This document shows positions 1-64,000 of a stretch of 64,000 nucleotides of DNA, one piece after another. The stretch is from Robertmurraya dakarensis. GTDB taxonomy: Bacteria; Bacillota; Bacilli; Bacillales; Cytobacillaceae. A program made the position numbers and the translations under genes. Location: the NCBI RefSeq assembly GCF_900156875.1, contig NZ_LT707409.1:2703057-2767056 (forward strand), given 5' to 3'. The notes under the pieces are model-generated. The model searched no databases, was not told the origin of the DNA, and saw only the letters and a list, made by a program, of their open reading frames with translations. Within the stretch, counting starts at the first letter, position 1, and each line of letters begins with the position of its first letter.

Positions 1-5
1 TAACA

Positions 6-983
6 CTACGCATAGAGATGGCAAGCAACCATATGGCCTTCTCCTGCATCCATTAACTCTGGACGTTCTACTGCACAGCGATCATGCGCCTTTGGGCAGC
101 GCGTTCTGAATCCACAGCCAGATGGAGGATTCGCCGGACTCGGAAGATCACCTTTTAAAATAATTTTTTGACGGCGATTCAGGACATCGGTGGATGGCAC
201 GGATGATAATAAGGCTTGTGTATAAGGATGAAGTGGATTTTCATAGAGGTTTTTCTTAGGAGCTATTTCTGCCAAACGTCCGAGATACATGACGGCTAGG
301 CGATCGCTAATATGTTTCACCACGCTTAAATCATGTGCAATAAATAAATACGTTAAATTCAATTCTTCCTGCAAATCGGCCATTAAATTAAGGACCTGTG
401 CTTGGATGGACACATCGAGAGAGGATACAGGCTCATCGCAAACAACAAATTTAGGATTTAAAGATAGAGCACGAGCAATACTGATGCGCTGACGCTGTCC
501 TCCAGAAAATTCATGAGGATATTTCAATCTGTCGTCTGCACGCAGACCCACTTTCTCAAGCAGGCTGATTGCTTTTTCTTCCCTGATCCTTTTTTTGATA
601 GATGTTTGCACAAGCAGCGGTTCTTCAATCAATTCCTGAACATTCATTTTTGGATTAAGCGAAGCATACGGGTCCTGAAACACGATTTGCATATCCCGCC
701 GAAGCGGACGAAGCTGTCTATTTTTAAGCTTAGAGATATCCTCATTTTCAAAATAAATCCTGCCGTCTGTTGGTTCTAATAGGCGCAGGATTACCCGTCC
801 AAGTGTGGATTTCCCCGATCCAGACTCCCCAACAATGCCCAGCGTCTCCCCCTTCACAATGCTGAGTGAAAGATCATCAACCGCCTTTATATGGCCGACA
901 GTTCTCTTCATAATCCCGCCTTTAATAGGGAAGTATTTTTTGATATTCCTCGCTTCAAGTATATGATCTGTTTTTTGCGTCAT
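6..983 (-). CDS. Oligopeptide/dipeptide ABC transporter ATP-binding protein, OppF/DppF type
   Basis: ATPase of a peptide-import ABC transporter; it hydrolyses ATP at the cytoplasmic face to drive uptake. The protein has 325 residues, normal for OppF/DppF. Visible motifs are Walker [10 protein letters not shown] (about 52-60), the signature SGGQR (160-164), Walker B FVVCDEP (179-185), the D-loop SSLD, and the C-terminal Cys-containing oligopeptide tail [15 protein letters not shown] typical of this family. A GGGGGCGATGAT Shine-Dalgarno region precedes the ATG. It lies 12 bases downstream of the OppD-type partner and is surely co-transcribed with it. The permease and binding-protein genes are not in the window and may lie beyond the left edge. 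Substrate cannot be told from sequence. Confidence 0.93.
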
Positions 984-995
984 ATCATCGCCCCC

Positions 996-1964
996 TTACT
1001 CATACAAACAGCAGCGCACATTGTGCCCTGTTTGAATCGGTTTTAGATCAGGAATTTCTGTCCTGCATTTCTCCATCACATGCCGGCAGCGATCGGAGAA
1101 ACGACAGCCACTTGGAAAATCGTATGCAGGCGGAACCATACCTGAGATAGCGCCAAGTCTATCAACCTCTTTCTCCAAAGATGGCAAACTATCAAGCAGT
1201 CCTTGTGTATAGGGATGCTTTGGATGCAAAAAGAGATTCTTGACCGTTGTTTCTTCGACAATTTGACCGCCATACATGACCATCACCCGGTCTGCATACT
1301 CAGCAACGACCCCTAAATCATGGGTGATTAAGAGAACGCCCATATTCAATTTATCTTTCATTTCATTGAGTAACTCCAATATCTGTGCCTGAATTGTGAC
1401 ATCCAGCGCAGTGGTTGGTTCATCGGCTATTAATAGCTTCGGATCACATGAGATCGCAATCGCAATCATCGCGCGCTGCCTCATTCCGCCGGAAAGCTGG
1501 TGGGGGTATTCTTTCATCGTGTCTTCTGCCCGAGGAAATCCTACTAGCTTAAGGAGCTCGATTGCTTTGCGTTCCGCCTCAGCTTTTGAAACTCTTGTAT
1601 GCTTTCGTATGGTTTCCTTTAGTTGATTCCCAATTGTAAAAACAGGATTTAAGGCTGTCATGGGTTCTTGAAAAACCATCGATATTTCCTTGCCGCGAAT
1701 TTTGGCCATTTGTTTTTCGCTTAGCGGCGTAATGTCTGTTCCATTCAGAATAATCCTGCCATCTTCAATTTTTCCAGGCTTATTTATCAGTTTTAGGATC
1801 GACAATGATGTGACACTTTTCCCGCTTCCAGACTCGCCCACCAGCGCGACCGTTTCACCTGGATGAACGTGAATGTCAACGCCATCAACTGCTTTGGCGA
1901 CTTTCTTGCCTTCTAAGTAAAAATACGTTTTTAAATTCTTTACCTGTAACAAAGGCTCTGACAA
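996..1964 (-). CDS. Oligopeptide/dipeptide ABC transporter ATP-binding protein, OppD/DppD type
   Basis: Second ATPase of the same importer; OppD and OppF normally form a heterodimer. Walker A GESGSGKS, signature LSGGMRQR, Walker B LLIADEPTTALD and the Cys-rich C-terminal tail GCRFSDRCRHVMEKC are all visible, so both nucleotide sites look intact. I prefer the TTG at 1964 as start because AAAGAGGTG stands six bases before it; an in-frame GTG at 1973 overlaps that ribosome-binding site. It is the first gene of the pair. No clear promoter could be named in the AT-rich stretch upstream. Confidence 0.92.
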   Translation of the reverse strand: MSEPLLQVKNLKTYFYLEGKKVAKAVDGVDIHVHPGETVALVGESGSGKSVTSLSILKLINKPGKIEDGRIILNGTDITPLSEKQMAKIRGKEISMVFQEPMTALNPVFTIGNQLKETIRKHTRVSKAEAERKAIELLKLVGFPRAEDTMKEYPHQLSGGMRQRAMIAIAISCDPKLLIADEPTTALDVTIQAQILELLNEMKDKLNMGVLLITHDLGVVAEYADRVMVMYGGQIVEETTVKNLFLHPKHPYTQGLLDSLPSLEKEVDRLGAISGMVPPAYDFPSGCRFSDRCRHVMEKCRTEIPDLKPIQTGHNVRCCLYE

Positions 1965-1973
1965 TGCTTGCAC

Positions 1974-2394
1974 CTCTTTTCAAAAAAGAACTTCAAAGGT
2001 GGAAAATATTTCATATATCAAACTACTATATAATTAGCAGAATTATACTATTTAAGTGTAATTTTTTCAATATAAAGAAAATTTTAGCAAAATTGATGTG
2101 TGGTTCTAATTCATTTATATTGTGACTTTAGGTTAGCATGTTGAGGTATATTTGCGGGTGGAATTTACTAGAGGGAAGTTGGTGAAAACTAAGTAAAAGA
2201 GCACTTCTGCGACTTATTTTTTGCTTTTTCTATCCCTTATGGACCAATGTCTTCATCTTATCATTGATTACGGCTTTAAGACTCTTTCTAATGTCCCATA
2301 AATATCTAAAAATAATAATTTTGGGTCTAGAGAAACATTCTAAAGGCCGTAACTGCCTTTATTTACGAAAATTTGGGTCATAAGAACAAAATGA
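1974..2394. other. Non-coding gap with an imperfect repeat-like block
   Basis: About 420 bases between the opp genes and the next terminator contain no convincing gene. The first half is AT-rich and probably carries the opp promoter. From about 2233 to 2386 there is a block bounded by CTTATGGACC and GGGTCATAAG, an imperfect inverted pair, with a further internal CCCATAAAT copy. It could be a decayed small interspersed repeat, but no other copy is visible in this window. Confidence 0.35.
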
Positions 2395-2416
2395 GGCACC
2401 CTTTTTCAAGGATGCC
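2395..2416 (-). terminator. Rho-independent terminator after the BASS transporter
   Basis: GGCATCCTT and AAGGGTGCC form a nine-pair stem (one T:G wobble) with a four-base loop on the minus strand. It is followed by TCATTTTGTT and lies 23 bases past the stop of the transporter gene. Confidence 0.7.
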
Positions 2417-2439
2417 CTTAATATATGAGTCTATTAAAC

Positions 2440-3423
2440 TTAAACAGCGTCCCTTTTCTTGGCAGTCGCCATCGTATTCTTCGACGAACTGAACGATTTT
2501 TCCAATAAATATCCAAAAAGGGAGGCGAGTACTTGCTGAAAAAGGATGCCGATCACCACAGGAACGGCCACTGCTGGTGGGAAGTAAGCAACGGCGATTA
2601 CAGCACCTGAACTTATATTTCTCATTCCCCCAGTAAATACGAGAGAAATAATTTCATCTCTTTCCCATTTTAGTAACTTCCCAATCAACCAGGCAAGAAT
2701 ATACCCTGTTGCGGCAACAAGAAAAACAATCAATGCGGTAAAGACAAGCTTCGCATCAATATTTTTCAAATAAGGTGCAATTGTTGAACTGTTGATCATC
2801 ACTACTATACCCAAAGCTATTTTTGAAAAAGGTGCTAATGGAGCTCCCAGCTTTTCATTAATTTTCCCTTTCGTAATCTGATTACAGATCATTCCTAATA
2901 GCGAAGGAATCACAACCATTCCAAAAAGACCCTTCATCATGGACAGGACGTCCATCTCAATGCTTTCTCCAAGTATAAAAGCCATGCTGGCTGGCACAAT
3001 AAACGGAGAAAGGAATGTATCAATTAAAATAATCGAAAGTGCTAACGCGAAATTTCCTTTATAAATGGTGACCCATAAAAAACTTGTAACCCCAGTTGGA
3101 ATAACAACGGCGAGTACAAGCCCAGTTATCGTGAAAACGTCACCTGGAAAAGCAATATGACCAACACTCCAAGCCCAAAGCGGCATAATAACATGCAGAA
3201 TCAATAATGCCACGATAATATTAGAAGGATGGGCAAGAACATGTTTTAAAGAAGTAAAATTCGAGGAAAGACTTCCTGAAAACGTCATAAAGGCAAATAG
3301 CCAAACAACCAAAAAGGTATAAGAATCAAAAAAATCGGCAAGCAGCACTCCAATTACAACACTAGCGGGAGTAATCAGCGGCATAACCCGATTAAGAAAA
3401 GTATTTAAATGATTTAATGACAT
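2440..3423 (-). CDS. Bile acid:sodium symporter (BASS) family transporter
   Basis: Integral membrane carrier of the BASS/SBF family, which moves organic acids or bile-acid-like anions with sodium. About nine to ten hydrophobic segments are visible, with the family hallmarks GVTSFLWVTI in the first half and VFTGGMRNISSGAVIAVAYFPP in the second. The longest frame starts at 3486 with a basic, unlikely N-terminus. The ATG at 3423 (MSLNHLNTF) gives the usual length of about 327 residues. It has its own terminator and no operon partner. The substrate is unknown; related Bacillus proteins are often annotated only as BASS family. Confidence 0.85.
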   Translation of the reverse strand: MSLNHLNTFLNRVMPLITPASVVIGVLLADFFDSYTFLVVWLFAFMTFSGSLSSNFTSLKHVLAHPSNIIVALLILHVIMPLWAWSVGHIAFPGDVFTITGLVLAVVIPTGVTSFLWVTIYKGNFALALSIILIDTFLSPFIVPASMAFILGESIEMDVLSMMKGLFGMVVIPSLLGMICNQITKGKINEKLGAPLAPFSKIALGIVVMINSSTIAPYLKNIDAKLVFTALIVFLVAATGYILAWLIGKLLKWERDEIISLVFTGGMRNISSGAVIAVAYFPPAVAVPVVIGILFQQVLASLFGYLLEKSFSSSKNTMATAKKRDAV

Positions 3424-3639
3424 ATTCCAAAACTTCTTTCTCTTCGTTTTGTGTGTCTTGCTAGTTACAAGTACACATTTTACCACTGTTTTGGAATATC
3501 GTCTATCGGTGTTCTAACTATTCTTATTATTTGCAAAGCTGTTTAGATTATTTATCGAAAAATTATGCTGTTTTTACTCATTAACCTGCCCATTATGAAG
3601 AATACTAAGCAAAGAACGCATGGAAAGGATTGCTTGCAG

Positions 3640-4404
3640 ATGCTATCAAACGAACAGATTGAAACGTTTAAATCACAGCTAGAACAACAAAAGAAAGAAG
3701 CAGAAGATAGATTTGACCAAAATGATCATTTTGGTTTAACATCCGGACATGCCCATGAATCGGTAGGTGAATTATCGAGTTACGACAATCACCCAGGCGA
3801 TGAAGGAACGGAGCTGTATGAAAGAGAAAAGGATATCGCTTTAAATGAACATTCTCAAAACGAACTAGGAAATATCACGAAAGCGTTACAAGCAATTGAA
3901 AATGGGACGTATGGAAAGTGCGAGGTGTGCGGGAAGGAAATTGCGGTGGCCCGCTTAGAAGCACTGCCAACCACCACTTATTGTATTGAACATACACCAG
4001 ATCAAATTACATCACACGAACGCCCGCTAGAAGAAGGAGTCCTCATGCCTCCTTTTGGCAAGTTCGACCAAGATGAAAAGGATGAAACGACTGCTTTTGA
4101 TGCGGAAGATGCTTGGCAAGAGGTCCAAAGCTGGGGCACATCGGAATCACCATCCGATTTTTACAATGTAGCCGGCCACTATAATGACGTTGGCAATGAG
4201 TCTGAAGAAAACACCGGCTATGTAGAGGAATATGAGAACTTTGTGGGTACGGATATCACAGGTAAGCATATTACGGTATATCCAAATAATCAGCATGAAC
4301 GCTATGAACAGAACCTTGATGAAGAAGGAATCATGACGTCATTCGGCGATTTGCCGGCATTTGAGCATGATCCATATGTGGAAGAGAAAGAGGACAATGA
4401 CTGA
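3640..4404 (+). CDS. yteA: YteA family TraR/DksA-type zinc-finger protein
   Basis: Cytoplasmic protein with an N-terminal helical region rich in Gln, Glu and Lys, followed by a zinc-finger segment CEVCGKEIAVARLEALPTT...CIEH (Cys-x2-Cys and Cys-x2-His). The remainder is an acidic C-terminal region. This layout matches Bacillus YteA, a sporulation-associated DksA/TraR-like protein of unclear function. I chose the ATG at 3640 because AAAGGA stands before it; the in-frame upstream ATG at 3565 has no good ribosome-binding site. The last codons and stop lie within the stem of the terminator shared with the convergent neighbour. Confidence 0.85.
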   Translation: MLSNEQIETFKSQLEQQKKEAEDRFDQNDHFGLTSGHAHESVGELSSYDNHPGDEGTELYEREKDIALNEHSQNELGNITKALQAIENGTYGKCEVCGKEIAVARLEALPTTTYCIEHTPDQITSHERPLEEGVLMPPFGKFDQDEKDETTAFDAEDAWQEVQSWGTSESPSDFYNVAGHYNDVGNESEENTGYVEEYENFVGTDITGKHITVYPNNQHERYEQNLDEEGIMTSFGDLPAFEHDPYVEEKEDND

Positions 4405-4425
4405 ATGTGGTCATTGTCCTCTTTT
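4390..4425. terminator. Bidirectional terminator between yteA and the csgA-like gene
   Basis: GAGGACAATGAC and GTCATTGTCCTC form a perfect twelve-base-pair stem with an eight-base loop, followed by TTTT on the plus strand and preceded by an A-rich stretch that serves the minus strand. The yteA stop codon lies in the loop. Confidence 0.9.
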
Positions 4426-4677
4426 CTAGAAAAGTAGTTCGTATATCTCATTTAATTGATTTGCACGTTCCTCGTCTTGCTCATTTTTAGCATAACTAAT
4501 CGCATCTGAGAGAATTTGATCCAAAAAGCTAATATGCTGTTCATTGAGCTCTCGTACAAAAGATGACTCTGTTGTGAAATCTTTCTCCCGAATAATCGAG
4601 TAAATTTCCTGTGCTACATCTGACCGGTCTGTGTAATTCGATAAAAATTCTTTTAAATAGCCGACTGGTTGATTCAT
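4426..4677 (-). CDS. csgA: CsgA-like sporulation-specific acid-soluble protein
   Basis: Small 83-residue hydrophilic protein. Its N-terminal GYLKEFLSNYTDRSDVAQEI and C-terminal NEQDEERANQLNEIYELLF resemble what I remember of B. subtilis CsgA (82 residues), a sigma-G-dependent forespore protein. The length and the NEQD...RA.ELNE.YELL ending agree. A ribosome-binding site AAAGGATAGTGG precedes the ATG. It is convergent with yteA and shares its terminator. No clear sigma-G promoter was found in the short upstream region. Assignment is from memory of the family, so moderate confidence. Confidence 0.65.
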   Translation of the reverse strand: MNQPVGYLKEFLSNYTDRSDVAQEIYSIIREKDFTTESSFVRELNEQHISFLDQILSDAISYAKNEQDEERANQLNEIYELLF

Positions 4678-4752
4678 CTGCCACTATCCTTTCATCTTGT
4701 GATCCTTTACTTATTTTTACCAATTAAATAAAAATAATAAGGGATTTTTATA

Positions 4753-4782
4753 TTGACACTGAATATGTTTAGCAATTATAAT
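4753..4782 (+). promoter_or_regulatory. Sigma-A type promoter of yceI
   Basis: A perfect -35 TTGACA (4753-4758) and a perfect -10 TATAAT (4777-4782) are separated by 18 bases. They lie about 75 bases upstream of the yceI ATG. Confidence 0.8.
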
Positions 4783-4798
4783 TCATTTAGAATTAAAA

Positions 4799-4816
4799 TA
4801 TCTCGAATTTGAGATT
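4799..4816 (+). promoter_or_regulatory. Candidate MhqR-like operator before yceI
   Basis: TATCTCGAATTTGAGATT is an imperfect dyad (ATCTC/GAGAT arms) just downstream of the yceI promoter. It closely resembles the TATCTCGAATTCGAGATA-type site that I recall for the quinone-sensing MarR-family repressor MhqR of B. subtilis. No mhqR gene is in the window. Confidence 0.5.
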
Positions 4817-4858
4817 AACGAATTAAAAATATTATTTTAAAATAGGGAGAGATATTAG

Positions 4859-5392
4859 ATGGTAAAAACAAAATGGGCAGTAGACACAGTACACAGCAGC
4901 GTAGATTTTTCTGTAAAACATATGATGATTGCAAACGTGAAAGGGACATTTAAGAACTTTGATGCAGCAATTGAGGCAGATCCAACTGATTTAACATCAG
5001 CTGTGATCGAATTCAGCATTGAGACTGCAAGCGTAGATACGCGTAACGAAGACCGCGATAACCACCTTCGTTCTGCAGATTTCTTTGATGCAGAAAACTA
5101 TCCAAAAATGACATTCAAATCCACTTCTATCGCAAAAACAGATGACGGTGAATATGATGTAACAGGTGACTTCACGATTCGTGATGTAACAAAACCTCAA
5201 ACGTTCAAGGTTACTTACGAAGGCTCTGGAAAAGATCCATGGGGCAATGAAAAAGTTGGATTTGGCGTTGAAGGCGTCATCAACCGCAGTGAGTACGGAT
5301 TAACTTGGAACGCAGCACTAGAAACTGGCGGCGTGCTGGTTGGGGATAAGGTGAAGATTTCGTTGGATGTGCAGGGTGCGAAGGCGGAGTGA
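4859..5392 (+). CDS. YceI family lipocalin-like protein
   Basis: 177-residue YceI-domain protein, a beta-barrel fold known in other bacteria to bind polyisoprenoid or quinone-like lipids. The full domain is present, from the N-terminal WAVDTVHSSVDFSVKHMM to the C-terminal TWNAALETGGVLVGDKVKISLDV. There is no signal peptide, so this copy is probably cytoplasmic. AGGGAGAGATATTAG precedes the ATG. It is monocistronic, with its own promoter, a candidate MhqR-like operator and a terminator. A link with quinone or polyprenol stress would fit the operator but is inferred. Confidence 0.9.
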   Translation: MVKTKWAVDTVHSSVDFSVKHMMIANVKGTFKNFDAAIEADPTDLTSAVIEFSIETASVDTRNEDRDNHLRSADFFDAENYPKMTFKSTSIAKTDDGEYDVTGDFTIRDVTKPQTFKVTYEGSGKDPWGNEKVGFGVEGVINRSEYGLTWNAALETGGVLVGDKVKISLDVQGAKAE

Positions 5393-5407
5393 TAATAGGG
5401 ATTGGGA

Positions 5408-5446
5408 AATGCAGGCTTTCTTTTTGGGGGAGGGCCTGCATTTTTT
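5408..5446 (+). terminator. Rho-independent terminator of yceI
   Basis: AATGCAGGC and GCCTGCATT form a nine-base-pair stem around a 17-base loop, followed by four T residues. Confidence 0.85.
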
Positions 5447-5454
5447 GATATTTT

Positions 5455-5814
5455 TCAAACAAGAGGAATAATCCAGTATAAATGTAGAACATTAACACCC
5501 GAATATAGGATTGATGCAGCTACGACTAGGACCTTCGTACAAGTTTTAAGAGGAACCTTATTTATAAAAGCCAATATGCTTATTAAACAGGAAAGGAATA
5601 CCTTGAAGAATAGAAATAACAAAGGATGCGCTTCAAAAAGAGCATTCATAAACGGATTCCATTCGTTGATGTAAGAAAAGCTAATGCCCCAAAAGGTTAA
5701 AACTCCATCTAGGATATTTAAAAAACCTAGATATAAGAATAGGAATTTCTGAGTAATTAACTTTCCACAACGACTAATAATTAGCATTCCCTCCCCATCT
5801 ACCTGGCTCTTCAT
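5455..5814 (-). CDS. DUF5658-like small membrane protein
   Basis: 119-residue hydrophobic protein with four apparent membrane segments: FLFLYLGFLNILDGVLTFWG, LLFLFFKVFLSCLISILAF, VLVVAASILYSGVNVLHLYW and one shorter. A conserved-looking NEWNPFM loop follows the first segment, as in DUF5658 proteins. Its ATG is only ten bases after the stop of the ATP-grasp gene, so it is the last gene of the eps transcript. An internal ATG at 5787 is an alternative start. Function is unknown; a membrane accessory to polysaccharide assembly is possible from context alone. Confidence 0.6.
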   Translation of the reverse strand: MKSQVDGEGMLIISRCGKLITQKFLFLYLGFLNILDGVLTFWGISFSYINEWNPFMNALFEAHPLLFLFFKVFLSCLISILAFINKVPLKTCTKVLVVAASILYSGVNVLHLYWIIPLV

Positions 5815-5824
5815 TACCCAAGAT

Positions 5825-6913
5825 TTATAAATGTGTTGGTACTTGCTGAATCTCTAGCAATTTACTGATTTCTTTCTCTGTTGTTAAAATTGGCTCTCTA
5901 TCCATATCTCGTATCCAAAGAAGCCCATCCGGAAGAGGATTAATTTTCTTTTCTAATGAAGGAAACTTTTGATAAAGCATGATATCTTTATATATTTCAG
6001 GCATATTCAGCCCTGCTTCTGTAAAGAAATAATTAGTCGTAAAAAAGCGCATGTTGATTTCAGTCGGATTTGGAAAATCATTTTGATCATATGTCATATC
6101 GACTCCATAGACGCCATGAGGTTTTGGATCAACCGCATAGATAGTGTCCTTTGCTACTCGATTAACCGTTTCATCAGAATATGTTTCACCAACACCAGTA
6201 ATACCTGTTACACCTGAGAGTGTTCGATTTCCGAAGCCCCATGACTTTCTACGTCTTGTCTGAGCAACAACCAGTTCTCCCTCATACCAAATTGACAACC
6301 AGGTCACGGTTTTTTCAGACTGAAGTAATTCTGATGCTGTAAAACTTCCCCAGCCTTTATAGATATCAATCCAGTTTTGTGCAAACTCAAAATCATTTGT
6401 AGGAAGCGCACCTTTTCCACCCGCACCAATCGTTGATCTTAGCCAGACTTTCCCCTCTTTATCACCTAATTGTTCGAAAGCCTTTTTTAAATCAGATGAT
6501 TCATTAATGGGAACAGTCTTTGGAACTTTAATTCCCTCTGACTCCCAGATCTTATAAGATAGATATTTATCTGTACATGTCTCAATAACTTCATGATCGG
6601 GCATAAATAACTTAGTGCCCACTGCTTGAATTTCATTTCGAAGCTTTGATACTTCTAAAATTTCTCTATCATTCATAAAAACTGCCAAACTCGGTTTTTC
6701 ATCCGCTAGTAATTTGAGCAATGCTTTCTTATATTCATCCCCAAACGCATGCTCATATGGAATATGACGTTTTGTATCCGCTTTTGATGAAAATAGCTGA
6801 ATTGGATTCCTCGAAACGCCAATGATTTCTTCTTTCTTTGCTGATTGATTAAATGACTTTATAACATTTTCTGCTGGAGCTACGCCAACATCTGTAATTA
6901 AGATTTTTTCCAC
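5825..6913 (-). CDS. ATP-grasp enzyme (carboxylate-amine/thiol ligase-like) of the eps cluster
   Basis: 362-residue ATP-grasp protein. It has an N-terminal pre-ATP-grasp Rossmann part (KILITDVGVAPAENVIKSF), a central ATP-binding region (LGDKEGKVWLRSTIGAGGKGALPT) and a metal-binding end (YGVDMTYDQNDFPNPTEINMRFFTTN). Such enzymes join a carboxylate to an amine through an acyl-phosphate. The reaction here is unknown; it may amidate a uronic acid or attach an amino acid to the polysaccharide. It starts at a GTG preceded by GAGGTG and follows the sugar transferase gene by 18 bases. Confidence 0.75.
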   Translation of the reverse strand: MEKILITDVGVAPAENVIKSFNQSAKKEEIIGVSRNPIQLFSSKADTKRHIPYEHAFGDEYKKALLKLLADEKPSLAVFMNDREILEVSKLRNEIQAVGTKLFMPDHEVIETCTDKYLSYKIWESEGIKVPKTVPINESSDLKKAFEQLGDKEGKVWLRSTIGAGGKGALPTNDFEFAQNWIDIYKGWGSFTASELLQSEKTVTWLSIWYEGELVVAQTRRRKSWGFGNRTLSGVTGITGVGETYSDETVNRVAKDTIYAVDPKPHGVYGVDMTYDQNDFPNPTEINMRFFTTNYFFTEAGLNMPEIYKDIMLYQKFPSLEKKINPLPDGLLWIRDMDREPILTTEKEISKLLEIQQVPTHL

Positions 6914-6931
6914 AATAGCACCTCTTCAAAT

Positions 6932-7531
6932 TTATAAGTTTTTCGACATTCCCTTGTAATGTTCCATACTATAGTGCTGCTTTGCACCAATGCCTTCTTT
7001 CTTCACAACCTTCACTACGGTCAAAATCAGTATTTTTAAATCTACAAGAAACGATTGATGGTCGACATACCAAATATCAAGTTCAAACTTTTCATCCCAG
7101 CTAATTGAGTTTCTTCCATTAATTTGTGCCCATCCTGTTATACCGGGCTTTACATCATGCCTTCTGGCTTGTTCGGCTGTATATAAAGATAGATATTCGG
7201 TTAGTAAGGGGCGTGGTCCGACCAAACTTAAATCTCCTTTGATGACATTAAAAAGCTGAGGCAGTTCATCCAAACTATATTTTCTTAAAAATATTCCGAG
7301 CTTTGTCAATCTTTCCTTTCCTGGAAGCATTTTGCCTGTCTCGTCCCTTTTATCAATCATTGTTCGAAACTTATACACATGAAAAAGCTTTTCATGTAAT
7401 CCAGGTCGAGTATGTTTAAAAATAATTGGTGCCCCCATTTTGATCCGAATCAAACTTGCAATAAATAGCATAATAGGAGAAAAAAGAACGATAAGGATGA
7501 TTGCAACCGTTAAATCCGTGATTCTTTTCAA
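6932..7531 (-). CDS. epsL: EpsL-like initiating sugar-phosphate transferase
   Basis: Bacterial sugar transferase of the polyprenol-phosphate hexose-1-phosphate family. It loads the first sugar phosphate onto undecaprenyl phosphate at the inner membrane face. 199 residues with one N-terminal hydrophobic segment, then KFRTM, RLTKLGIFLRKYSLDELPQL, the catalytic-region SLVGPRPLL and HDVKPGITGWAQINGRN. These blocks are very close to B. subtilis EpsL (202 residues). The start is TTG at 7531 with GGAGGTGAAACTAGT before it. It has no large polytopic N-terminal domain, so it is the short EpsL type and not the WbaP type. Confidence 0.92.
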   Translation of the reverse strand: MKRITDLTVAIILIVLFSPIMLFIASLIRIKMGAPIIFKHTRPGLHEKLFHVYKFRTMIDKRDETGKMLPGKERLTKLGIFLRKYSLDELPQLFNVIKGDLSLVGPRPLLTEYLSLYTAEQARRHDVKPGITGWAQINGRNSISWDEKFELDIWYVDHQSFLVDLKILILTVVKVVKKEGIGAKQHYSMEHYKGMSKNL

Positions 7532-7556
7532 ACTAGTTTCACCTCCGAAGTAATGA

Positions 7557-8384
7557 TTAAAGATTTTGTTCTTTGATCCGATTTAATGGATGATTATATA
7601 AGAAGAAATATTGCCTTCTTTTTTCAATATACTTTGGCTGGTTGATCTTGATGTCCGTTCCAGTTAATGTATTACTTGCATTCGTTTGCAAGTACTGCCG
7701 ATAGTCAGAGGAATACTGACGATCTAAGAAATCATAACAACTTTGCAGTTCGAACTTTCGCCGAATATGATGATGGGCATCAGAAGCAATAAAATGAACA
7801 AGTTCATGATCCAATAAATGCCTGGAGAAATTTTTCAGCCTTTTTCCATGCATACCGGTAATACTTCCTGCAGTTACTTGGACTAGAATCCCGTTTTTTA
7901 CCCATTTGTAGATGAGTCCAGGATTTTTTCTTATAATCCTATTTCTCTCCGGATGGGCAATAATAGGCGTGAACCCTTTCTTCTGCAATCGGGAAAGTGC
8001 TTCTTCCGTTTGCTCTGGCAGGTGATGGCAGGGGGGTTCGATAAGCATGTACTTTCCTGTATTATTTAACGTGAGAAAATCCTCGAATCTTTCTTCAATA
8101 TCTTCAAGAATTTGCTCATGTAAATGAAATTCTATTCCAGGGTGAACTTCCAATGGGACATTCTGTTCCTTTAGCAATTCGTTAGCCTCTTCAACTAATT
8201 TCAAAATATTAGATGGACTATTTTCATAGAAATGTTTTTTATGTTGATGCTTATGATGCGGTGTGGCAATTACATGATCTATTCCTGTATCCACTGCTTG
8301 CCGGGCTAACAGAATCATTTCGTCCCAATTCTTAGGGCCATCATCTAGACCGGGAAGGATGTGATTATGGATGTCAACAATCAA
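7557..8384 (-). CDS. ywqE: PHP-domain protein-tyrosine phosphatase, CpsB/CapC/YwqE family
   Basis: Manganese-dependent protein-tyrosine phosphatase that in related systems dephosphorylates the EpsB/CpsD tyrosine kinase and so controls polysaccharide assembly. Metal-binding motifs of the PHP fold are visible: DIHNHILPGLDDGPK at the N-terminus, ATPHHKH, HPGIEFHLHE, AHPERNR and ASDAHHH near the end. 275 residues, slightly longer than the usual 250-260 because of a C-terminal tail. TTAGGAGGAGGAACG precedes the ATG. A SinR-like palindrome lies about 20 bases upstream, so this gene may begin a separately controlled transcript. Confidence 0.9.
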   Translation of the reverse strand: MIVDIHNHILPGLDDGPKNWDEMILLARQAVDTGIDHVIATPHHKHQHKKHFYENSPSNILKLVEEANELLKEQNVPLEVHPGIEFHLHEQILEDIEERFEDFLTLNNTGKYMLIEPPCHHLPEQTEEALSRLQKKGFTPIIAHPERNRIIRKNPGLIYKWVKNGILVQVTAGSITGMHGKRLKNFSRHLLDHELVHFIASDAHHHIRRKFELQSCYDFLDRQYSSDYRQYLQTNASNTLTGTDIKINQPKYIEKRRQYFFLYNHPLNRIKEQNL

Positions 8385-8405
8385 ACGTTCCTCCTCCTAA
8401 CATAT

Positions 8406-8421
8406 ATTCTTAATTAAGAAC
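8406..8421. promoter_or_regulatory. SinR-like palindromic site before the PHP phosphatase gene
   Basis: ATTCTTAATTAAGAAC has a perfect 14-base palindromic core (TTCTTAATTAAGAA). It matches the GTTCTTT..AAAGAAC pattern of the other sites in this window with minor differences. On the minus strand it lies just downstream of a weak TTAACT-17-TATTAA promoter candidate. Confidence 0.5.
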
Positions 8422-8605
8422 ACATAATTAATAAATATCCTTTATAAAAAGTTAACTTTACCTATATTCTGTTATTACTTATATTTTCTTCTTTTAGTTT
8501 TGGCAGTTTTTCTAAAAGTCTTAAATCGGTGATTATATCAGAGCTTATAATCAACGTTTCATAATTTTGGATATTGAATTCCATCTAGTTTAGGTTTTTT
8601 TATAC

Positions 8606-9622
8606 TTAAACCTCTACTCCCTTAATAAATCTAATTATCCTTGAAAAATCGCTTGCAAATTGTCTAGTCTCGAACTGTATTAATCTTAAATAAACATCCT
8701 CCAGATAAAAAAGTTCTTTATTATTTATAGAATGAGTGTAAAAATAATCACTCAGGAGATTATTAATATCTGACTCCTTGAAGTACCTATTAATTCTTTC
8801 CAGAATATAATCATAAAATTCTTCTCCAAGAAAAGGGAATCTCGCTTTAAACTTAAGAAAATCATAAAAGGGAGTTCTAAATTCACAAAACTCCCAATCT
8901 ATCAGTACTATTTCATTATTTACCTCTAGTAAATTGTCCTGTTTTATATCTCCATGACTAAAAGTTAGGATAATTTTATTTCGCGAATAACTTTTTATAA
9001 ACTTTTCATACTCTATTTTAATGAAACTTTTTACTGTTTCTATTTGTTCTTCAGATAATTTCCCCGAATTTCTGTTTAGAATACCGAGAGATTTACTTAG
9101 TAAAAATTTGGCATAAACATGGGACTCAACTTCCTTAATAGCTGATTTATATAATAAATTTATAAACATATCACTTATTTTATCTCTAAGATGGTTATTA
9201 ATAGAAGCGTTTATAAGGTTAGGATGGTGCCCGTTATAGAACCTTCCTTTTATTATCCTATTTTCAATATCTACATCGTAGATTTTTTCATACATTAAAC
9301 TACTTTTATTAAATCTCAAACTCCTTAATATATAACTTTCGTTATGTTCATCATAAATCGTATAAATAACCCTATCTTTTAACCTTATTATTTTATAGTT
9401 ATTGTTTCCTACACTTAGGGCAATATCCCCATCTATGATTAATGATTTCTTTTTGAACTTATTTTTTTTATATTGAAGAGCATAATTCAATATTACCTTA
9501 ATCCTCTTAATTGGATTTCTAGGCATTAATGGTTTACAATTAAACAAAATTAACGGCCACAAAATTATAGGGAACTTCTTATTTATACTTATAAAATTAT
9601 TAATAGATGAGTATTGGTACAA
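8606..9622 (-). CDS. Aminoglycoside/choline phosphotransferase-like kinase
   Basis: Protein with the APH/choline-kinase fold. The catalytic loop is FSHGDIKQDNLL and the metal-binding Asp is in VLIDWEFCEF, so the kinase core looks active. In a polysaccharide locus such enzymes usually phosphorylate a sugar, choline or ethanolamine building block; the true substrate is unknown. I chose TTG at 9622 because GAGGTGATTCACGG stands before it; an in-frame GTG at 9661 has no ribosome-binding site. The gene is strikingly AT-rich, with long TTA/ATA runs and more Asn, Ile and Lys than the eps genes on either side, which suggests separate acquisition. Confidence 0.75.
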   Translation of the reverse strand: MYQYSSINNFISINKKFPIILWPLILFNCKPLMPRNPIKRIKVILNYALQYKKNKFKKKSLIIDGDIALSVGNNNYKIIRLKDRVIYTIYDEHNESYILRSLRFNKSSLMYEKIYDVDIENRIIKGRFYNGHHPNLINASINNHLRDKISDMFINLLYKSAIKEVESHVYAKFLLSKSLGILNRNSGKLSEEQIETVKSFIKIEYEKFIKSYSRNKIILTFSHGDIKQDNLLEVNNEIVLIDWEFCEFRTPFYDFLKFKARFPFLGEEFYDYILERINRYFKESDINNLLSDYFYTHSINNKELFYLEDVYLRLIQFETRQFASDFSRIIRFIKGVEV

Positions 9623-9668
9623 CCGTGAATCACCTCGCTTAATTGGTCTCAAACTAATCACTGAATTA

Positions 9669-11459
9669 TTACATAACAGACTGTTCCAAATTTTTTTTAC
9701 TTTTTGACATTAACCTTCCATTGTTTATTTTAAAAACAACGTCACAATTTTGTATGGTGCTTAAGCGATGAGCTATTATAATTAATGTCTTCTCTCCCTT
9801 CAATCCGTTAATTGCCTTCATAATCTCTTGTTCTGTTCCATTATCAAGTGCAGATGTTGCTTCATCCATAAATAATATCTCTGGGTTATGGTAGAGAGCC
9901 CTGGCAATTCCAATACGTTGTCTTTGGCCTCCAGAAATTCTTACTCCTCGTTCTCCAACAGTTGTTTCTAATTTATCAGGCAAAGATTCAACATATTCCT
10001 TTAGCTGTGCCTGTTCTAGTGCTTTCCAAACTACAGCATCATCAATCTCTTTTTTGTTTATACCGAATGCAACATTCCCTCGAATAGTATCATCTGACAA
10101 ATATATTGTTTGAGGAATATAACCAATTTTTTTTTGCCAAAGTGGTATTTGCTCGAATAAGTCTTTTCCATCTACAGTAACGGATCCCTCTTCTGGACGA
10201 AAGAGCCCAAGAATTATATCAACAATAGTTGTTTTTCCTGCACCAGATTCTCCGATAAAAGCCACTGATTGACCAATTGGAATTGTCAGCGAAATATCCT
10301 TAACTACTAAATTTTTCTGATTAGGATAACGGAATGAGACATTCTTTAATCGTATTTCTTCTTTAAACATTCTTTTTGGTAGATTGCTTTCTTCTTGTTT
10401 AAAAGTAGAATTCAGATTCGGTTCACTGTTTTCGCAAAGCTCATTATCCATAAATAAATCTTCGTAGACAGCGGACAATGCGGGTTGATTATAGCGTATA
10501 CTATTAATTAATCCTATTACCCGACTTATAGACGGCATAAGTCTAAAAGCAGCCATTGCAAATAATGCCATAGTCGATACAAGATTAGAAGTATTTACAT
10601 TTTGAAAAATAATGATTAGCATCGTTATTAATACTATTGATACTACTATGGTCTCTATAAAAAGTCTTGGTGCTAAATCTAACATCCGCATATATATACC
10701 ATTCTTAGCGAGTAATACATTGGGTTTAGTATATGCATCAACAAAGAAATCTTCTTTTCCGGACACCTTAACTTCTTTACTTGCGCCCAATCCTTGATTT
10801 ACCCATTTTATCAAATCACTATTAAATTCTGTCTGTTCAGCTCCTAATTCCTTAACTCTTTTCCTGAATATTCTTAAAAATAAAAATAAACTTCCACCTA
10901 ATACGCTGGCCACTATAAGTGTTAAGAACGGTTCCGTTACTATCAGTAATAATACGATAAAGATGATAATAAGTATTTCTGTGAGTAAGTGAAATCCTGC
11001 CATAATAATCCCATTAAATACCTTAGGTACTTCTCTACTTACATTTCGAAGTAATGTAGCAGTATTTCTCTGTAAATGAAAAGAATATGGTTTTGTTAAG
11101 TATTTTTTGAATAATCTTTGGGATAGCTTGACTTGTTGATTGTATATTACCCTTCCCTGTGCATATTGAAAAAATAATATATATAAATTCTTTAATATAA
11201 AAACCGCTAATAATATAACAACTGAAAATGTCACAAATCCCTTATGGGAATTAAAATTCAGCAAATTATAAATATACTGCAAACTAGTTTGATTTTCAAT
11301 TATTGTTGGGTCGGTAACAATTCCCACAAAGGGTACAATTAAACCTATTCCAACTGTTTCAAATAGCGCTGCGAAAATCATTAGAAAAAATAGTAATAAT
11401 AATTTATACTTTTCTCTTTTGCTAAAAAGCATAATTATCTTATTTGTTGTATCCTTCAC
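9669..11459 (-). CDS. ABC exporter/flippase (fused permease and ATPase), polysaccharide-linked
   Basis: 596-residue half-transporter: about six membrane segments in residues 15-330, then an ATPase domain with Walker A GESGAGKTT, signature ISGGQRQR, Walker B ILFMDEATSALD and switch IIIAHR. It resembles PglK/MsbA-type lipid-linked oligosaccharide flippases. No MATE-like Wzx/EpsK flippase gene was found in the window, so this is the best candidate for moving the undecaprenyl-linked repeat across the membrane (inference). Start is GTG with AAAGGATGATATAG upstream. It lies in the AT-rich cassette between the SinR-type gene and the PHP phosphatase. Confidence 0.85.
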   Translation of the reverse strand: MKDTTNKIIMLFSKREKYKLLLLFFLMIFAALFETVGIGLIVPFVGIVTDPTIIENQTSLQYIYNLLNFNSHKGFVTFSVVILLAVFILKNLYILFFQYAQGRVIYNQQVKLSQRLFKKYLTKPYSFHLQRNTATLLRNVSREVPKVFNGIIMAGFHLLTEILIIIFIVLLLIVTEPFLTLIVASVLGGSLFLFLRIFRKRVKELGAEQTEFNSDLIKWVNQGLGASKEVKVSGKEDFFVDAYTKPNVLLAKNGIYMRMLDLAPRLFIETIVVSIVLITMLIIIFQNVNTSNLVSTMALFAMAAFRLMPSISRVIGLINSIRYNQPALSAVYEDLFMDNELCENSEPNLNSTFKQEESNLPKRMFKEEIRLKNVSFRYPNQKNLVVKDISLTIPIGQSVAFIGESGAGKTTIVDIILGLFRPEEGSVTVDGKDLFEQIPLWQKKIGYIPQTIYLSDDTIRGNVAFGINKKEIDDAVVWKALEQAQLKEYVESLPDKLETTVGERGVRISGGQRQRIGIARALYHNPEILFMDEATSALDNGTEQEIMKAINGLKGEKTLIIIAHRLSTIQNCDVVFKINNGRLMSKSKKNLEQSVM

Positions 11460-11573
11460 CTATATCATCCTTTTATAATTTTATATTCTCCTCCAAATGA
11501 GGGTAGGTGAGAAAAAGCTTCTATATAACTTAGTAAATAAAAAAAGTAAGTTTACAATTAAATCTATCAATCC

Positions 11574-12737
11574 CTATATCATTTTGAGTAGTTGGTGAAT
11601 TTCAGAAATATTATCTACATCCATGGACCTGAGATTTGTTTCAAACTGTTTTAATACATACTCATTTTTTAACAATTGTTCTATTTTGTTGTATAAGCTT
11701 ATTTCATCACATTTGACAATACTTCCCGTTCTTCCATCTATTATTTGTTCCATCGCTCCTGGAAAGTTAGTTGTAACGATTGGTTTAAATAGTGCTCTTG
11801 CCTCTGCTAAAGTAATACAATACCCTTCATGGCGAGAAGTTTGTACGTACAGATCACAATCTCTCATGTAAGGATAAGGATTATTCTTTGTACCAAGTAG
11901 AATTAATTTATCTTGTAAACCATTTTCAATTATTTTATTTTCTATTTCCTTTCTGGATTTACCATCACCTATACAATACCAACGGACATTATAGCCTTCT
12001 GAAACTAATCTACGAAGTATATTCGGAATAAGATCCTGACCTTTTTCAGGGGTTAATCTTCCTACGGTTAATATCCTTATACCATTAAAGCTATCTTCGA
12101 AGCCTATATTCTCCTCGGACATGCATTTAAGTTTCTCTTTATCTAAGATGTTGTAGAATACTGATGTAGTTTCTTTGAATTCAGGGAATAACTCATTAAA
12201 TTTTAACATTGAATAATATGAAACACAGAATATCTTGTCATATTTATGATAAAATCTTCTATACTTCCCTAGAGAATTTTTATATTTGGAGACATCACTA
12301 TGTATCCATGCAACTTTTTTATTTGCAATAATCTGATCGGCAACATAAACTACTGGAAAAGATGCAGGAACGTGGTAAGCAATTGCTAAATCATATCTAT
12401 TTTCATCAAATGATATGGTCTTAGAAAGATACATTTCCTGCTTGAATACAGAATTAGCTCTTTTTGCTAAAGATGTATAAAGCCCAACCTTAAAAGCATC
12501 TATGAATTTTCTCCTCTTTATTAAATTCCATATTTTTTTTCCTGTAGTTTTTTCATTTCCATACATGCATTTTACTTTTACATGACTAGGGATTTTATCT
12601 AAAAGCTCTCCACCAGATCCCATCACTAAAATTGTTACATTATATTGATCTTTTGGAATTTTCTCCAGCATGGAAATTAATGCTCGTTCTATACCACCCA
12701 TGATCATTCTTCGAGTAACTATAATGATACTTTTCAT
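11574..12737 (-). CDS. Glycosyltransferase family 4
   Basis: 387-residue GT-B glycosyltransferase. N-terminal VTRRMIMGGIERALISMLEKIP (acceptor domain) and C-terminal RILTVGRLTPEKGQDL and SRHEGYCITLAEARAL (nucleotide-sugar domain, with the EX7E-type acidic pair) are visible. It is a close paralogue of the next two upstream genes, sharing the WIHSDVS, FDKIF.V and NPYPYM blocks. Presumably it adds one sugar to the growing repeat unit at the cytoplasmic membrane face. AAGGGTAGAGATTT precedes the ATG. Sugar donor unknown. Confidence 0.88.
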   Translation of the reverse strand: MKSIIIVTRRMIMGGIERALISMLEKIPKDQYNVTILVMGSGGELLDKIPSHVKVKCMYGNEKTTGKKIWNLIKRRKFIDAFKVGLYTSLAKRANSVFKQEMYLSKTISFDENRYDLAIAYHVPASFPVVYVADQIIANKKVAWIHSDVSKYKNSLGKYRRFYHKYDKIFCVSYYSMLKFNELFPEFKETTSVFYNILDKEKLKCMSEENIGFEDSFNGIRILTVGRLTPEKGQDLIPNILRRLVSEGYNVRWYCIGDGKSRKEIENKIIENGLQDKLILLGTKNNPYPYMRDCDLYVQTSRHEGYCITLAEARALFKPIVTTNFPGAMEQIIDGRTGSIVKCDEISLYNKIEQLLKNEYVLKQFETNLRSMDVDNISEIHQLLKMI

Positions 12738-12773
12738 AAATCTCTACCCTTCTAATAAAAATACCTATTTAAT

Positions 12774-13964
12774 TTAAAGCAGAAACGTTATTTTTTGAAT
12801 ATCTTTTGATAAACTACTTATATTTTTATTAGCTAAATTGTAGGAGAGGTTTTCTCGTAGAGTCTTATCTCTTAGTAATCTATTTATCCCATGATATATT
12901 TCTCCGACGTCTATAGGTACAATGATACCTGTTTCACCATTTTTTATTTGTTCTTTTGCCCCTGTAAAATCTGTAGCAATGATAGGCCTGTTCAGACACC
13001 TTACCTCAGCAAGTGTTATACAATATCCTTCATGCCGAGAAGGTTGTACATAGATATCGCATTGTTTCATGAATGGATATGGGTTTTCTTTTGCTCCAAG
13101 AAGGAAAAAATCATCTTCTAAGTTATGTTCTTTAATTAATCTTTCATATTCTTTTCTCTCTCTACCTTCACCTATACAGTACCATCGAACATTGTAGCCA
13201 TCTTCTTTCAACTTAGCTAACACTTTGATTGTTAAATCCTGCCCCTTTTCCTTACTTAGCCTTCCTACAGTAAGGATTCTATATCCACAGAAGTCATCCT
13301 GGAATCCGCAGCCTTCTTCTGCAAGCCTTAAAACCTGTTCTTGAGACAAAAAATTTAAAAACTTCTCAGTTTTGTATTTTAAACTCGGTATAAGTTCAAT
13401 AAGTTTTTGTTTACCTTCATTTGATACCACAAAAATCTTGTCAAACTGCCTATAAATTCTTTCTGCAAATTTCTTATTAAAACCAATTTTTGTAATATCA
13501 AAATGTATCCATTGTATCTTCTTTTTTGCCTTTATCTTATGAATAACAAAATAGCTTATAAGGTCCATGGGTCCTGCATAAGCTACTGCTGCATCATATT
13601 CTTCTTCTAGAACAGGGTAATTTCTTAAAATATACTTATAAAATAGACTTCTTTCTTTCTTCATCTTCGTTATAAGATGTACTGTTATTAAGCTAGTAGT
13701 ATCAATGATTCTTCCTTTTTTTAAAAATTCTATTGCTGATACTTGAGGAGGATTATTAATAGTTTCTTTTATTCTGTCATACCCTTTTAAATATTTAACT
13801 TTAACTCCTTGAGGGATCGAATTTAGAAGTCCTCCGTATTCCTCTAGCATTAGCAGTGTAATATCATACTTTTCTTTCGGCATCTCAGATATCATATTGA
13901 GTAATGCTTTTTCTGTACCGCCTATATTCATATTAATAAGCATAAAAAGTATTTTTTTCTTCAT
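12774..13964 (-). CDS. Glycosyltransferase family 4
   Basis: 396-residue GT-B enzyme, paralogue of its neighbours. N-terminal LINMNIGGTEKALLNMISEMP, central KKIQWIHFDITKIG, and C-terminal RILTVGRLSKEKGQDL, NPYPFMKQCDIYVQPSRHEGYCITLAE are present and intact. It has a weak ribosome-binding region before the ATG, so translation may be coupled to the gene before it. Donor and acceptor are unknown. Confidence 0.88.
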   Translation of the reverse strand: MKKKILFMLINMNIGGTEKALLNMISEMPKEKYDITLLMLEEYGGLLNSIPQGVKVKYLKGYDRIKETINNPPQVSAIEFLKKGRIIDTTSLITVHLITKMKKERSLFYKYILRNYPVLEEEYDAAVAYAGPMDLISYFVIHKIKAKKKIQWIHFDITKIGFNKKFAERIYRQFDKIFVVSNEGKQKLIELIPSLKYKTEKFLNFLSQEQVLRLAEEGCGFQDDFCGYRILTVGRLSKEKGQDLTIKVLAKLKEDGYNVRWYCIGEGRERKEYERLIKEHNLEDDFFLLGAKENPYPFMKQCDIYVQPSRHEGYCITLAEVRCLNRPIIATDFTGAKEQIKNGETGIIVPIDVGEIYHGINRLLRDKTLRENLSYNLANKNISSLSKDIQKITFLL

Positions 13965-13994
13965 TTAAGAATCACTCACAGAACTTAGATTTTC

Positions 13995-15185
13995 TTAACA
14001 TATTAATCGATAAAATTTTTCTATTTCTTCCGTGTTTCCTTTTTTCTCATTTTGCAAGTAATTAATTATACTTTTCCTTAGTTCATGATCATTGATAATC
14101 CTAAGTATCGCTTCGCAAACTGCAACTGCATTTCTTTCGACAACTAGACCGTTTTTTTCATGTAACATTTGGTTGTAAACTGCATCAAATTCTGTTGTTA
14201 CTACTGGGACATTAAGCATTCTTGCCTCAGCAATCGCAAGACCAAATCCTTCAAACCTTGAAGTTTGCACATACAAGTCAGAGTTTTTTATATACGGATA
14301 AGGATTTGCTTTGACTCCTAATAAAATAAAGTAGTCAGTTAAATCATTTTTACAAATATACTTTTCTATTTCCTCTCGCAAAGGCCCTTTACCCAAAACA
14401 TACCATTTGAATTTAATGCCTTTATCCTTTAATTTTTTGCATGCCTCCAAAGCAACATCGTACCCCTTCTGATGAGCAAGCCTTCCGATAGTAAGAATTT
14501 TGATTCCATCAAATTCATCTTCTTGATTTTCTCCTAGCTCTGCCATATTGGTTATAAATTCAGGGTTATTAATATCGTAAATCACATCGACATAATTACT
14601 ATATTGTGGAAAAGTTTCAAGGAATACCTCTTTAGTAGAATCTGATACTGCCACAATTTTATTAAATTTATCGTAAAAATGTTTCTGAAAATCTTTGTCC
14701 TTTTGTTCTAGTCGATAACTAACATTTACCCATGCAAACTTCTTCTTCGCTTTTACTTTTTCTGCTATATAGAAAGTCGGAACTCCCTGGGCATAACTTA
14801 TCGCTATATCATAAGTAGTAGAATTCTCTTCAATAACAGGTGATATTTCTTCCCAAAACATCCTAGCTTTTTGAGCATTGCTACACTTATTTTTACGTAT
14901 ACGGATAGAATACCGAGTCCTAGCCGCTAACATTTTGAAATCAAATTTCTTTAACGAATACTTAGCGGATTCTATCAAAGCCATTTGACTAAAAAGTGTA
15001 TATTTTAATGGTTTTAAAATATTTACTTCTGGAGGAACAAGCTCCTCGAGTACTTTTCCATGGGCAAATAACATAAGATCAACATTATATTTTTTATAAT
15101 CTAAAAGATTAAGTAATGTGACTAAGCTTTTTTCCGCGCCTGCACAATCTAGAGAGTCAATAACAAATAATATTTTTTGTTTCAA
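13995..15185 (-). CDS. Glycosyltransferase family 4
   Basis: GT-B glycosyltransferase of about 396 residues. FVIDSLDCAGAEKSLVTLLN at the N-terminus; IKILTIGRLAHQKGYDVALEACK and NPYPYIKNSDLYVQTSRFEGFGLAIAEARML at the C-terminus. I prefer TTG at 15185 as start because CGAGGTGATTTGTAA lies before it; an in-frame GTG at 15197 overlaps that site. It is the first of three tandem paralogues and follows the SinR-type regulator by about 35-45 bases, so repressor and transferases may be on one transcript. Confidence 0.86.
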   Translation of the reverse strand: MKQKILFVIDSLDCAGAEKSLVTLLNLLDYKKYNVDLMLFAHGKVLEELVPPEVNILKPLKYTLFSQMALIESAKYSLKKFDFKMLAARTRYSIRIRKNKCSNAQKARMFWEEISPVIEENSTTYDIAISYAQGVPTFYIAEKVKAKKKFAWVNVSYRLEQKDKDFQKHFYDKFNKIVAVSDSTKEVFLETFPQYSNYVDVIYDINNPEFITNMAELGENQEDEFDGIKILTIGRLAHQKGYDVALEACKKLKDKGIKFKWYVLGKGPLREEIEKYICKNDLTDYFILLGVKANPYPYIKNSDLYVQTSRFEGFGLAIAEARMLNVPVVTTEFDAVYNQMLHEKNGLVVERNAVAVCEAILRIINDHELRKSIINYLQNEKKGNTEEIEKFYRLIC

Positions 15186-15231
15186 ATTACAAATCACCTC
15201 GTTTTCCGTAACTAATCGATATTAACCCTTC

Positions 15232-15576
15232 TTATCCCTTATTCTCCTGTTGCCACTTAATAAATTCGAGAAGAATCTTATAATCTTGAACTGTTTTTTT
15301 ATCCACACCTCTTTCTTTTAATTCGTTTATTAGTTTTAGCCATTCTTTATCAATTGATGGAGTTGGTTCTGTTATATCTGCATTTGGATTAAGCAGAAGC
15401 TGTAGATCAACCTGCAGAACTCCGGAGATTTTCTCAAGTACTTGAATGGATGGGTTCTTATTCAAGCTGCGTTCGATATTGCTTAAGTACGACTTCGAGA
15501 TTGCTGCCCTTTCAGCTAGTTCGGATAGTGTTAGACCTCTTTGTTTTCGAATTCGATAAATGTTTTTACCAATCAT
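15232..15576 (-). CDS. sinR: SinR/SlrR-type biofilm repressor
   Basis: 114-residue DNA-binding protein with an N-terminal XRE helix-turn-helix (IGKNIYRIRKQRGLTLSEL, ISKSYLSNIERSLNKNPSIQ) and a C-terminal Sin dimerisation domain (DKEWLKLINELKERGVDKK, then LLEFIKWQQ). Both domains and the length match B. subtilis SinR (111 residues). The helix block KSYLSxIER-L-NPSIQ-LEK is nearly the SinR one. SinR represses eps and other matrix genes and is inactivated by SinI. Here the gene sits within the eps region, as slrR does beside eps in B. subtilis, so SlrR is the alternative name. RBS AGAGGTATAAAA. An inverted repeat TTCGCAA..TTGCGAA lies 29-60 bases upstream. Confidence 0.88.
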   Translation of the reverse strand: MIGKNIYRIRKQRGLTLSELAERAAISKSYLSNIERSLNKNPSIQVLEKISGVLQVDLQLLLNPNADITEPTPSIDKEWLKLINELKERGVDKKTVQDYKILLEFIKWQQENKG

Positions 15577-15604
15577 TTTTATACCTCTTTATTTTCTAAT
15601 TAAC

Positions 15605-15636
15605 TTCGCAATTATCAAACCACCTCTTGTTGCGAA
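15605..15636. promoter_or_regulatory. Inverted repeat before the SinR-type gene
   Basis: TTCGCAA (15605-15611) and TTGCGAA (15630-15636) are perfect inverted copies with 18 bases between them, just upstream of the repressor's ribosome-binding site. They differ from the GTTCTTT-type sites, so another regulator or a leader hairpin is possible. Confidence 0.5.
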
Positions 15637-15693
15637 ATTTACTCATAAAAAAACCCATTTAAAGGTTTACTTTTTAAAAAGGAATTATATCCA

Positions 15694-15736
15694 TTGACAC
15701 AAGTATCAAGTTTCTCATCATAACATGTTGATGAGA
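15694..15736 (+). promoter_or_regulatory. Candidate promoter with an operator-like dyad for the divergent small gene
   Basis: TTGACA at 15694-15699 is a perfect -35 element; the -10 is unclear (CATAAC at 19-base spacing is the best fit). TCTCATCA (15713-15720) and TGATGAGA (15729-15736) are perfect 8-base inverted copies eight bases apart, overlying the putative -10. This is the place expected for a repressor site controlling the downstream 53-codon gene. Confidence 0.45.
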
Positions 15737-15810
15737 GGTTTATGTATAAGCAAAAGTCGTCTTGTCGAAGTCTATTGCATCATAAATGTCTTTAATCTGG
15801 AGGAAAAGCC

Positions 15811-15972
15811 ATGTTTTCAATTTTATCTAATCCATTTCAGACACTTAAAAAACGTTATCATCGAATCATGCACATGTACTATTACCATCTTTATAAAGAT
15901 TGCTATGATCCTACATTTAAAGATAAGTTCTACATGAAGTGCATATATCATGAAAAGAAAATCATTTCATAA
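15811..15972 (+). CDS. Small basic His/Tyr-rich protein, unassigned
   Basis: 53-codon frame starting at an ATG with a strong GGAGG nine bases upstream. It encodes a protein with MFSILSNPFQTLKKRYHRI at the N-terminus, then MHMYYYHLYKDCYDPTFKDK and a KCIYHEKK end. It is rich in Tyr, His and Lys with two Cys, and has no signal peptide. It reads opposite to the whole eps region, from a promoter-like TTGACA with an 8-base dyad. I do not recognise it. A regulator partner of the neighbouring SinR-type gene is possible only by position; it has no SinI-like motif. Confidence 0.6.
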   Translation: MFSILSNPFQTLKKRYHRIMHMYYYHLYKDCYDPTFKDKFYMKCIYHEKKIIS

Positions 15973-16008
15973 ATTATAAACCTGTGCATCAATCAGATTG
16001 ACTTACCT

Positions 16009-17163
16009 CTACACCTCTACTTTTAAGCTATTTCTTATACTATTTATTACTCTTGAAAGATCCTCTTCATTCATATTTGATCCAGATGGAAGACAAATAC
16101 CAGTCTGAAACAACTGTTCTGAAACATTCTCACTTTCGCTGTGAGCATAAAAATCAGCATCTGCAAAGAGAGGCTGCATATGAAGCGGCTTCCAGACAGG
16201 CCGGGCTTCAATATTTTCTTCTGAAAGAATTTCTATTAATTCTTGTACAGAGATCCCTGTTCGCTCTTTATCAATGGTACAGGCTGTGAGCCAACGATTT
16301 GAGTAAGTGTTTTCCAGCTCAGGCATAAAAGTGATCCCTGAAATCGATACTAACTCGTGATAATACCTATCAAAGACAGCCCTTCTAGCTTCCACGCGGT
16401 TTTCCAATACCTCTAATTGTGCCCTTCCCACTCCCGCTAAAATATTGCTCATTCGATAATTGTAACCAACATTGCTATGCTGATAATGGGGAGCTGGATC
16501 TTGAGCCTGAGTTGCCAAAAAGCGCGCTTTTGCTAATGCTTCAACATCATCAGAAACGAGCATTCCTCCGCCTGATGTTGTAATGATCTTATTGCCGTTA
16601 AATGAATAAATTCCAAATCTGCCGAACGTCCCGCTTGCTTTCCCTTTATAAAAAGATCCCAATGACTCAGCAGCATCCTCAATTACAGGCACTCCATATC
16701 TATTGCATAATGTTAAGATTTCATCCATTTTAGCGCTTTGACCATATAGGTTAACGACGATAACAGCTTTTGGTATATTTCCTGAATGAACAGCATCAGT
16801 TAATGCACGTTCTAGCGCTTGAGGTGACATATTCCATGTTTCAGGTTCTGAGTCAATGAACACGGGCTTTGCTCCTAAATAGGCAATAGGATTGGCACTG
16901 GCAATAAAGGTAAGACTTGAACAAAAAACCGTGTCGTCTTTTTTCACATCTAACAATCTTAAAGCTAAATGAATAGCTGCAGTCCCTGAACTGACAGCTG
17001 CAGCTCCCTTCATGCCAACATATGATGCCAATTCCTCTTCAAAGGCATCGACATTTGGTCCAAGAGGGGCAATCCAATTCGTTTCAAAAGCATCTTGAAT
17101 ATACTTTTGTTCATTACCACTCATATGTGGTGAAGATAAATAAATTCTTTTATTATTCTTCAT
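16009..17163 (-). CDS. epsN: EpsN-like PLP-dependent sugar aminotransferase (DegT/DnrJ/EryC1/StrS)
   Basis: Aminotransferase that makes an amino sugar from a keto-sugar nucleotide, very probably the product of the EpsC-type dehydratase encoded upstream. Nearly the whole chain matches what I know of B. subtilis EpsN: IYLSSPHMSG, NWIAPLGPNVDAFEEELA, FIDSEPETWNMSPQALERAL, VNLYGQSAKMDEI, VIEDAAESLGSFYKGK, and SFNGNKIITTSGGGM with the PLP-binding Lys. ATG at 17163 is preferred over the upstream start at 17172 because AAAGG is correctly spaced and B. subtilis EpsN starts at the same place. Expected product: a 4-amino-dideoxy sugar. Confidence 0.94.
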   Translation of the reverse strand: MKNNKRIYLSSPHMSGNEQKYIQDAFETNWIAPLGPNVDAFEEELASYVGMKGAAAVSSGTAAIHLALRLLDVKKDDTVFCSSLTFIASANPIAYLGAKPVFIDSEPETWNMSPQALERALTDAVHSGNIPKAVIVVNLYGQSAKMDEILTLCNRYGVPVIEDAAESLGSFYKGKASGTFGRFGIYSFNGNKIITTSGGGMLVSDDVEALAKARFLATQAQDPAPHYQHSNVGYNYRMSNILAGVGRAQLEVLENRVEARRAVFDRYYHELVSISGITFMPELENTYSNRWLTACTIDKERTGISVQELIEILSEENIEARPVWKPLHMQPLFADADFYAHSESENVSEQLFQTGICLPSGSNMNEEDLSRVINSIRNSLKVEV

Positions 17164-17195
17164 AAAACACACCCTTTGCCTATAGAAATAGCTCT

Positions 17196-18272
17196 TTATA
17201 AAATTATTTTTTTCTTCTCCACAATCCCGCGGTAAATTGGGAAAAAGTCTGGATTATATTCATAATTTTTCTTTACCAAGCCTGTTAGATCTTCATACAC
17301 TTCCTGGCAATGAATTTTTTTCCCGATAAAATAGTCATAATGATTGCTATTAGTAAAAGATGCTTTAAAATGAAAAAGCCCATCATCTTCTTGATAGCCA
17401 CCACCTAGGTGAAGAAGAGATGAGCCCTTTGACCGACAAAACTCAATCATAAAATCAAACAGCATATTATTGGGTCTAACATGCAGATAGTCTGTTTTAG
17501 AAGCACCTAGATGATAATGTGAAAATTCCGATCCTACCATCACCATCACAGCAGCAACAATGTTTTGGTTATATTCTGCAAACAATAAATACGTTTTGCT
17601 TTCATTTGTATCCTTAACTTGTTCAATGAAATACGCCTCATCAAAATAATAAAAAGGGCTGGCATGATTTCGATCCATTGTTTCTTTGTACAAGTCCATA
17701 AAAATCCTTATGTTTTCCAAATTATTCTCTGCAAGAAAGCAAGTGATCCCTTTCTTCTTTCCTTTTTTAATATTTCTCTTTACCATTGATGAATAATTTC
17801 TTCTAATCTCTTCTAATGGCAGTGATAAATCGACAGCTGTTGTCTTTCTTATATATTGGACAACCATACTGCTCGCAAAATTCCGCCGGTTATCCTTTAA
17901 TGGATGGAACCTGATTGTTTCAGTAATAACATTATTTTCCCGGCAATATAGGCTGAATTTGTCATAAAAGTTTTGAACATTATCGATGCTTCCCTGTATG
18001 TGGGGGCCTCCGTAGCCATATGGTGTGACGATATCATATAGGCTTTCATCAATAATGGAGATCTTTCTTTTAATAAATGGATAAAAAACCTGTGTTGATC
18101 CTTCCTTATAATAAGCTGCCATTAATTCACCGGACTCATGATTACTCCATAACTTGCCATACTCATATGAATAATAGACATCTAGGTTAGTAAAGGAACT
18201 TGCTGCCCTTTTCCATGAAACTGGGTCTATAATAATACTGAATTCACTGAATTCACTCAATCCTCTCACCAC
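17196..18272 (-). CDS. FemAB/GNAT-like acyl- or aminoacyl-transferase
   Basis: 358-residue protein of the FemAB/lipid II:glycyltransferase-like GNAT superfamily. PYGYGGPHIQG and YSSMVKRNIKKGKKKGITC, then MDLYKETMDRNHASPFYYFDEAYF, and a C-terminal MLFDFMIEFCRSKGSSLLHLGGGYQEDDGLFHFKASF are typical of the double GNAT fold. In polysaccharide loci such enzymes attach acyl or amino-acid groups to amino sugars; acylation of the EpsN product is a reasonable guess, not shown. Start is GTG at 18272 with AGGAAG close to it; the exact start is uncertain. It lies directly between the 53-codon gene and epsN. Confidence 0.8.
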   Translation of the reverse strand: MVRGLSEFSEFSIIIDPVSWKRAASSFTNLDVYYSYEYGKLWSNHESGELMAAYYKEGSTQVFYPFIKRKISIIDESLYDIVTPYGYGGPHIQGSIDNVQNFYDKFSLYCRENNVITETIRFHPLKDNRRNFASSMVVQYIRKTTAVDLSLPLEEIRRNYSSMVKRNIKKGKKKGITCFLAENNLENIRIFMDLYKETMDRNHASPFYYFDEAYFIEQVKDTNESKTYLLFAEYNQNIVAAVMVMVGSEFSHYHLGASKTDYLHVRPNNMLFDFMIEFCRSKGSSLLHLGGGYQEDDGLFHFKASFTNSNHYDYFIGKKIHCQEVYEDLTGLVKKNYEYNPDFFPIYRGIVEKKKIIL

Positions 18273-18290
18273 TTCCTATTTGTTCTATTA

Positions 18291-18452
18291 TTAGTCCTGT
18301 TCGCTTTGTTTAGATAACGCTGTAAGAAACTGTTTCTTTATTTCATTAACGAATTCTACTACTTCCATCATTTCTGATTCCTGGCCTTTTTGATATGTGT
18401 TTAGAAGTATTTCTTGAAAATCCTGTTTTGTTAACTTATCCGAAATATCCAT
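18291..18452 (-). CDS. Small acidic helical protein in the eps operon, unassigned
   Basis: 53-codon frame starting at ATG with GAGGTAGGG properly placed upstream. It begins MDISDKLTKQDFQEILLNT, continues with QKGQESEMMEVVEFVNEI and ends KQSEQD. It is charged, almost certainly helical, with no membrane segment. It fills the only gap between galE and the FemAB-like gene and is in line with the operon, so it is probably translated. I do not recognise a family. Confidence 0.65.
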   Translation of the reverse strand: MDISDKLTKQDFQEILLNTYQKGQESEMMEVVEFVNEIKKQFLTALSKQSEQD

Positions 18453-18474
18453 TTCCCTACCTCATTCATAAAAA

Positions 18475-19524
18475 TCAGTTCATTTTCATGCCGATCCCTT
18501 TCTGATTCTGAGATTCATATCCATTTGGATTTTGGAGCTGCCATCTCCAAGTATCTTCACACATTTCGTGAATATCTCTTTGTGCAGCCCACCCCATTTC
18601 CTTTTCTGCCTTTTTGGCGTTGGCATAACAGACAGCAATATCTCCAGGTCGTCGTTCCACGATTTTATAAGGAATCTTTCTCCCAGACGCTTCTTCAAAT
18701 GCAGAAATCATTTCTAGTACACTGAAGCCCTTACCTGTTCCAAGATTATAAATCTCTACTCCCTTTACTCCTATAATTTTTTCGAGTGCACGAAGATGTC
18801 CTTTGGCAAGATCGACTACATGAATATAATCTCTGACCCCAGTTCCATCTGGTGTATCATAATCATTGCCAAAGACCTTTAACTCGCTGAGTTTCCCGAC
18901 GGCTACCTGCGATATGTACGGAAGAAGATTATTGGGAGTCCCATTTGGATCTTCACCAATCAGCCCGCTTTTATGTGCACCAATTGGATTAAAATAACGC
19001 AAAAGAGCAACACTCCATTCACTGTCAGAAACAAACAGATCTTGTAAAATCTCTTCAATCATCTGCTTGGTTCGCCCATAAGGATTTGTTGCTCCTGTTA
19101 AAAAATCTTCATTGATTGGTACACGTTCTGGTACTCCGTAAACTGTTGCGGAGGAACTAAAAACTAGCTTTTTCACCTGATGCACTTTCATGACTTCACA
19201 TAATCGAATCGTACCCGTAATATTATTTGAATAATACCAGAGCGGCTTTGATACTGATTCTCCAACAGCTTTTAGTCCGGCAAAGTGAATAACTGCATCT
19301 ATATCGTTTTCTTTGAATATGGTATTGATTGTTTCACTATCAAGCAGGTCCGCTTGATAAAAGCTAAATTCCTTACCGGTAATTGTACGAATTCGATTCA
19401 ATGCCTCTGGTTTGCTGTTTGAAAAATTGTCTACAATGACAATCTCATAACCCTCATTTAATAGTTCAATACATGTATGTGACCCAATATATCCAGCTCC
19501 ACCGGTTACCAGGATTTTCACCAT
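18475..19524 (-). CDS. galE: UDP-glucose 4-epimerase
   Basis: NAD-dependent short-chain dehydrogenase that interconverts UDP-glucose and UDP-galactose, supplying galactose for the exopolysaccharide. The NAD-binding motif GGAGYIGSH is at the N-terminus, followed by IHFAGLKAVGES, SSSATVYG, the catalytic YGRTK and the GalE-typical RYFNPIGAHKSG and LPYISQVAVGKL. 349 residues, about 10-15 longer than most GalE because of a C-terminal tail. GGAGGGGAGA precedes ATG. It lies downstream of a terminator-like hairpin after the TolC-like gene. Confidence 0.95.
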   Translation of the reverse strand: MVKILVTGGAGYIGSHTCIELLNEGYEIVIVDNFSNSKPEALNRIRTITGKEFSFYQADLLDSETINTIFKENDIDAVIHFAGLKAVGESVSKPLWYYSNNITGTIRLCEVMKVHQVKKLVFSSSATVYGVPERVPINEDFLTGATNPYGRTKQMIEEILQDLFVSDSEWSVALLRYFNPIGAHKSGLIGEDPNGTPNNLLPYISQVAVGKLSELKVFGNDYDTPDGTGVRDYIHVVDLAKGHLRALEKIIGVKGVEIYNLGTGKGFSVLEMISAFEEASGRKIPYKIVERRPGDIAVCYANAKKAEKEMGWAAQRDIHEMCEDTWRWQLQNPNGYESQNQKGIGMKMN

Positions 19525-19601
19525 TCTCCCCTCCTAACACTAGTTATTTACATCAATATTCCTTTTCCACTTCATTCATGACCCTTTAAGCCAAAATAAA
19601 A

Positions 19602-19626
19602 AAGCCCTATTATGTTAATAGCACTT
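19602..19626 (-). terminator. Terminator-like hairpin between the TolC-like gene and galE
   Basis: AAGTGCTATT and AATAGGGCTT pair on the minus strand (one G-G mismatch, one T:G wobble) around five bases, followed by TTTTTTATTTT. It may end or attenuate the upstream eps transcript before galE. Confidence 0.6.
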
Positions 19627-19644
19627 TTGACTTGTGATTATTTT

Positions 19645-20901
19645 TTAGATATATCCTTTTTCCATTGCTTCAATGGTTTTTATCACGATGTAATTTTGTA
19701 CCTTAGTTTCGAACACTCTTAGCTGCGCTTCCTCTAATTTAAGCTGTGCTTGCTCAAAATCAAATCGAGATACTCTTCCCAGGTTATAGCGAACTTCTAA
19801 AAGTCCAAGATTGACTTTTGTGATTTCTAATTGCCGAACCGCCTCTTGGTACGCAGTGTATGAATTTTCACCATTACGGTATAGCTGCTCAATTTGATTT
19901 CTTAGATCGTTTTCTGTAGCAACAATATTTTTTTCAGCAATGGTAACAAGGTGCTCTTGATTTTCTTTTTCGTATTTTGTCGCTTTTCTTTTTTCATAAT
20001 CCTCATAGGTTTGGTCGCGATTTAAAATAGCATTTTCTAAGTTTTTTTGTGCACTCTTCATCGTTAAGGAATTTTCAATCAATAAAGAAATATCAGATGG
20101 CGTTTCGACCTTTACTGGGTCTATTTCCAATGAATTTATCTTCACTTCCGGATTGTAGGAAACACCAATATCATAGCAAAGTGCTGCAACTGCATAATTT
20201 AAATTCTTTTCTTGCTCTTCTAATTGTTTCTCAGCGTTTTCATGAGCAATCCTTATCTGACGTAATTCCTCCTCAGATACTCTGCCAAACTTATATAGTA
20301 TTTCAAATTTTTCTAGGTTTTTAATAGACGATTGGAATGATTTATTCATATTAACCAGCCAATCTTCCTGCAAGAGAAGATCTGTATAAGCAGTTGTCAG
20401 CATAAGCCGAACCCCATTTTTTGCAGCTTCTTCCTCTAACTGTAGATGCAACTCTCCCGATTCAAATTGTTGAATGGCTAATTCTAGTGCCTTAATCTTT
20501 TCTCTAAGAGCTTCTTGTTCCTCAAGATTATCTTTTCGTTCATCGAATGTATCCTCTTGCTCTCTTAGTTTATCCATACTATTTTTTAAGTCTTTTATTT
20601 GACGTTCAGTTTTTCTATGATCAGTTTTAGTAAGCAAAAAATCGTTTTTACTCATTTCTAATTCAAGCTGCAATACTGCAAGATTTACACTATTTTCCGT
20701 CCCTCTATGAATCACATCTTCTAGAGTTAATTCCTCAACCTTCTCTAGCTGACTTAACTCTTCTGCTACCTCCTTTACTTGTTCTTTATCTGTTATTTGA
20801 TCACCTTCAGCTTCTTCCTGTATCCCACTAGCATGGGCTGTTGCAGCAATCGCTCCAATAACAATTGACACTGCAAAAATCAATGGAAGAATCTTTTTCA
20901 T
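19645..20901 (-). CDS. TolC family-like secreted coiled-coil protein
   Basis: About 418 residues with a signal peptide (MKKILPLIFAVSIVIGAIAA) followed by two long helical repeats typical of the TolC/outer-membrane-efflux fold. The similar segments RIAHENAEKQLEEQEKNLNYAV and FEQAQLKLEEAQLRVFETK are heptad-rich, and both repeats contain the V/T-x-LGLLEVRYxLGRVS-like turn seen in TolC proteins. A Gram-positive cell has no outer membrane, so the role differs; it may form a wall-spanning tube with the HlyD-like lipoprotein of the same operon (inference). Start at 20901 has GGAGAGAAGGAGG; the upstream frame to 20955 is less likely. Confidence 0.75.
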   Translation of the reverse strand: MKKILPLIFAVSIVIGAIAATAHASGIQEEAEGDQITDKEQVKEVAEELSQLEKVEELTLEDVIHRGTENSVNLAVLQLELEMSKNDFLLTKTDHRKTERQIKDLKNSMDKLREQEDTFDERKDNLEEQEALREKIKALELAIQQFESGELHLQLEEEAAKNGVRLMLTTAYTDLLLQEDWLVNMNKSFQSSIKNLEKFEILYKFGRVSEEELRQIRIAHENAEKQLEEQEKNLNYAVAALCYDIGVSYNPEVKINSLEIDPVKVETPSDISLLIENSLTMKSAQKNLENAILNRDQTYEDYEKRKATKYEKENQEHLVTIAEKNIVATENDLRNQIEQLYRNGENSYTAYQEAVRQLEITKVNLGLLEVRYNLGRVSRFDFEQAQLKLEEAQLRVFETKVQNYIVIKTIEAMEKGYI

Positions 20902-21018
20902 CGTTTTAGCCTCCTTCTCTCCAAATATATAAAAGTAATCGATTATAAAAAGCACACTTTCAAGAAAAGGTTCACCTACAAAGGGTTAATAATGTCTAAT
21001 TAATGATTCATAAATTTT

Positions 21019-21435
21019 TTAAACAGAGATCTTTTGCTTAACAATCGTCGACGAAACACCCTTTGTGTATGGAAAATAGACGATTTCCACGCCAACGTTA
21101 TGAAACTTCTTTTCTACTTCCTCAAAGAGAGGATTTCCCCTCCAATCATCTCCATGGAACATTACATCGAATTTATATTCTTCCCATGCAGCTAGTTTAT
21201 CCATTGTCTCCTGGACTACTACTTTATCTACATATTTAATAGCTTCAACAATTTTGATTCTCTGTTCAAAAGGAATTATAGGTAATTTTTTTTTGTAACT
21301 TAATACTAAATCCTCAGTACTCACTCCCACGATCAAATAATTACACTGCTCTTTTGATCTTCTTAGAACATTAAGATGACCGACATGAAATAAATCAAAA
21401 ACACCTGTTGTATAACCCACATTATATTTTTTCAT
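21019..21435 (-). CDS. TagD-like cytidylyltransferase (glycerol-3-phosphate cytidylyltransferase family)
   Basis: 138-residue nucleotidyltransferase with HVGH (17-20) and a C-terminal KGVSSTIVKQ loop, the two sites that bind CTP. TagD-type enzymes form CDP-glycerol from glycerol 3-phosphate and CTP. The CDP-glycerol glycerophosphotransferase encoded four bases upstream would use that product, so together they probably add glycerol phosphate to the polysaccharide. GHGDDWRG-like MFHGDDWRGNP is present. AAGGGGACTTAATCTT precedes ATG. Another alditol phosphate is possible. Confidence 0.85.
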   Translation of the reverse strand: MKKYNVGYTTGVFDLFHVGHLNVLRRSKEQCNYLIVGVSTEDLVLSYKKKLPIIPFEQRIKIVEAIKYVDKVVVQETMDKLAAWEEYKFDVMFHGDDWRGNPLFEEVEKKFHNVGVEIVYFPYTKGVSSTIVKQKISV

Positions 21436-21439
21436 AAGA

Positions 21440-22606
21440 TTAAGTCCCCTTTTTTACAATTTCTTTTTCAATTTTTTGAAGTAAATTTCTGCTGGCATTT
21501 CCATTCTCATACGAATTTATTGTGTCTAATAATTCCAAAATATCTTTTGTATACCTTTCCTGGTTAAAATCATGTATATTATTAACCAAATCCTGCTGGG
21601 TTGTCGCACTTGGAAATGGTAGATCCCTCAAGTTAAAATATAGCTTCCTGTCATTTTTTAGATAGCTTTCTAGATCCGGAACATATAAAAAGCAGGGTTT
21701 TTTAGTTATTAGAAAACTAAACATAACTGAAGAATAATCAGTAATAAGTACATCCGATATATACATTAACTCTTGAACATCATCATAACTAGTTACATTT
21801 CGTATAGTATCCGTATTTTTAATTTCTGATGAAATTGCAGAAAGATGCGGGTGTAATCTTAAAAGTAAAATCCAGTTACCTCCGAATTTCTTCTTTAATT
21901 CGTTTAGTACTTCTTCATAATTAAGGTCATATACAGATATTTTGTTATCTTTCCTAAATGTTGGTGCATATAGTGCAACCTTAACTCCTAAAGGAATATC
22001 GAGTTTTTCAAAAATTTCACTTCTATTTTTTATACCAGTTTTAAAAAATATATCATTTGCTGGTGTACCGTGTTCAAAAATTTCTCCATCATACCAAAAC
22101 GCTTGTTTGAAAATTTTTGTACTATACTCACATCCTGATAATAATAAATCACATTTTAGCGAATCCTTTTTTGCCATCTGTATGTAATGCCTTGGTAGAG
22201 TATCCTCTGCATCTTTTTCTATTTGTTTCAAACGTAAGGAGCTATGCCATGTTTGGATGTAATACTGATTTTTACGCTTGATAAATAAGTCAGTTGTTCT
22301 AAAGTTTGTAATAATTACTTTCGAGGTACAAATCTCATAAAAATATCTTAAAGACATTATCTTCACTTCTTTAAAGCCAGTAATACCTTTTTTTTGTTCA
22401 ATTTCATCAAATGCCCATACGACGTCAAACTTATCTTTGGGATAATTTTTAAGTATATATTCGGAGATGTACTTAGGACTATCACCGTATTGACTGCCAT
22501 AGTAACTAAAAAAGAAAATTTTATTCCTTTTGATCGGGAAACAATGAAAAAAATATATGATTGCAATGGCTGAGGTTTTCTTAAGATTAGTTATTATGCT
22601 GTTCAT
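21440..22606 (-). CDS. CDP-glycerol glycerophosphotransferase family protein (TagB/TagF-like)
   Basis: 388-residue membrane-associated transferase of the teichoic-acid polymerase family. Hallmarks visible: FFSYYGSQYGDSPKYISEYIL, the catalytic-region YIQTWHSSLRLKQIEKDAED, GTPANDIFF, LRLHPHLS and DVLITDYSSVMFSF. It should transfer glycerol phosphate (or a similar alditol phosphate) from the CDP form to a sugar acceptor. Length fits a TagB-like primase or side-chain transferase better than the longer TagF polymerase. Such a gene is not in the standard B. subtilis eps operon. Confidence 0.87.
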   Translation of the reverse strand: MNSIITNLKKTSAIAIIYFFHCFPIKRNKIFFFSYYGSQYGDSPKYISEYILKNYPKDKFDVVWAFDEIEQKKGITGFKEVKIMSLRYFYEICTSKVIITNFRTTDLFIKRKNQYYIQTWHSSLRLKQIEKDAEDTLPRHYIQMAKKDSLKCDLLLSGCEYSTKIFKQAFWYDGEIFEHGTPANDIFFKTGIKNRSEIFEKLDIPLGVKVALYAPTFRKDNKISVYDLNYEEVLNELKKKFGGNWILLLRLHPHLSAISSEIKNTDTIRNVTSYDDVQELMYISDVLITDYSSVMFSFLITKKPCFLYVPDLESYLKNDRKLYFNLRDLPFPSATTQQDLVNNIHDFNQERYTKDILELLDTINSYENGNASRNLLQKIEKEIVKKGT

Positions 22607-22683
22607 TTTGCTTTAACTCCTCTAGTATTAGTAAGTGAACTCCAATCCATACAATGTTCCGGCATTATAAGAGGGATATTTAT

Positions 22684-23718
22684 TCACTGTTTAATAACTA
22701 CCTTTTCTAACATTAAAGGCTTGGGTACAAGTCCTAGTGCCCTCAATATCTTTAGATAAATCAAATATGAAATGTAGAGAGTAGGATGTATCTTAAAAAG
22801 ACACAATTGAATTTTTAGTTGCTTGTCGTCATTAACAGCATTTTTTAAAGTACTGTAATTTTCTTTAATATAGGTTTGTAGCTCATCCCTATATTTTCCG
22901 CCAGCATCCTTTCTTCGATTTACAAGTAGGAGATTATAATGGATCAAACTTGTCTTCAAAATCATCTTTAGGGATTCGTCTTTTAAATCTTGATAATACC
23001 TTTCGATGAAGTTATGTCTCTCCTTTAACCCTTTAATAATGTCTAGATTTCTTGGTGTGTAATTCGCTACTATACTATCACTGCGCTGATAGTAGTAGCA
23101 TAAAGGCTGATTTAAAAGAACAAATGTATGAACCCTTTGCATTACTTGGTGAGCCCAGAAAACATCCTCAAATAAAACCCCTTTTTTAAAAGGAATGTCT
23201 TTAATTAGATTTGTTTTATAAAGCTTTCCCCACGCAAAATTCTTTACTCTTTCATTAATGACTAACTCCTTCATTAATGTTTGATTGTTTAATACAACTG
23301 GAAGGTCTTGTCTTTGATAGTAGCGATTGTCATAAAAAAGCTCATGGTCATGAGCATAATAAAAAGCTGTTTGGACAACATCTGCTCCATACTTTATACT
23401 TGTTTCCACCAATGTTTCAATCATGTTGTGTTCCAACCAGTCATCACTATCAACAAATATCGTAAACTCTCCTGTTGCATACTGCATGCCGTAATTTCTC
23501 GCATCCGATAAACCGCCGTTTTCCTTATGGACCGATAAGATGCGTTTATCATTTTCCGCATAGGCATCAGCGATTTTCCCGCACCCATCAGGAGATCCGT
23601 CATCCACTAAGATAATCTCTAGAATCGGATACGTTTGATTGACGATACTTTCAACACATCTATGAAGATATTTTTCTACTTTGTATATTGGTACAACCAC
23701 GCTTACTTTTGGCAACAT
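22684..23718 (-). CDS. Glycosyltransferase family 2
   Basis: 344-residue GT-A enzyme with SVVVPIYKVEKYLHRCVESIV, EIILVDDGSPDGCGKIAD, GGLSDARNYGMQYATGEF and the metal-binding FVDSDDWLEHNM. The C-terminal third is helical and ends with two basic stretches that may touch the membrane. It resembles EpsJ/EpsH-type transferases of eps operons. It presumably adds one sugar to the lipid-linked repeat; donor unknown. Confidence 0.88.
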   Translation of the reverse strand: MLPKVSVVVPIYKVEKYLHRCVESIVNQTYPILEIILVDDGSPDGCGKIADAYAENDKRILSVHKENGGLSDARNYGMQYATGEFTIFVDSDDWLEHNMIETLVETSIKYGADVVQTAFYYAHDHELFYDNRYYQRQDLPVVLNNQTLMKELVINERVKNFAWGKLYKTNLIKDIPFKKGVLFEDVFWAHQVMQRVHTFVLLNQPLCYYYQRSDSIVANYTPRNLDIIKGLKERHNFIERYYQDLKDESLKMILKTSLIHYNLLLVNRRKDAGGKYRDELQTYIKENYSTLKNAVNDDKQLKIQLCLFKIHPTLYISYLIYLKILRALGLVPKPLMLEKVVIKQ

Positions 23719-23749
23719 AAACTTAACCGCCTATCCTATAGGATCCATA

Positions 23750-24955
23750 TCAACCCAACAGCGAATAAAGCTTTTCAACTTCTTTATTGTTCCCATAGTT
23801 GGTTTTTCTACAATTGTTCGCAAGTTCTTGTCTCCAAGATGGAGTCTGATATGCTTTTTCTATACCCGCAGCTATCCCCTCTACCGACAAATCGGTAATA
23901 TAACCGTCATAACCATCCTTTACCTGACTTTTGGCCGTTGCATAATTCGTGATGACAACAGGCTTCGAGAGAATTTGAGCCTCCGATACCGTCACTGCTT
24001 TCCCCTCATATCTTGAAGGCTGGACATATAGATCAGCTTCTTTCATATAAGGATATGGATTTGTTTTCTTTCCTAACAAGATAAAGCTGTTCTCCAGACT
24101 AAGCTCTTTAATCAATCCTCTTATCTGTACCTCGTCCCCGCCATATCCAACGACATACCAAGAAATATTGTCATACCCTTTTTCCTTTAGCAGCTTCAAA
24201 GCCATAACAGCATGATCGATTCCTTTTGCGTGTGAGAGCCTTGCAACGGTTAGGATTTTAAATCGCTGGTCATTTTCCATCGGGTTTTCAACTGTTTCCT
24301 CTGCCATCTTTCGAATGAATTCTGGTGAAGTAATATTTTCCATGACCATTACCTTTGAACTTAGTTCACAATATTTCTTTAAAAACGACTGTTTGCATGA
24401 CTCCGAAACAGCAGCGATATGATCGAATTTATTCCACATTTTTAAATCCAGCTTCACATTTGTTTCCACTGTAGAATAATCCGTGTGGATCCATGCTATT
24501 TTCTTTTTTGCATTCACCTTTTCACCTACAAAATAATGAGGCCATAAATAACTAATCGCAACATCATATTCAGTATCCATTTTTGGTAAAAACGGCAGTG
24601 CATACTTCCACATCAATTGCATCTGATAATAGCCTGGTTCCGCAGCTTTTGTTATTTTCCCAATAAAATTTGCATGCATTTTCGAAAGTATCCTCGAAAA
24701 CCCAATCCCATATTGTTTATTCTTTAATATCTCTCCTATTGAACTTCTAAAAGTACTATATTGAGGTATTTCCGGAAGTAAATTAGGACCTTTCGGCAGC
24801 AAGGGCAGAAATTCTCCTTCATGTTTAAATAACATAAGATCTACGTCATATTTGTCATAATCGATATGATTAAGCAGGCCGATGAGACTGCGCTCAACCC
24901 CGCCAATTTCCATGTCAAATGTAGAGATCAGAATTCTTTGTTTCTCTTTCATCAT
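23750..24955 (-). CDS. Glycosyltransferase family 4
   Basis: GT-B enzyme of about 401 residues from the chosen ATG. RILISTFDMEIGGVERSLIGLLN opens the acceptor domain; FKILTVARLSHAKGIDHAV, NPYPYMKEADLYVQPSRYEGKAVTVSEAQIL belongs to the donor domain. The frame extends 53 codons upstream into the preceding gene, but that part is the other frame of the transferase before it, so 24955 (or the next Met at 24952) with AGTAGGTG before it is the real start. It is related to the three paralogues at 11.5-15.2 kb. Confidence 0.87.
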   Translation of the reverse strand: MMKEKQRILISTFDMEIGGVERSLIGLLNHIDYDKYDVDLMLFKHEGEFLPLLPKGPNLLPEIPQYSTFRSSIGEILKNKQYGIGFSRILSKMHANFIGKITKAAEPGYYQMQLMWKYALPFLPKMDTEYDVAISYLWPHYFVGEKVNAKKKIAWIHTDYSTVETNVKLDLKMWNKFDHIAAVSESCKQSFLKKYCELSSKVMVMENITSPEFIRKMAEETVENPMENDQRFKILTVARLSHAKGIDHAVMALKLLKEKGYDNISWYVVGYGGDEVQIRGLIKELSLENSFILLGKKTNPYPYMKEADLYVQPSRYEGKAVTVSEAQILSKPVVITNYATAKSQVKDGYDGYITDLSVEGIAAGIEKAYQTPSWRQELANNCRKTNYGNNKEVEKLYSLLG

Positions 24956-24977
24956 CACACCTACTATTTCTCTTTGA

Positions 24978-26108
24978 TTAAGCGTATAACTGTTCCCAAT
25001 CTGAAACATTTCTTTTGATATCAAAACCCTTTTGTGCAATTTGATCGAAAATTTTTTCTTTAGTGGGCCTGATTTTATCAAAAGCTTCTTCAATTGCCTC
25101 TGCCCATAATTCAATCCCTGTATGAAGACTTAAGAACTTCATTAAATCTAAATTCATGTCTGTGCTAATAGGCACCTCCTCTGAGACAACACATGGTGTC
25201 CCAGCACATTGTGCTTCTATCGTTACAATTCCAAAGCCCTCAAATAACGATGGAAAAAGGAAAACATCAAAAGCTTTCATTAATCTAGGAATATCTGATC
25301 TGACACCTATAAAGCGGACCCTTTCAAAAACGCTTAGTGCTTTTGCTTCATCCTCTATTTGTTTCCTTAAAGGTCCATCGCCCGCAAACACGACATACAC
25401 ATTTTTATTTTCTACTAGCAGCCTATTTAAAGTTTTAAGTATAAAAGAATGATTTTTTGATTGAGAAAAGTGTCCAACATGGCCGATTAACTTAGCATCC
25501 ATTGGAATGTGAAGCTCCTCTTTTACACTTCTTTTAGCACCGTCATTCATTTCGATAAATGGCTCTATATCGATACTATTTTTCAACATGTGAATCTTGT
25601 TTTCGTCCACCAATCTTCTCCCAAATAAAAAACGAGCAGCTTCAAAACTGCACGCACAATAATCTGTTGCTGAATACTTAATAATGCTTTTCAAGACTGC
25701 CAGGACTGATTTCTCCTTCAATTGATTACCTTTAGGGTAATGGTTGCTATGAGAGTGACAAATTCTTCTTTGAATACCTGCCATTTTTGCTGCCAATGCT
25801 GGAAAACCACTTTGATAATCTGTATGTGCATGAACAGCAACATAAGGTTCAAGTGACATGATTTTTCTTAATTCTTTTAAATAAGCAACGGGACCGCTAT
25901 GTCCCAAACTGGAAATTCTATAGATCTTGCCCCCTAAGGACGTAATTTCATCATCGTAATCACCTTTATCCTGCCTATGAACAATAAAATCAAATTGAAG
26001 ATGCTCTTTATTAATGTTCCGGTATACATTCATTAAAAGGGTTTCAGCACCGCCTCGATTCATTGCGCTAACAACATGTAAAACACGCTTCAACCTATTA
26101 TTATTCAC
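24978..26108 (-). CDS. epsF: EpsF-like glycosyltransferase family 4
   Basis: GT-B enzyme close to B. subtilis EpsF: KRVLHVVSAMNRGGAETLLMNVYRN, FDFIVHRQDKGDYDDEITSLGGKIY, AVHAHTDYQSGFPALAAKMAG and VCHSHS-like CHSHSNHYP. The donor domain has GHVGHFSQSKNHSFIL and PSLFEGFGIVTIEAQCAGTP. I place the start at the GTG at 26108 because GGGGGTGAT is eight bases before it and the N-terminal length then equals EpsF; ATG at 26117 and GTG at 26120 are alternatives. It follows the epsG-like gene. Confidence 0.88.
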   Translation of the reverse strand: MNNNRLKRVLHVVSAMNRGGAETLLMNVYRNINKEHLQFDFIVHRQDKGDYDDEITSLGGKIYRISSLGHSGPVAYLKELRKIMSLEPYVAVHAHTDYQSGFPALAAKMAGIQRRICHSHSNHYPKGNQLKEKSVLAVLKSIIKYSATDYCACSFEAARFLFGRRLVDENKIHMLKNSIDIEPFIEMNDGAKRSVKEELHIPMDAKLIGHVGHFSQSKNHSFILKTLNRLLVENKNVYVVFAGDGPLRKQIEDEAKALSVFERVRFIGVRSDIPRLMKAFDVFLFPSLFEGFGIVTIEAQCAGTPCVVSEEVPISTDMNLDLMKFLSLHTGIELWAEAIEEAFDKIRPTKEKIFDQIAQKGFDIKRNVSDWEQLYA

Positions 26109-26146
26109 TTTTTTCATCACCCCCTAGATTCTTTATTTCACCCTTC

Positions 26147-27211
26147 CTAGCCGATAAAATCACTGCGATACTGAATACCCATCGTTAAAACAGCATCTAA
26201 ATAAAAGTAAAGGAAATAACAGATTAATATTAGGTAATAGACCAGCCGTTGTGAGTTTTCCGTAAATAGTTTCGGCACCCATGAAATTAAAATTAACTGG
26301 TACAAACCAAAATAAATCGTAAATCGGGCAAAAATCCAATTTTGCGTGGCAATAATCATAAAAACAACAGCTAGCAACGACATATTTACAATATAATCGC
26401 CCTGTGGGAAAATAATTCGCAGCTTTTCTCTTCCGAAGTAGGCAAGGATAACTGGTGCTGCATACACCATCACCCTGATGATGTTGGCACCGCCTTCCGA
26501 CGAACTTTCATAGTCGCCGTAAGTAGTATCTTCTATTGCTCCGAAGAGAATTTGTGAAAACTTATCAAACCCTAACGTAAAGACGATTGCAAGTAATAAC
26601 ATCATAAAGGTCGTACCGGTCCATGCTTTTCTCCTCACAATAAAATAAATCGGAATGAGGATAAGTGCACTTTGATGAAAGAAAGATGCAAAAAGGATGA
26701 TTAAAGCATATTTTTTAAAATCCCCCTCAAATAAGTACTTCGTTGCCGTAAACAAAATGGCTGCTGCTAGAAATTGTCTAATCCCATTCATCGAAACGAT
26801 GTGCATCCCTGAGGTAATGTATACATATAGCGCAAGCTCCGGAAGTCTGGAATATTTGTATAATACGATAATAATAAGAACATTCGTGATAAGGGCAGTA
26901 ATAAAAACCATAATCTGAGAATCATCTGATATTTGTTGCAACAGCATTTGCATAATTCCAAAACCAATATCCTTTTGTGACAATACATATTCCCAAGTAA
27001 ATTCATTACTATCGTAAATATGCCTATAAAAATACGTGTCACCTATATTCCTTCTTAACCCCGATACTAGAACAATAGTGAGCATAACCATGAATATCAT
27101 GAGTTTATTGGGCTTAATAGAAGATATATTGGACAGTGAAGGAACTGAGAAGTATCTCGAGAAAAAAGAAAAAAAGTAGACTAGGGTAAGATTGATCCAA
27201 AGAACTGTCAT
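26147..27211 (-). CDS. epsG: EpsG-like polysaccharide polymerase (Wzy type)
   Basis: 354-residue membrane protein with roughly ten hydrophobic segments and the EpsG-family periplasmic loops: GLRRNIGDTYFYRHIY near residue 55 and GIRQFLAAAILFTATKYLFEGDFKKYALIILFASFFHQSALIL in the middle. This family is the likely polymerase that joins repeat units outside the membrane. AAGGGAATTAACAA precedes ATG. It sits between a family 2 and a family 4 transferase, as epsG does in B. subtilis. Confidence 0.88.
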   Translation of the reverse strand: MTVLWINLTLVYFFSFFSRYFSVPSLSNISSIKPNKLMIFMVMLTIVLVSGLRRNIGDTYFYRHIYDSNEFTWEYVLSQKDIGFGIMQMLLQQISDDSQIMVFITALITNVLIIIVLYKYSRLPELALYVYITSGMHIVSMNGIRQFLAAAILFTATKYLFEGDFKKYALIILFASFFHQSALILIPIYFIVRRKAWTGTTFMMLLLAIVFTLGFDKFSQILFGAIEDTTYGDYESSSEGGANIIRVMVYAAPVILAYFGREKLRIIFPQGDYIVNMSLLAVVFMIIATQNWIFARFTIYFGLYQLILISWVPKLFTENSQRLVYYLILICYFLYFYLDAVLTMGIQYRSDFIG

Positions 27212-27236
27212 TTGTTAATTCCCTTCAATCTTTAAA

Positions 27237-28124
27237 TCAATAAGAAATTTTGGTCCTACTTAAAATATAGCAATATAGCAAAAGTCCAAAAGGCATGGCA
27301 ATCAGCGTCAGACCCTTACAAGGTGTTTCTCTTAAGAAACGGCTATTATTTGAGATAAAACTGCTCGAAACATAATGAATGGCCTGCCTAAATTTAAAAG
27401 AGCTACTTGCAAATGGAAGCTTCATCAATTCTTTTCGATAGAATGCGAAACCGTTTGGATTTCTTCTATACTGATTTAACATATTTTTGGAAGAGCCGTC
27501 CGGTAAATACTCAACACAGCATAATACCTTGTTTATTAATAACATTTCGTATTGCTGATCAAGCATATAGTACTTGTAGGCTAAACCTACATATCTTTCA
27601 TTTTGAAAAATGGGATAAGGATATTGTTTTGTTAATTCTGTCCGATAAACGAGTTTCTTATCACCTGTTACGCCATGTTTATAATAGAGGTTAAAAAGAG
27701 TGGAAGTCTTAATTTCTTCCGGTAATGTTGAACCAATGATTTCTCCGTCTTGGTAGGAATCAAGACCAATGATTCCGCTTACCTTATCACTCCCATACTT
27801 TTCCCAGAATGAAATAATATCCTCCACAGCTGTTTCTGGCATATAATCATCCGAATCGATACAAACATTTAATTCCGTATCAATCATTTCGTACGCAGTG
27901 TTATGTGCACCATGCATCCCTTGATTCTCTTGCCAATGATAACGAATTTCTACTGCATTCTCACCGCCCCATCCCTTTACCAATTCCTTCGTCCCATCTG
28001 TTGAACCATCATCGATAATTAACCAGACAAAGTCTTTACATGTCTGACGCTTTAAGCTTTCATAACAGATCTGAAGACAATAGGCACGATTATAAGATGG
28101 TGTAAAGACGGTTAATTTTTTCAC
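27237..28124 (-). CDS. Glycosyltransferase family 2
   Basis: GT-A enzyme of about 295 residues: KLTVFTPSYNRAYCLQICYESL, VWLIIDDGSTDGTKELV, QENQGMHGAHNTAYEMI and the metal site CIDSDDYMPETAV. I place the start at the GTG at 28124: GAGGTG stands before it and overlaps the stop codon of the upstream gene, a sign of translational coupling. The upstream extension to 28166 is in the other gene's coding region. Donor unknown. Confidence 0.88.
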   Translation of the reverse strand: MKKLTVFTPSYNRAYCLQICYESLKRQTCKDFVWLIIDDGSTDGTKELVKGWGGENAVEIRYHWQENQGMHGAHNTAYEMIDTELNVCIDSDDYMPETAVEDIISFWEKYGSDKVSGIIGLDSYQDGEIIGSTLPEEIKTSTLFNLYYKHGVTGDKKLVYRTELTKQYPYPIFQNERYVGLAYKYYMLDQQYEMLLINKVLCCVEYLPDGSSKNMLNQYRRNPNGFAFYRKELMKLPFASSSFKFRQAIHYVSSSFISNNSRFLRETPCKGLTLIAMPFGLLLYCYILSRTKISY

Positions 28125-28129
28125 ATCAT

Positions 28130-29239
28130 TCACCTCGCTATTGACATGTAAAAATTTTCGGTCCATTTCGCCGTATTTTTAATGTCGTATCCTTTTTCAG
28201 ACAAAGTTGACATCGGTATCTGCCTTGTCATCTTAGCAGCTTCACAGCTGTTAATTTTCTCAACCCACTGGTTTATTTCGGATAACGAAGCGAATTCAAC
28301 TAAATTGAGTCCCAGATCAACTTCTTTTGAGATTTCCTTCGATATCACACATGGCAGCCCGGCACATTGTGCCTCAACAAGTGTTACCGGAAGGCCTTCA
28401 TGAAATGACGGAAACACAAAGAAATCAAATGCTTGAAGCAGCCTGTTGATGTCGCTGCGGATTCCTAAAAACTTTACATGGTCTGTTAAATTCAAGGACC
28501 TAACCTTCTCAACCACTTTTTCCCGCAGTGGTCCATCCCCTGCCATGATGAGAATGGCTTCAGGTTTCTCCTTCAGCAATTTCGCAAAGATATCAATAAG
28601 GAATAAATGATTTTTTTGCTCATTAAATCTTCCTACATGCCCGATCACAACATGCTCATGACCTAGTTGGAGTTCCTCTCTTACTTCATTTCTAACCTGT
28701 GAAGAAAATGCAAATTTATCACATTCGATCCCATTTTTTAAGATTAGTGCTTTATTAGCCCTCTTCAAAAATAACCAGTTCGCAGCAAGCTCTGAACAGG
28801 CCAATAAATGGTTTGCTCCCTTCGAAATAAAAGCCCCAGCATACGTCTTATATGCCCTTGCTACAGCCCCTCCTTCACTATTCGTGTTATGGCTATGAGC
28901 AATTCTGATAGGAATCCCTGCTTTTTTGGCTGCATACAAGACCAAGCCGCTCATCTTATCCATATGGGAATGAACAATTTTATAATCTTGATGGGAAGAA
29001 AAGAATGTGTTTAACGCCTTCACATAACCAAAATGACCGATATCGGTAACATACGGTATGCGGTGAATTCTGCCGCCCATTGCTGTTATTTCTTCATCAA
29101 ATACACCTTTTTTACAAGTCAAGAAATCAAATTGAACCCTCGATTTATCGATATTGCGATATAAATTCATAATCAAAGTTTCAGCGCCGCCTCGGTTCAT
29201 ATTGACGACCGCATGCAGTATTCTTAATGGACCGCCCAC
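28130..29239 (-). CDS. Glycosyltransferase family 4 (EpsF-related)
   Basis: 369-residue GT-B enzyme, clearly a paralogue of the EpsF-like protein encoded 2 kb downstream: RILHAVVNMNRGGAETLIMNLYRN, FDFLTCKKGVFDEEITAMGGRIH, HSHMDKMSGLVLYAAKKAG, GHVGRFNEQKNHLFLI and PSFHEGLPVTLVEAQCAGLP. It starts at GTG 29239, overlapping the end of the epsD-like gene by 16 bases, with AGGAGGGGG before the start. It probably adds a different sugar from EpsF. Confidence 0.88.
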   Translation of the reverse strand: MGGPLRILHAVVNMNRGGAETLIMNLYRNIDKSRVQFDFLTCKKGVFDEEITAMGGRIHRIPYVTDIGHFGYVKALNTFFSSHQDYKIVHSHMDKMSGLVLYAAKKAGIPIRIAHSHNTNSEGGAVARAYKTYAGAFISKGANHLLACSELAANWLFLKRANKALILKNGIECDKFAFSSQVRNEVREELQLGHEHVVIGHVGRFNEQKNHLFLIDIFAKLLKEKPEAILIMAGDGPLREKVVEKVRSLNLTDHVKFLGIRSDINRLLQAFDFFVFPSFHEGLPVTLVEAQCAGLPCVISKEISKEVDLGLNLVEFASLSEINQWVEKINSCEAAKMTRQIPMSTLSEKGYDIKNTAKWTENFYMSIAR

Positions 29240-30378
29240 ATGACCCCCTCCTGTTCTTTCATATATGATGAATAGAGCTTACTTTTCTCCTCTAAAACTT
29301 TAGTTAGACTATAAGTGCTTTCCATTAATTTTCGCCCTGACATACCATAACTCTTTCGCAATTCAGGGTCCCTTGATAACAGCTTGATTTTTTCTGAAAA
29401 TTCCTTTTCATCTTGATCTGTTATCACCCAGCCGTTTCTATCATTCTTGATTAATTCCCGGTGCCCGCGATTATCAGTAGCCACAACTGGAAGTCCGCAT
29501 GCCATTGCCTCCATAATGTTTACAGGGAGTCCTTCCCGCAAGCTTGAGGCCACTGCGACATCTGATATTGATAGTAGTGATTTCATATCGGTGCGATAAC
29601 CAAGAAAGTGTACAATCTTCTCTAAGCTAAGTTTCTGCGTTAATTCCTTGCAATCTGCTAATAATGGACCGTCCCCTGCAAGCACCAATTTAACATTTGG
29701 TACCTTTGATTTAATCTCGTTAACACTCCGTATAAGCAGCTGCTGATTTTTGTTTTGATTAAATTCTGCACCATAAAATAATAAAAAATCGTCGGAGTTA
29801 TATCCGTACGATTTTCTTAATTCATTCTTTTCATGGTGGCTGGCCGGTTGAAAATGACTTGTATCAACGCCAACACCGTGAACATGTTCAATTCGCTCTG
29901 CCTTAAATTGATGGGTAAAGGCAGTTTGATAATCTTCTTGATTAATCGTAATGAGACAATCGGTAAATTGGGCAAACTTCTTTTCAATTGGATAATAAAT
30001 CATCCAATTTAGGATTGGAGCACCCTTACAAAAGTGAAACCCATGCGCAGTGTAGAGGACCTTTGTCCCTGTTTTCCTAACCTCTCTTGCAGCTAATCTT
30101 GCCAGTACCCCGCCAACAGGAGTATGACAGTGAATAAGATTGTATTGATTTTCCTCGATAATGCCCTTCAGCTTTCTATAAGCATCAATGTTTGCCCTAC
30201 AAAAGGGAGACCTTTGAATAGGGAGGTGATATTTTTTGTCCACGTAAGGAAGATCCTTTTCACCGTTTGCCGCAACGTGTACCTCCCACCCTCGCTCTTT
30301 GAACCATTTCATATACGGAAGATGAAAAGCACTAAAATGATAATCGACCGTTGCACATAATAATATTTTCCCTGACAT
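29224..30378 (-). CDS. epsD: EpsD-like glycosyltransferase family 4
   Basis: GT-B enzyme whose N-terminus ATVDYHFSAFHLPYMKWFKE, then WEVHVAANGEKDLPYVD and PIQRSPF are the EpsD signature as I know it from B. subtilis. ARLAAREVRKTGTKVLYTAHGFHF and LREGLPVNIMEAMACGLPVV are the usual family blocks. It is the first eps transferase gene after epsC, galU and the adaptor gene. I chose ATG at 30378 with GAGGAGGTG upstream; the in-frame codons before it overlap that site. Confidence 0.91.
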   Translation of the reverse strand: MSGKILLCATVDYHFSAFHLPYMKWFKERGWEVHVAANGEKDLPYVDKKYHLPIQRSPFCRANIDAYRKLKGIIEENQYNLIHCHTPVGGVLARLAAREVRKTGTKVLYTAHGFHFCKGAPILNWMIYYPIEKKFAQFTDCLITINQEDYQTAFTHQFKAERIEHVHGVGVDTSHFQPASHHEKNELRKSYGYNSDDFLLFYGAEFNQNKNQQLLIRSVNEIKSKVPNVKLVLAGDGPLLADCKELTQKLSLEKIVHFLGYRTDMKSLLSISDVAVASSLREGLPVNIMEAMACGLPVVATDNRGHRELIKNDRNGWVITDQDEKEFSEKIKLLSRDPELRKSYGMSGRKLMESTYSLTKVLEEKSKLYSSYMKEQEGVMWAVH

Positions 30379-30402
30379 CGATATCACCTCCTCTTTGTTC
30401 TA

Positions 30403-31656
30403 CTAGGATTGTGCTTCAGCACTTTTCAGTTCCTCTCTCAAAGTAACAACAGCCTTCATACCTGCACGGATTTTATGGCCAGTATTTTCGACCAATACCT
30501 TAACTGGATATGTCTGCCCCTCACCGCTTGGAACCAGCCCAACATAAGCAACGGTTCCTTTAACAGTTAACTCTTGTGTCGGAAAAAGGACTTCCACTGA
30601 TTGATTTTCTTTCCATCGATTAATCATACTCTCTGAAACCTCGATTGTAATATAAAGCCGGTCGAGGTTTGTAATAACAAATAATGGTTCGCCTGCCCCA
30701 ATCATCTCGCCAATTCTGCCAGAGCTTTCTGTAATGAATCCGTTAAATGGAGCTACGATTGGCAGATTGTTATATTGATTACGAATAGCTTCAAGCTCGG
30801 ATTTGGCATTTTCAATGGCAATTTGAGTCATTTTTGCTGTCACTTCAGCTGACTTTTTTTGCATTTCTAACGTATCGCGTGCCGAAATTTCTGTCTGCTG
30901 TGCTGCTTGATTCGCGTCTTGATCATATTTAGCACGTGCATTCTCATATTGCTTTTTCTCCGCCTCAAACTTCTTCTTTTCCTCTTCATATTTCTGTTGA
31001 ATATTTGCTTTGACAGTTTCTGTTTCTACTTTTTTCTTAGCTCGTTCAAGTTCAATCTCAGCCCTGTCTTTTGTAGCGGTAACTTGATCCAACTCTTGCT
31101 TGGAGACTAATCCATTATTAAATAATTCTGTTGTTGCTTGCAGCTCCTCTATTATTTCAGTAAGCGCTAGTTCAGCATCCTGAACAGCTACCTTTGCTGC
31201 TTCTAGTTCTGGAAACCCTGCTAACTGGGGTAAGACCGGTGCTTCAGGTGGTGCCATATTAAGGCTTACCATCGCTTGATTCAGACTTGCCATTGTTTGA
31301 TTTAAAGCAATTTGCTGCTCCATCGCCTGCAAATTCCCTTGAGCTTCGACTACCTTAACTTGATCTTCCGCCCGCTTTACTTGTTCCGCGAGATCGCCTT
31401 CATCTAGTTCTGCTAAGACCTGACCTTCTTTTACATATGCACCCAGCTCAGCTTTAATTGCTTTGATCTTTCCATTAATTTTAGGTGAGACTAGAACTTC
31501 TTGGTATGGAACTGCTCTTCCACTAATCGTAATCTCATCTTGAGACGTTGCTTGCACCACTCGATTTGAGAATTGATCGGTAGCCTCTGTTCCTGTCATA
31601 CAGCCAGCTAATAATGCGATGGTGCAAACAGCGGCTCCTACTTTTTTTATTGCCAT
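30403..31656 (-). CDS. Lipoprotein HlyD-type membrane fusion (adaptor) protein
   Basis: 417-residue protein with a lipoprotein signal peptide (lipobox LLAGC, Cys19), so it should be anchored to the outer face of the membrane. Domain order is barrel-sandwich/biotinyl-like (VSPKINGKIKAIKAELGAYVKEGQVLAELDEGDL), a very long coiled-coil hairpin at about 75-290 rich in Ala, Glu and Gln, the second lipoyl half (NNLPIVAPFNGFITESSGRIGEMIGAGEPL) and a beta-barrel end. It is an adaptor normally paired with an RND or ABC pump and TolC. A TolC-like gene is in the same operon but no dedicated pump gene is adjacent. Role in polymer export is inferred. Confidence 0.82.
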   Translation of the reverse strand: MAIKKVGAAVCTIALLAGCMTGTEATDQFSNRVVQATSQDEITISGRAVPYQEVLVSPKINGKIKAIKAELGAYVKEGQVLAELDEGDLAEQVKRAEDQVKVVEAQGNLQAMEQQIALNQTMASLNQAMVSLNMAPPEAPVLPQLAGFPELEAAKVAVQDAELALTEIIEELQATTELFNNGLVSKQELDQVTATKDRAEIELERAKKKVETETVKANIQQKYEEEKKKFEAEKKQYENARAKYDQDANQAAQQTEISARDTLEMQKKSAEVTAKMTQIAIENAKSELEAIRNQYNNLPIVAPFNGFITESSGRIGEMIGAGEPLFVITNLDRLYITIEVSESMINRWKENQSVEVLFPTQELTVKGTVAYVGLVPSGEGQTYPVKVLVENTGHKIRAGMKAVVTLREELKSAEAQS

Positions 31657-31695
31657 GAATTTCTCTCCTTTTTAACACCATTGCTAAAGGGTAAT

Positions 31696-32580
31696 TCAAA
31701 TCTCTTTCGATAACTCTTTTTCTATTACATTGGTAAGATAGTCTAATAATTCATTCTTTATCTCCGGGTGTTCTAGTGCAAATTGGATTGTTGTTTTAAT
31801 AAAGCCCATTTTTTCACCAACATCGTATCGGGTCCCTTCAAAGTCATAAGCAAAAACGGCTTCAACCTTGTTCAAGGCCGCGATGGCATCTGTTAATTGA
31901 ATTTCTCCTCCTGTGCCTGGCTCCTGTTTTTCTAAAATATCAAAAATTCTTGGGCTTAAAATATATCTCCCAAGAATCGCTAAATTCGATGGTGCTTCAT
32001 TCAAACTAGGCTTTTCTACTAAACTATGAACATTAAAAAAACGGTCAGCGATCATGCTTCCGTCTACAATCCCATATCGTGATACTTCATCATCAGCTAC
32101 ATGCTGAACGCCAATAATCGATGAATGGTGCCGTTCATATAGCTCAATCATTTGCTGCAGACACGGTTTTTCCGCTTTCACAATATCGTCCCCAAGCAAT
32201 ACCGCAAATGGTTCATTACCAATAAACTTGCGTGCACACCAAATCGCATGACCTAAGCCGCGGGGCTCTTTTTGACGAATATAATGAATATCTACTAGTT
32301 TTGAAGATTTTTGAACTTCATCCAGCAATTCAAATTTTCCTTTTTCTAATAAAACATGCTCTAATTCAAAGGAGTGATCAAAGTGATCTTCAATTGCCCT
32401 TTTGCCTTTACCTGTTACGATAATAATATCCTCAATCCCTGACTGTACCGCTTCTTCGACAATATATTGAATCGTCGGCTTATCAACAATCGGCAGCATT
32501 TCCTTCGGCATCGCTTTTGTAGCAGGAAGAAACCTAGTTCCAAGTCCTGCTGCCGGAATAATTGCTTTTTTAACTTTCAT
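31696..32580 (-). CDS. galU: UTP-glucose-1-phosphate uridylyltransferase
   Basis: Makes UDP-glucose from UTP and glucose 1-phosphate, feeding the eps glycosyltransferases and galE. 294 residues, with the nucleotide-binding [24 protein letters not shown] at the start, [22 protein letters not shown], and [21 protein letters not shown]. The usual GalU/GtaB length and all motifs are present. AAAGGAGAAGACA precedes ATG. It lies directly after epsC in the operon; many Bacillus carry gtaB elsewhere, so this may be a second, dedicated copy. Confidence 0.94.
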
Positions 32581-32599
32581 TGTCTTCTCCTTTCAAATG

Positions 32600-34423
32600 C
32601 TACCCTGATATTTTAATTTTTTCTGGTACTTCTTTATGATTGGCTAACATTAATAATTCTTCCCGCAGCTTCTCACGATCGAGAATAGGATATACAGATA
32701 GTAGGTTTTCAATTTCGTCTATTGAGAGGTTTGTCGCTTTTCCTATATAAATTTTCGGGTACACCTGCTGTTTTTCAACCTCATTATCTTTAAATAACTC
32801 TTCATATAGTTTTTCACCAGGCCTTACCCCAGTAAATTCGATGCCAATCTCCTCCACGGTGTTTCCAGAGAGCTTTATCAAATTCTTCGCAAGATCAACG
32901 ATTTTAACTGGATCCCCCATATCCAGAACAAAAATCTCTCCTCCTCTGGCTAGAGCACCTGCTTGTATGACAAGTCTAGATGCCTCCGGGATCGTCATAA
33001 AATAGCGAATCATATCAGGATGCGTAACAGTCACCGGTCCACCCATTTGAATTTGCTTCTTAAATAGTGGAATAACACTCCCTCTGCTCCCCAGCACATT
33101 CCCAAATCGAACAACCACAAATTTTGTATGACTCATTTTATCCATATGCTGGATGATCATTTCCGCGAGCCTCTTTGTTGATCCCATCACACTTGTTGGG
33201 TTAACCGCTTTATCGGAAGAAATCATCACAAATGTATCCACCCCATGATTATTAGCGGCTTTTGAGACATTCATCGTTCCAATGATATTGTTTTTAACCG
33301 CTTCTTCAGGATTCCGTTCCATTAACGGTACATGCTTATGAGCTGCGGCGTGGTATACAACGTGAGGATGGTGCATATTCATAACATAGTTCATTTTCTC
33401 CTCATCCTGTAAATCAGCAATTTCAGTAATAAATTCTATCCCTGATTCTTTATATAAATCTCTTAATTCCATTTCTATACTATAGATACTATTCTCACCA
33501 TGCCCTAGTAAAATCAATTTTCCAGGATGAAAACTAGCGATTTGTCTGCATATTTCCGATCCAATTGATCCACCTGCACCAGTCACTAACACGACTTTTC
33601 CTGTAACATAATCAGAAATACTATCGATATCTAACTCCACTGGATCTCTTCCTAATAAATCTTCAACTTGAACATCCCGGAATTGATTAACGGAAACCTT
33701 CCCCGTCGCTAAATCCTCTATCATAGGAAGAATTTGCGTTTTGGCTTTTGTTTTTGAGCATTCCTGAAAAATAACATTTAGTTCCTTTTTACTTAATGAC
33801 GGAATAGCTATTACTACATTGTCTATGGCAAGTTTCTGTACATATTTTTCTATTGACGCCACCCCTCCTACTACCGGAATGCCTAGTATATCCAGATGCT
33901 GCTTTTTCTCATCATCATCTATAAATGCAACGGGCAGAAGTTCAGTACTGCGATTATTTAACAACTGTCTTACAATCATTGACCCTGCTGAACCAGCTCC
34001 AACAATAAGTGTTCTTTTTTTGTTAACCGCGTTATTAATATATGTGTCACGGTACATTCTCCAAAAAAACCGAGAACCTCCTATTAACAGCATATGCAGC
34101 ATCCACGTCACAGCAAGCATACGAAAATGGATCTGATGACTCACAATAATTTGCATTCCCGCCACCAGCAAAATCGTGTAGGTGATCACTTTCCAGATAA
34201 TCAGTAGTTCCCCAATACTTGCATACTCCCATGCCTTTTTATAAAGCTTATTAAGATAAGAAAAAATATGATGACCCAACAACAAAGTAACGGAGTAGAT
34301 AACAATTGGGAACGTAATGACCTCAATACTTGCGTTTACTAAAAAACTGCTAAAAAAAACGGCTGTCAACACGATAGCCGAATCCAAAAAGGTCAAAAAT
34401 GATAACCTTTGACGATATGTCAA
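32600..34423 (-). CDS. epsC: EpsC-like NDP-sugar 4,6-dehydratase (PglF/FlaA1 family)
   Basis: 607-residue membrane enzyme that dehydrates UDP-GlcNAc to a 4-keto-6-deoxy sugar, the likely substrate of EpsN. Four N-terminal membrane helices (about 10-115) are followed by a Rossmann domain (TLIVGAGSAGSMIVRQLLN) and a C-terminal extended SDR domain (VLVTGAGGSIGSEICRQI, AAAHKHVPLMERNPEEAVKNNIIGT). The catalytic segment SSDKAVNPTSVMGSTKR has Met where classical SDRs have Tyr, as in PglF-type dehydratases. The start is TTG at 34423 with AAAGGGGTG eight bases upstream. It follows the EAR element and the 49-codon gene. Confidence 0.94.
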   Translation of the reverse strand: MTYRQRLSFLTFLDSAIVLTAVFFSSFLVNASIEVITFPIVIYSVTLLLGHHIFSYLNKLYKKAWEYASIGELLIIWKVITYTILLVAGMQIIVSHQIHFRMLAVTWMLHMLLIGGSRFFWRMYRDTYINNAVNKKRTLIVGAGSAGSMIVRQLLNNRSTELLPVAFIDDDEKKQHLDILGIPVVGGVASIEKYVQKLAIDNVVIAIPSLSKKELNVIFQECSKTKAKTQILPMIEDLATGKVSVNQFRDVQVEDLLGRDPVELDIDSISDYVTGKVVLVTGAGGSIGSEICRQIASFHPGKLILLGHGENSIYSIEMELRDLYKESGIEFITEIADLQDEEKMNYVMNMHHPHVVYHAAAHKHVPLMERNPEEAVKNNIIGTMNVSKAANNHGVDTFVMISSDKAVNPTSVMGSTKRLAEMIIQHMDKMSHTKFVVVRFGNVLGSRGSVIPLFKKQIQMGGPVTVTHPDMIRYFMTIPEASRLVIQAGALARGGEIFVLDMGDPVKIVDLAKNLIKLSGNTVEEIGIEFTGVRPGEKLYEELFKDNEVEKQQVYPKIYIGKATNLSIDEIENLLSVYPILDREKLREELLMLANHKEVPEKIKISG

Positions 34424-34454
34424 AAAAATTCACCCCTTTACCCAAATGACATCA

Positions 34455-34604
34455 TTAAGAAGTTCTTTTTAAAGCAGACGTTCTTCTCTCAATCGCATAA
34501 TCAATTAACTTTTTGATAGCTTCTAACTGTTCTCTAGTTGCATCCTGTTTTATATAACGTACTGCTTTTTTAATTGATTTCGGATATTGATCCATTTCTA
34601 GCAT
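34455..34604 (-). CDS. Small basic helical protein between epsB and epsC, unassigned
   Basis: 49-codon frame with a very strong AAGGAGGAG before its ATG. It begins MLEMDQYPKSIKKAVRYIK, continues QDATREQLEAIKKLIDYAIE and ends with RRTSALKRTS. It is amphipathic and basic, with no membrane segment. It lies in the eps transcript between the EAR element and epsC, about 30 bases before the latter. I do not recognise a family; with its ribosome-binding site and in-line position it is probably real. Confidence 0.72.
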   Translation of the reverse strand: MLEMDQYPKSIKKAVRYIKQDATREQLEAIKKLIDYAIERRTSALKRTS

Positions 34605-34635
34605 GACATCTATCTCCTCCTTAAATTTCCTTTTT

Positions 34636-34694
34636 AAAGTGCTTACCTATAACCCCTTTTCCATATAAACGAAGGACTTATAGGTAAATACTTT
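34636..34694. repeat. Long imperfect inverted repeat (strong hairpin) between EAR and the 49-codon gene
   Basis: AAAGTGCTTACCTATAA (34636-34652) and TTATAGGTAAATACTTT (34678-34694) pair over 17 positions with a two-base internal mismatch, enclosing 25 bases. No U-run follows on the minus strand, so it is not a plain terminator. It could be an RNA processing or stability element of the eps mRNA. Confidence 0.7.
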
Positions 34695-34702
34695 AATAAA
34701 AA

Positions 34703-34820
34703 TCGGGCATTCAACCCGCCCTCACATCACACTCTCGACGACTGGCGTCTAAGGTTTATTTCAACCCACAGCATGACCGAGTGCCTCCTTTGATAACGGT
34801 AAGGAGACATCACCGTATAC
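34703..34820 (-). ncRNA. EAR: EAR element (epsC RNA), processive antitermination element
   Basis: Structured stretch between epsB and epsC, exactly where the EAR/epsC RNA motif occurs in Bacillus eps operons; there it promotes antitermination over the long operon. Visible pairing: CGGT (34812-34815 complement) with ACCG (34797-34800), crossed by CTCCTT with AAGGAG (34801-34806 with 34785-34790), which makes a pseudoknot. Downstream are hairpins GGTT/AACC (34753-34766) and GACG/CGTC (34737-34749) and a G/C-rich GGGCGGG..GCCC end. Position plus the pseudoknot is strong evidence; I could not compare with the covariance model. Confidence 0.8.
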
Positions 34821-34855
34821 ATTTTTCCCTAACACACCAATATAAGAATCATTTT

Positions 34856-34871
34856 ATTCTTTATTAAGAAC
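34856..34871. promoter_or_regulatory. SinR-like palindrome between epsB and the EAR element
   Basis: ATTCTTTATTAAGAAC, one half-site fully AAGAAC, same 7-2-7 layout as the site in the eps promoter. It lies inside the operon, 22 bases before the epsB stop end, so it might act on an internal promoter or as a roadblock. Confidence 0.5.
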
Positions 34872-34892
34872 AAAATATTAAAAAGGAGAGAG

Positions 34893-35531
34893 CTACTTTT
34901 TATTGAGGATGACCCCAATACAGTTTGCTCTTGCTAGTTCTAGTAATCTTTTAGCCTCTAATGCATCTTCTGCTTTGGTTTTCCCATTACCAAACACAAG
35001 GATCGTTGCTTCACATCTATTTGCTAAAATTCTTCCATCAGTTACGTCAAGTATGGGGGGAGAATCAAAAAGGACTATATCGTAACATTGTATTGCAGTG
35101 TGTATAAGCTGTTCCATTTCCCTTGATGCTAGTAACTCTGCAGGGTTTGATGGAATCTGACCTCCTGCAAGGATCTCTAAACCTTCAATTTCTGTTGATG
35201 TAATCGCTTCCTCCAAAGAACTGTTTGTTGATAAAATAGACGCTAAGCCTGCCTGGTTATCCTTAGAAAAAATAGTATGCAGAGAAGGTTTCCTTAGATC
35301 AGCATCAACAATTAATACTTTTCCGCCCTGTTGGGCCATTGATATTCCTAAATTAGTGACAGTTGTTGTCTTTCCCTCTCCATATCCTGGTGAGGCGATA
35401 AGCAATGTTCGATACTGTTTTTCAATGGAGGAAAAGTTTATATTCGTTCGAATCGTCCGGTATTGTTCAGAAATGATACTTCCCGGGTTCGTATAAGAAA
35501 TAAGGCTTTTATCCTTTTCTTTTAGCGCCAC
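34893..35531 (-). CDS. epsB: EpsB-like CpsD/CapB tyrosine kinase
   Basis: Cytoplasmic BY-kinase that works with the EpsA modulator to control chain length and export. Walker A SPGYGEGKTTT, Walker A' LIVDADLRKPSLH and Walker B DIVLFDSPPILDVTDGR are intact; SEQYRTIRTNINFSS precedes them. 212 residues. The chain stops right after GVILNKK, so the C-terminal tyrosine cluster that is the usual autophosphorylation tail of these kinases is missing. The start is GTG at 35531 with GAGAGGTG upstream, overlapping epsA by 23 bases. Confidence 0.92.
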   Translation of the reverse strand: MALKEKDKSLISYTNPGSIISEQYRTIRTNINFSSIEKQYRTLLIASPGYGEGKTTTVTNLGISMAQQGGKVLIVDADLRKPSLHTIFSKDNQAGLASILSTNSSLEEAITSTEIEGLEILAGGQIPSNPAELLASREMEQLIHTAIQCYDIVLFDSPPILDVTDGRILANRCEATILVFGNGKTKAEDALEAKRLLELARANCIGVILNKK

Positions 35532-36225
35532 TTTTTACACCTCTCCGTTTCTTTTCACTACGTTGACCAGGTTGAGTGTTGATATTTTTTTTGTCTATTT
35601 TCGATACATATCCGATCGCTGGGAGAGCTAAAAGCTGCTCGATTTCTCTTTCTGATTGAATTGTTTCATTTAAACTGTCTAAGAAAAGTACAACTCCGAT
35701 ACTAATAATGAATCCCGCTGCAAACCCGCCAATTATAAACTTAAGTATGGATACTGAATCTACGAATACTGGTGTACTGCTTACTTGAGCCTCAGATAGT
35801 ACTTTCGTTTCATACATTCCAAGAATACTGCCGAGTTGCTTTGTAAAATTGTTTGCTGTAGAGTTAGCGATTTCTGCGGCCAGCTCTGGATTAGAATCCA
35901 CTGCAAATATTTTTAAAATTCTCCCACCCTCGCTAGAGAAATCTATTTGACTATTTAACTCACTAGAGGATTTTGCTAAGCCTAGTTCCTCAACCACACT
36001 ATCTAATACAACAGGATCTCTTAAAATGACTTCTAATGTAGTATTTGCCCCGACTTCACCACTTAATAATATACTCGCTGAAGATTGATACCTAGGCGGC
36101 CCAGCTTCTAATGACAAACTATAAAGGCCTGCTAGTACTGTCGTGATAGCTGAAATGATTAAGATAAGCCGCATTCGCCTTTTAAGGACACCGAACAATA
36201 CTTTTAAATTTATTTCCTTTTGCAT
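35509..36225 (-). CDS. epsA: EpsA-like Wzz/CapA polysaccharide co-polymerase and kinase modulator
   Basis: Membrane protein of about 238 residues with two membrane segments: LILIISAITTVLAGLYSLSL near the start and FIIGGFAAGFIISIGVVLFL at about 165-187. An extracellular loop lies between them and a basic cytoplasmic tail (SEKKRRGVKSGAKRKG) follows. It activates the EpsB kinase and sets polymer length. ATG at 36225 has GGAGG five bases before it; the upstream TTG at 36237 overlaps that site. It is the first gene after a strong promoter at 36.4 kb, with a leader of about 165 bases carrying a second operator-like palindrome. Confidence 0.9.
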   Translation of the reverse strand: MQKEINLKVLFGVLKRRMRLILIISAITTVLAGLYSLSLEAGPPRYQSSASILLSGEVGANTTLEVILRDPVVLDSVVEELGLAKSSSELNSQIDFSSEGGRILKIFAVDSNPELAAEIANSTANNFTKQLGSILGMYETKVLSEAQVSSTPVFVDSVSILKFIIGGFAAGFIISIGVVLFLDSLNETIQSEREIEQLLALPAIGYVSKIDKKNINTQPGQRSEKKRRGVKSGAKRKG

Positions 36226-36284
36226 AGCAACCTCCAATTACCCCAGCCTATTAGCTTATTAAATCAGAATTACACCGGAGGAAC

Positions 36285-36300
36285 GTTCCATATAGAGAAC
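36285..36300. promoter_or_regulatory. Second SinR-like palindrome in the eps leader
   Basis: GTTCCATATAGAGAAC, with GTTC and GAAC ends and a TATA core. It lies about 90 bases downstream of the eps -10 and 60 bases before epsA. A second site could allow looping or a roadblock. Confidence 0.65.
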
Positions 36301-36393
36301 GATTAGGTAAAAAAATAAAACTTTCAATCCCCATATGAATAAATATTATGTAAAACTCTGATTATTTAGTACTTACGTCTCACTTATATATCT

Positions 36394-36422
36394 ATATTAA
36401 TTCTTTATAAAGAACATGTCAA
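36394..36422 (-). promoter_or_regulatory. Promoter of the eps operon with an operator in its spacer
   Basis: On the minus strand TTGACA (36417-36422) and TAATAT (36394-36399) are separated by exactly 17 bases. The spacer holds the palindrome GTTCTTTATAAAGAAT (36400-36415). A repressor bound there would directly block RNA polymerase. The half-site GTTCTTT equals the published SinR consensus GTTCTYT. Confidence 0.85.
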
Positions 36423-36503
36423 TGTTTTATTTCTGAGTTTTCAGATTATATGATGCTTTAGTATTTATATTATTTTGGATCAATTTACCTCCCAATTTAC
36501 CTC

Positions 36504-36989
36504 TTAACCATGGAACCTTCTCCAATGATTCCAATCCTTATTATGATAGCAATCTTTATCATGCGCCCAATGATGCTCATCATCGTCATCATGTTGTTCG
36601 CCTCCGTCATTAAAACAATTTGATCCATGGTTTTTTTTACCCCATCCAAAAGATTTTTTCCATATTTTCTCTGAGGTACATTCTTCATTTTCATCTTCCT
36701 CAGTATGATCCCACTTTTTCTTCCACCACCATTTCCATAAATCATCATCCCATTTTTCATATTTTTCTCCCGCATGGTCTTTATATTTATTATCATTCGT
36801 ATCATTTCCGTCAGTTTCATCCGAGTCATATGTTCCGTTATTAACGTAAGCAAGCACGATCTGTGTTAACCTTGAAAAAAAATAATGATCGTTTGTTCTA
36901 TCGTATCCTGATGACGCAAAAGTAGTAGAAGGTATTGTTAACAATCCAATTAAGAAGATCAATATACACAGTCTTTTAACCTTAATCAT
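36504..36989 (-). CDS. Secreted Trp/His/Asp/Lys-rich protein, candidate matrix component, unassigned
   Basis: 161-residue protein with a clear Sec signal peptide (MIKVKRLCILIFLIGLLTIP...TTFA). The mature part has a short ordinary segment (YFFSRLTQIVLAYVNNGTYDSD), then an unusual low-complexity region with 11 Trp, 11 His, three Cys and runs such as KWDDDLWKWWWKKKW and EQHDDDDEHHWAHDKD. I recognise no family. It is the only gene between the lasso cluster and epsA, has its own promoter and SinR-like half-sites, and a GGAGGTG ribosome-binding site. Metal binding or aromatic adhesion in the matrix is a guess. A Met-rich frame overlapping it on the same strand is a shadow. Confidence 0.85.
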   Translation of the reverse strand: MIKVKRLCILIFLIGLLTIPSTTFASSGYDRTNDHYFFSRLTQIVLAYVNNGTYDSDETDGNDTNDNKYKDHAGEKYEKWDDDLWKWWWKKKWDHTEEDENEECTSEKIWKKSFGWGKKNHGSNCFNDGGEQHDDDDEHHWAHDKDCYHNKDWNHWRRFHG

Positions 36990-37037
36990 TCCTATTCACC
37001 TCCGTTCCATTTTCACCTAACTCTCATTTCTTCAGTA

Positions 37038-37075
37038 GTTCTTATTATATCATCATATGAACCTTTATAAAGAAC
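37038..37075 (-). promoter_or_regulatory. Promoter region and SinR-like sites of the secreted W/H-rich protein gene
   Basis: A perfect -10 TATAAT (37044-37049) lies about 55 bases before the ATG; the -35 is weak. A full GTTCTTT half-site (37069-37075) begins GTTCTTTATAAAGGTT, overlapping the -35 region, and a second half-site AAGAAC (37038-37043) lies just downstream of the -10. Confidence 0.65.
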
Positions 37076-37097
37076 AATCCATCCTGCAAAATTCGAT

Positions 37098-37530
37098 TTA
37101 AATCGCCGAAATGACTTTTTCTAGCAGATTTTTAGCATCATTCCCATGGAAACCAAAATAGTTGCCTATTAACTTTACATATTCAACAATTTCTCATAAG
37201 CTCAACAGAGAAAAATGCATTTTCTGTTGTACTTTGCGCTTGTTTTTCAAGAATAATAGAATCAGCAGGAATCCCCAATTTCTGGGCACCTTCAAAGAGA
37301 TTATCCTCAGCCCCGTTAGAGATAATTAGATAAGGTGCATAGCCTTCCTTGTATAACTCTGATGCCTTCAGCAGCCGTTCTGTTCCTCCTCCACTTAACA
37401 CGATGATTACATCTGACTTTACTGGCTTTTCATCAAGAACAAGAAAGCTGCCTGCATTCTTTACCAGTGTAAAAACTACCACAATGACCAATATAAAAAA
37501 GGTTAATAGTATCCATTTATATTTATTCAT
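37098..37530 (-). pseudogene. YdcF/DUF218 family protein, broken
   Basis: The open part (37183-37530, 115 residues) has an N-terminal membrane segment, SDVIIVLSGGGTERLLKASELYKEGYAPYLIISNGAE and KQAQSTTENAF, the first half of a YdcF/DUF218 domain (usually about 190-200 residues). It stops at ELMRNC. In another frame immediately after comes EIVEYVKLIGNYFGFHGNDA...VISAI and a stop at 37098, which looks like the normal C-terminus. The middle of the domain is missing. Best explanation: an internal deletion with a frameshift. It is the last gene of the lasso cluster transcript. Confidence 0.65.
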
Positions 37531-37542
37531 GGTAATTCCTCT

Positions 37543-39345
37543 TTATTCTTGGTTCGCTAGTATTTGTTGATTTTCAAGAAGTTGGCTAAACAACCCTTTC
37601 TTTTCTGACGCCAGTCTTTTAAATCCGCCATTTTGAATGATTTCCCCTTGATCTAGGACAATTACCTGATCTGCGTGGTAAATAGTCGATAATCGATGGG
37701 CAATGACAATAATGGTCATGGTACCTTTAAGCCTTTCTAAAGCGTCTTGAATTCTACGTTCATTTTCCGTATCTAATGCACTTGTCGCTTCATCTAGAAT
37801 TAAAATGGCAGGCCTTCTTAAAATTGCTCTTGCAAGAACAATGCGCTGCCTCTCTCCTCCAGATAATCTGATCCCACGATCACCAATAAGGGTATCAAGT
37901 CCCTGTGGAAGTTTTTTGACAAACTCTGCGGCAGAAGAAAATTCAAGAGATTCCCAAATTTGTGTTTCACTGGCACTTTCGTCAATAATCATAAGATTTT
38001 CCCGGATTGTGGCATTGAATAAAAACGGGTCCTGTGGAACATAGCTAATACAACGCCTTAAGGATAAAAGATTGTCTTTTGTCAAAGGCACCCCATCAAT
38101 AAGGATTTCACCTTTTTCAGGTTGATTTAATCCCATTAATAAATCTATCAAAGTACTTTTTCCCGCCCCAGATTTACCGACAACGGCCGTCATTTTGTTA
38201 GCAGGGAATATCAGATTAATTCCTTTTAGTGCATAAGCAGGTTCATTTCTCATATAACGAAAAGATACATCACGGCAGTGTATACCTTCCACTATTTTTA
38301 TAGGAGGTACTCCTTGAAATGATAGGTGATCTATTTCCTTCGCCTCCCGTGATTGTGTCCTCAATTGAATTAAGGCATTCAATCCGGGAATGGTAGACGC
38401 TAACTGTTCAAGACTTGCCTGGATATTGGTCACTCGAGGCCATAATCTTGAGAATATCACCATAATAATCATGAGTTGAGCTGACTGCGCATGGAACAGA
38501 TACACAGATAAGAAAATAAAAATTGAAATAAGAACAGCTGATGCAATTTTGTAAAATAGCTGAGAGGTTGTTTTCAACGTTGTATAATTGACTTGTTCAT
38601 CATACATCCGCTGTGTGATAGCTCGGAACCACTCCATTCGGGATTGCTCCAATGTATTACTTTTAATATCCTTCATACCATTAAAATTGTCTGTTATACC
38701 AGCTAAGAAATTTCTCCCAATTTCAGAAGTATGGCTTCCAAGAACACGTGAACGTTTAATAAATCCTCTTGAAAAAAAGGCCAAGATTAAACCGCTTAAT
38801 AAGACAAAAAGAGTAATCTGTGGAGATAACAATAAAGCAATTCCCACCTGGATCACTGTAAAAATCAGAGCTGTAATAAGCTGCAGGAATGTATTGGTTC
38901 CTGCGCTTACACGTGCCAATTCAGCAGTAATCGTATTTATAAGATCCGATTTTCTTCTTTTTATATAAAAGTCCCAGTTTGCACGAAGCAAATCGTGATA
39001 GGTTTCTACTCGTAAATGTCTTGCAAAGCCGTGCTGAATCTTTACGTTCTTTATAGCAATATTTCTCTGAATAATATTTATTAAAATATTAGCTATTAAA
39101 AATAGAAACAGAATAAAAGATAGACCAAGTGTACTCGGAATCCCCTGGAGAAAGTCTAAGGATTTTATTATAGGGATTGATCCTGTATCTAAGTTAACCA
39201 CTCCACTATAGTTGATAACAGGGATTAAAAGTAATAAGGCAACTCCATCCAATAGACTAATCATGACCATTCCTAGGAGATTGATAAATAATTCGTTTCC
39301 TGAATATGCGTATAACTGTTTAAAAAAGTATAAGACCTGTTTCAT
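37543..39345 (-). CDS. Lasso peptide ABC exporter (PadeD/LasD-like)
   Basis: 600-residue fused ABC transporter: about six membrane segments over residues 15-330, then an ATPase domain with Walker A GKSGAGKST, signature LSGGERQR, Walker B LILDEATSALD and switch VIAHR. In lasso clusters the D protein exports the mature peptide and gives immunity. AGGAGGCTTTACAC precedes ATG. It follows the nucleotidyltransferase gene by 18 bases. With two precursor genes in the cluster it would have to export both products. Confidence 0.88.
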   Translation of the reverse strand: MKQVLYFFKQLYAYSGNELFINLLGMVMISLLDGVALLLLIPVINYSGVVNLDTGSIPIIKSLDFLQGIPSTLGLSFILFLFLIANILINIIQRNIAIKNVKIQHGFARHLRVETYHDLLRANWDFYIKRRKSDLINTITAELARVSAGTNTFLQLITALIFTVIQVGIALLLSPQITLFVLLSGLILAFFSRGFIKRSRVLGSHTSEIGRNFLAGITDNFNGMKDIKSNTLEQSRMEWFRAITQRMYDEQVNYTTLKTTSQLFYKIASAVLISIFIFLSVYLFHAQSAQLMIIMVIFSRLWPRVTNIQASLEQLASTIPGLNALIQLRTQSREAKEIDHLSFQGVPPIKIVEGIHCRDVSFRYMRNEPAYALKGINLIFPANKMTAVVGKSGAGKSTLIDLLMGLNQPEKGEILIDGVPLTKDNLLSLRRCISYVPQDPFLFNATIRENLMIIDESASETQIWESLEFSSAAEFVKKLPQGLDTLIGDRGIRLSGGERQRIVLARAILRRPAILILDEATSALDTENERRIQDALERLKGTMTIIVIAHRLSTIYHADQVIVLDQGEIIQNGGFKRLASEKKGLFSQLLENQQILANQE

Positions 39346-39363
39346 GTGTAAAGCCTCCTAGAA

Positions 39364-40533
39364 TCATGCTAGTTTTTTCGTTTTCCTCCATGCCCATAAG
39401 AATGGACGTAAAGGAAAATATAAAAAATGGAGCTTCTTTGGTAATGGGAAAGTTTCTATATCTGTATAATAGGGATGTAATATCGTTAGTAAATAAATAA
39501 ACCTTTGACTCTTTGACATTAACGTAAATAAATGTTTTGAATGATATTTTGCAATATCTTTAGGAACTGGATCTGAATGCAAGTTAATCATTCGTTCTAA
39601 GTAAAAAATAGCGTCCTGTGCCAGCTTTTTTGATTGCCTTGGTGTGGTGAGGACTACTGTTTCATTTGGTATTTTAGAATTTATAAGACTAGCTGATAAG
39701 ATCAATGCTTGCCCGGCAATATGTTCTGCTTTATGCATTCTCAATACCTTTAGCACGTTCTCCCATTTGAGATCCTTCATTAAGATTTGGTGGATATCGG
39801 TCAGCCAGCGCAGTCTCGACCATCCGTGACGAGCTCCATGGGAGACAAGAAAATAGAATAAGTCCTCATAGCCCAATGTATAGATTGGAGTATTCCCAAA
39901 CTCGGTTTCTCTTTTTCTCTTCCACAGCTCCTTAAACGATGGTTCTTTACTTGGAGCTGGATTCAGTCTCCAATGAATTTCAATTTTCGTTCCATTTTTA
40001 TGGTAATAAGTAAAATGATGGTGCCGCCATTTCCAGTCATTTAAAAATGATTTTATATATTCGTCTTTTTCGTATCCTATATTTATAAGGAGTTTCTCCG
40101 CAAGATGTAATGATTCAAGCGGTACGAGTATATCTAAATCTCCGCAAGTACGCTTCGATATATCTTCATACAAATCCGCTGCTAGAGTCGGCCCCTTTAG
40201 AAAAAGAGGGCGAATATCATTTTCCAAAAATAACTTGCTAATCCTATCCATTTCCCCACATAGATGAAGCATTCTGAAGGTATTTTCACGATAGGAATCT
40301 GCTAATGTTTGAAAAACGTTAGCGGGTACCAAACTGTTATTGTTTTTATTCAACTTGGAATATAGCAATGGATAAAGGCGATGGTGGAAAGCTTGCTGAA
40401 GAAATAACTCCCAGTCGATATCGACGTACCTTTCCTTAGGGATTTTCTCATGTTCTTCCGTTTTGAGGATTTCGAAGATAAGGTTTAGTTCGTTTGGAAT
40501 TTTGGTAGTGTTAAGATCCAGATTTTTCTCCAT
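39364..40533 (-). CDS. Nucleotidyltransferase-family protein of paeninodin-type lasso clusters
   Basis: 389-residue protein of the NTP_transf_5-like family, with FLKGPTLAADLYEDISKRTCGDLDILVPL carrying the metal-binding G-D-x-D pair and HHHFTYYHKNGTKIEIHWRLNP after it. Such N genes occur in Bacillales lasso clusters together with a kinase and are thought to take part in tailoring of the peptide's C-terminus; the exact reaction is unsettled to my knowledge. GAAGGGGAAAGCA precedes ATG, and the start overlaps the B2 gene by 23 bases. Confidence 0.8.
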   Translation of the reverse strand: MEKNLDLNTTKIPNELNLIFEILKTEEHEKIPKERYVDIDWELFLQQAFHHRLYPLLYSKLNKNNNSLVPANVFQTLADSYRENTFRMLHLCGEMDRISKLFLENDIRPLFLKGPTLAADLYEDISKRTCGDLDILVPLESLHLAEKLLINIGYEKDEYIKSFLNDWKWRHHHFTYYHKNGTKIEIHWRLNPAPSKEPSFKELWKRKRETEFGNTPIYTLGYEDLFYFLVSHGARHGWSRLRWLTDIHQILMKDLKWENVLKVLRMHKAEHIAGQALILSASLINSKIPNETVVLTTPRQSKKLAQDAIFYLERMINLHSDPVPKDIAKYHSKHLFTLMSKSQRFIYLLTILHPYYTDIETFPLPKKLHFLYFPLRPFLWAWRKTKKLA

Positions 40534-41008
40534 TGCTTTCCCCTTCTACTCGTTTATCACTAGCTCTGTTTGCAAACATACTAACAACCGTAAACTTTTC
40601 CATGCCTTCTGAACCTGACACGTAAAATGGACCACTTCGAAGCCAAGCATGAGCAATCATTTTTCCTGATTCATCTCTTGCTGTTCCCAAATAAAGAGTG
40701 CTATCAATGTGACGCCTATTTAGCATTCTCATACCTGCTATCGCCTTGACAAGACACTGACTCTCCCAAAAGGTATATCGGCTCATCAAGTGAATGGCAT
40801 GGGATACATTTTTAATGATTGCTTTATCTGATGTTAAATGAATAGTGGAAGTTTCATTCATATGTTCACCAAGGGAAGGAGCCACTTTCGAAAATGGGAG
40901 CAGCTTCAGAATACGTGCATACCCTAAGTAACAAAATGCCTCCATATAGAGCAACCTTGTCTCTGTTTTTATAGAAAAAAAGGCTAAGATCTTAGTTAAA
41001 ACATTCAT
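40511..41008 (-). CDS. Lasso peptide B2 leader protease (transglutaminase-like)
   Basis: 165-residue cysteine protease that removes the leader peptide so the cyclase can close the ring. Catalytic residues are visible as ESQCLVKAIAGMRMLNRR (Cys85) and MIAHAWLRSGPFYV (His120), the standard B2 core. An N-terminal helical part precedes it. AAGGGGATTATCCA stands before ATG. It lies 23 bases after the B1 gene, so this is a split B1/B2 system as in other Gram-positive lasso clusters. Confidence 0.92.
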   Translation of the reverse strand: MNVLTKILAFFSIKTETRLLYMEAFCYLGYARILKLLPFSKVAPSLGEHMNETSTIHLTSDKAIIKNVSHAIHLMSRYTFWESQCLVKAIAGMRMLNRRHIDSTLYLGTARDESGKMIAHAWLRSGPFYVSGSEGMEKFTVVSMFANRASDKRVEGESNGEKSGS

Positions 41009-41031
41009 TGGATAATCCCCTTAAATTTCCA

Positions 41032-41322
41032 TTAGGAAAATTGTATTAATCCTTCCGTATAGAGATGATTTAAAAAGGAGAGTACTTCCTCCTCGCATTC
41101 CTTTTTCCCTACCTCATAATTTTCCATAAGGGCTTTGACAATATCATTAACGACTATGGGAGTCTCTATCAAATCCCAAATAGCTCCGCCTATTTCTCCT
41201 AAATTGTAGTACTTACCATTGGAGATACTGAGCATCACTGTTTCACCGCCCATATCGGTTGCAATATTCCCCTTTACTTGTTTCACCGTTGTTTCTAATG
41301 ATAGTTTTGTGTTTGTCAGCAT
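41032..41322 (-). CDS. Lasso peptide B1 protein (PqqD-like RiPP recognition element)
   Basis: 96-residue PqqD-like domain that binds the leader peptide and presents it to the B2 protease. GGETVMLSISNGKYYNLGEIGGAIWDLIETP and VNDIVKALMENYEVGKKECEEEV give the winged-helix pattern. It is expected to bind the WxxPxLEVLEV segment of both precursors. AAAGGAAGTAGCAAAA precedes ATG, five bases after the kinase gene stop. Confidence 0.92.
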   Translation of the reverse strand: MLTNTKLSLETTVKQVKGNIATDMGGETVMLSISNGKYYNLGEIGGAIWDLIETPIVVNDIVKALMENYEVGKKECEEEVLSFLNHLYTEGLIQFS

Positions 41323-41327
41323 TTTTG

Positions 41328-42248
41328 CTACTTCCTTTCGATTGTATTTAATACGAGTGAAGTTAACTCATCTGCAGTAAATCGATCTTCAGGTCTCTGC
41401 AATTGATAGATTTTTATTTCATGAATAATGGCTGCTGTCATCTTAAAATGCCATTCCATTAATCCTAATGGCCCAATCATGAAGTTGCGGTATGTATGAT
41501 AATAGAGCGTATGCAATCGTTCGAGATGAAGGATAGGTGTCAAGTTAATATCTACTGAATTCGACTTGATTAATTCAAATACTCCTGCTAATGGCAAACA
41601 ATCCGTAGCAAATTTATCGGAAACAGGGACTGCAAATTTTGTTTCGCGATCGACAATTGGACGGAACTTTTCAGATGATATTCCAAACTGATTCAGACTT
41701 TCCTGCCACAACTTCTGTTGAGGATAAGAGGGGGTCACCATAGGAATCCCTTCGGCTGTTAGTGTCACAGGGATTACATCATCAGTTATCAGCCGTTTAC
41801 CTCGATTTATAAGAGCTGAAGCTAAAGTAGATTTACCTGCACCCGAATCCCCTACGATTAGATATGCTTTCCCATTCACTTCAATCGCACTGCCATGGAG
41901 AGGCAGGATTTTTCTCTGAAGCAGAATGGCGCCCATGCAAGTACCGAGAATATAAAGGCGAAGATAATCTTCAGTCGCATCTCTTAATGGTGAAACTAGA
42001 ATTTTATAACCATCCTGTACTATGAATGTCGCAATATTAGGTATCTGAAAAAGCACCGAACCTTCATCAATATAGAAGTAACGATTTGGTTCATTTACTT
42101 CTGCCCAGATCTCGGTTAAGTCCGCAAATTCTATTAAAATATCAATTTCTTTTTTAGTGTAAACCCATGGCAACTCAGGTAACGGAATTTCACTCATAAC
42201 ATTGAAACCGAATGCTTTATACACCTTCCCGTTTAAAGTTACTGTCAT
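41328..42248 (-). CDS. HPr kinase-like lasso peptide kinase (PadeK-like)
   Basis: 306-residue protein resembling HPr kinase: LHGSAIEVNGKAYLIVGDSGAGKST (Walker A 133-141) and RLITDDVIPV. In the paeninodin pathway the K enzyme phosphorylates the side chain of the C-terminal Ser of the precursor. Both precursors in this cluster end in Ser, so both are possible substrates. GGGGGTAGT precedes ATG. The N-terminal 110 residues hold a substrate-binding region unlike true HprK, which supports a RiPP role. Confidence 0.88.
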   Translation of the reverse strand: MTVTLNGKVYKAFGFNVMSEIPLPELPWVYTKKEIDILIEFADLTEIWAEVNEPNRYFYIDEGSVLFQIPNIATFIVQDGYKILVSPLRDATEDYLRLYILGTCMGAILLQRKILPLHGSAIEVNGKAYLIVGDSGAGKSTLASALINRGKRLITDDVIPVTLTAEGIPMVTPSYPQQKLWQESLNQFGISSEKFRPIVDRETKFAVPVSDKFATDCLPLAGVFELIKSNSVDINLTPILHLERLHTLYYHTYRNFMIGPLGLMEWHFKMTAAIIHEIKIYQLQRPEDRFTADELTSLVLNTIERK

Positions 42249-42326
42249 ACTACCCCCATGCTTTCTTGTGATATTTTACCCTTACACCCTCCATGATTGG
42301 GTATAAGGGTAAGTCATCTAAATAAC

Positions 42327-42503
42327 TTAACTCCCTAGTCCTGGTTTACAGCTCGCATTTGATGTCTCACTACTCTGATTACCATTCATATTTCCATTAT
42401 GCTCTCCAACATCAAAACAATCCGGAACTGCATTCCCATTTCCGTTGAAGGTCATCCTAACCTCAAGTACCTCTAACCTCGGTACTTTCCATTGTCTCCT
42501 CAT
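42327..42503 (-). CDS. Lasso peptide precursor 2 (58 residues, long core with two Cys)
   Basis: Leader MRRQWKVPRLEVLEVRMTF (19 residues) has the W-x-x-P-x-L-E-V-L recognition segment and Thr at -2. The predicted core starts NGNGNAVPD, so a ring Asn1-Asp9 is possible, followed by CFDVGEHNGNMNGN and ends with KPGLGS. It is about 39 residues, long for a lasso peptide, with Cys10 and Cys33 and a C-terminal Ser. ATG at 42503 has GGGAGGTG before it; the upstream TTG at 42521 overlaps that site. The gene follows its cyclase by 14 bases. Confidence 0.85.
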   Translation of the reverse strand: MRRQWKVPRLEVLEVRMTFNGNGNAVPDCFDVGEHNGNMNGNQSSETSNASCKPGLGS

Positions 42504-42517
42504 TCGTTCACCTCCCT

Positions 42518-44470
42518 TCAATATAAATATTTGAGAAACCGATAAAGGATAAGGCTCCGAATTAAAATTTTAAATTGATCCGAGAATATAATATTTGGAT
42601 TATGGTCCTTACCGATATAATCTATTCCGTTTTGTATGACATCCCGATTTACGAATTCTGTCATCATTGAATCATTGGAAAGTCGCTTTAATTCCTCTAC
42701 AAAGGCACTCCAGCATGACCTCATTCTATGAACCGTATCAGCCCCCTGGATTCCACGAATCTGATGATTCAGCCTCACCTTATCTGGGAGGATATTTTTC
42801 GTTGCTCTTCTTAAAAATGATCGTTCCATTCCATTTTTAACATATTGCTCTTCGGGGATTGATAAGCAAAATTGAATCACACGCAAATCATTTGTTGGGT
42901 CTCGGTCCCATAGTGAATAACGTAAAGACAGCTTCGTTGTAGCAGTACCGCTTTTATTCCAAAAATAGAGTTGATTATAGTGCTTTCTTCTATACTGAGT
43001 GAAATCACCGCTAGACGTCCCTGATATATCAAAGTCATTTTCTAAAAGTCTGATAAACACTTTTGTCCTTTTTGCAAAGTCAGGATTGATAAAGGAAGGA
43101 AATTGATAGTCTGTCTCATTCCTTCTTGCCAGCATCTTATATAAATCAGGAAAAGCATTTCTAGCGACAATGGGAAGCATCACCTTTTTACCTGTACAAA
43201 AGTTTGTACAATATGATTCTAGTTCCTTATTAAGCCGTAATATCCTTAGCTTTCTTAAAAGTGAAGAATAGTAATCAATTGATAAACTCCTAGATCCCCA
43301 GGATATTGAATGGTTCCCTCTCGAGCCGTTTAGCAGGATTTTCACACCCTGTTTAGAAGCATGTTCATTAATCCCTTTAAGCCAAAAAGCATTTTCAAAA
43401 AATTTATACGGCATTTCCATAAGGTTTAGAAAATCATCTACTTCTGTAAATGGATCCTTACCAGTAAAATTCAGATAGTGATCCTTTATATTCCCTATAA
43501 ATTGAACTGTCTCTTTTATAAAAGGTCTTTCATCGGCTAAATAATATTTTGGGGTCCAATCAAAAAAGTCATCTTCTGGAATGTAGCTGTATGTATGTAA
43601 TAATTTATTCTCTTTTTGTAGGGCTTTGGCTGCAAAGCTGACAACCGTGCCTGAATCTAATCCGCCGCTTAAATGCGAGCCAACCTTGCCGTGGGTGCGT
43701 AATTTTTCACTAACTGACCGTTGAAAAACCTCATGAAAAGCCTCTTCGTATTCTTGATCAGACTTTAATTTCAATTCCCTATCAAGAGATAATTTCCAAT
43801 ATCGATGTAAATGGATATTTCCTTTTTCAATCGTAATAGTGTGCGCTGGCGGAAGTTGATAGATATTTTTGTATACGGTATGATTTACATCAGTAGATTC
43901 AACCATTGTGGGTATAGCTAGAAACTCTGCAAGCCACTCTTCATTTAACTTTTTTTCTACGTTTGGTAATTCAAATAAAGGTTCAATAGTAGTACAAAAA
44001 GCAAACCGTGACTGATCTTTATAATAGTAAAGCGTACGTGCACCAGAAAAGTCTCTAGCACCAAATAGGATTTGTTGATTTTCATCCCAGATCATAAAGC
44101 TAAAATCCCCGACTAGATAGTTAGGAGATTCTTTACCCCATTTCTCGTATGCTAGTAATATAAGTTCAGTATCTGTAATTGTTTCTCGTATAAATCGGGA
44201 AACTTGTAAACGTTCAAATATCTCATTTCGATTATCAATTATGGCATCAGCTGTAATAACTATTTTTTTATCATTAACATATAAAGGATTCTGTTCACCT
44301 ACAGATTCAGGGGTAATCCATTGGTTGTGACAGAGGAATAATAAGTAATCCTTTTGCCAAGTTTGAACATTATCTACTGGAATTTCCTCTAAAGCTTTGA
44401 TTACTTTATTAAAAAGTTCAATATTAACTGGTTCCTTGAGAATATTGTATATTCCAGTAATAGCCGCCAT
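42518..44470 (-). CDS. Lasso peptide cyclase 2 (asparagine synthetase-like)
   Basis: About 650-residue enzyme with an N-terminal glutaminase-like domain and a C-terminal PP-loop ATPase. SHLSGGLDSGTVVSFAA binds ATP; the enzyme adenylates the Asp9 side chain and forms the macrolactam. The N-terminus reads MAAITGIYN: the catalytic Cys2 of true asparagine synthetases is absent, as expected for lasso cyclases, which need no glutamine. I chose ATG at 44470 with AGAAGGAACG upstream, which equals the N-terminus of the paralogue. It is about half identical by eye to cyclase 1 and precedes precursor 2. Confidence 0.9.
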   Translation of the reverse strand: MAAITGIYNILKEPVNIELFNKVIKALEEIPVDNVQTWQKDYLLFLCHNQWITPESVGEQNPLYVNDKKIVITADAIIDNRNEIFERLQVSRFIRETITDTELILLAYEKWGKESPNYLVGDFSFMIWDENQQILFGARDFSGARTLYYYKDQSRFAFCTTIEPLFELPNVEKKLNEEWLAEFLAIPTMVESTDVNHTVYKNIYQLPPAHTITIEKGNIHLHRYWKLSLDRELKLKSDQEYEEAFHEVFQRSVSEKLRTHGKVGSHLSGGLDSGTVVSFAAKALQKENKLLHTYSYIPEDDFFDWTPKYYLADERPFIKETVQFIGNIKDHYLNFTGKDPFTEVDDFLNLMEMPYKFFENAFWLKGINEHASKQGVKILLNGSRGNHSISWGSRSLSIDYYSSLLRKLRILRLNKELESYCTNFCTGKKVMLPIVARNAFPDLYKMLARRNETDYQFPSFINPDFAKRTKVFIRLLENDFDISGTSSGDFTQYRRKHYNQLYFWNKSGTATTKLSLRYSLWDRDPTNDLRVIQFCLSIPEEQYVKNGMERSFLRRATKNILPDKVRLNHQIRGIQGADTVHRMRSCWSAFVEELKRLSNDSMMTEFVNRDVIQNGIDYIGKDHNPNIIFSDQFKILIRSLILYRFLKYLY

Positions 44471-44491
44471 GTCGTTCGTTCCTTCTTTCAA

Positions 44492-44681
44492 CTATCTTGT
44501 ATAAGTAATATAGTCATAAATTAAATTATTAGTTGTCCCTAACCAAATTGTGATTTAGAGTTTTGTTATCTGTAGAATTCCATTTTTTCCTAAATATGGT
44601 TTTACAAGCCCTTATACATGCTATCCTTGTATAAGGGCTATGTTTGTTAATTAAATTCGGTAAGCAATTTTTTGTCTACAC
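44492..44681 (-). other. Spacer between precursor 1 and cyclase 2 with a terminator-like hairpin
   Basis: About 190 bases without a gene. Near 44607-44640 the minus strand reads TAGCCCTTATACAAGG...CCTTATACAAGGGCTTG-like repeats: CAAGCCCTTATACA and TGTATAAGGGCTA are inverted copies (44606-44640), a good stem that could end or attenuate the first cyclase-precursor transcript so that precursor 1 is more abundant than downstream enzymes. Confidence 0.55.
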
Positions 44682-44816
44682 TTAACTATGAAATGTTAAA
44701 TCACCTCTGTCGGTTTCAGCAGGAAATTCTGCATCTGTTCTGTCTCCATATTTTCCAAGCAATGTCATTTTTACCTCGAGTACTTCTAAAATAGGTTTTT
44801 CCCATTCCTTTTTCAC
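44682..44816 (-). CDS. Lasso peptide precursor 1 (44 residues)
   Basis: GTG start at 44816, immediately after the TAA stop of cyclase 1 (44817-44819), with GGAGGTG overlapping the cyclase end, so translation is coupled. Leader of 19 residues, MKKEWEKPILEVLEVKMTL, with W-x-x-P-x-L-E-V-L and Thr at -2. The predicted core is 25 residues: it starts LGKYGDRTD (ring Leu1-Asp9), continues AEFPAETDRG and ends LTFHS with a C-terminal Ser like paeninodin. All features of a class II, Asp9-type lasso precursor with a phosphorylatable end. Confidence 0.9.
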   Translation of the reverse strand: MKKEWEKPILEVLEVKMTLLGKYGDRTDAEFPAETDRGDLTFHS

Positions 44817-46772
44817 TTAATCACCTCCTTCATTTATTTTATTAATAAATCGGTATACAATTAGGCTTCGCATTAATGTTCTATAATCTGGGTCTGTGTC
44901 AAGTGAGACTTGAGGTCCCTTTTCACCTTTTGCAATAGCTTCTCGTAATATTTTTTTATCTAGAAAATCTAAAATTCTAGTATCAGTACTAAGTATTTTT
45001 AACTCTTCTATAAATTTGTCCCATTGAGAAGCCATTCTATGGACCCAATCAGTCCCCTGTACTCCACGAATTCGTTGATTGAGCCTGACCGTATCAGGTA
45101 AATATGTTTCAGTAGCACGTCGGACAAGAGCACGATCCACTCCATTCTGAACATATTGTTCTTCCGGTATCGACAAACAAAAACGCACTACGCGGAGATC
45201 ATTTGTGGGATCACGCTTCCACATTGAATGCCGTAAGGATAGTTTTGTAATAAGGGTATTACCAGTATTCCAAGGAAATATATTATTACCTATAAGATTT
45301 TTTCTTTCGTCAAAAATATTGGCTGCGGTAATCCATCCTGTGTCGTTAACTCCATATTTTTCAAGTTTTTCATAGATTGAAGTCCTTTTTGCAAATCCCT
45401 TATTTATAAGAGCAGGAAGATAATATCCTGTTTTTTTTTGTGGAATTTTACGAATAACTGGAAATGCTAACTTTACAACTGTAGGCAACCTTCTTAGCCT
45501 AGCACCTCCTGTCTTAATAGAATATTGATTTAATTCTTGCAATAGTTTAAACCACTTTAATCGTCTTAACAGCTTTGCATAATAGTCTAGAGCAGACCCC
45601 CAAGAAATAGTAAAATTTCCTCTATCCCCATTTAGGAGTACTCCAATTCCTTCCACCTCAGCACATTCAAACACGCCTTTTAGCCAAAACGAATTTTCAA
45701 AAAATTTATACGGCATTTCCATAGCTTCAAGCATATCGTCGATTTCCGTATAAGAACTTTTCCCTTCAAAATCTAGATAGTGATCGTTTATTCCTCCAGT
45801 ATATTGAACAGTTGATTTAATGAACGGTCTCTCGTCAGCTAATAAGTGCTTTGGAGTAAAATCAACAAAATCCTCCGGAGGAATATAACTAAAGGTGTGC
45901 AATATTTTATTTTGCTTTTTCAAGGTTCTTGCTGCAAATCCAACGACTGCGCCAGAATCTAGACCTCCACTCAACTGAGATCCAACATTCTTAAATGTAC
46001 GAAGTCTTGAATCAACAGCCTCCTGAAAAACTTCTTGAAATGCTTCAACATACTCTTCATTAGAACTGAGTTTTAAACGTTCACCTGTAAAAAAAGAGCC
46101 ATATCTATTTAATTTTATTTTCCCTTTTGAAATTGTGATGCTATGTGCCGGTGGAACCTGGTCAATATTTTTATATGGAGTTGTTCTGGCATCTACTGTA
46201 TCGATAGTTCCCGTAATAGCCAAGTATTCTGCGAGCCATTCCTCATTTAGTTTTTTCTTAACATAGGATAAAGACAACAATGGAGCAAGTGTAGTACAGA
46301 AAGAAAATCGCCCGTTGTCCATGTAATAATAAAGTGTCCGATAACCAGACAGATCCCTTGCCCCAAATAGCTTTTGTTCTCTCTCATCCCATATCATAAA
46401 AGCAAAATCCCCAACCAAAAACTTCGGTGAGTCTTCTCCCCATTTATGATAAGCTAGAAGAATTAACTGACTGTCCGTGATTTGTTTTCTGTCTTCTTTA
46501 TGTATCTGTAATTTTTCAAACAGTTCTTCTCTATTATCAATAATGGCATCAGCTGTTATGGCTAATTGTCTCTGATAATCATAAAAAGGAAGCTGCTCAC
46601 CAATTGATTCTGGTGTAATCCATTGTGCATGGCAGCCAAGAAAAACATGATCCTTTTGCCATGTTTGTACATCATCAGCTGGAAACTTACTGAGTGCTTT
46701 CATGATTCCTCTACTATATTCAATTGAAATAGGTTCCTTGTTAAAATGAACAATTCCTGCGATTGCACTCAT
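44817..46772 (-). CDS. Lasso peptide cyclase 1 (asparagine synthetase-like)
   Basis: About 651-residue cyclase, first gene of the lasso cluster. N-terminal MSAIAGIVHFN lacks the catalytic Cys2, so the glutaminase domain is inactive; the PP-loop SQLSGGLDSGAVVGFAA is intact. ATG at 46772 has AGGAGGAAAAG before it, whereas the longer frame at 46790 begins inside that region. Its C-terminus ends INEGGD with the stop directly joined to the precursor 1 start. A paralogue (cyclase 2) is next in the cluster; the sequences differ enough to suggest specialised substrates. Confidence 0.9.
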   Translation of the reverse strand: MSAIAGIVHFNKEPISIEYSRGIMKALSKFPADDVQTWQKDHVFLGCHAQWITPESIGEQLPFYDYQRQLAITADAIIDNREELFEKLQIHKEDRKQITDSQLILLAYHKWGEDSPKFLVGDFAFMIWDEREQKLFGARDLSGYRTLYYYMDNGRFSFCTTLAPLLSLSYVKKKLNEEWLAEYLAITGTIDTVDARTTPYKNIDQVPPAHSITISKGKIKLNRYGSFFTGERLKLSSNEEYVEAFQEVFQEAVDSRLRTFKNVGSQLSGGLDSGAVVGFAARTLKKQNKILHTFSYIPPEDFVDFTPKHLLADERPFIKSTVQYTGGINDHYLDFEGKSSYTEIDDMLEAMEMPYKFFENSFWLKGVFECAEVEGIGVLLNGDRGNFTISWGSALDYYAKLLRRLKWFKLLQELNQYSIKTGGARLRRLPTVVKLAFPVIRKIPQKKTGYYLPALINKGFAKRTSIYEKLEKYGVNDTGWITAANIFDERKNLIGNNIFPWNTGNTLITKLSLRHSMWKRDPTNDLRVVRFCLSIPEEQYVQNGVDRALVRRATETYLPDTVRLNQRIRGVQGTDWVHRMASQWDKFIEELKILSTDTRILDFLDKKILREAIAKGEKGPQVSLDTDPDYRTLMRSLIVYRFINKINEGGD

Positions 46773-46792
46773 TCTTTTCCTCCTGCCCAAAT

Positions 46793-46808
46793 GTTCCTAA
46801 TAAAGAAC
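46793..46808. promoter_or_regulatory. SinR-like palindrome near the lasso cluster start
   Basis: GTTCCTAATAAAGAAC, a near-palindrome with GTTC and AAAGAAC ends, 20 bases before the cyclase 1 start codon and just upstream of its ribosome-binding site. Confidence 0.6.
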
Positions 46809-46872
46809 AAAAACTATAAAAAAATAAACTAAAGCTAATTACCTATTGAAAATCCTTTATAAATCACATTGA

Positions 46873-46928
46873 GTTCATTATAAAGAACAATATATTCTTA
46901 ATTTACCATGGCTTCTACAAGCTGTCAA
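46873..46928 (-). promoter_or_regulatory. Lasso cluster promoter with a SinR-like palindrome
   Basis: On the minus strand TTGACA (46923-46928), 17 bases, then TAAATT (46900-46905). About 10 bases after the -10 comes GTTCTTTATAATGAAC (46873-46888), matching the eps operator at 15 of 16 positions of the ideal palindrome. Its place at the start of transcription suits repression. Confidence 0.72.
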
Positions 46929-47310
46929 TCAAATCTTAGATTGTCATTTTATATAACGAATGTATATACAAGTAAAAGCTTTTCATCTATTAGTTATAAT
47001 CCTTTAGCACCAATAAATATGCTTTTATGCCACTTATTATAACAACGCTATAGCTAGAAACCTAGATAATTCTTATATAATTTTTCAACAACTTCTACCA
47101 TTTTTTGAGTTTTGCAAAATGAATTATTATACGACTTCTGCCAGAAGTGCACGAGAAAAAACATTTTAACAAAATAACTTTTGGGATATCTGTCTACTTT
47201 TGTCGGAATTAGTATTAATTTTTAGATAATTTTGGTATTTTTTCCAAAACCACAAAGTAGTATAATTTAACTACACGATAATAGTGAAAATTAAAAAAAT
47301 ACAAACTACT
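46929..47310. other. AT-rich divergent regulatory region
   Basis: About 380 bases between the lasso promoter and the c-di-GMP aptamer hold no gene. A perfect TATAAT (47261-47266) on the plus strand, with only a T-rich -35 region, is the likely start of the riboswitch-sinI transcript. The rest is AT-rich with no repeat I can name. Confidence 0.55.
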
Positions 47311-47391
47311 GACAAAGGCAAACTTGCTGAAAGGTGAGGACGCAAAGTTACAGATCTAAGGTGCGAGGGTGCTAGGATGGCTGTGCTGCCA
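47311..47391 (+). ncRNA. Cyclic-di-GMP-I (GEMM-I) riboswitch
   Basis: Class I c-di-GMP aptamer: ACAAAGGCAAAC opens it, CTTGCT-GAAA-GGTGAG forms the first hairpin with its GNRA tetraloop, then the near-invariant GGACGCAAAG, then ATCTAAGG and the second arm ending GGATGGCTGTGCTGCC. These blocks in this order are the GEMM-I consensus. It ends only four bases before the AGGAGG of the sinI-like gene and no terminator intervenes, so control of ribosome access is more likely than control of transcription (inference). Direction of the response cannot be read from the sequence. Confidence 0.92.
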
Positions 47392-47408
47392 CATAGGAGG
47401 TAAAAAGG

Positions 47409-47573
47409 GTGGCAAATTTTGAGCAACTGGACCAAGAATGGATTGAATTAATGAAAGAAGCAAGAGACTTAGGCATATCGATTCAAGAGGTAAAAGACTA
47501 TTTTCAAAGAAACAGCGCTAAGCTGACAGAAAAAGAGGAAGCACTGCCTACCATTCGACTTCTCCCTTCATAA
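47409..47573 (+). CDS. sinI: SinI-like antirepressor
   Basis: 54-residue protein starting at GTG with AGGAGGT eight bases upstream. FEQLDQEWIELMKEARDLGISIQEVKDYF is the SinI domain; B. subtilis SinI has LDQEWVELMVEAKEANIS in the same place. A short C-terminal tail LPTIRLLPS follows. SinI binds SinR and breaks its DNA-bound tetramers, releasing matrix genes. It is not next to sinR here but 32 kb away, downstream of a c-di-GMP aptamer. It is too short to appear in a longer-frame survey. Followed by a small terminator. Confidence 0.88.
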   Translation: MANFEQLDQEWIELMKEARDLGISIQEVKDYFQRNSAKLTEKEEALPTIRLLPS

Positions 47574-47581
47574 AACTTCAA

Positions 47582-47604
47582 TACCCTAGAAAGGGTTATT
47601 TTTA
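47582..47604 (+). terminator. Terminator after the sinI-like gene
   Basis: ACCCT and AGGGT pair around AGAA, followed by TATTTTTA. The stem is short, so some read-through toward the K+ channel gene is possible. Confidence 0.5.
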
Positions 47605-47693
47605 TCACCAGTAAATTTAGCATTCCTTCGTTTAGCCTCCCCCACAAATGACCAAGATGGTAATAGAAATTTTAAGTCTTGGAGTGAGAGGCC

Positions 47694-48689
47694 ATGTCGC
47701 ACCATTTTTATCATATTTTTGCACGTCTGCCGATGTTTTTTCGAATATTGTTGATGGCCTTAACAGTCATTCTAACTCTCGGTATCATCGTTACGTTTAT
47801 TGAACCAGAAACGTTTCACACCATTTTCGACGGAATCTGGTGGGCAATTATCACGGCGTCTACCGTTGGGTACGGAGATATTGTACCGCAAACGACAGCT
47901 GGGAAAATTACAGGGATCGTGCTGATTTTTTTCGGAGCTGGCTTTCTCTCAGCTTATCTTATTTCACTTGCGACATCAGCGGTGACAAGACAGACTGATT
48001 TTCTGGAGGGAAAAGTGGCGTTTAAAGGAAAAGATCATATTGTCATTATCGGCTGGAATGAGCGATCCCGTGAAGTTATACATAAATTCTTAGAATTCCA
48101 TTACAAAGGATCGATTGTCTTAATTGACGAGACGTTGAAAAAGAACCCTTTCTCTGATTACCATGTGCAATTTATTCAGGGAAGATCCCATACCGATCAG
48201 ACCCTGTTGAAGGCTAATATTGAGGATGCTTCAAAGGTGCTCATTACAGCTGATCAAAATCGTGATGAATTGCAGGCAGATATGAATACGATTCTTACCT
48301 TGCTAGCCATTAAAGGCTGTAACAACACGGTTCCTTGTGTCGTTGAGGTGCTTACTGCGGAGCAAGCCGCAAATGCGAAAAGAGCGGGTGCGGATATTGT
48401 CATTCAATCGAATAACATAACAAGTTCGGTTATGTTGAACAGCTTAAAAACTGAGGGCCGTGTAGAATCACTGCTGAGTTTGCTTGAGCAATTAGATGGA
48501 AGCAGAATTGTTTCCCGTTCTTCAGAACCATTTATCAACAAGAAGTTTAACGATGCCAGTAAGATTTTATTGGAGGAAGACTCGATTTTATTAGGGATAA
48601 AAAGAGGAGCAAACACGACTGTGAATCCTCCCCCAGATTTTATCATTAAAGATCACGATGTACTTATCGTCATCACACCTGCATCATAG
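47694..48689 (+). CDS. yugO: YugO-like potassium channel with TrkA-N/RCK domain
   Basis: 331-residue K+ channel: two membrane helices around the pore with selectivity filter STVGYGDIVP (TVGYGD at 57-62), then a cytoplasmic RCK/TrkA-N domain (HIVIIGWNERSREVIHKFL) and a RCK-C part. B. subtilis YugO has the same layout and carries electrical signals in biofilms. GGAGTGAGAGGCC precedes ATG. It follows the sinI-like gene by 120 bases on the same strand; the next gene, yugN, is convergent, as in the B. subtilis neighbourhood. No MstX-like gene precedes it. Confidence 0.9.
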   Translation: MSHHFYHIFARLPMFFRILLMALTVILTLGIIVTFIEPETFHTIFDGIWWAIITASTVGYGDIVPQTTAGKITGIVLIFFGAGFLSAYLISLATSAVTRQTDFLEGKVAFKGKDHIVIIGWNERSREVIHKFLEFHYKGSIVLIDETLKKNPFSDYHVQFIQGRSHTDQTLLKANIEDASKVLITADQNRDELQADMNTILTLLAIKGCNNTVPCVVEVLTAEQAANAKRAGADIVIQSNNITSSVMLNSLKTEGRVESLLSLLEQLDGSRIVSRSSEPFINKKFNDASKILLEEDSILLGIKRGANTTVNPPPDFIIKDHDVLIVITPAS

Positions 48690-49088
48690 CTATTCATTTA
48701 ACAATGTTACTTCAAGCTCGGACACTAACGCTTTCCCTGCGTCAATATATTGATAAGGAACTTCTGCGTCCTTGTCGATTGGTTCCTGGAACTGGTTAAG
48801 GGTACCGGCATCGTCGACCTCTTCGTCTATGCCTACCTCGTACACATGAGAGAGTAAGAAAGGACGCCCGAGCTCTACGGTACAGTTTCTAGAATCGAGC
48901 TGACCATCAACCGCCCGAAATGGCAACCGTACAAACTGGTAACCATTTTCATCGTTTAACTTGTAATCGAAATAACCGTGATCGTAGTCCCAATTACCTC
49001 CAATCGAATAACCAAGCGGTTTCAAGTACTGTTCGAGCTTATACAAATCAAATTGTCTGCCTTCTACTTTTGAAGGAATCTCAATCAT
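48690..49088 (-). CDS. yugN: YugN family protein
   Basis: About 132-residue soluble protein with the YugN pattern: LDQYLKPLGYSIGGNWDYDHGYFDYKL-like LEQYLKPLGYSIGGNWDYDHG, then YQFVRLPFRAVDG and LGRPFLLSHVYEVG. Function is unknown. ATG at 49088 is preferred, with AAAGGGG upstream; the frame extends back to a TTG at 49106 that overlaps the binding site. Its stop is adjacent to the stop of the convergent channel gene. Its place next to yugO and pgi is the B. subtilis order. Confidence 0.88.
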   Translation of the reverse strand: MIEIPSKVEGRQFDLYKLEQYLKPLGYSIGGNWDYDHGYFDYKLNDENGYQFVRLPFRAVDGQLDSRNCTVELGRPFLLSHVYEVGIDEEVDDAGTLNQFQEPIDKDAEVPYQYIDAGKALVSELEVTLLNE

Positions 49089-49193
49089 GACAGCAACCCC
49101 TTTCAAGCTTTTGGCTTAGTTTCCCCCAAAAAAAGAGTGTTAGTCTTTAAAAAGTAACGGGTTCGAAAATACAGGTTAAATAACTTACAAAAA

Positions 49194-49222
49194 GCATGGC
49201 AAGAAAAATCTGCCATGCCTTT
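49194..49222. terminator. Hairpin GCATGGCA/TGCCATGC with T-runs
   Basis: Perfect eight-base-pair stem with a nine-base loop, followed by CTTTT on the plus strand and TTTTTG on the minus strand. It lies upstream of yugN with no obvious gene to end, so it may be an orphan terminator or a repeat remnant. Confidence 0.5.
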
Positions 49223-49269
49223 TAGGCGTAGAATTTACCGTTAAAGTATAGTGGGGAGGCTTAATAGGC

Positions 49270-49413
49270 AGAAATAAATGGAGAAATTCCGCTTATCCTT
49301 TCTAATTAAGGTAAAATCCAATGATTTGGACCATATAACGGGAAAATTTGCCCTTATTGTTAAGGAAATATCGGTATTTCCCAAAATAAGCGGAATTCTT
49401 CCGCTTATTTTTC
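49270..49413. repeat. Palindromic TCCGCTTAT repeat block
   Basis: Non-coding block with ATTCCGCTTATCC at about 49286-49298 and, 90 bases on, AATAAGCGGAA-TTC-TTCCGCTTATT (49385-49409). The latter is an eleven-base-pair stem with a three-base loop and a following T-run. The three copies of the same core, two inverted, suggest a small interspersed element like those known in Bacillus genomes. No coding potential. Confidence 0.5.
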
Positions 49414-49459
49414 AAACACGATTAGATTTTAATTTGTCCAAAACATTGATACAGAAATA

Positions 49460-49484
49460 GGGTGAGAAAATCACTTTCTCACCC
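49460..49484 (-). terminator. Terminator of pgi
   Basis: GGGTGAGAAA and TTTCTCACCC form a perfect ten-base-pair stem around five bases, 39 bases after the pgi stop. The T-run is weak (CCCTATTT). Confidence 0.6.
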
Positions 49485-49522
49485 CATTTGCAAGTACTTA
49501 TTTCTTCAAAAAGACAAACAAA

Positions 49523-50872
49523 TTATTTCAACCGCTTCTCCAACTCCGCCTTCTTCTCTTCAAACCCAGGCTTGCCGAGCAGCGCAAACATATTCACTTT
49601 ATAAGCTTCAACCCCAGGCTGATCGAACGGATTAACTCCCAATAAATAACCGCTCATCGCACATGCTTTTTCAAAAAAGTAAACTAGGTAGCCGAATGTG
49701 TACTCATCAAGTTTCGGGATGGATACAATCAGGTTCGGCACTCCGCCGTCCGTATGGGCGAGCAGCGTTCCTTCAAACGCTTTGTTATTGACAAAATCGA
49801 TTGTTTTTCCAGCGAGATAGTTCAAGCCATCGAGATCGTTTTCCGTTTTTTCAATGGTTAGTTCGTGACGTGGATTTTCCACTTTAATGATCGTTTCAAA
49901 TAAGTCACGGCGACCTTCTTGAACATACTGACCTAATGAATGAAGGTCGGTTGAGAAATTAGCAGATGCTGGAAAAATTCCCTTTTGATCCTTTCCTTCG
50001 CTTTCACCAAACAGCTGCTTCCACCATTCTGAAAAATATTGAAGACCTGGCTCATAATTGATGAGCATTTCAATACTTTTTCCTTTGTTCAGTAAAATGT
50101 TACGAACAGCTGCGTACTGATAAGCAAGGTTATTTTCAAGTTCTGATTCGCTGAACTCCTCACGGGCATCAGCCGCACCCTTCATCATCGCTTCAATATC
50201 AGCACCGCTCGCCGCAATTGGCAGAAGTCCAACCGCAGTTAACACCGAATATCTGCCACCCACATCGTCGGGGATAATAAACGATTCATAGCCTTCTTCA
50301 TTGGCGAGTGTTTTAAGAGCACCTCGAGCTTGATCAGTCGTGGCATAAATGCGTTTCCGAGCTTCCTCCGCACCGTATTTTTCTTCTAACATTTTGCGGA
50401 AAATCCGGAAAGCAATTGCTGGCTCTGTAGTCGTCCCAGATTTTGAAATCACATTCACAGAAAAATCTTTTCCTTCCAACAGGTCCATGACATCTCTCAT
50501 ATAAGTGGAGCTGATGTTATTCCCAACAAAAATGATTTGAGGTGTTGTCCGCTTTTCTTTCGGAAGAGCATTATAAAAGCTATGCTGCAGCATTTCAATC
50601 GCAGCACGCGCCCCTAAGTAAGAACCGCCAATTCCAATCACCAATAAAACGTCAGAGTCACCTTTTATCTTTTCTGCCGCTTTTTGGATTCTTGAAAATT
50701 CCTCTTTATCATAATCAACCGGAAGGTCAATCCAGCCTAAATAATCACTTCCCGCTCCTGTTTGTTCATGCAGGGAGTGGTGAGCCACTTTAACGAAATC
50801 TCTCATATATTCAATTTCATGTTCTCCAAAAAAGGATAGTGCCTTCGAGTAATCAAAACGCAACTTTGTCAT
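49523..50872 (-). CDS. pgi: Glucose-6-phosphate isomerase
   Basis: 449-residue glycolytic enzyme that interconverts glucose 6-phosphate and fructose 6-phosphate, the branch point to the sugar nucleotides. Substrate and catalytic segments [52 protein letters not shown] and [16 protein letters not shown], and [25 protein letters not shown] are intact. Typical Firmicute length. Lies in the conserved yugN-pgi-yugJ order. Confidence 0.97.
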
Positions 50873-50989
50873 CCTTGATCCTCCTAAATTCTATGTATTC
50901 TTTTACACTCTAAACAATCTTTGCTCCGTAATCAAGAAACCCTGATATTGTAAGCGTGTCCAATTAAAGACATTATTTTACATACTATT

Positions 50990-51026
50990 TAAAAATAAAA
51001 ATAACGTGCCGAAACGACACGTTATT
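50990..51026 (-). terminator. Terminator of yugJ
   Basis: AATAACGTG and CACGTTATT pair on the minus strand with further CG pairing inside the loop; TTTTATTTTTA follows. 22 bases past the yugJ stop. Confidence 0.85.
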
Positions 51027-51048
51027 TCTACAATAATGACGATTTCAC

Positions 51049-52212
51049 CTATAAAGAAGCGCGATAAATCGCAAGCACATCATCACGGTTTAATTTTTTA
51101 AAGTTACCGAATTCACCGTTAACCATCGCTTTATCGGCCATTACTTCGATTTGGCTGTCATCAATATCATAATCCGCTAAGCGGGAAGGTGCACCGATGC
51201 TGTTCCAGAACTCGCGGAGTTTTTCGATTCCTTCCAGGCCAGCTTCTTCATCACTTTTTCCTGTTGGATCAACACCGAAGACGCGGACAGCTAACTTTTT
51301 AAAGCGCTCAGGTTTCACATTCAAGTTGTGCTTCATCCAATTCGGGAATAAAATTGCCAGTCCGCCGCCATGAGGAATATCGTAAACCGCTGAGACAGCG
51401 TGCTCAATATTATGTGTAGCCCAATCACCGCGGAAACCCATCGAGAACATTCCATTTAGTGCCATTGTTCCGTTATAAAGGATCGTTGCTCGCTCTTCAT
51501 AGCTTTCCAAGTTTTCTAACAGCCTTGGTGCCGACTCCATCACCGTAAGAAGCTGGCCCTCGCACATACGATCTTGCAATAAAGTATTTTCTTCCAAGTG
51601 GAAATAATGCTCGATGACATGTGACATCATATCAACAATGCCGTAGACAGTTTGGTCTCTTGGCACAGTATAGGTATTTTCAGGATCAAGGATCGAGAAT
51701 TTCGGGAATGTCACAGGACTTCCCCAGCCATACTTCTCCTTTGTTTCCCAATTTGTAATAACAGAACCAGCGTTCATTTCAGAACCTGTTGCAGCAAGTG
51801 TCAGCACAGTTCCAAACGGAAGTGCCTCTTTCGCGAATGCTTTTTTCGTGACGATATCCCATGCATCGCCATCATATTTTGCTCCGGCTGCGATTGCTTT
51901 CGTGCAGTCAATAACACTGCCGCCTCCTACCGCTAGTAAAAATTCTATTCCTTCCTTTTTGCAAAGCTCCACACCTTTTCTTACGGTAGAAATACGCGGG
52001 TTCGGCTCTACACCTGACAATTCAAAGACTTCAGCACCCAGCTCTTTTAACAATGACATGACATCATCATAAAGTCCGCTGCGCTTAATGCTGCCGCCGC
52101 CGTAAACAAGGAGAACCTTCTTGCCGTACTTCGGTACCTCATCTTTTAACGCTTCTAGCTGCCCTTTTCCGAAGATTAATTTCGTTGGGTTCCAATATGT
52201 AAAATTGATCAT
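51049..52212 (-). CDS. yugJ: Iron-containing alcohol dehydrogenase, YugJ/butanol dehydrogenase type
   Basis: About 387-residue NAD(P)H-dependent alcohol dehydrogenase of the BDH group: [73 protein letters not shown]. The iron ligands lie in [12 protein letters not shown] and the later [25 protein letters not shown] at 52212 has AAGGAGGATGATT upstream; the frame extends to 52251 without reason. Synteny with pgi and yuzA matches B. subtilis yugJ/yugK. Physiological substrate is uncertain. Confidence 0.92.
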
Positions 52213-52362
52213 GTTTAAATCATCCTCCTTCAGGTACTTATTATCTTTCATCTTTTTTGTGAATGCAAAAATTACGATTTTTTAAGGATTACCATTGCAT
52301 ATGCATAATATTCTTTTAAAAAAATCACACTATAGGTAATCCCAAATATAAGGAGGTACAGC

Positions 52363-52590
52363 ATGAGCACAATTCAACGTATTGCATTAATTCTTACCAT
52401 CATTGGGGCCATTAACTGGGGGTTAATCGGATTCTTCCAATTTGATCTTGTTGCCTCTATCTTTGGAGGACAGGATTCAGGACTGGCAAGAATCGTCTAT
52501 GGATTAGTCGGACTTGCTGGTTTAATCAACCTCGGTCTATTGTTTAAACCGAACGAGCAAACCGAACCTTCCCCTGAAGCTAGCCGTTAA
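52363..52590 (+). CDS. yuzA: YuzA, DUF378 small membrane protein
   Basis: 75-residue membrane protein with two hydrophobic segments; the DUF378 hallmark ALILTIIGAINWGLIGFFQF and GLARIVYGLVGLAGLINLGLL are clear. AAGGAGGTACAGC precedes ATG. Function unknown. It reads divergently from yugJ, as in B. subtilis. Confidence 0.92.
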   Translation: MSTIQRIALILTIIGAINWGLIGFFQFDLVASIFGGQDSGLARIVYGLVGLAGLINLGLLFKPNEQTEPSPEASR

Positions 52591-52599
52591 ATTACATCA

Positions 52600-52632
52600 A
52601 ACAATCCTTGCTGATTTCCAGCAAGGATTGTT
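52600..52632. terminator. Bidirectional terminator between yuzA and the response regulator
   Basis: AACAATCCTTGCTG and CAGCAAGGATTGTT form a perfect 14-base-pair stem around ATTTC between convergent genes, with T-rich flank on the plus side. Confidence 0.88.
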
Positions 52633-52645
52633 CATTTCAACTTTC

Positions 52646-53353
52646 CTAAAAAAACTCAGCAATCTTACACTCATCTTCCGCTTTATATAAAAAATGTATA
52701 CTCGGACGCCCAACGGAACCATGGTACACCCTGGCATCCAATGCATTTATTTCGCTTAAAAAGTTCAAATACTTTCTAACCGAAACACTTGAAATCCCTG
52801 TTTTTTTAGCAAGCTCTTCCGATTCAAAAGCTATGCCTTCTAATTTCTTCATTTCGGTAAGAATGATTCTTAATGTTGGCTTCGTCAATCCCTTTGGTAA
52901 TTCCTTGGATGTTGAGGATGTTTGTTTTGAAAAAAAGCTTTTATCCAGTTCAGCTTGGGAGAAAGCTCTTTTCCCCTTCATTAAACTTTTCCGATCCTGA
53001 TAGGAATGAAGAGCTTCACTCAGCCGTATGAATGAAAAGGGCTTGATCAGGTAATCAATTGCGCCCAGCCTAACTGCATCTTGAACGGTGATTAAATCTG
53101 ATGCTGCTGTTATCAGAATAACATCGATTTTCTTGTCATTTTCCCTTATGATTCTCAATAGCTCAAGTCCTGTCCCACCTGGCATATAAACATCTAGAAG
53201 AATTAAATCAACTATATTTGATTCTAAAAACCTCGCGGCATCCATTACACTTCCTGCCACCCCAACTGTTTGAAAGCCTTCTAATGAATCAACAAATTTC
53301 TTATTTAGTTCTGCAACCATTGGGTCGTCTTCCACAATAAATACCTTAATCAA
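52646..53353 (-). CDS. CitB/DcuR-family response regulator for dicarboxylates
   Basis: 235-residue regulator: receiver domain with the acidic pair VEDDP, phospho-acceptor LILLDVYMPGGTG and the conserved Lys in DYLIKPF. A linker is followed by a C-terminal winged-helix (LAKKTGISSVSVRKYLNFL) as in CitT, DctR and DcuR. It should switch on the transporter and fumarate genes when its kinase senses C4-dicarboxylates or citrate. Start overlaps the kinase stop by four bases. Confidence 0.9.
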   Translation of the reverse strand: MIKVFIVEDDPMVAELNKKFVDSLEGFQTVGVAGSVMDAARFLESNIVDLILLDVYMPGGTGLELLRIIRENDKKIDVILITAASDLITVQDAVRLGAIDYLIKPFSFIRLSEALHSYQDRKSLMKGKRAFSQAELDKSFFSKQTSSTSKELPKGLTKPTLRIILTEMKKLEGIAFESEELAKKTGISSVSVRKYLNFLSEINALDARVYHGSVGRPSIHFLYKAEDECKIAEFF

Positions 53354-54957
53354 GTCTGATCTCTCCCTGCATTATACGGTATTTCCAATACAAATATAGT
53401 TCCTTTGTTTTCTTCAGAAGTAAACGCAAGGCACCCGCCATATTTTTCTGCTGACTTTTTCGCCAAATAAAGTCCATAGCCTCTCTTTTCACCCTTGCTG
53501 GAAAAACCTTTATCAAATAAATTACCCTTATCAACTTCTCTAATGCCTACACCTGAATCTTCAACCACTACAGTTAAAAGCTCCCCATCAAAAAGTAGTG
53601 ACATCGATACCTTTTTATCTTCTGATTTTTCAACGGCATCGGCAGCATTTTGAATAAGATTTCCCATGATCGTAATCAAGTCATGGGTAAACTCCTGATT
53701 ATTTGTATTAGGGATTACGTTTTCAATCGAAAGTTCTAGAGCGATCCCCTTCTCTCTGGCTGCACTATGCTTCCCAATGATAAAACCTGCTAGGTACGGA
53801 TTTTTAATCTTTCTCGTAATATTCTCCATCTCATCCTGGCTGTTGTGGACAATTCTGTTGATATAATTTGACATGCTGTCATATTCCTTCAATGTTAATA
53901 GCCCTAAAATGACATGAAGCCTATTCATAAATTCATGTGATTGCGCACGTAAAACTTCTGCGTAATGCTTTACACCCGAGAGCTGTTCCGCCAGCAGACG
54001 AACTTCTGATTGGTCCCTAAAGGTAGAAATGGCGCCGGCTATTTTTCCATTAACAATAATCGGGACCGAGTTAATTAATAATTTCACATCTTTGATTTGA
54101 GATTCTTCATCCTCAAGTGATTCCCCAGTCTTTAAAACACGCACCAACACTGAGTCCTTGACGAACAGATCGATATGCTTTCCTGTCTCAATTTTATCCA
54201 TCCCTGTCTTCTTAAAAATTTCCTCAGCTGATCTATTTACAATGGTGATATTCCCGGTATGATCAACTGCAATAATTCCTTCACGAACAGATTCCAACAT
54301 CCTATTTCTCTCTTGATGTATTTTCGCAATTTCAAATGGCTCGAGTCCATATAAGATTTTTTTTATAAAATGAGCAATTACTACAGCACCAAAAATTCCG
54401 ATTAATAGACCATAAGAGATACCAATCGCATTATCCTTTTGAACGGAGAGGATTTCTTTCTCCAGCTCGTCGATTAGTACTCCTACAGCAACCGCGCCTA
54501 TCTGTGTCCCATTTGAATTATAAACAGGCGTAAACGTTCTTAACGACACACCGAGAGTTCCTTCTGATATCGAAACATATTCCTTTCCAGAAAGAACAGG
54601 ATCCTCGTCACCGCCCTTAAATCTCTTCCCAATTTCATCGGGGTCTGGGTGAGATTTACGGACTCCATCCATATCCATGACAACAATGAACTGAACATCG
54701 AGCTCCTTTATTAACTTTTCTGTGTAATCTTGAATACGGGGCTCAGGAATTATCCCCTCCAATCCGCCAATGACTATGGGGGCGTTCGCTATGATTCTTG
54801 AGACATGAAAGGCGACTTCTTCTTTATGTTTCTTCACTCTATCTGAAACCGCTTTATCAGCACGTATATTCATCATCAACAGTGACATCAGCACAACTAT
54901 ACAAACCAATAGGACGATCATGAGCTTCAAAGATAACTTGTTTCGCAACTCTTCCAC
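53350..54957 (-). CDS. CitA/DcuS-family sensor histidine kinase
   Basis: 535-residue membrane kinase. First membrane segment LKLMIVLLVCIVVLMSLLMM; outer PAS-like (PASp/CACHE) sensor domain about 35-170 with VQFIVVMDMDGVRKSHPDPDEIGKRF, typical for citrate/dicarboxylate sensors; second segment GISYGLLIGIFGAVVIAHFI. A cytoplasmic PAS, the phospho-acceptor AQSHEFMNRLHVILGLL and an ATPase domain (LIQNAADAVE, VEDSGVGI, GYGLYLAKK) follow. Ligand by context: malate, fumarate or succinate. It precedes the regulator gene. Confidence 0.92.
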   Translation of the reverse strand: MEELRNKLSLKLMIVLLVCIVVLMSLLMMNIRADKAVSDRVKKHKEEVAFHVSRIIANAPIVIGGLEGIIPEPRIQDYTEKLIKELDVQFIVVMDMDGVRKSHPDPDEIGKRFKGGDEDPVLSGKEYVSISEGTLGVSLRTFTPVYNSNGTQIGAVAVGVLIDELEKEILSVQKDNAIGISYGLLIGIFGAVVIAHFIKKILYGLEPFEIAKIHQERNRMLESVREGIIAVDHTGNITIVNRSAEEIFKKTGMDKIETGKHIDLFVKDSVLVRVLKTGESLEDEESQIKDVKLLINSVPIIVNGKIAGAISTFRDQSEVRLLAEQLSGVKHYAEVLRAQSHEFMNRLHVILGLLTLKEYDSMSNYINRIVHNSQDEMENITRKIKNPYLAGFIIGKHSAAREKGIALELSIENVIPNTNNQEFTHDLITIMGNLIQNAADAVEKSEDKKVSMSLLFDGELLTVVVEDSGVGIREVDKGNLFDKGFSSKGEKRGYGLYLAKKSAEKYGGCLAFTSEENKGTIFVLEIPYNAGRDQT

Positions 54958-55023
54958 CGCTTTATTTATGACTTCTCTATTATGATAAAACAGAAAGGAT
55001 GCTTATAACTGCACATTTCTTGT

Positions 55024-55067
55024 CTATTTCAGCAAAAATGAAATAGAGGACCCTTGTAAGGATCCTC
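55024..55067 (-). terminator. Terminator after the 116-residue gene, beside a TGAAATAG dyad
   Basis: GAGGATCCTT and AAGGGTCCTC (55046-55067) form a ten-pair stem on the minus strand, followed by a T-rich tail. In that tail CTATTTCA (55024-55031) and TGAAATAG (55039-55046) are a perfect inverted pair that could also be a regulator site for the kinase gene. Confidence 0.7.
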
Positions 55068-55074
55068 ATTGTGG

Positions 55075-55425
55075 TTATAGTGGTATTTTTGTTTTTTTAT
55101 AATATTTATAAATGCCCGTCTTTATTCTTACATGAAGCTGTTCTTCTATTTGTCCGAACCAGCACTTTTCAATTTCTCCTGGCGTAAATTTTGCTAATCC
55201 TCCTTTTACTTTTATCCACAGCTTTGAATCATGATCCTGAAAATAACCTGTAATGGATGTGGATAGCGGATGAAACGGTTCTCTGCTGGAGTGAATAGTT
55301 CCGTAATAGATATAGCTTTCGCCGTACTGATCGTGGATCCAGTCATCCTCGCGATTGAGCAGCCACAGCATCCCTTTTTCAATATTCCCGACCAATTTTG
55401 CCTTCTTTTCATAGGTATATTTCAT
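55075..55425 (-). CDS. Uncharacterised 116-residue soluble protein
   Basis: No family recognised. The chain is basic and mixed alpha/beta: NIEKGMLWLLNREDDWIHDQY, IYYGTIHSSREPFHPL, SITGYFQDHDSKLWIKVKGG and IKTGIYKYYKKTK. No signal peptide or membrane segment. ATG has AAAAGGGGATATTTTC-type binding site upstream. It follows the HdrB-like gene by 47 bases, and the gap holds the palindrome TGAAACACTTCA, which recurs before the transporter gene. It has its own terminator. May belong to the dicarboxylate regulon by context. Confidence 0.65.
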   Translation of the reverse strand: MKYTYEKKAKLVGNIEKGMLWLLNREDDWIHDQYGESYIYYGTIHSSREPFHPLSTSITGYFQDHDSKLWIKVKGGLAKFTPGEIEKCWFGQIEEQLHVRIKTGIYKYYKKTKIPL

Positions 55426-55444
55426 AGAAAATATCCCCTTTTAG

Positions 55445-55456
55445 ATGAAACACTTC
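55445..55456. promoter_or_regulatory. TGAAACACTTCA palindrome, copy 2
   Basis: Identical 12 bases occur at 62381-62392 before the transporter gene; arms TGAA/TTCA. Candidate site of the CitB/DcuR-type regulator. Confidence 0.45.
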
Positions 55457-55472
55457 ATTTCTCTCTAACTTT

Positions 55473-56357
55473 TTAGACAAGCTGCAAACTCCGTCTTAGC
55501 ATTGGAATCGCATCAACCACATGACGTTGAATCGCAAGTTCCTCAGGTGAAAGACCTAACGCCAGCCCAATCAGCTGCGGTAAGTGAAGAATTGGCATCG
55601 TAATATCTTCCTTAAAGCCTTTTTGAGCATCCGGCTGATAAGCATCAAGCTGCATTTGGCACAGCGGACAAGGTGTTACTAAACAATCAGCACCAGATGT
55701 TTTAGATGATAAGGTATTCATTCCCGTTAGTCCCATAACTTCTTTTTCGGCAGGAAAGACGGAATGGAAGCCGCAGCAAGCAAGTCTTTGATCAAATTCA
55801 ACACTTTCGGCTCCAAGTACTTCCGCTACCATTTCCATTGATTGTGGATTACGGTGATTTTCAAAGCCCATAATTTTCGGCGGCATTAAAATATGACAGC
55901 CGTAGAAGTTCGCAACTTTTAATCCTGTTAATGGGCGAACGACTTTCTTCCTTAAATTCTCAAGCCCATATTCTTCAATCAGCATCCACAATAAATGGGT
56001 CACTTCCGTATTTCCCTTATACTGCATGCCTGTCCCTCTCAGGCTTTCATTAACTCTCGTTTTAAGGTTATCATTGCGGTCCAGCTTATCCTTTGCAGTG
56101 CGAAGCATGAGTGTACATGTGTTGCATACTGTAATAATTTTCGATACTCCCAGCTCTTCACCCAAGGCGATATTGCGTGCGTTGATTGAGGTAGCTAAGA
56201 AGTCATCCACGTCCTGAATATGGCTTGCCCCGCAGCATGTCCATCCCTTTAACTCAATCAGTTCAATTCCCAATGCCTCTGCAACTTTCAGGGTGGATAT
56301 CATTAATTCTTCTTCAGCCGATTCTAACGTACATCCTGGAAAGAAAGCGTATCTCAT
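55473..56357 (-). CDS. HdrB-like CCG-domain subunit of succinate dehydrogenase/fumarate reductase (SdhE/MfrE type)
   Basis: 294-residue protein with two complete CCG motifs: CTLES with CCGASH and CNTC in the first half, then GCHIL with ACCGFHS and CPLCQ in the second. These Cys sets bind [4Fe-4S]-type clusters in heterodisulfide reductase B. In type E succinate:quinone reductases this subunit replaces the usual cytochrome b membrane anchor. No membrane segment is visible. Its ATG overlaps the end of the iron-sulfur subunit gene by four bases, so the three genes form one unit. Confidence 0.9.
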   Translation of the reverse strand: MRYAFFPGCTLESAEEELMISTLKVAEALGIELIELKGWTCCGASHIQDVDDFLATSINARNIALGEELGVSKIITVCNTCTLMLRTAKDKLDRNDNLKTRVNESLRGTGMQYKGNTEVTHLLWMLIEEYGLENLRKKVVRPLTGLKVANFYGCHILMPPKIMGFENHRNPQSMEMVAEVLGAESVEFDQRLACCGFHSVFPAEKEVMGLTGMNTLSSKTSGADCLVTPCPLCQMQLDAYQPDAQKGFKEDITMPILHLPQLIGLALGLSPEELAIQRHVVDAIPMLRRSLQLV

Positions 56358-57313
56358 CGGTTTTCGACCTCCTCAGCATACTTATAAATTTCTTGAACCC
56401 CTTTAATTCCTTCAACTGCTTTTGGCATATGAAATGGGTTAATTTTTCCTTTTTTAATCATTCTCAGTGCAAAAGGAACCTTCGTTGTTGCCGTTTTGAA
56501 AAGACCATCTGTCTTAATCGGCAGCATCGTTTCATTTAATCGTCCTTTTGTACGAACATCGTTCACAAATGCGAAAGCATGCTTTGCTCCCTGGTTATTA
56601 ACTTCACCCATTCTAATTGATTCCTGACGTAAGAAAGCAACTTGCTCTGTTAGCGGAATCCCTTTTGGACAACTCGTTGCACACTGCATGCAGTGCATAC
56701 ATTTCCATAGTTCATTTTCAATAACAGGTCGAATATGCTCCTCAGGGGAACCATCCCTCGAATCGACTGCGAAACGGTAAGCACGATTTAGAATAAATGG
56801 ATCTAGGTATGTTCCATCATTCACAGCCAATTGATTACATTCTGAAGCACAGATCCCGCAGAGAATACAGTCTGTCGGGGAAGCAATATGATGAAAGTCC
56901 TCTTCGCTTTGAATAAAACCTCCTTCAACATCTCCTTCTACTGATGGAATTAACCATGGCTTCACTTTCTCCATTTTCTCCATCTTTGGCTCCCACGCAA
57001 CGGCGAGGTCTTTAATGACTTCAAAACTTCCCATTGGTTCAAAAGTTAAGTAGTCTGTTTTGAATGTATCAAGGACTTCATCAAGCGATGTTTTACATGC
57101 CAAGTAGGATGATCCGTTCACTTTAACTCCACAGCTTCCGCAAATAGCATGTCGGCAAGCTGATGTAAAGACCAGTGTGGGATCGAACTGTTCACGGATA
57201 GAGGTAAGAGCCCAAAGGATCGTCTTCCCTTTTTCATATGCTAATTGATAATCCTGATACCATTCTTTGTTCCCATCGAATCGTTTGATTTTAAAATGTA
57301 TCTTTCTCATCAA
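56354..57313 (-). CDS. Succinate dehydrogenase/fumarate reductase iron-sulfur subunit
   Basis: 319-residue electron-transfer subunit. The [2Fe-2S] site is ACRHAICGSCGVKVNGSSYLAC, then CILCGICASEC and CMHCMQCATSCPKGIPL. In the last motif a Cys stands where the Ile/Thr/Val of a normal [3Fe-4S] site would be, which suggests a [4Fe-4S] cluster instead, as reported for type E enzymes. A longer than usual C-terminus (about 70 residues) may contact the HdrB-like subunit. Coupled by a four-base overlap with the flavoprotein gene. Confidence 0.93.
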   Translation of the reverse strand: MMRKIHFKIKRFDGNKEWYQDYQLAYEKGKTILWALTSIREQFDPTLVFTSACRHAICGSCGVKVNGSSYLACKTSLDEVLDTFKTDYLTFEPMGSFEVIKDLAVAWEPKMEKMEKVKPWLIPSVEGDVEGGFIQSEEDFHHIASPTDCILCGICASECNQLAVNDGTYLDPFILNRAYRFAVDSRDGSPEEHIRPVIENELWKCMHCMQCATSCPKGIPLTEQVAFLRQESIRMGEVNNQGAKHAFAFVNDVRTKGRLNETMLPIKTDGLFKTATTKVPFALRMIKKGKINPFHMPKAVEGIKGVQEIYKYAEEVENR

Positions 57314-59019
57314 TACTTCCGCTCCTCCGGCTGATATTTCGTAATGGTAACTGGGCTATACTCGAGACGATATTTTTTGCCTTCGTTATGAATGAGCGTA
57401 TGCTTTAAGAATTTCTCATCATCACGGGTTGGATAATCACCTCGGGAATGTGACCCGCGGCTTTCCTTCCGATTAATAGCCCCCATCGCGACTGCTTTTG
57501 CTAATTTTAATAGATTGCCAATTTCCACATAGTTGATAAACGCCATATTGTATTTTTCAGAAGAATCTCCGATATAAGCTTCTTTAAATTGTTCTAGTAA
57601 AACTTCAATTGTGTCGCATGCTTTTTGCATTTCTTTTTCCGTTCGGAAGATTCCTACGTTGTACCACATCGTCTCTGCCATCTTGTCACGGATTTCGAAC
57701 ATGTTAATACCTGTTTTCTTCTCGCGCATCTTTTTGAATTTTTTCACCCAATTTTCTGCATCTTGTTGAAGCTTTTTAGCATCAGTAAAGCTGCGCTTCT
57801 TCGCGGTATCCCTTGCGCCAAGTCCTGCGTATTTACCAAACAGCACCACATCAGCTACTGAATTGCCTCCTAGGCGGTTAGCTCCGTGAATGGAAACAGC
57901 ACAGCATTCACCAGCAGCATGGATCCCTTCGATTGGAGTTGCACATGTTTTGTAATCACTTACATGAATTCCACCCATCATATAATGGCAGCTTGGGCGA
58001 ATAGGCACCGGATCTGTAATTAAATCTACGCCTTCGAAATCCATCGCCAGTTCCCGCACCTGCGGCAAGCGTTCCATAATTTTTTCTTTTCCTAAATGAC
58101 GCAGGTCCATCAATACATAGGATCCCATTCCGTCACCGAAACCTCTGCCTTCTTTAATCTCTGTCTCAATACTGCGGGAAACAAGATCACGTGGTCCAAG
58201 CTCCATTTTTTCAGGAGCATAGCGTGCCATGAATCTTTCTCCATCTTTATTTATTAAATATCCGCCTTCTCCGCGGCAAGCTTCCGATAACAGTACACCC
58301 GTAGAAGCTAGGCCAGTTGGATGAAATTGAACGAATTCTGGATCTTTTATTGGGATACCGACATCAAAGCAGGCTGCCGTTCCGTCTCCAGTCATATTGA
58401 TCGCATTAGTTGTTCGGCTCCAATAGACACGTCCAAATCCACCAGTAGCAATGACCACTGATTTTGCTTGGATGGCATGAATTTCACCTGTTCGGATATC
58501 CATGGCAACCAATCCTTGAAACTTTCCTTTGTCAACTGATAATGACAATAAATACCAATCATTATGAAAGTTTACCTTATTTTTTAAGCATTGTTCATAT
58601 AAAGCATGTAGGATAACATGCCCTGTTTTATCGGCTGAATAACAGGTTCTTGGGCTTGAAGCTCCTCCGAATGGACGCTGTGCAACCCTTCCGTTTTCAT
58701 CACGAGAGAATGGTACCCCCATGTAATCTAACTCTGAAATAAGTTCTGGCATATGAGTGGTGAAAAACTCAACAGCGTCCTGGTCAGCTAAGAAATCGCT
58801 TCCTTTAACGGTATCGCGAAAATGCTTTTCAATGGAGTCTGTTGCATCACGATATCCCATTGCTGCATTGATGCCGCCTTGTGCAGCACCTGTATGTGAA
58901 CGAGTCGGAAAAATTTTACTAAGTACAGCTACGCTTAAATTAGGATCTTTACTGGCATATAGGGCTGACATCATTCCCGCACCGCCAGCTCCTACGATTA
59001 CTACATCGTATTTCAACAT
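57310..59019 (-). CDS. Succinate dehydrogenase/fumarate reductase flavoprotein subunit
   Basis: 569-residue FAD enzyme that reduces fumarate or oxidises succinate in the cytoplasm. FAD-binding VVIVGAGGAGMMSALYAS, covalent-flavin region TRSHTGAAQGG (His42), FVQFHPTG, GEGGYLINKDGERFM and catalytic HYMMGGIHVS, then GANRLGGNSVADVVLFG. All active-site blocks are present. There is no TAT signal, unlike the MfrA of epsilonproteobacteria, so the complex faces the cytoplasm. Whether it runs as fumarate reductase or succinate dehydrogenase is not visible; the neighbours favour fumarate respiration. Confidence 0.95.
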   Translation of the reverse strand: MLKYDVVIVGAGGAGMMSALYASKDPNLSVAVLSKIFPTRSHTGAAQGGINAAMGYRDATDSIEKHFRDTVKGSDFLADQDAVEFFTTHMPELISELDYMGVPFSRDENGRVAQRPFGGASSPRTCYSADKTGHVILHALYEQCLKNKVNFHNDWYLLSLSVDKGKFQGLVAMDIRTGEIHAIQAKSVVIATGGFGRVYWSRTTNAINMTGDGTAACFDVGIPIKDPEFVQFHPTGLASTGVLLSEACRGEGGYLINKDGERFMARYAPEKMELGPRDLVSRSIETEIKEGRGFGDGMGSYVLMDLRHLGKEKIMERLPQVRELAMDFEGVDLITDPVPIRPSCHYMMGGIHVSDYKTCATPIEGIHAAGECCAVSIHGANRLGGNSVADVVLFGKYAGLGARDTAKKRSFTDAKKLQQDAENWVKKFKKMREKKTGINMFEIRDKMAETMWYNVGIFRTEKEMQKACDTIEVLLEQFKEAYIGDSSEKYNMAFINYVEIGNLLKLAKAVAMGAINRKESRGSHSRGDYPTRDDEKFLKHTLIHNEGKKYRLEYSPVTITKYQPEERKY

Positions 59020-59122
59020 TGGGTGAATCCCCCTTGTAATAGTCTTTTCTCACATGCCCGTTCAAGCTTCCCCATTTGTGGAGAAAATCGAACGGTGCAT
59101 GAATGGTGCATAGTTCATGAAT

Positions 59123-59683
59123 TTACTCTGTAACACGATACTGGTGCACACCTAATTCGTATAAGTTATTTCCTTCTGAATCGATCGCTACAATACAAGG
59201 ATAATCAACGACTTCAAGACGGCGGATAGCTTCCGGACCTAAATCATCAAACGCCACTACCTCCGCACTTTTTACGGAATCAGCGATTAAGGCTGCTGCT
59301 CCGCCAATTGCTGCGAAATAAACGACATTATTTTTGATCATACTGTCAATAACCTCTTTGCTTCTTGGACCTTTTCCGATCATTCCTTTTAGGCCCTGTT
59401 CCATCATCGTTGGTGAGTAAGCATCCATCCGCCCGCTCGTAGTAGGCCCGCATGATCCAATTACTTTTCCTGGCTTTGCTGGAGTAGGTCCTGCGTAATA
59501 GATTACTTGATTCGTAAAATCTACCGGCAGCTCTTCTCCACTTGCAATTGCCTCGGTTAATAGCTTATGAGCTGCGTCCCTAGCCGTATAAATCACGCCT
59601 GTAATCGAAACCTGATCACCTGCTTTTAACCCTTTTACAACTTCATCCGTAAGTGGTGTACTTACCTTTTTAATATCAGTCAT
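59123..59683 (-). CDS. Class I fumarate hydratase beta subunit (or L-tartrate dehydratase beta)
   Basis: 186-residue C-terminal-type fumarase chain: LKAGDQVSITGVIYTARDAAHKLL, YYAGPTPAKPGKVIGSCGPTTSGRMD and MIGKGPRSKEV, then a C-terminal LEVVDYPCIVAIDSEGNNLY. Forms an oxygen-sensitive iron-sulfur hydratase with the alpha chain encoded 16 bases upstream. The same family includes tartrate dehydratase (TtdB), which cannot be excluded. Confidence 0.92.
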   Translation of the reverse strand: MTDIKKVSTPLTDEVVKGLKAGDQVSITGVIYTARDAAHKLLTEAIASGEELPVDFTNQVIYYAGPTPAKPGKVIGSCGPTTSGRMDAYSPTMMEQGLKGMIGKGPRSKEVIDSMIKNNVVYFAAIGGAAALIADSVKSAEVVAFDDLGPEAIRRLEVVDYPCIVAIDSEGNNLYELGVHQYRVTE

Positions 59684-59699
59684 GGCAGTTTCTCTCCCT

Positions 59700-60545
59700 T
59701 TATAAAATAACTTCCTTGTGGCGAGCAGCGTGGCAGTTCAAACAAACAGCAACTGGCATCGTTGCGATATGGGTAGGATAAGTCTCGATATGAACAGCGA
59801 GTGCCGTTACCTTCCCGCCAAAGCCTTGTGGTCCGATCCCAAGCTTATTGATTTCTTCAAGCAATTCTTCTTCCAGTGCGCGATAAGCAGGATCTGGATG
59901 TGGTGCACCCGCTTCACGGGACAGCGCCTTCTTCGCTAACAGCGTGCTTTTGTCCATTGTTCCACCAACCCCTACCCCGACTATGACTGGCGGACAAGGG
60001 TTTCCGCCTGCTTCCGTTACAGCCTGGATAATAAATTTCTTCACACCCTCTAATCCCTCAGCTGGTTTTAGCATTTTAAGAGAGCCCATATTTTCGCTTC
60101 CTGCACCCTTTGGAAGAACCTGAATCTTAAGTTCATCTCCCGGTACAAGCTCCGTATAAATCACTGCTGGTGTGTTGTCTCCTGTATTTTTTCGATTAAG
60201 AACAGGATCACCTACAACGGACTTTCGTAAATAACCATCAATATATCCTTGGCGAACACCTTCATTAATCGCGTCCTGTAATGTACCGCCCGTAATATGC
60301 ACTTCCTGCCCCACTTCAACAAAGACAACGACCATTCCTGTATCCTGGCACATTGGCGCATGCTCAGCACGGGCTAATTCAACGTTTTTCACAATTTTTT
60401 CAAGACTGTACTTCCCAAACTTTGATTCTTCTTTATGTACTGCTTCACGGAGCAGTTTTTCTACATCCTCTGGAAGATTGCATGCCGCATCAATACATAA
60501 TTCTTTTACCGCTGCTGAAATAACATCTACTGTAATTTCCTTCAT
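59700..60545 (-). CDS. Class I fumarate hydratase alpha subunit (or L-tartrate dehydratase alpha)
   Basis: 281-residue [4Fe-4S] chain. Cluster Cys are in APMCQDTGMVVVF, GNPCPPVIVGVGVGG and VCLNCHAARH. It dehydrates malate to fumarate reversibly. With the transporter before it and a fumarate reductase after it, the module would turn imported malate into succinate (inference). A tartrate role is the alternative because TtdA has the same layout and the E. coli ttd operon also has a DASS carrier. Confidence 0.92.
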   Translation of the reverse strand: MKEITVDVISAAVKELCIDAACNLPEDVEKLLREAVHKEESKFGKYSLEKIVKNVELARAEHAPMCQDTGMVVVFVEVGQEVHITGGTLQDAINEGVRQGYIDGYLRKSVVGDPVLNRKNTGDNTPAVIYTELVPGDELKIQVLPKGAGSENMGSLKMLKPAEGLEGVKKFIIQAVTEAGGNPCPPVIVGVGVGGTMDKSTLLAKKALSREAGAPHPDPAYRALEEELLEEINKLGIGPQGFGGKVTALAVHIETYPTHIATMPVAVCLNCHAARHKEVIL

Positions 60546-60603
60546 GTTAAAATCCTCTTCTTTCTTTAGTTGATTGGTAACCGTTGCTGGAATCTATTTC
60601 TTT

Positions 60604-60795
60604 TTAGCTGATTTTCAGATAAACCGGCGTTTGTTTGGAATAGGACTCAGGTATAAAAGTTAGCATATCTAGACTTTGACATTTAGAACACCGATACGCC
60701 GGAACTTTTAATTCATATTCATCATCACAGCCATGGTATAGATCGACGATAAACTCTTTTTCTAACTCAGCAGAACAGCATTTCGAGACATTCAT
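60604..60795 (-). CDS. Small zinc-ribbon-like protein
   Basis: 63-residue protein: MNVSKCCSAELEKEFIVD, a middle acidic loop HGCDDEYEL, then YRCSKCQSL. The CC and CxxC pairs suggest one metal site. ATG at 60795 has AGGAGG upstream; the longer frame to 60903 is a shadow of the transporter gene's end. In line between transporter and fumarase genes. Function unknown. Confidence 0.7.
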   Translation of the reverse strand: MNVSKCCSAELEKEFIVDLYHGCDDEYELKVPAYRCSKCQSLDMLTFIPESYSKQTPVYLKIS

Positions 60796-60862
60796 TTTGG
60801 TTTTCCTCCTATTAGCTGACCTCGAACAATTGTTTACTATTGTTCGAGGCCGAGAGATTTTT

Positions 60863-62338
60863 TTACCATAAACCAAGAATCTTCCACCATACTCCGCCGA
60901 CAATTCCCCAGATCAGGATATGGGCGATTGATACAACAAAACCAAGGGACCACCATTTGTTTTGTGATGTATATCCAGGACCAAAGAATACTGGAGCAGG
61001 ACCGCATCCATAGTGTGTTGTACAAGAGAACAAGTTTGAGAAAAATGCTAATAGTAACGCTGATAACATTGCAGGTGCACCTGCCGCAATGGCAACGGCT
61101 AAAAACGCTGCATACATTGCACTAACATGAGCTGTGTTACTTGCAAAGAAATAGTGAGAGTAGAAGTATACTAATGCTAGAACGACAATTGCCCAAATCC
61201 AATTCATTTCGCTGACTGCACCCTTCATCATGTCACTGAACCATGGGATCATGCCGAGATTATTTAAATAAGTCGCCATCATGACGAGAGCCGCAAACCA
61301 TACTAATGTATCCCAAGCTCCTTCTTCTTTTTTAATATCACTCCACTTAAGTACTTCTGTCAGAAGCAGTACCGCTAAACCGATTAATGCTGTAGTAGTC
61401 GCATCAATGCCGATCTTACTGCCAAATATCCATAATCCTAGAATCAGAACGAATACCATGATCATGTTCCATTCTGCTTTCTTTAACGGACCCATTTCTT
61501 TTAACTTTTCTTTTGCAATTTCAGCAGCTGCCGGTGTTTCCTTAATTTCCGGCGGGTTTAATTTATAGAGAATAAGCGGAATCGCAATTAAGCTGACGAT
61601 TCCCGGAACAATTGCAGCAATTGCCCAGCCTGTCCAGGTTATTTCCTGCCCCATTACGTCCTTTGCAATTGAAGCAGCTAACGGGTTCGCTGCCATCGCT
61701 GTCATGAACATTGCGGATGTAATCATGTCGCCTTGGAATGCTACCGTTGATAAAAATGAACCCATTTTCTTTTGTGTGCCATCTTCTACTTTGGAACCGA
61801 ATGTATCTGATAAAGATCGAATGATAGGAAATATAATTCCGCCTGCACGTGCAGTATTACTTGGCATCGCAGGAGCTAAAACTAGATCACTGATTAAAAG
61901 TGAATAAGACAGCCCTAATGTTTTCTTACCGAACTTTTGAACAAACATGTAGGCAACCCTGTTTCCTAGTCCAGTTTTTATAAATCCTCTTGAGATGAAG
62001 AATGCGATCACAATTAACCAAATCGTACTGTTTTGAAATCCCGATAGTGCATCTGACAACGCTAATGTCCCTGTCAAAACGGTCGAGGTTATTGCCAAAA
62101 TCGCGACTCCTCCCATTGGCAAAGGTTTAATAATTAAACCAACAATGGTTGCAACAAAGATTGCAAATAAGTGCCAGGCCTTTGGATCAAGTCCCTCTGG
62201 TGTAGGAATGAACCAAAGTATTGCCCCGATTGCCAACGTGATTAAAAGTGGGATTAGCTTTACATCTTTTTCTCCCTTCGTCGGCTTGAGTGGTGTTACC
62301 TTATGAGCTCTTTTTAATGCTGAGTGGCTCATTGCCAT
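60863..62338 (-). CDS. DASS (SLC13) family dicarboxylate/anion transporter
   Basis: About 491-residue carrier with 11-12 membrane segments, family motifs SNTARAGGIIFPIIRSL and ASNTAHVSAMYAAFLAVA in two inverted repeats, each with an S-N-T substrate/sodium site. It imports or exchanges C4-dicarboxylates such as malate, fumarate, succinate or tartrate. ATG at 62338 has AAAAGGAGTG upstream; the in-frame codon at 62347 overlaps that site. It is the first gene of the fumarate operon, after three TGAAA/TTTCA palindromes. Confidence 0.92.
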   Translation of the reverse strand: MAMSHSALKRAHKVTPLKPTKGEKDVKLIPLLITLAIGAILWFIPTPEGLDPKAWHLFAIFVATIVGLIIKPLPMGGVAILAITSTVLTGTLALSDALSGFQNSTIWLIVIAFFISRGFIKTGLGNRVAYMFVQKFGKKTLGLSYSLLISDLVLAPAMPSNTARAGGIIFPIIRSLSDTFGSKVEDGTQKKMGSFLSTVAFQGDMITSAMFMTAMAANPLAASIAKDVMGQEITWTGWAIAAIVPGIVSLIAIPLILYKLNPPEIKETPAAAEIAKEKLKEMGPLKKAEWNMIMVFVLILGLWIFGSKIGIDATTTALIGLAVLLLTEVLKWSDIKKEEGAWDTLVWFAALVMMATYLNNLGMIPWFSDMMKGAVSEMNWIWAIVVLALVYFYSHYFFASNTAHVSAMYAAFLAVAIAAGAPAMLSALLLAFFSNLFSCTTHYGCGPAPVFFGPGYTSQNKWWSLGFVVSIAHILIWGIVGGVWWKILGLW

Positions 62339-62379
62339 CGTTAACACTCCTTTTTATTTTGTTCAAGCGATTCCTTTAC

Positions 62380-62504
62380 GTGAAACACTTCACATAATAC
62401 CTTGAATTAAAAAATTAGAACTACCAAATACTGATGGCTGTCAATGGTATTACCGCTTTAATTTTACCGAGTCAATGAAATATTTCAGATAGTGAAATTT
62501 CACT
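62380..62504 (-). promoter_or_regulatory. Three TGAAA/TTTCA palindromes before the transporter gene
   Basis: GTGAAACACTTCAC (62380-62393), TGAAATATTTCA (62476-62487, perfect) and AGTGAAATTTCACT (62491-62504, perfect) lie in the upstream region of the dicarboxylate operon. They are candidate binding sites for the CitB/DcuR-type regulator of the window. The two perfect ones are three bases apart. Confidence 0.6.
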
Positions 62505-62740
62505 GTACTGCACCTCCCGATCGCCTTTCAGATAACGATGTTGTGCCTCGTTTCTATGCATTTATCATAATGAAAAGGACTCAATCAGAGAAGTTTTAAA
62601 AAGTTAATGCATGATTAATAAAAATTATAAAAATAAGCATGTGATGATGTTCACATACTTTAAGGGAAAAGGCTGTTTCTGTAACATTTCAGCCTACATT
62701 CAGACAATAATTCTTCACTACATTTACTTGACAAAGCAAA
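62505..62740. other. AT-rich intergenic region without a gene
   Basis: About 235 bases between the palindromes and the yugI terminator. It probably holds the -35 side of the transporter promoter; I see no gene and no repeat. Confidence 0.5.
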
Positions 62741-62779
62741 AAAAGCTTGCAAAGGAAAATTCCTTAGCAAGCTTTTTTT
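62741..62779. terminator. Terminator of yugI
   Basis: AAGCTTGC and GCAAGCTT with inner AAGGAA/TTCCTT pairing make a long stem flanked by A- and T-runs on both sides; it ends the minus-strand yugI transcript and could work both ways. Confidence 0.9.
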
Positions 62780-62792
62780 ATACTTATTAAAA

Positions 62793-63185
62793 TTAGCGTT
62801 GTGATTGTTCAATCCACTCTTGAAGCTTATCTTTAAGTGTGTTGAAGCCTTGTGAAGAATCTGTATCTGTTTTGAAAGCTGCTGCAGCTTGACGTCTGCG
62901 AGGTGCTTTTTTAGCTTTTGGTGCTTCTGTTTCTGCTGGAGCTTCTTGTGTAGCGCGGATTGATAATCCGATTTTTCCAGCTGCTTCGTCGATTGATAAC
63001 ACCTTAACTTGTACTTCATCTCCAACTTTTAGATGTTCGTTAATATCTTTAACAAAACCATGTGTAACTTCTGAAATATGCACAAGTCCTTGTGTATTTT
63101 CGTCTAATGCTACGAATGCTCCGTATGGCTGAATTCCTGTTACTTTACCTGTTAATACACTACCTACTTCGATTTTCTCTGACAT
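62793..63185 (-). CDS. yugI: General stress protein 13, S1 RNA-binding domain (YugI)
   Basis: 130-residue protein with one S1 domain at about 6-75: VGSVLTGKVTGIQPYGAFVALDENTQGLVHISEVTHGFVKD, then GDEVQVKVLSIDEAAGKIGLSIRAT. A basic Ala/Glu/Lys tail with RRRQAAAAF follows. Known as a ribosome-associated general stress protein in Bacillus. Starts at ATG with AGGAGTG upstream. It is the far end of the yug neighbourhood, here parted from yuzA by the dicarboxylate module. Confidence 0.93.
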   Translation of the reverse strand: MSEKIEVGSVLTGKVTGIQPYGAFVALDENTQGLVHISEVTHGFVKDINEHLKVGDEVQVKVLSIDEAAGKIGLSIRATQEAPAETEAPKAKKAPRRRQAAAAFKTDTDSSQGFNTLKDKLQEWIEQSQR

Positions 63186-63394
63186 ATAAACACTCCTAAA
63201 TATTTTTTGTTTTTTATACTTTTCCCCACTCTACAAGACATAACCGTGTCCTCTGAATGATTGCTTGTAAGAGCACCACTAATCCTAAGTGAAAGAAGGG
63301 CAGACTATATTTATTCCCGTTCCGATACATCTGCTTTTAACTTATAAATACAATAAATTTCACTAAGACAGCTTAACTATATACGCAATGCAAA
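63186..63394 (-). promoter_or_regulatory. Long leader of yugI
   Basis: About 200 bases between the yugI promoter and start codon without a gene. It contains GGAGGACACGG-like and AGGATTAGTGGTGC stretches but no fold I can name. Could be a regulatory leader. Confidence 0.35.
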
Positions 63395-63423
63395 ATTATA
63401 ACACAAGTTAAAGCATTTATCAA
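63395..63423 (-). promoter_or_regulatory. Sigma-A promoter of yugI
   Basis: TTGATA (63418-63423), 17 bases, then TATAAT (63395-63400) on the minus strand: nearly consensus. Confidence 0.85.
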
Positions 63424-63537
63424 AAAAGTTATTACTATTATATATTCTTCACTGTTAGCTTACTCAGAAAAATCCCTACACATTTCGGGGAAATAATAGT
63501 AACATGGAAAAATACGAGTTTTTTGGAGGAGACAAGC

Positions 63538-64000
63538 ATGAACACACAGGAACAATGGACATCAAAGCTAGGCTTTATCCTTGCCGCAGCAGGTTCCGCC
63601 ATTGGTCTCGGGGCAATTTGGAAATTCCCTTATGTGGCTGGAACAAATGGAGGAGCTATCTTTTTTCTTATTTTTATCTTAATGACTTTATTTATAGGAA
63701 CACCTATCTTAATGGCTGAATTTATCATCGGCCGGAACACACAGAAGGATGCAGTAAGCGCCTATAAAACACTTGCACCGCATTCAGCCTGGCCGATGCT
63801 GGGATATCTGGGCGTCATCGCCTCGATGATCCTTCTATCGTTTTACGGTGTTGTCGGAGGATGGATCCTCTCGTATTTATGGAGAAGTGTAACAGGGGCC
63901 TTTACCGGATTAGCGTCAGAGGATTATGGTGCTTTATTTAATGAAACAATTGGCAATCCCGTTGAATCAGTAATTGCCCAGCTCATCTTTATGATCTTAA
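63538..64000 (+). CDS. Sodium-dependent transporter (NSS/SNF family), 5' part
   Basis: Cut by the right edge after 154 codons. The first membrane helix [20 protein letters not shown] with [12 protein letters not shown] is the sodium/substrate site of the LeuT-like neurotransmitter:sodium symporter family; [18 protein letters not shown] is the next conserved loop. Three to four membrane segments are within the window. GGAGGAGACAAGC precedes ATG. Substrate probably an amino acid; the rest of the gene is needed to say more. Confidence 0.93.

Follow-up and report, generated by a model that had tools for sequence, protein, structure and literature searches.

Biofilm formation in Bacillus subtilis involves the antirepressor SinI and its target SinR, the repressor of the eps operon, and the action of c-di-GMP on matrix genes is less direct there than in many Gram-negatives. 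The sinI-sinR switch of this organism operates under Spo0A (PMC3667857). Aptamers of the c-di-GMP-I class have been described within the Bacilli as Bc1 and Bc2 of the Bacillus cereus group, with mapped ligand-contact residues, and these precede mcpE and a collagen adhesin gene (PMC11218506, PMC4933901). Bc1 possesses a long expression platform with two terminators and binds c-di-GMP, while expression of its downstream genes does not follow c-di-GMP in vivo; an aptamer alone is therefore no guarantee of a switch (PMC11218506). For Paenibacillus, an "antisense-acting" c-di-GMP-I riboswitch has been reported against a SinR homologue (PMC9943018). A (c-di-GMP)-sinI riboswitch has been predicted in Bacillus methanolicus MGA3, where RNA-seq-defined 5'-UTRs were compared with Rfam (Irla et al. 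2015, PMC4342826).

Here we describe a c-di-GMP-I aptamer that directly precedes a sinI-like gene within a 64,000-nucleotide stretch of the Robertmurraya dakarensis genome (the window). A first-pass annotation of this DNA knew of no described case in which sinI is read out by c-di-GMP, a claim we rejected on the basis of the earlier B. methanolicus prediction, which puts the aptamer-sinI pairing itself already in print (PMC4342826). The MGA3 case is the same in having a c-di-GMP riboswitch in the sinI leader, but the entry consists of one table row and one sentence, with no mechanism, platform, second copy or survey (PMC4342826). Among the papers listed from the open-licence literature, we found no survey, mechanism or experiment on the aptamer-sinI pair. 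The aptamer class and its pairing with sinI are already known; we found no report among these papers of a conserved platform running from the equivalent of C92 to the Shine-Dalgarno sequence, of its breadth or of its dispersal. In contrast to Bc1 and Bc2, the target in the window is a regulator of SinR, and the linker of 15 nt without a terminator differs from the long Bc1 platform (PMC11218506, PMC4933901). A SinI-domain antirepressor and a SinR repressor are shared with B. subtilis, whereas here an RNA gate is predicted to be added at the translation step, and the sinR-linked copies of the family mostly lie tail to tail with sinR (60 of 64). Searches of 14 control genomes, among them that of B. 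subtilis, detected no c-di-GMP-I aptamer.

The Rfam covariance model RF01051 matched window positions 47307-47393 (+) over its full length (model positions 1-87), scoring 71.6 bits (gathering score 35; E-value 4.6e-12). The complete GEMM-I aptamer proposed in the first-pass annotation, which had named a c-di-GMP-I covariance scan as a check, is thus upheld, and the element is classed by this match as a c-di-GMP-I riboswitch with predicted ligand binding. Equivalents of Vc2 G20, A47 and C92 were placed by eye on the Rfam alignment at G47317, A47344 and C47389, following the ligand-contact mapping in which Bc1 G11, A38 and C81 correspond to the same three residues (PMC11218506). The closing GCC of the aptamer has its last base at 47390, and the Shine-Dalgarno sequence AGGAGG (47395-47400, +) follows after the four-base gap that had been claimed. 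The gene begins with a GUG start codon at 47409, eight bases 3' of AGGAGG, such that the linker between aptamer and gene is 15 nt. A TATAAT at 47261-47266 (+), found by eye, is a possible -10 element lacking a good -35, and a promoter scan around this copy returned no sigma-70 promoter on the + strand.

The gene itself (47409-47573, +) encodes 54 amino acids that matched the whole 28-residue Pfam SinI profile (PF08671; 50.8 bits, cut-off 31.4, E 1.3e-13) as well as the B. subtilis SinI chain in the PDB (1b0n_B, E 1.3e-5). These matches agree with the SinI homologue of 54 residues described from the first pass, for which a search against the SinI family had been advised, although the product missed the cut-off of the NCBIfam SinI equivalog model NF046031 (33.5 versus 80 bits) and is therefore a SinI-domain relative rather than an equivalog of B. 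subtilis SinI. A terminator scan of 47000-47750 also agreed with the first pass in finding none between aptamer and gene, and we rejected a terminator in the linker; the sole terminator-like site in that interval is a weak hairpin past the gene (47583-47596, +), with 5 pairs followed by TATTTTTATC.

No SinR was found in the 3084 bases of locus L012, which holds the window sinI-like gene. The next downstream gene (47694-48689, +) encodes a potassium channel with Ion_trans_2 and TrkA_N domains, which we presume to be YugO-like from these domains and the B. subtilis gene order. The region 47694-52251 encodes the K+ channel, a 138-aa frame, glucose-6-phosphate isomerase and alcohol dehydrogenase, an order that we take to recall the yug region of B. 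subtilis, with the sinI-like gene at the place of mstX. In B. subtilis, SinR represses the mstX-yugO operon, which acts through KinC and Spo0A to promote biofilm formation (PMC3667857). The position of the sinI-like gene may be more than coincidence.

A survey of relatives for GEMM-I aptamers upstream of sinI, another check suggested in the first pass, found the pair to be common. We drew 81 genomes of the family, of which 76 were SinI-positive among the matches listed, and fetched 75 sinR loci, one SinI-domain locus per genome with the SinR type assigned by frame length; the 76th SinI-positive genome (G061), with its locus at a contig start, was left out. Model R1, built from 22 aptamers picked by score and not by their neighbours, with the window and L009 aptamers left out, detected an aptamer in 64 of the 75 loci (E <= 0.01), 63 of them with at least 66.6 bits. 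In all 64 a SinI match started on the same strand no more than 400 nt downstream and SinR was nearby, on the opposite strand in 60 cases and on the same strand in 4. Behind the remaining weak match (L159, 24.3 bits) we found no intact sinI reading frame preceded by a ribosome site. From 443 named sinR-like loci, which include Robertmurraya, Cytobacillus, Neobacillus and Niallia, we took the best 80; an aptamer was present in 69, and SinI lay within 200 nt downstream in 68 of these. The aptamer went undetected in 11 of the 75 family loci and 11 of the 80 named-genome loci, and it was present in 34 of 69 further SinI-domain sources, a count that includes duplicates and SinR-type loci.

Beyond the family, we searched 150 genomes of the order with model R2, which combines the aptamer with a linker hairpin, and fetched the best 30 matches (3 from this family, 27 from others). 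SinI was located downstream of 29. SinR shared the strand in 14 loci and lay opposite in 12, and none was seen in 4, including the one locus without SinI; these matches lean towards the hairpin platform because R2 was built from alignment A3, described below. Across 250 genomes of the class, matches at E <= 1e-16 came from 19 genomes, 11 of them outside the order, and 3 of those 11 matches precede SinI. Dispersed copies also occur elsewhere: the flanks fetched around nine further strong aptamer-sinI cassettes, from eight other genomes, contained no SinR. Searching the collection with a SinI alignment was uninformative, conservation being too low. Given how widely relatives share this pair of sensor and gene, c-di-GMP probably enters the biofilm switch directly, by way of RNA.

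At typical sinR-linked loci, a linker hairpin joins the 3' end of the aptamer to the sinI Shine-Dalgarno sequence. Alignment A3 comprises 43 of 84 loci, hand-chosen as distinct types containing this hairpin; those left out, with the hairpin absent or variant, include L012, L011, L019, L046, L127, L139, L151, L183, L097 and L100. The ten hairpin pairs were paired in 98.1% of 423 cells, a percentage that leans upward because of this choice of sequences (n=43), whereas sliding the register gave no more than 58.6%. The C equivalent to Vc2 C92 takes part in the first pair, and columns 106-108, which follow it in the 5' arm of the hairpin, also pair as P1 with the 5' flank (93.5% of 123 cells, at most 63.7% slid). 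In 4 sequences read from A3, a P1 C-G is changed to U-A and the Shine-Dalgarno hairpin pair is kept too. Covariation in the hairpin was modest, with changes on both sides in 4 cells, where 22 of 500 shuffles reached the number of pairs so changed, and 11 further pair types against 8.2 in shuffles. Sequestration of the Shine-Dalgarno sequence is thus both conserved and exclusive with the ligand-bound fold across the 43 chosen sequences, and because the same bases serve either that fold or the mask on the ribosome site, we infer a translational ON switch. When the last six aptamer bases were blocked in folding, a crude model covering all 84 loci in which the rise comes partly by construction, Shine-Dalgarno accessibility increased by more than 0.1 in 58 loci, decreased by more than 0.1 in 6 and stayed within 0.1 in 20. 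The comparative evidence from relatives supports the earlier suggestion that control is likely translational. Four loci of one genus (L127, L151, L139, L046) have a CUUCC-type linker pairing to a GGAGG or GGGGGG Shine-Dalgarno sequence in place of the usual GCCUGG hairpin; their aptamer 3' end differs, and the pairing potential remains.

The aptamer-sinI pair is real and conserved, and judged from sequence it most likely acts as a translational ON switch into SinI/SinR. In the ligand-free RNA, bases at the aptamer 3' end, among them the ligand-contacting C, would pair with the ribosome site of sinI and block translation; the masked site would be the Shine-Dalgarno sequence in typical relatives and, for the window copy, perhaps the GUG start codon. 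With c-di-GMP bound, the same 3'-end bases would be held in P1 and the ligand site, the ribosome site would be freed and SinI would be made. SinI would then titrate SinR, or the SinR paralogue of the eps cluster, with derepression of matrix genes. We regard it as probable that c-di-GMP is fed into the SinI/SinR biofilm switch in this way.

The genome contains ten c-di-GMP-I aptamers, five SinI-domain frames and 24 GGDEF domains. A second aptamer-sinI pair, overlooked in the first-pass annotation, is located on contig C10 (L009) facing a 107-aa SinR. The sinI linked to the real sinR thus has an aptamer of this class too, and by comparison of the two loci we classify the window copy as a dispersed extra copy of the pair. 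The nearest named SinR proteins to that of this genome are from a Bacillaceae bacterium, a record titled Bacillus methanolicus and Robertmurraya species, with 93 to 87% identity. The L009 copy has no good Shine-Dalgarno hairpin (fold z +1.4), and its Shine-Dalgarno accessibility was 0.27 before and 0.26 after blocking. Two stand-alone SinI-like genes face each other at 216 kb on contig C11 (L015:1480-1617 (+) and 1749-1880 (-)) with no sinR in between; a cmscan search covering the overlapping locus L013 detected no c-di-GMP-I aptamer near them. The eight other aptamers are at L001, L002, L003, L004, L005, L006, L008 and L010, and the frame after the L001 aptamer holds a GGDEF domain.

Within the window, a SinR-type protein had been noted at 15.2 kb, and we located it at 15232-15576 (-), inside the exopolysaccharide gene cluster, with 46% identity over 109 columns to the sinI-linked SinR of the genome, although Pfam found no SinI/SinR C-terminal domain on the product at E <= 0.001. 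This paralogue is a possible partner of the window SinI. Under an alternative that is compatible with the ON switch, the small protein would be an SlrA-like partner of the paralogue, carrying c-di-GMP to eps by a parallel branch. About 32 kb separate the window sinI-like gene from the paralogue in the eps cluster, and the presence in the genome of the C11 pair together with a separate sinR-linked SinI is consistent with such a role; the SinI core nevertheless fits the general SinI family and no sequence signal that we examined assigns a partner, and we consider this alternative conceivable but doubtful.

A GTTCTTT 7-mer, which we take to be the SinR-box 7-mer, was found by motif scan in the presumed eps promoter (37069-37075, -). 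Over the whole window this 7-mer was not enriched (29 seen versus 24.07 expected), and the window-wide sites were dropped as uninformative. The exopolysaccharide cluster also contains an epsC RNA element (RF01735, 115.3 bits, 34704-34815, -). An apparent lasso peptide cluster at 37543-46790 (-) includes a paeninodin-family precursor (44682-44816; NF033524, 47.9 bits, cut-off 27), two 657-aa frames that by eye only are asparagine synthetase-like (42518-44491 and 44817-46790), and HPr-kinase-like, transglutaminase-like, nucleotidyltransferase and ABC transporter genes. Two GTTCTTT 7-mers (46802-46808 and 46882-46888, -) lie less than 100 bp upstream of the 44817-46790 gene, and through these a link of SinR to the lasso peptide cluster is possible.

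The window copy differs from typical relatives in its expression platform. We rejected a Shine-Dalgarno hairpin shared with relatives, as folding showed none (z +0.6) and the Shine-Dalgarno sequence was predicted to be 0.86 open without ligand. With the aptamer pairs enforced, folding instead predicted a 6-bp stem of -8.0 kcal/mol between UGCCAC in the aptamer 3' strand (47387-47392, +), which holds the C92 equivalent, and GUGGCA, the GUG start codon with the GCA codon after it (47409-47414, +). The unpaired probability of the start codon was 0.01 in the free RNA and 0.41 with the pocket bases blocked, while Shine-Dalgarno accessibility in the same model fell from 0.99 to 0.60 on blocking. An equally long stem arose somewhere in 48 nt in 210 of 2000 shuffles, and on the start codon in 2 of 2000. 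Masking of the GUG start codon by the C92 equivalent in this copy is thus only suggestive, as a product of modelling. The module was observed at the K+-channel locus in this genome only, 1 of 27 loci with the same downstream channel gene, and no clear orthologue of the window SinI was found among the matches listed for 193 family genomes (best other 63% over 32 residues). From this single-genome insertion and lack of a clear orthologue, the window copy looks lineage-specific and its regulation the least certain.

These same observations would be expected if the window copy were a drifting duplicate with a decayed platform and constitutive SinI translation, leaving only the sinR-linked copies of the group as real switches. 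The missing Shine-Dalgarno hairpin, the open Shine-Dalgarno sequence, the insertion in one genome, the SinI without a clear orthologue and a start-codon hairpin within reach of chance all favor this explanation. However, this copy has kept an intact aptamer in which the three ligand-contact equivalents are all present, the start-codon pairing falls exactly on GUG, and two pocket-side P1 pairs are possible, one of them flipped from A-U to U-A (by eye against A3, in which the window is not included). We consider decay of this copy unlikely. An OFF switch, in which ligand-bound P1 only four bases before the Shine-Dalgarno sequence would hinder the ribosome and c-di-GMP would lower SinI, has in its favor the very short spacing in the window and a Shine-Dalgarno sequence predicted to be open without ligand and, in one model, less accessible once the pocket is blocked. 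We judge it improbable, given that the conserved hairpin of relatives masks the Shine-Dalgarno sequence in the unbound form and that the start codon is predicted to be masked in the unbound window RNA. An OFF switch would also keep SinR active at high c-di-GMP, opposite to a report for B. thuringiensis in which sinI expression is up at high c-di-GMP, cited there as unpublished array data (PMC7793685). Transcriptional control by a Rho-dependent or unrecognised terminator, for which terminator-like hairpins within 170 nt downstream of 4 of the 9 other aptamers of the genome (L001, L004, L006, L008) might speak, is very improbable with a linker of only 15 nt and no terminator-like site either in it or after the sinR-linked copy L009.

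For the translational ON switch, the upstream sequences may also indicate how transcription enters. An exact TGTCGAA, which we take to be the Spo0A box, occurred upstream of 31 of the 69 named sinR-linked aptamers, whereas 629 permuted motifs averaged 1.1 and reached 13 at most, an enrichment inflated because related genomes were counted as separate. Many of these sites are grouped some 120 nt ahead of the aptamer. The enrichment fits Spo0A-driven transcription with c-di-GMP gating translation, and with such putative boxes at the sinR-linked copies Spo0A need not be outside the circuit. No TGNCGAA was found within 400 nt upstream of the window copy, where the only near-match was TGTCGGAA at 47201. 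A more elaborate proposal, which we put forward tentatively, is an AND gate across much of the order, whereby Spo0A~P would turn on sinI transcription and c-di-GMP would then have to open sinI translation via the ligand-contacting base. Under this proposal the cassettes would have been copied to new places in several genomes; in the present one, a copy would have settled near eps, next to a K+-channel gene, and evolved a start-codon gate anew.

The arrangement in relatives also bears on the Paenibacillus riboswitch, which similarly is a c-di-GMP-I aptamer pointing towards a SinR-like gene but was read as antisense control (PMC9943018). At L299 and L300, from the class outside the order, we observed an aptamer, a sense sinI and then an opposite-strand SinR, and an overlooked small sinI may therefore explain the Paenibacillus case. 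This suggests re-reading the "antisense-acting" SinR riboswitch as a sense riboswitch on such a gene (PMC9943018). Whether sinI is under a riboswitch is testable with a single reporter. If true, a conserved sinI riboswitch would let c-di-GMP reach the master matrix repressor directly, in a single step, across a large group of bacilli.
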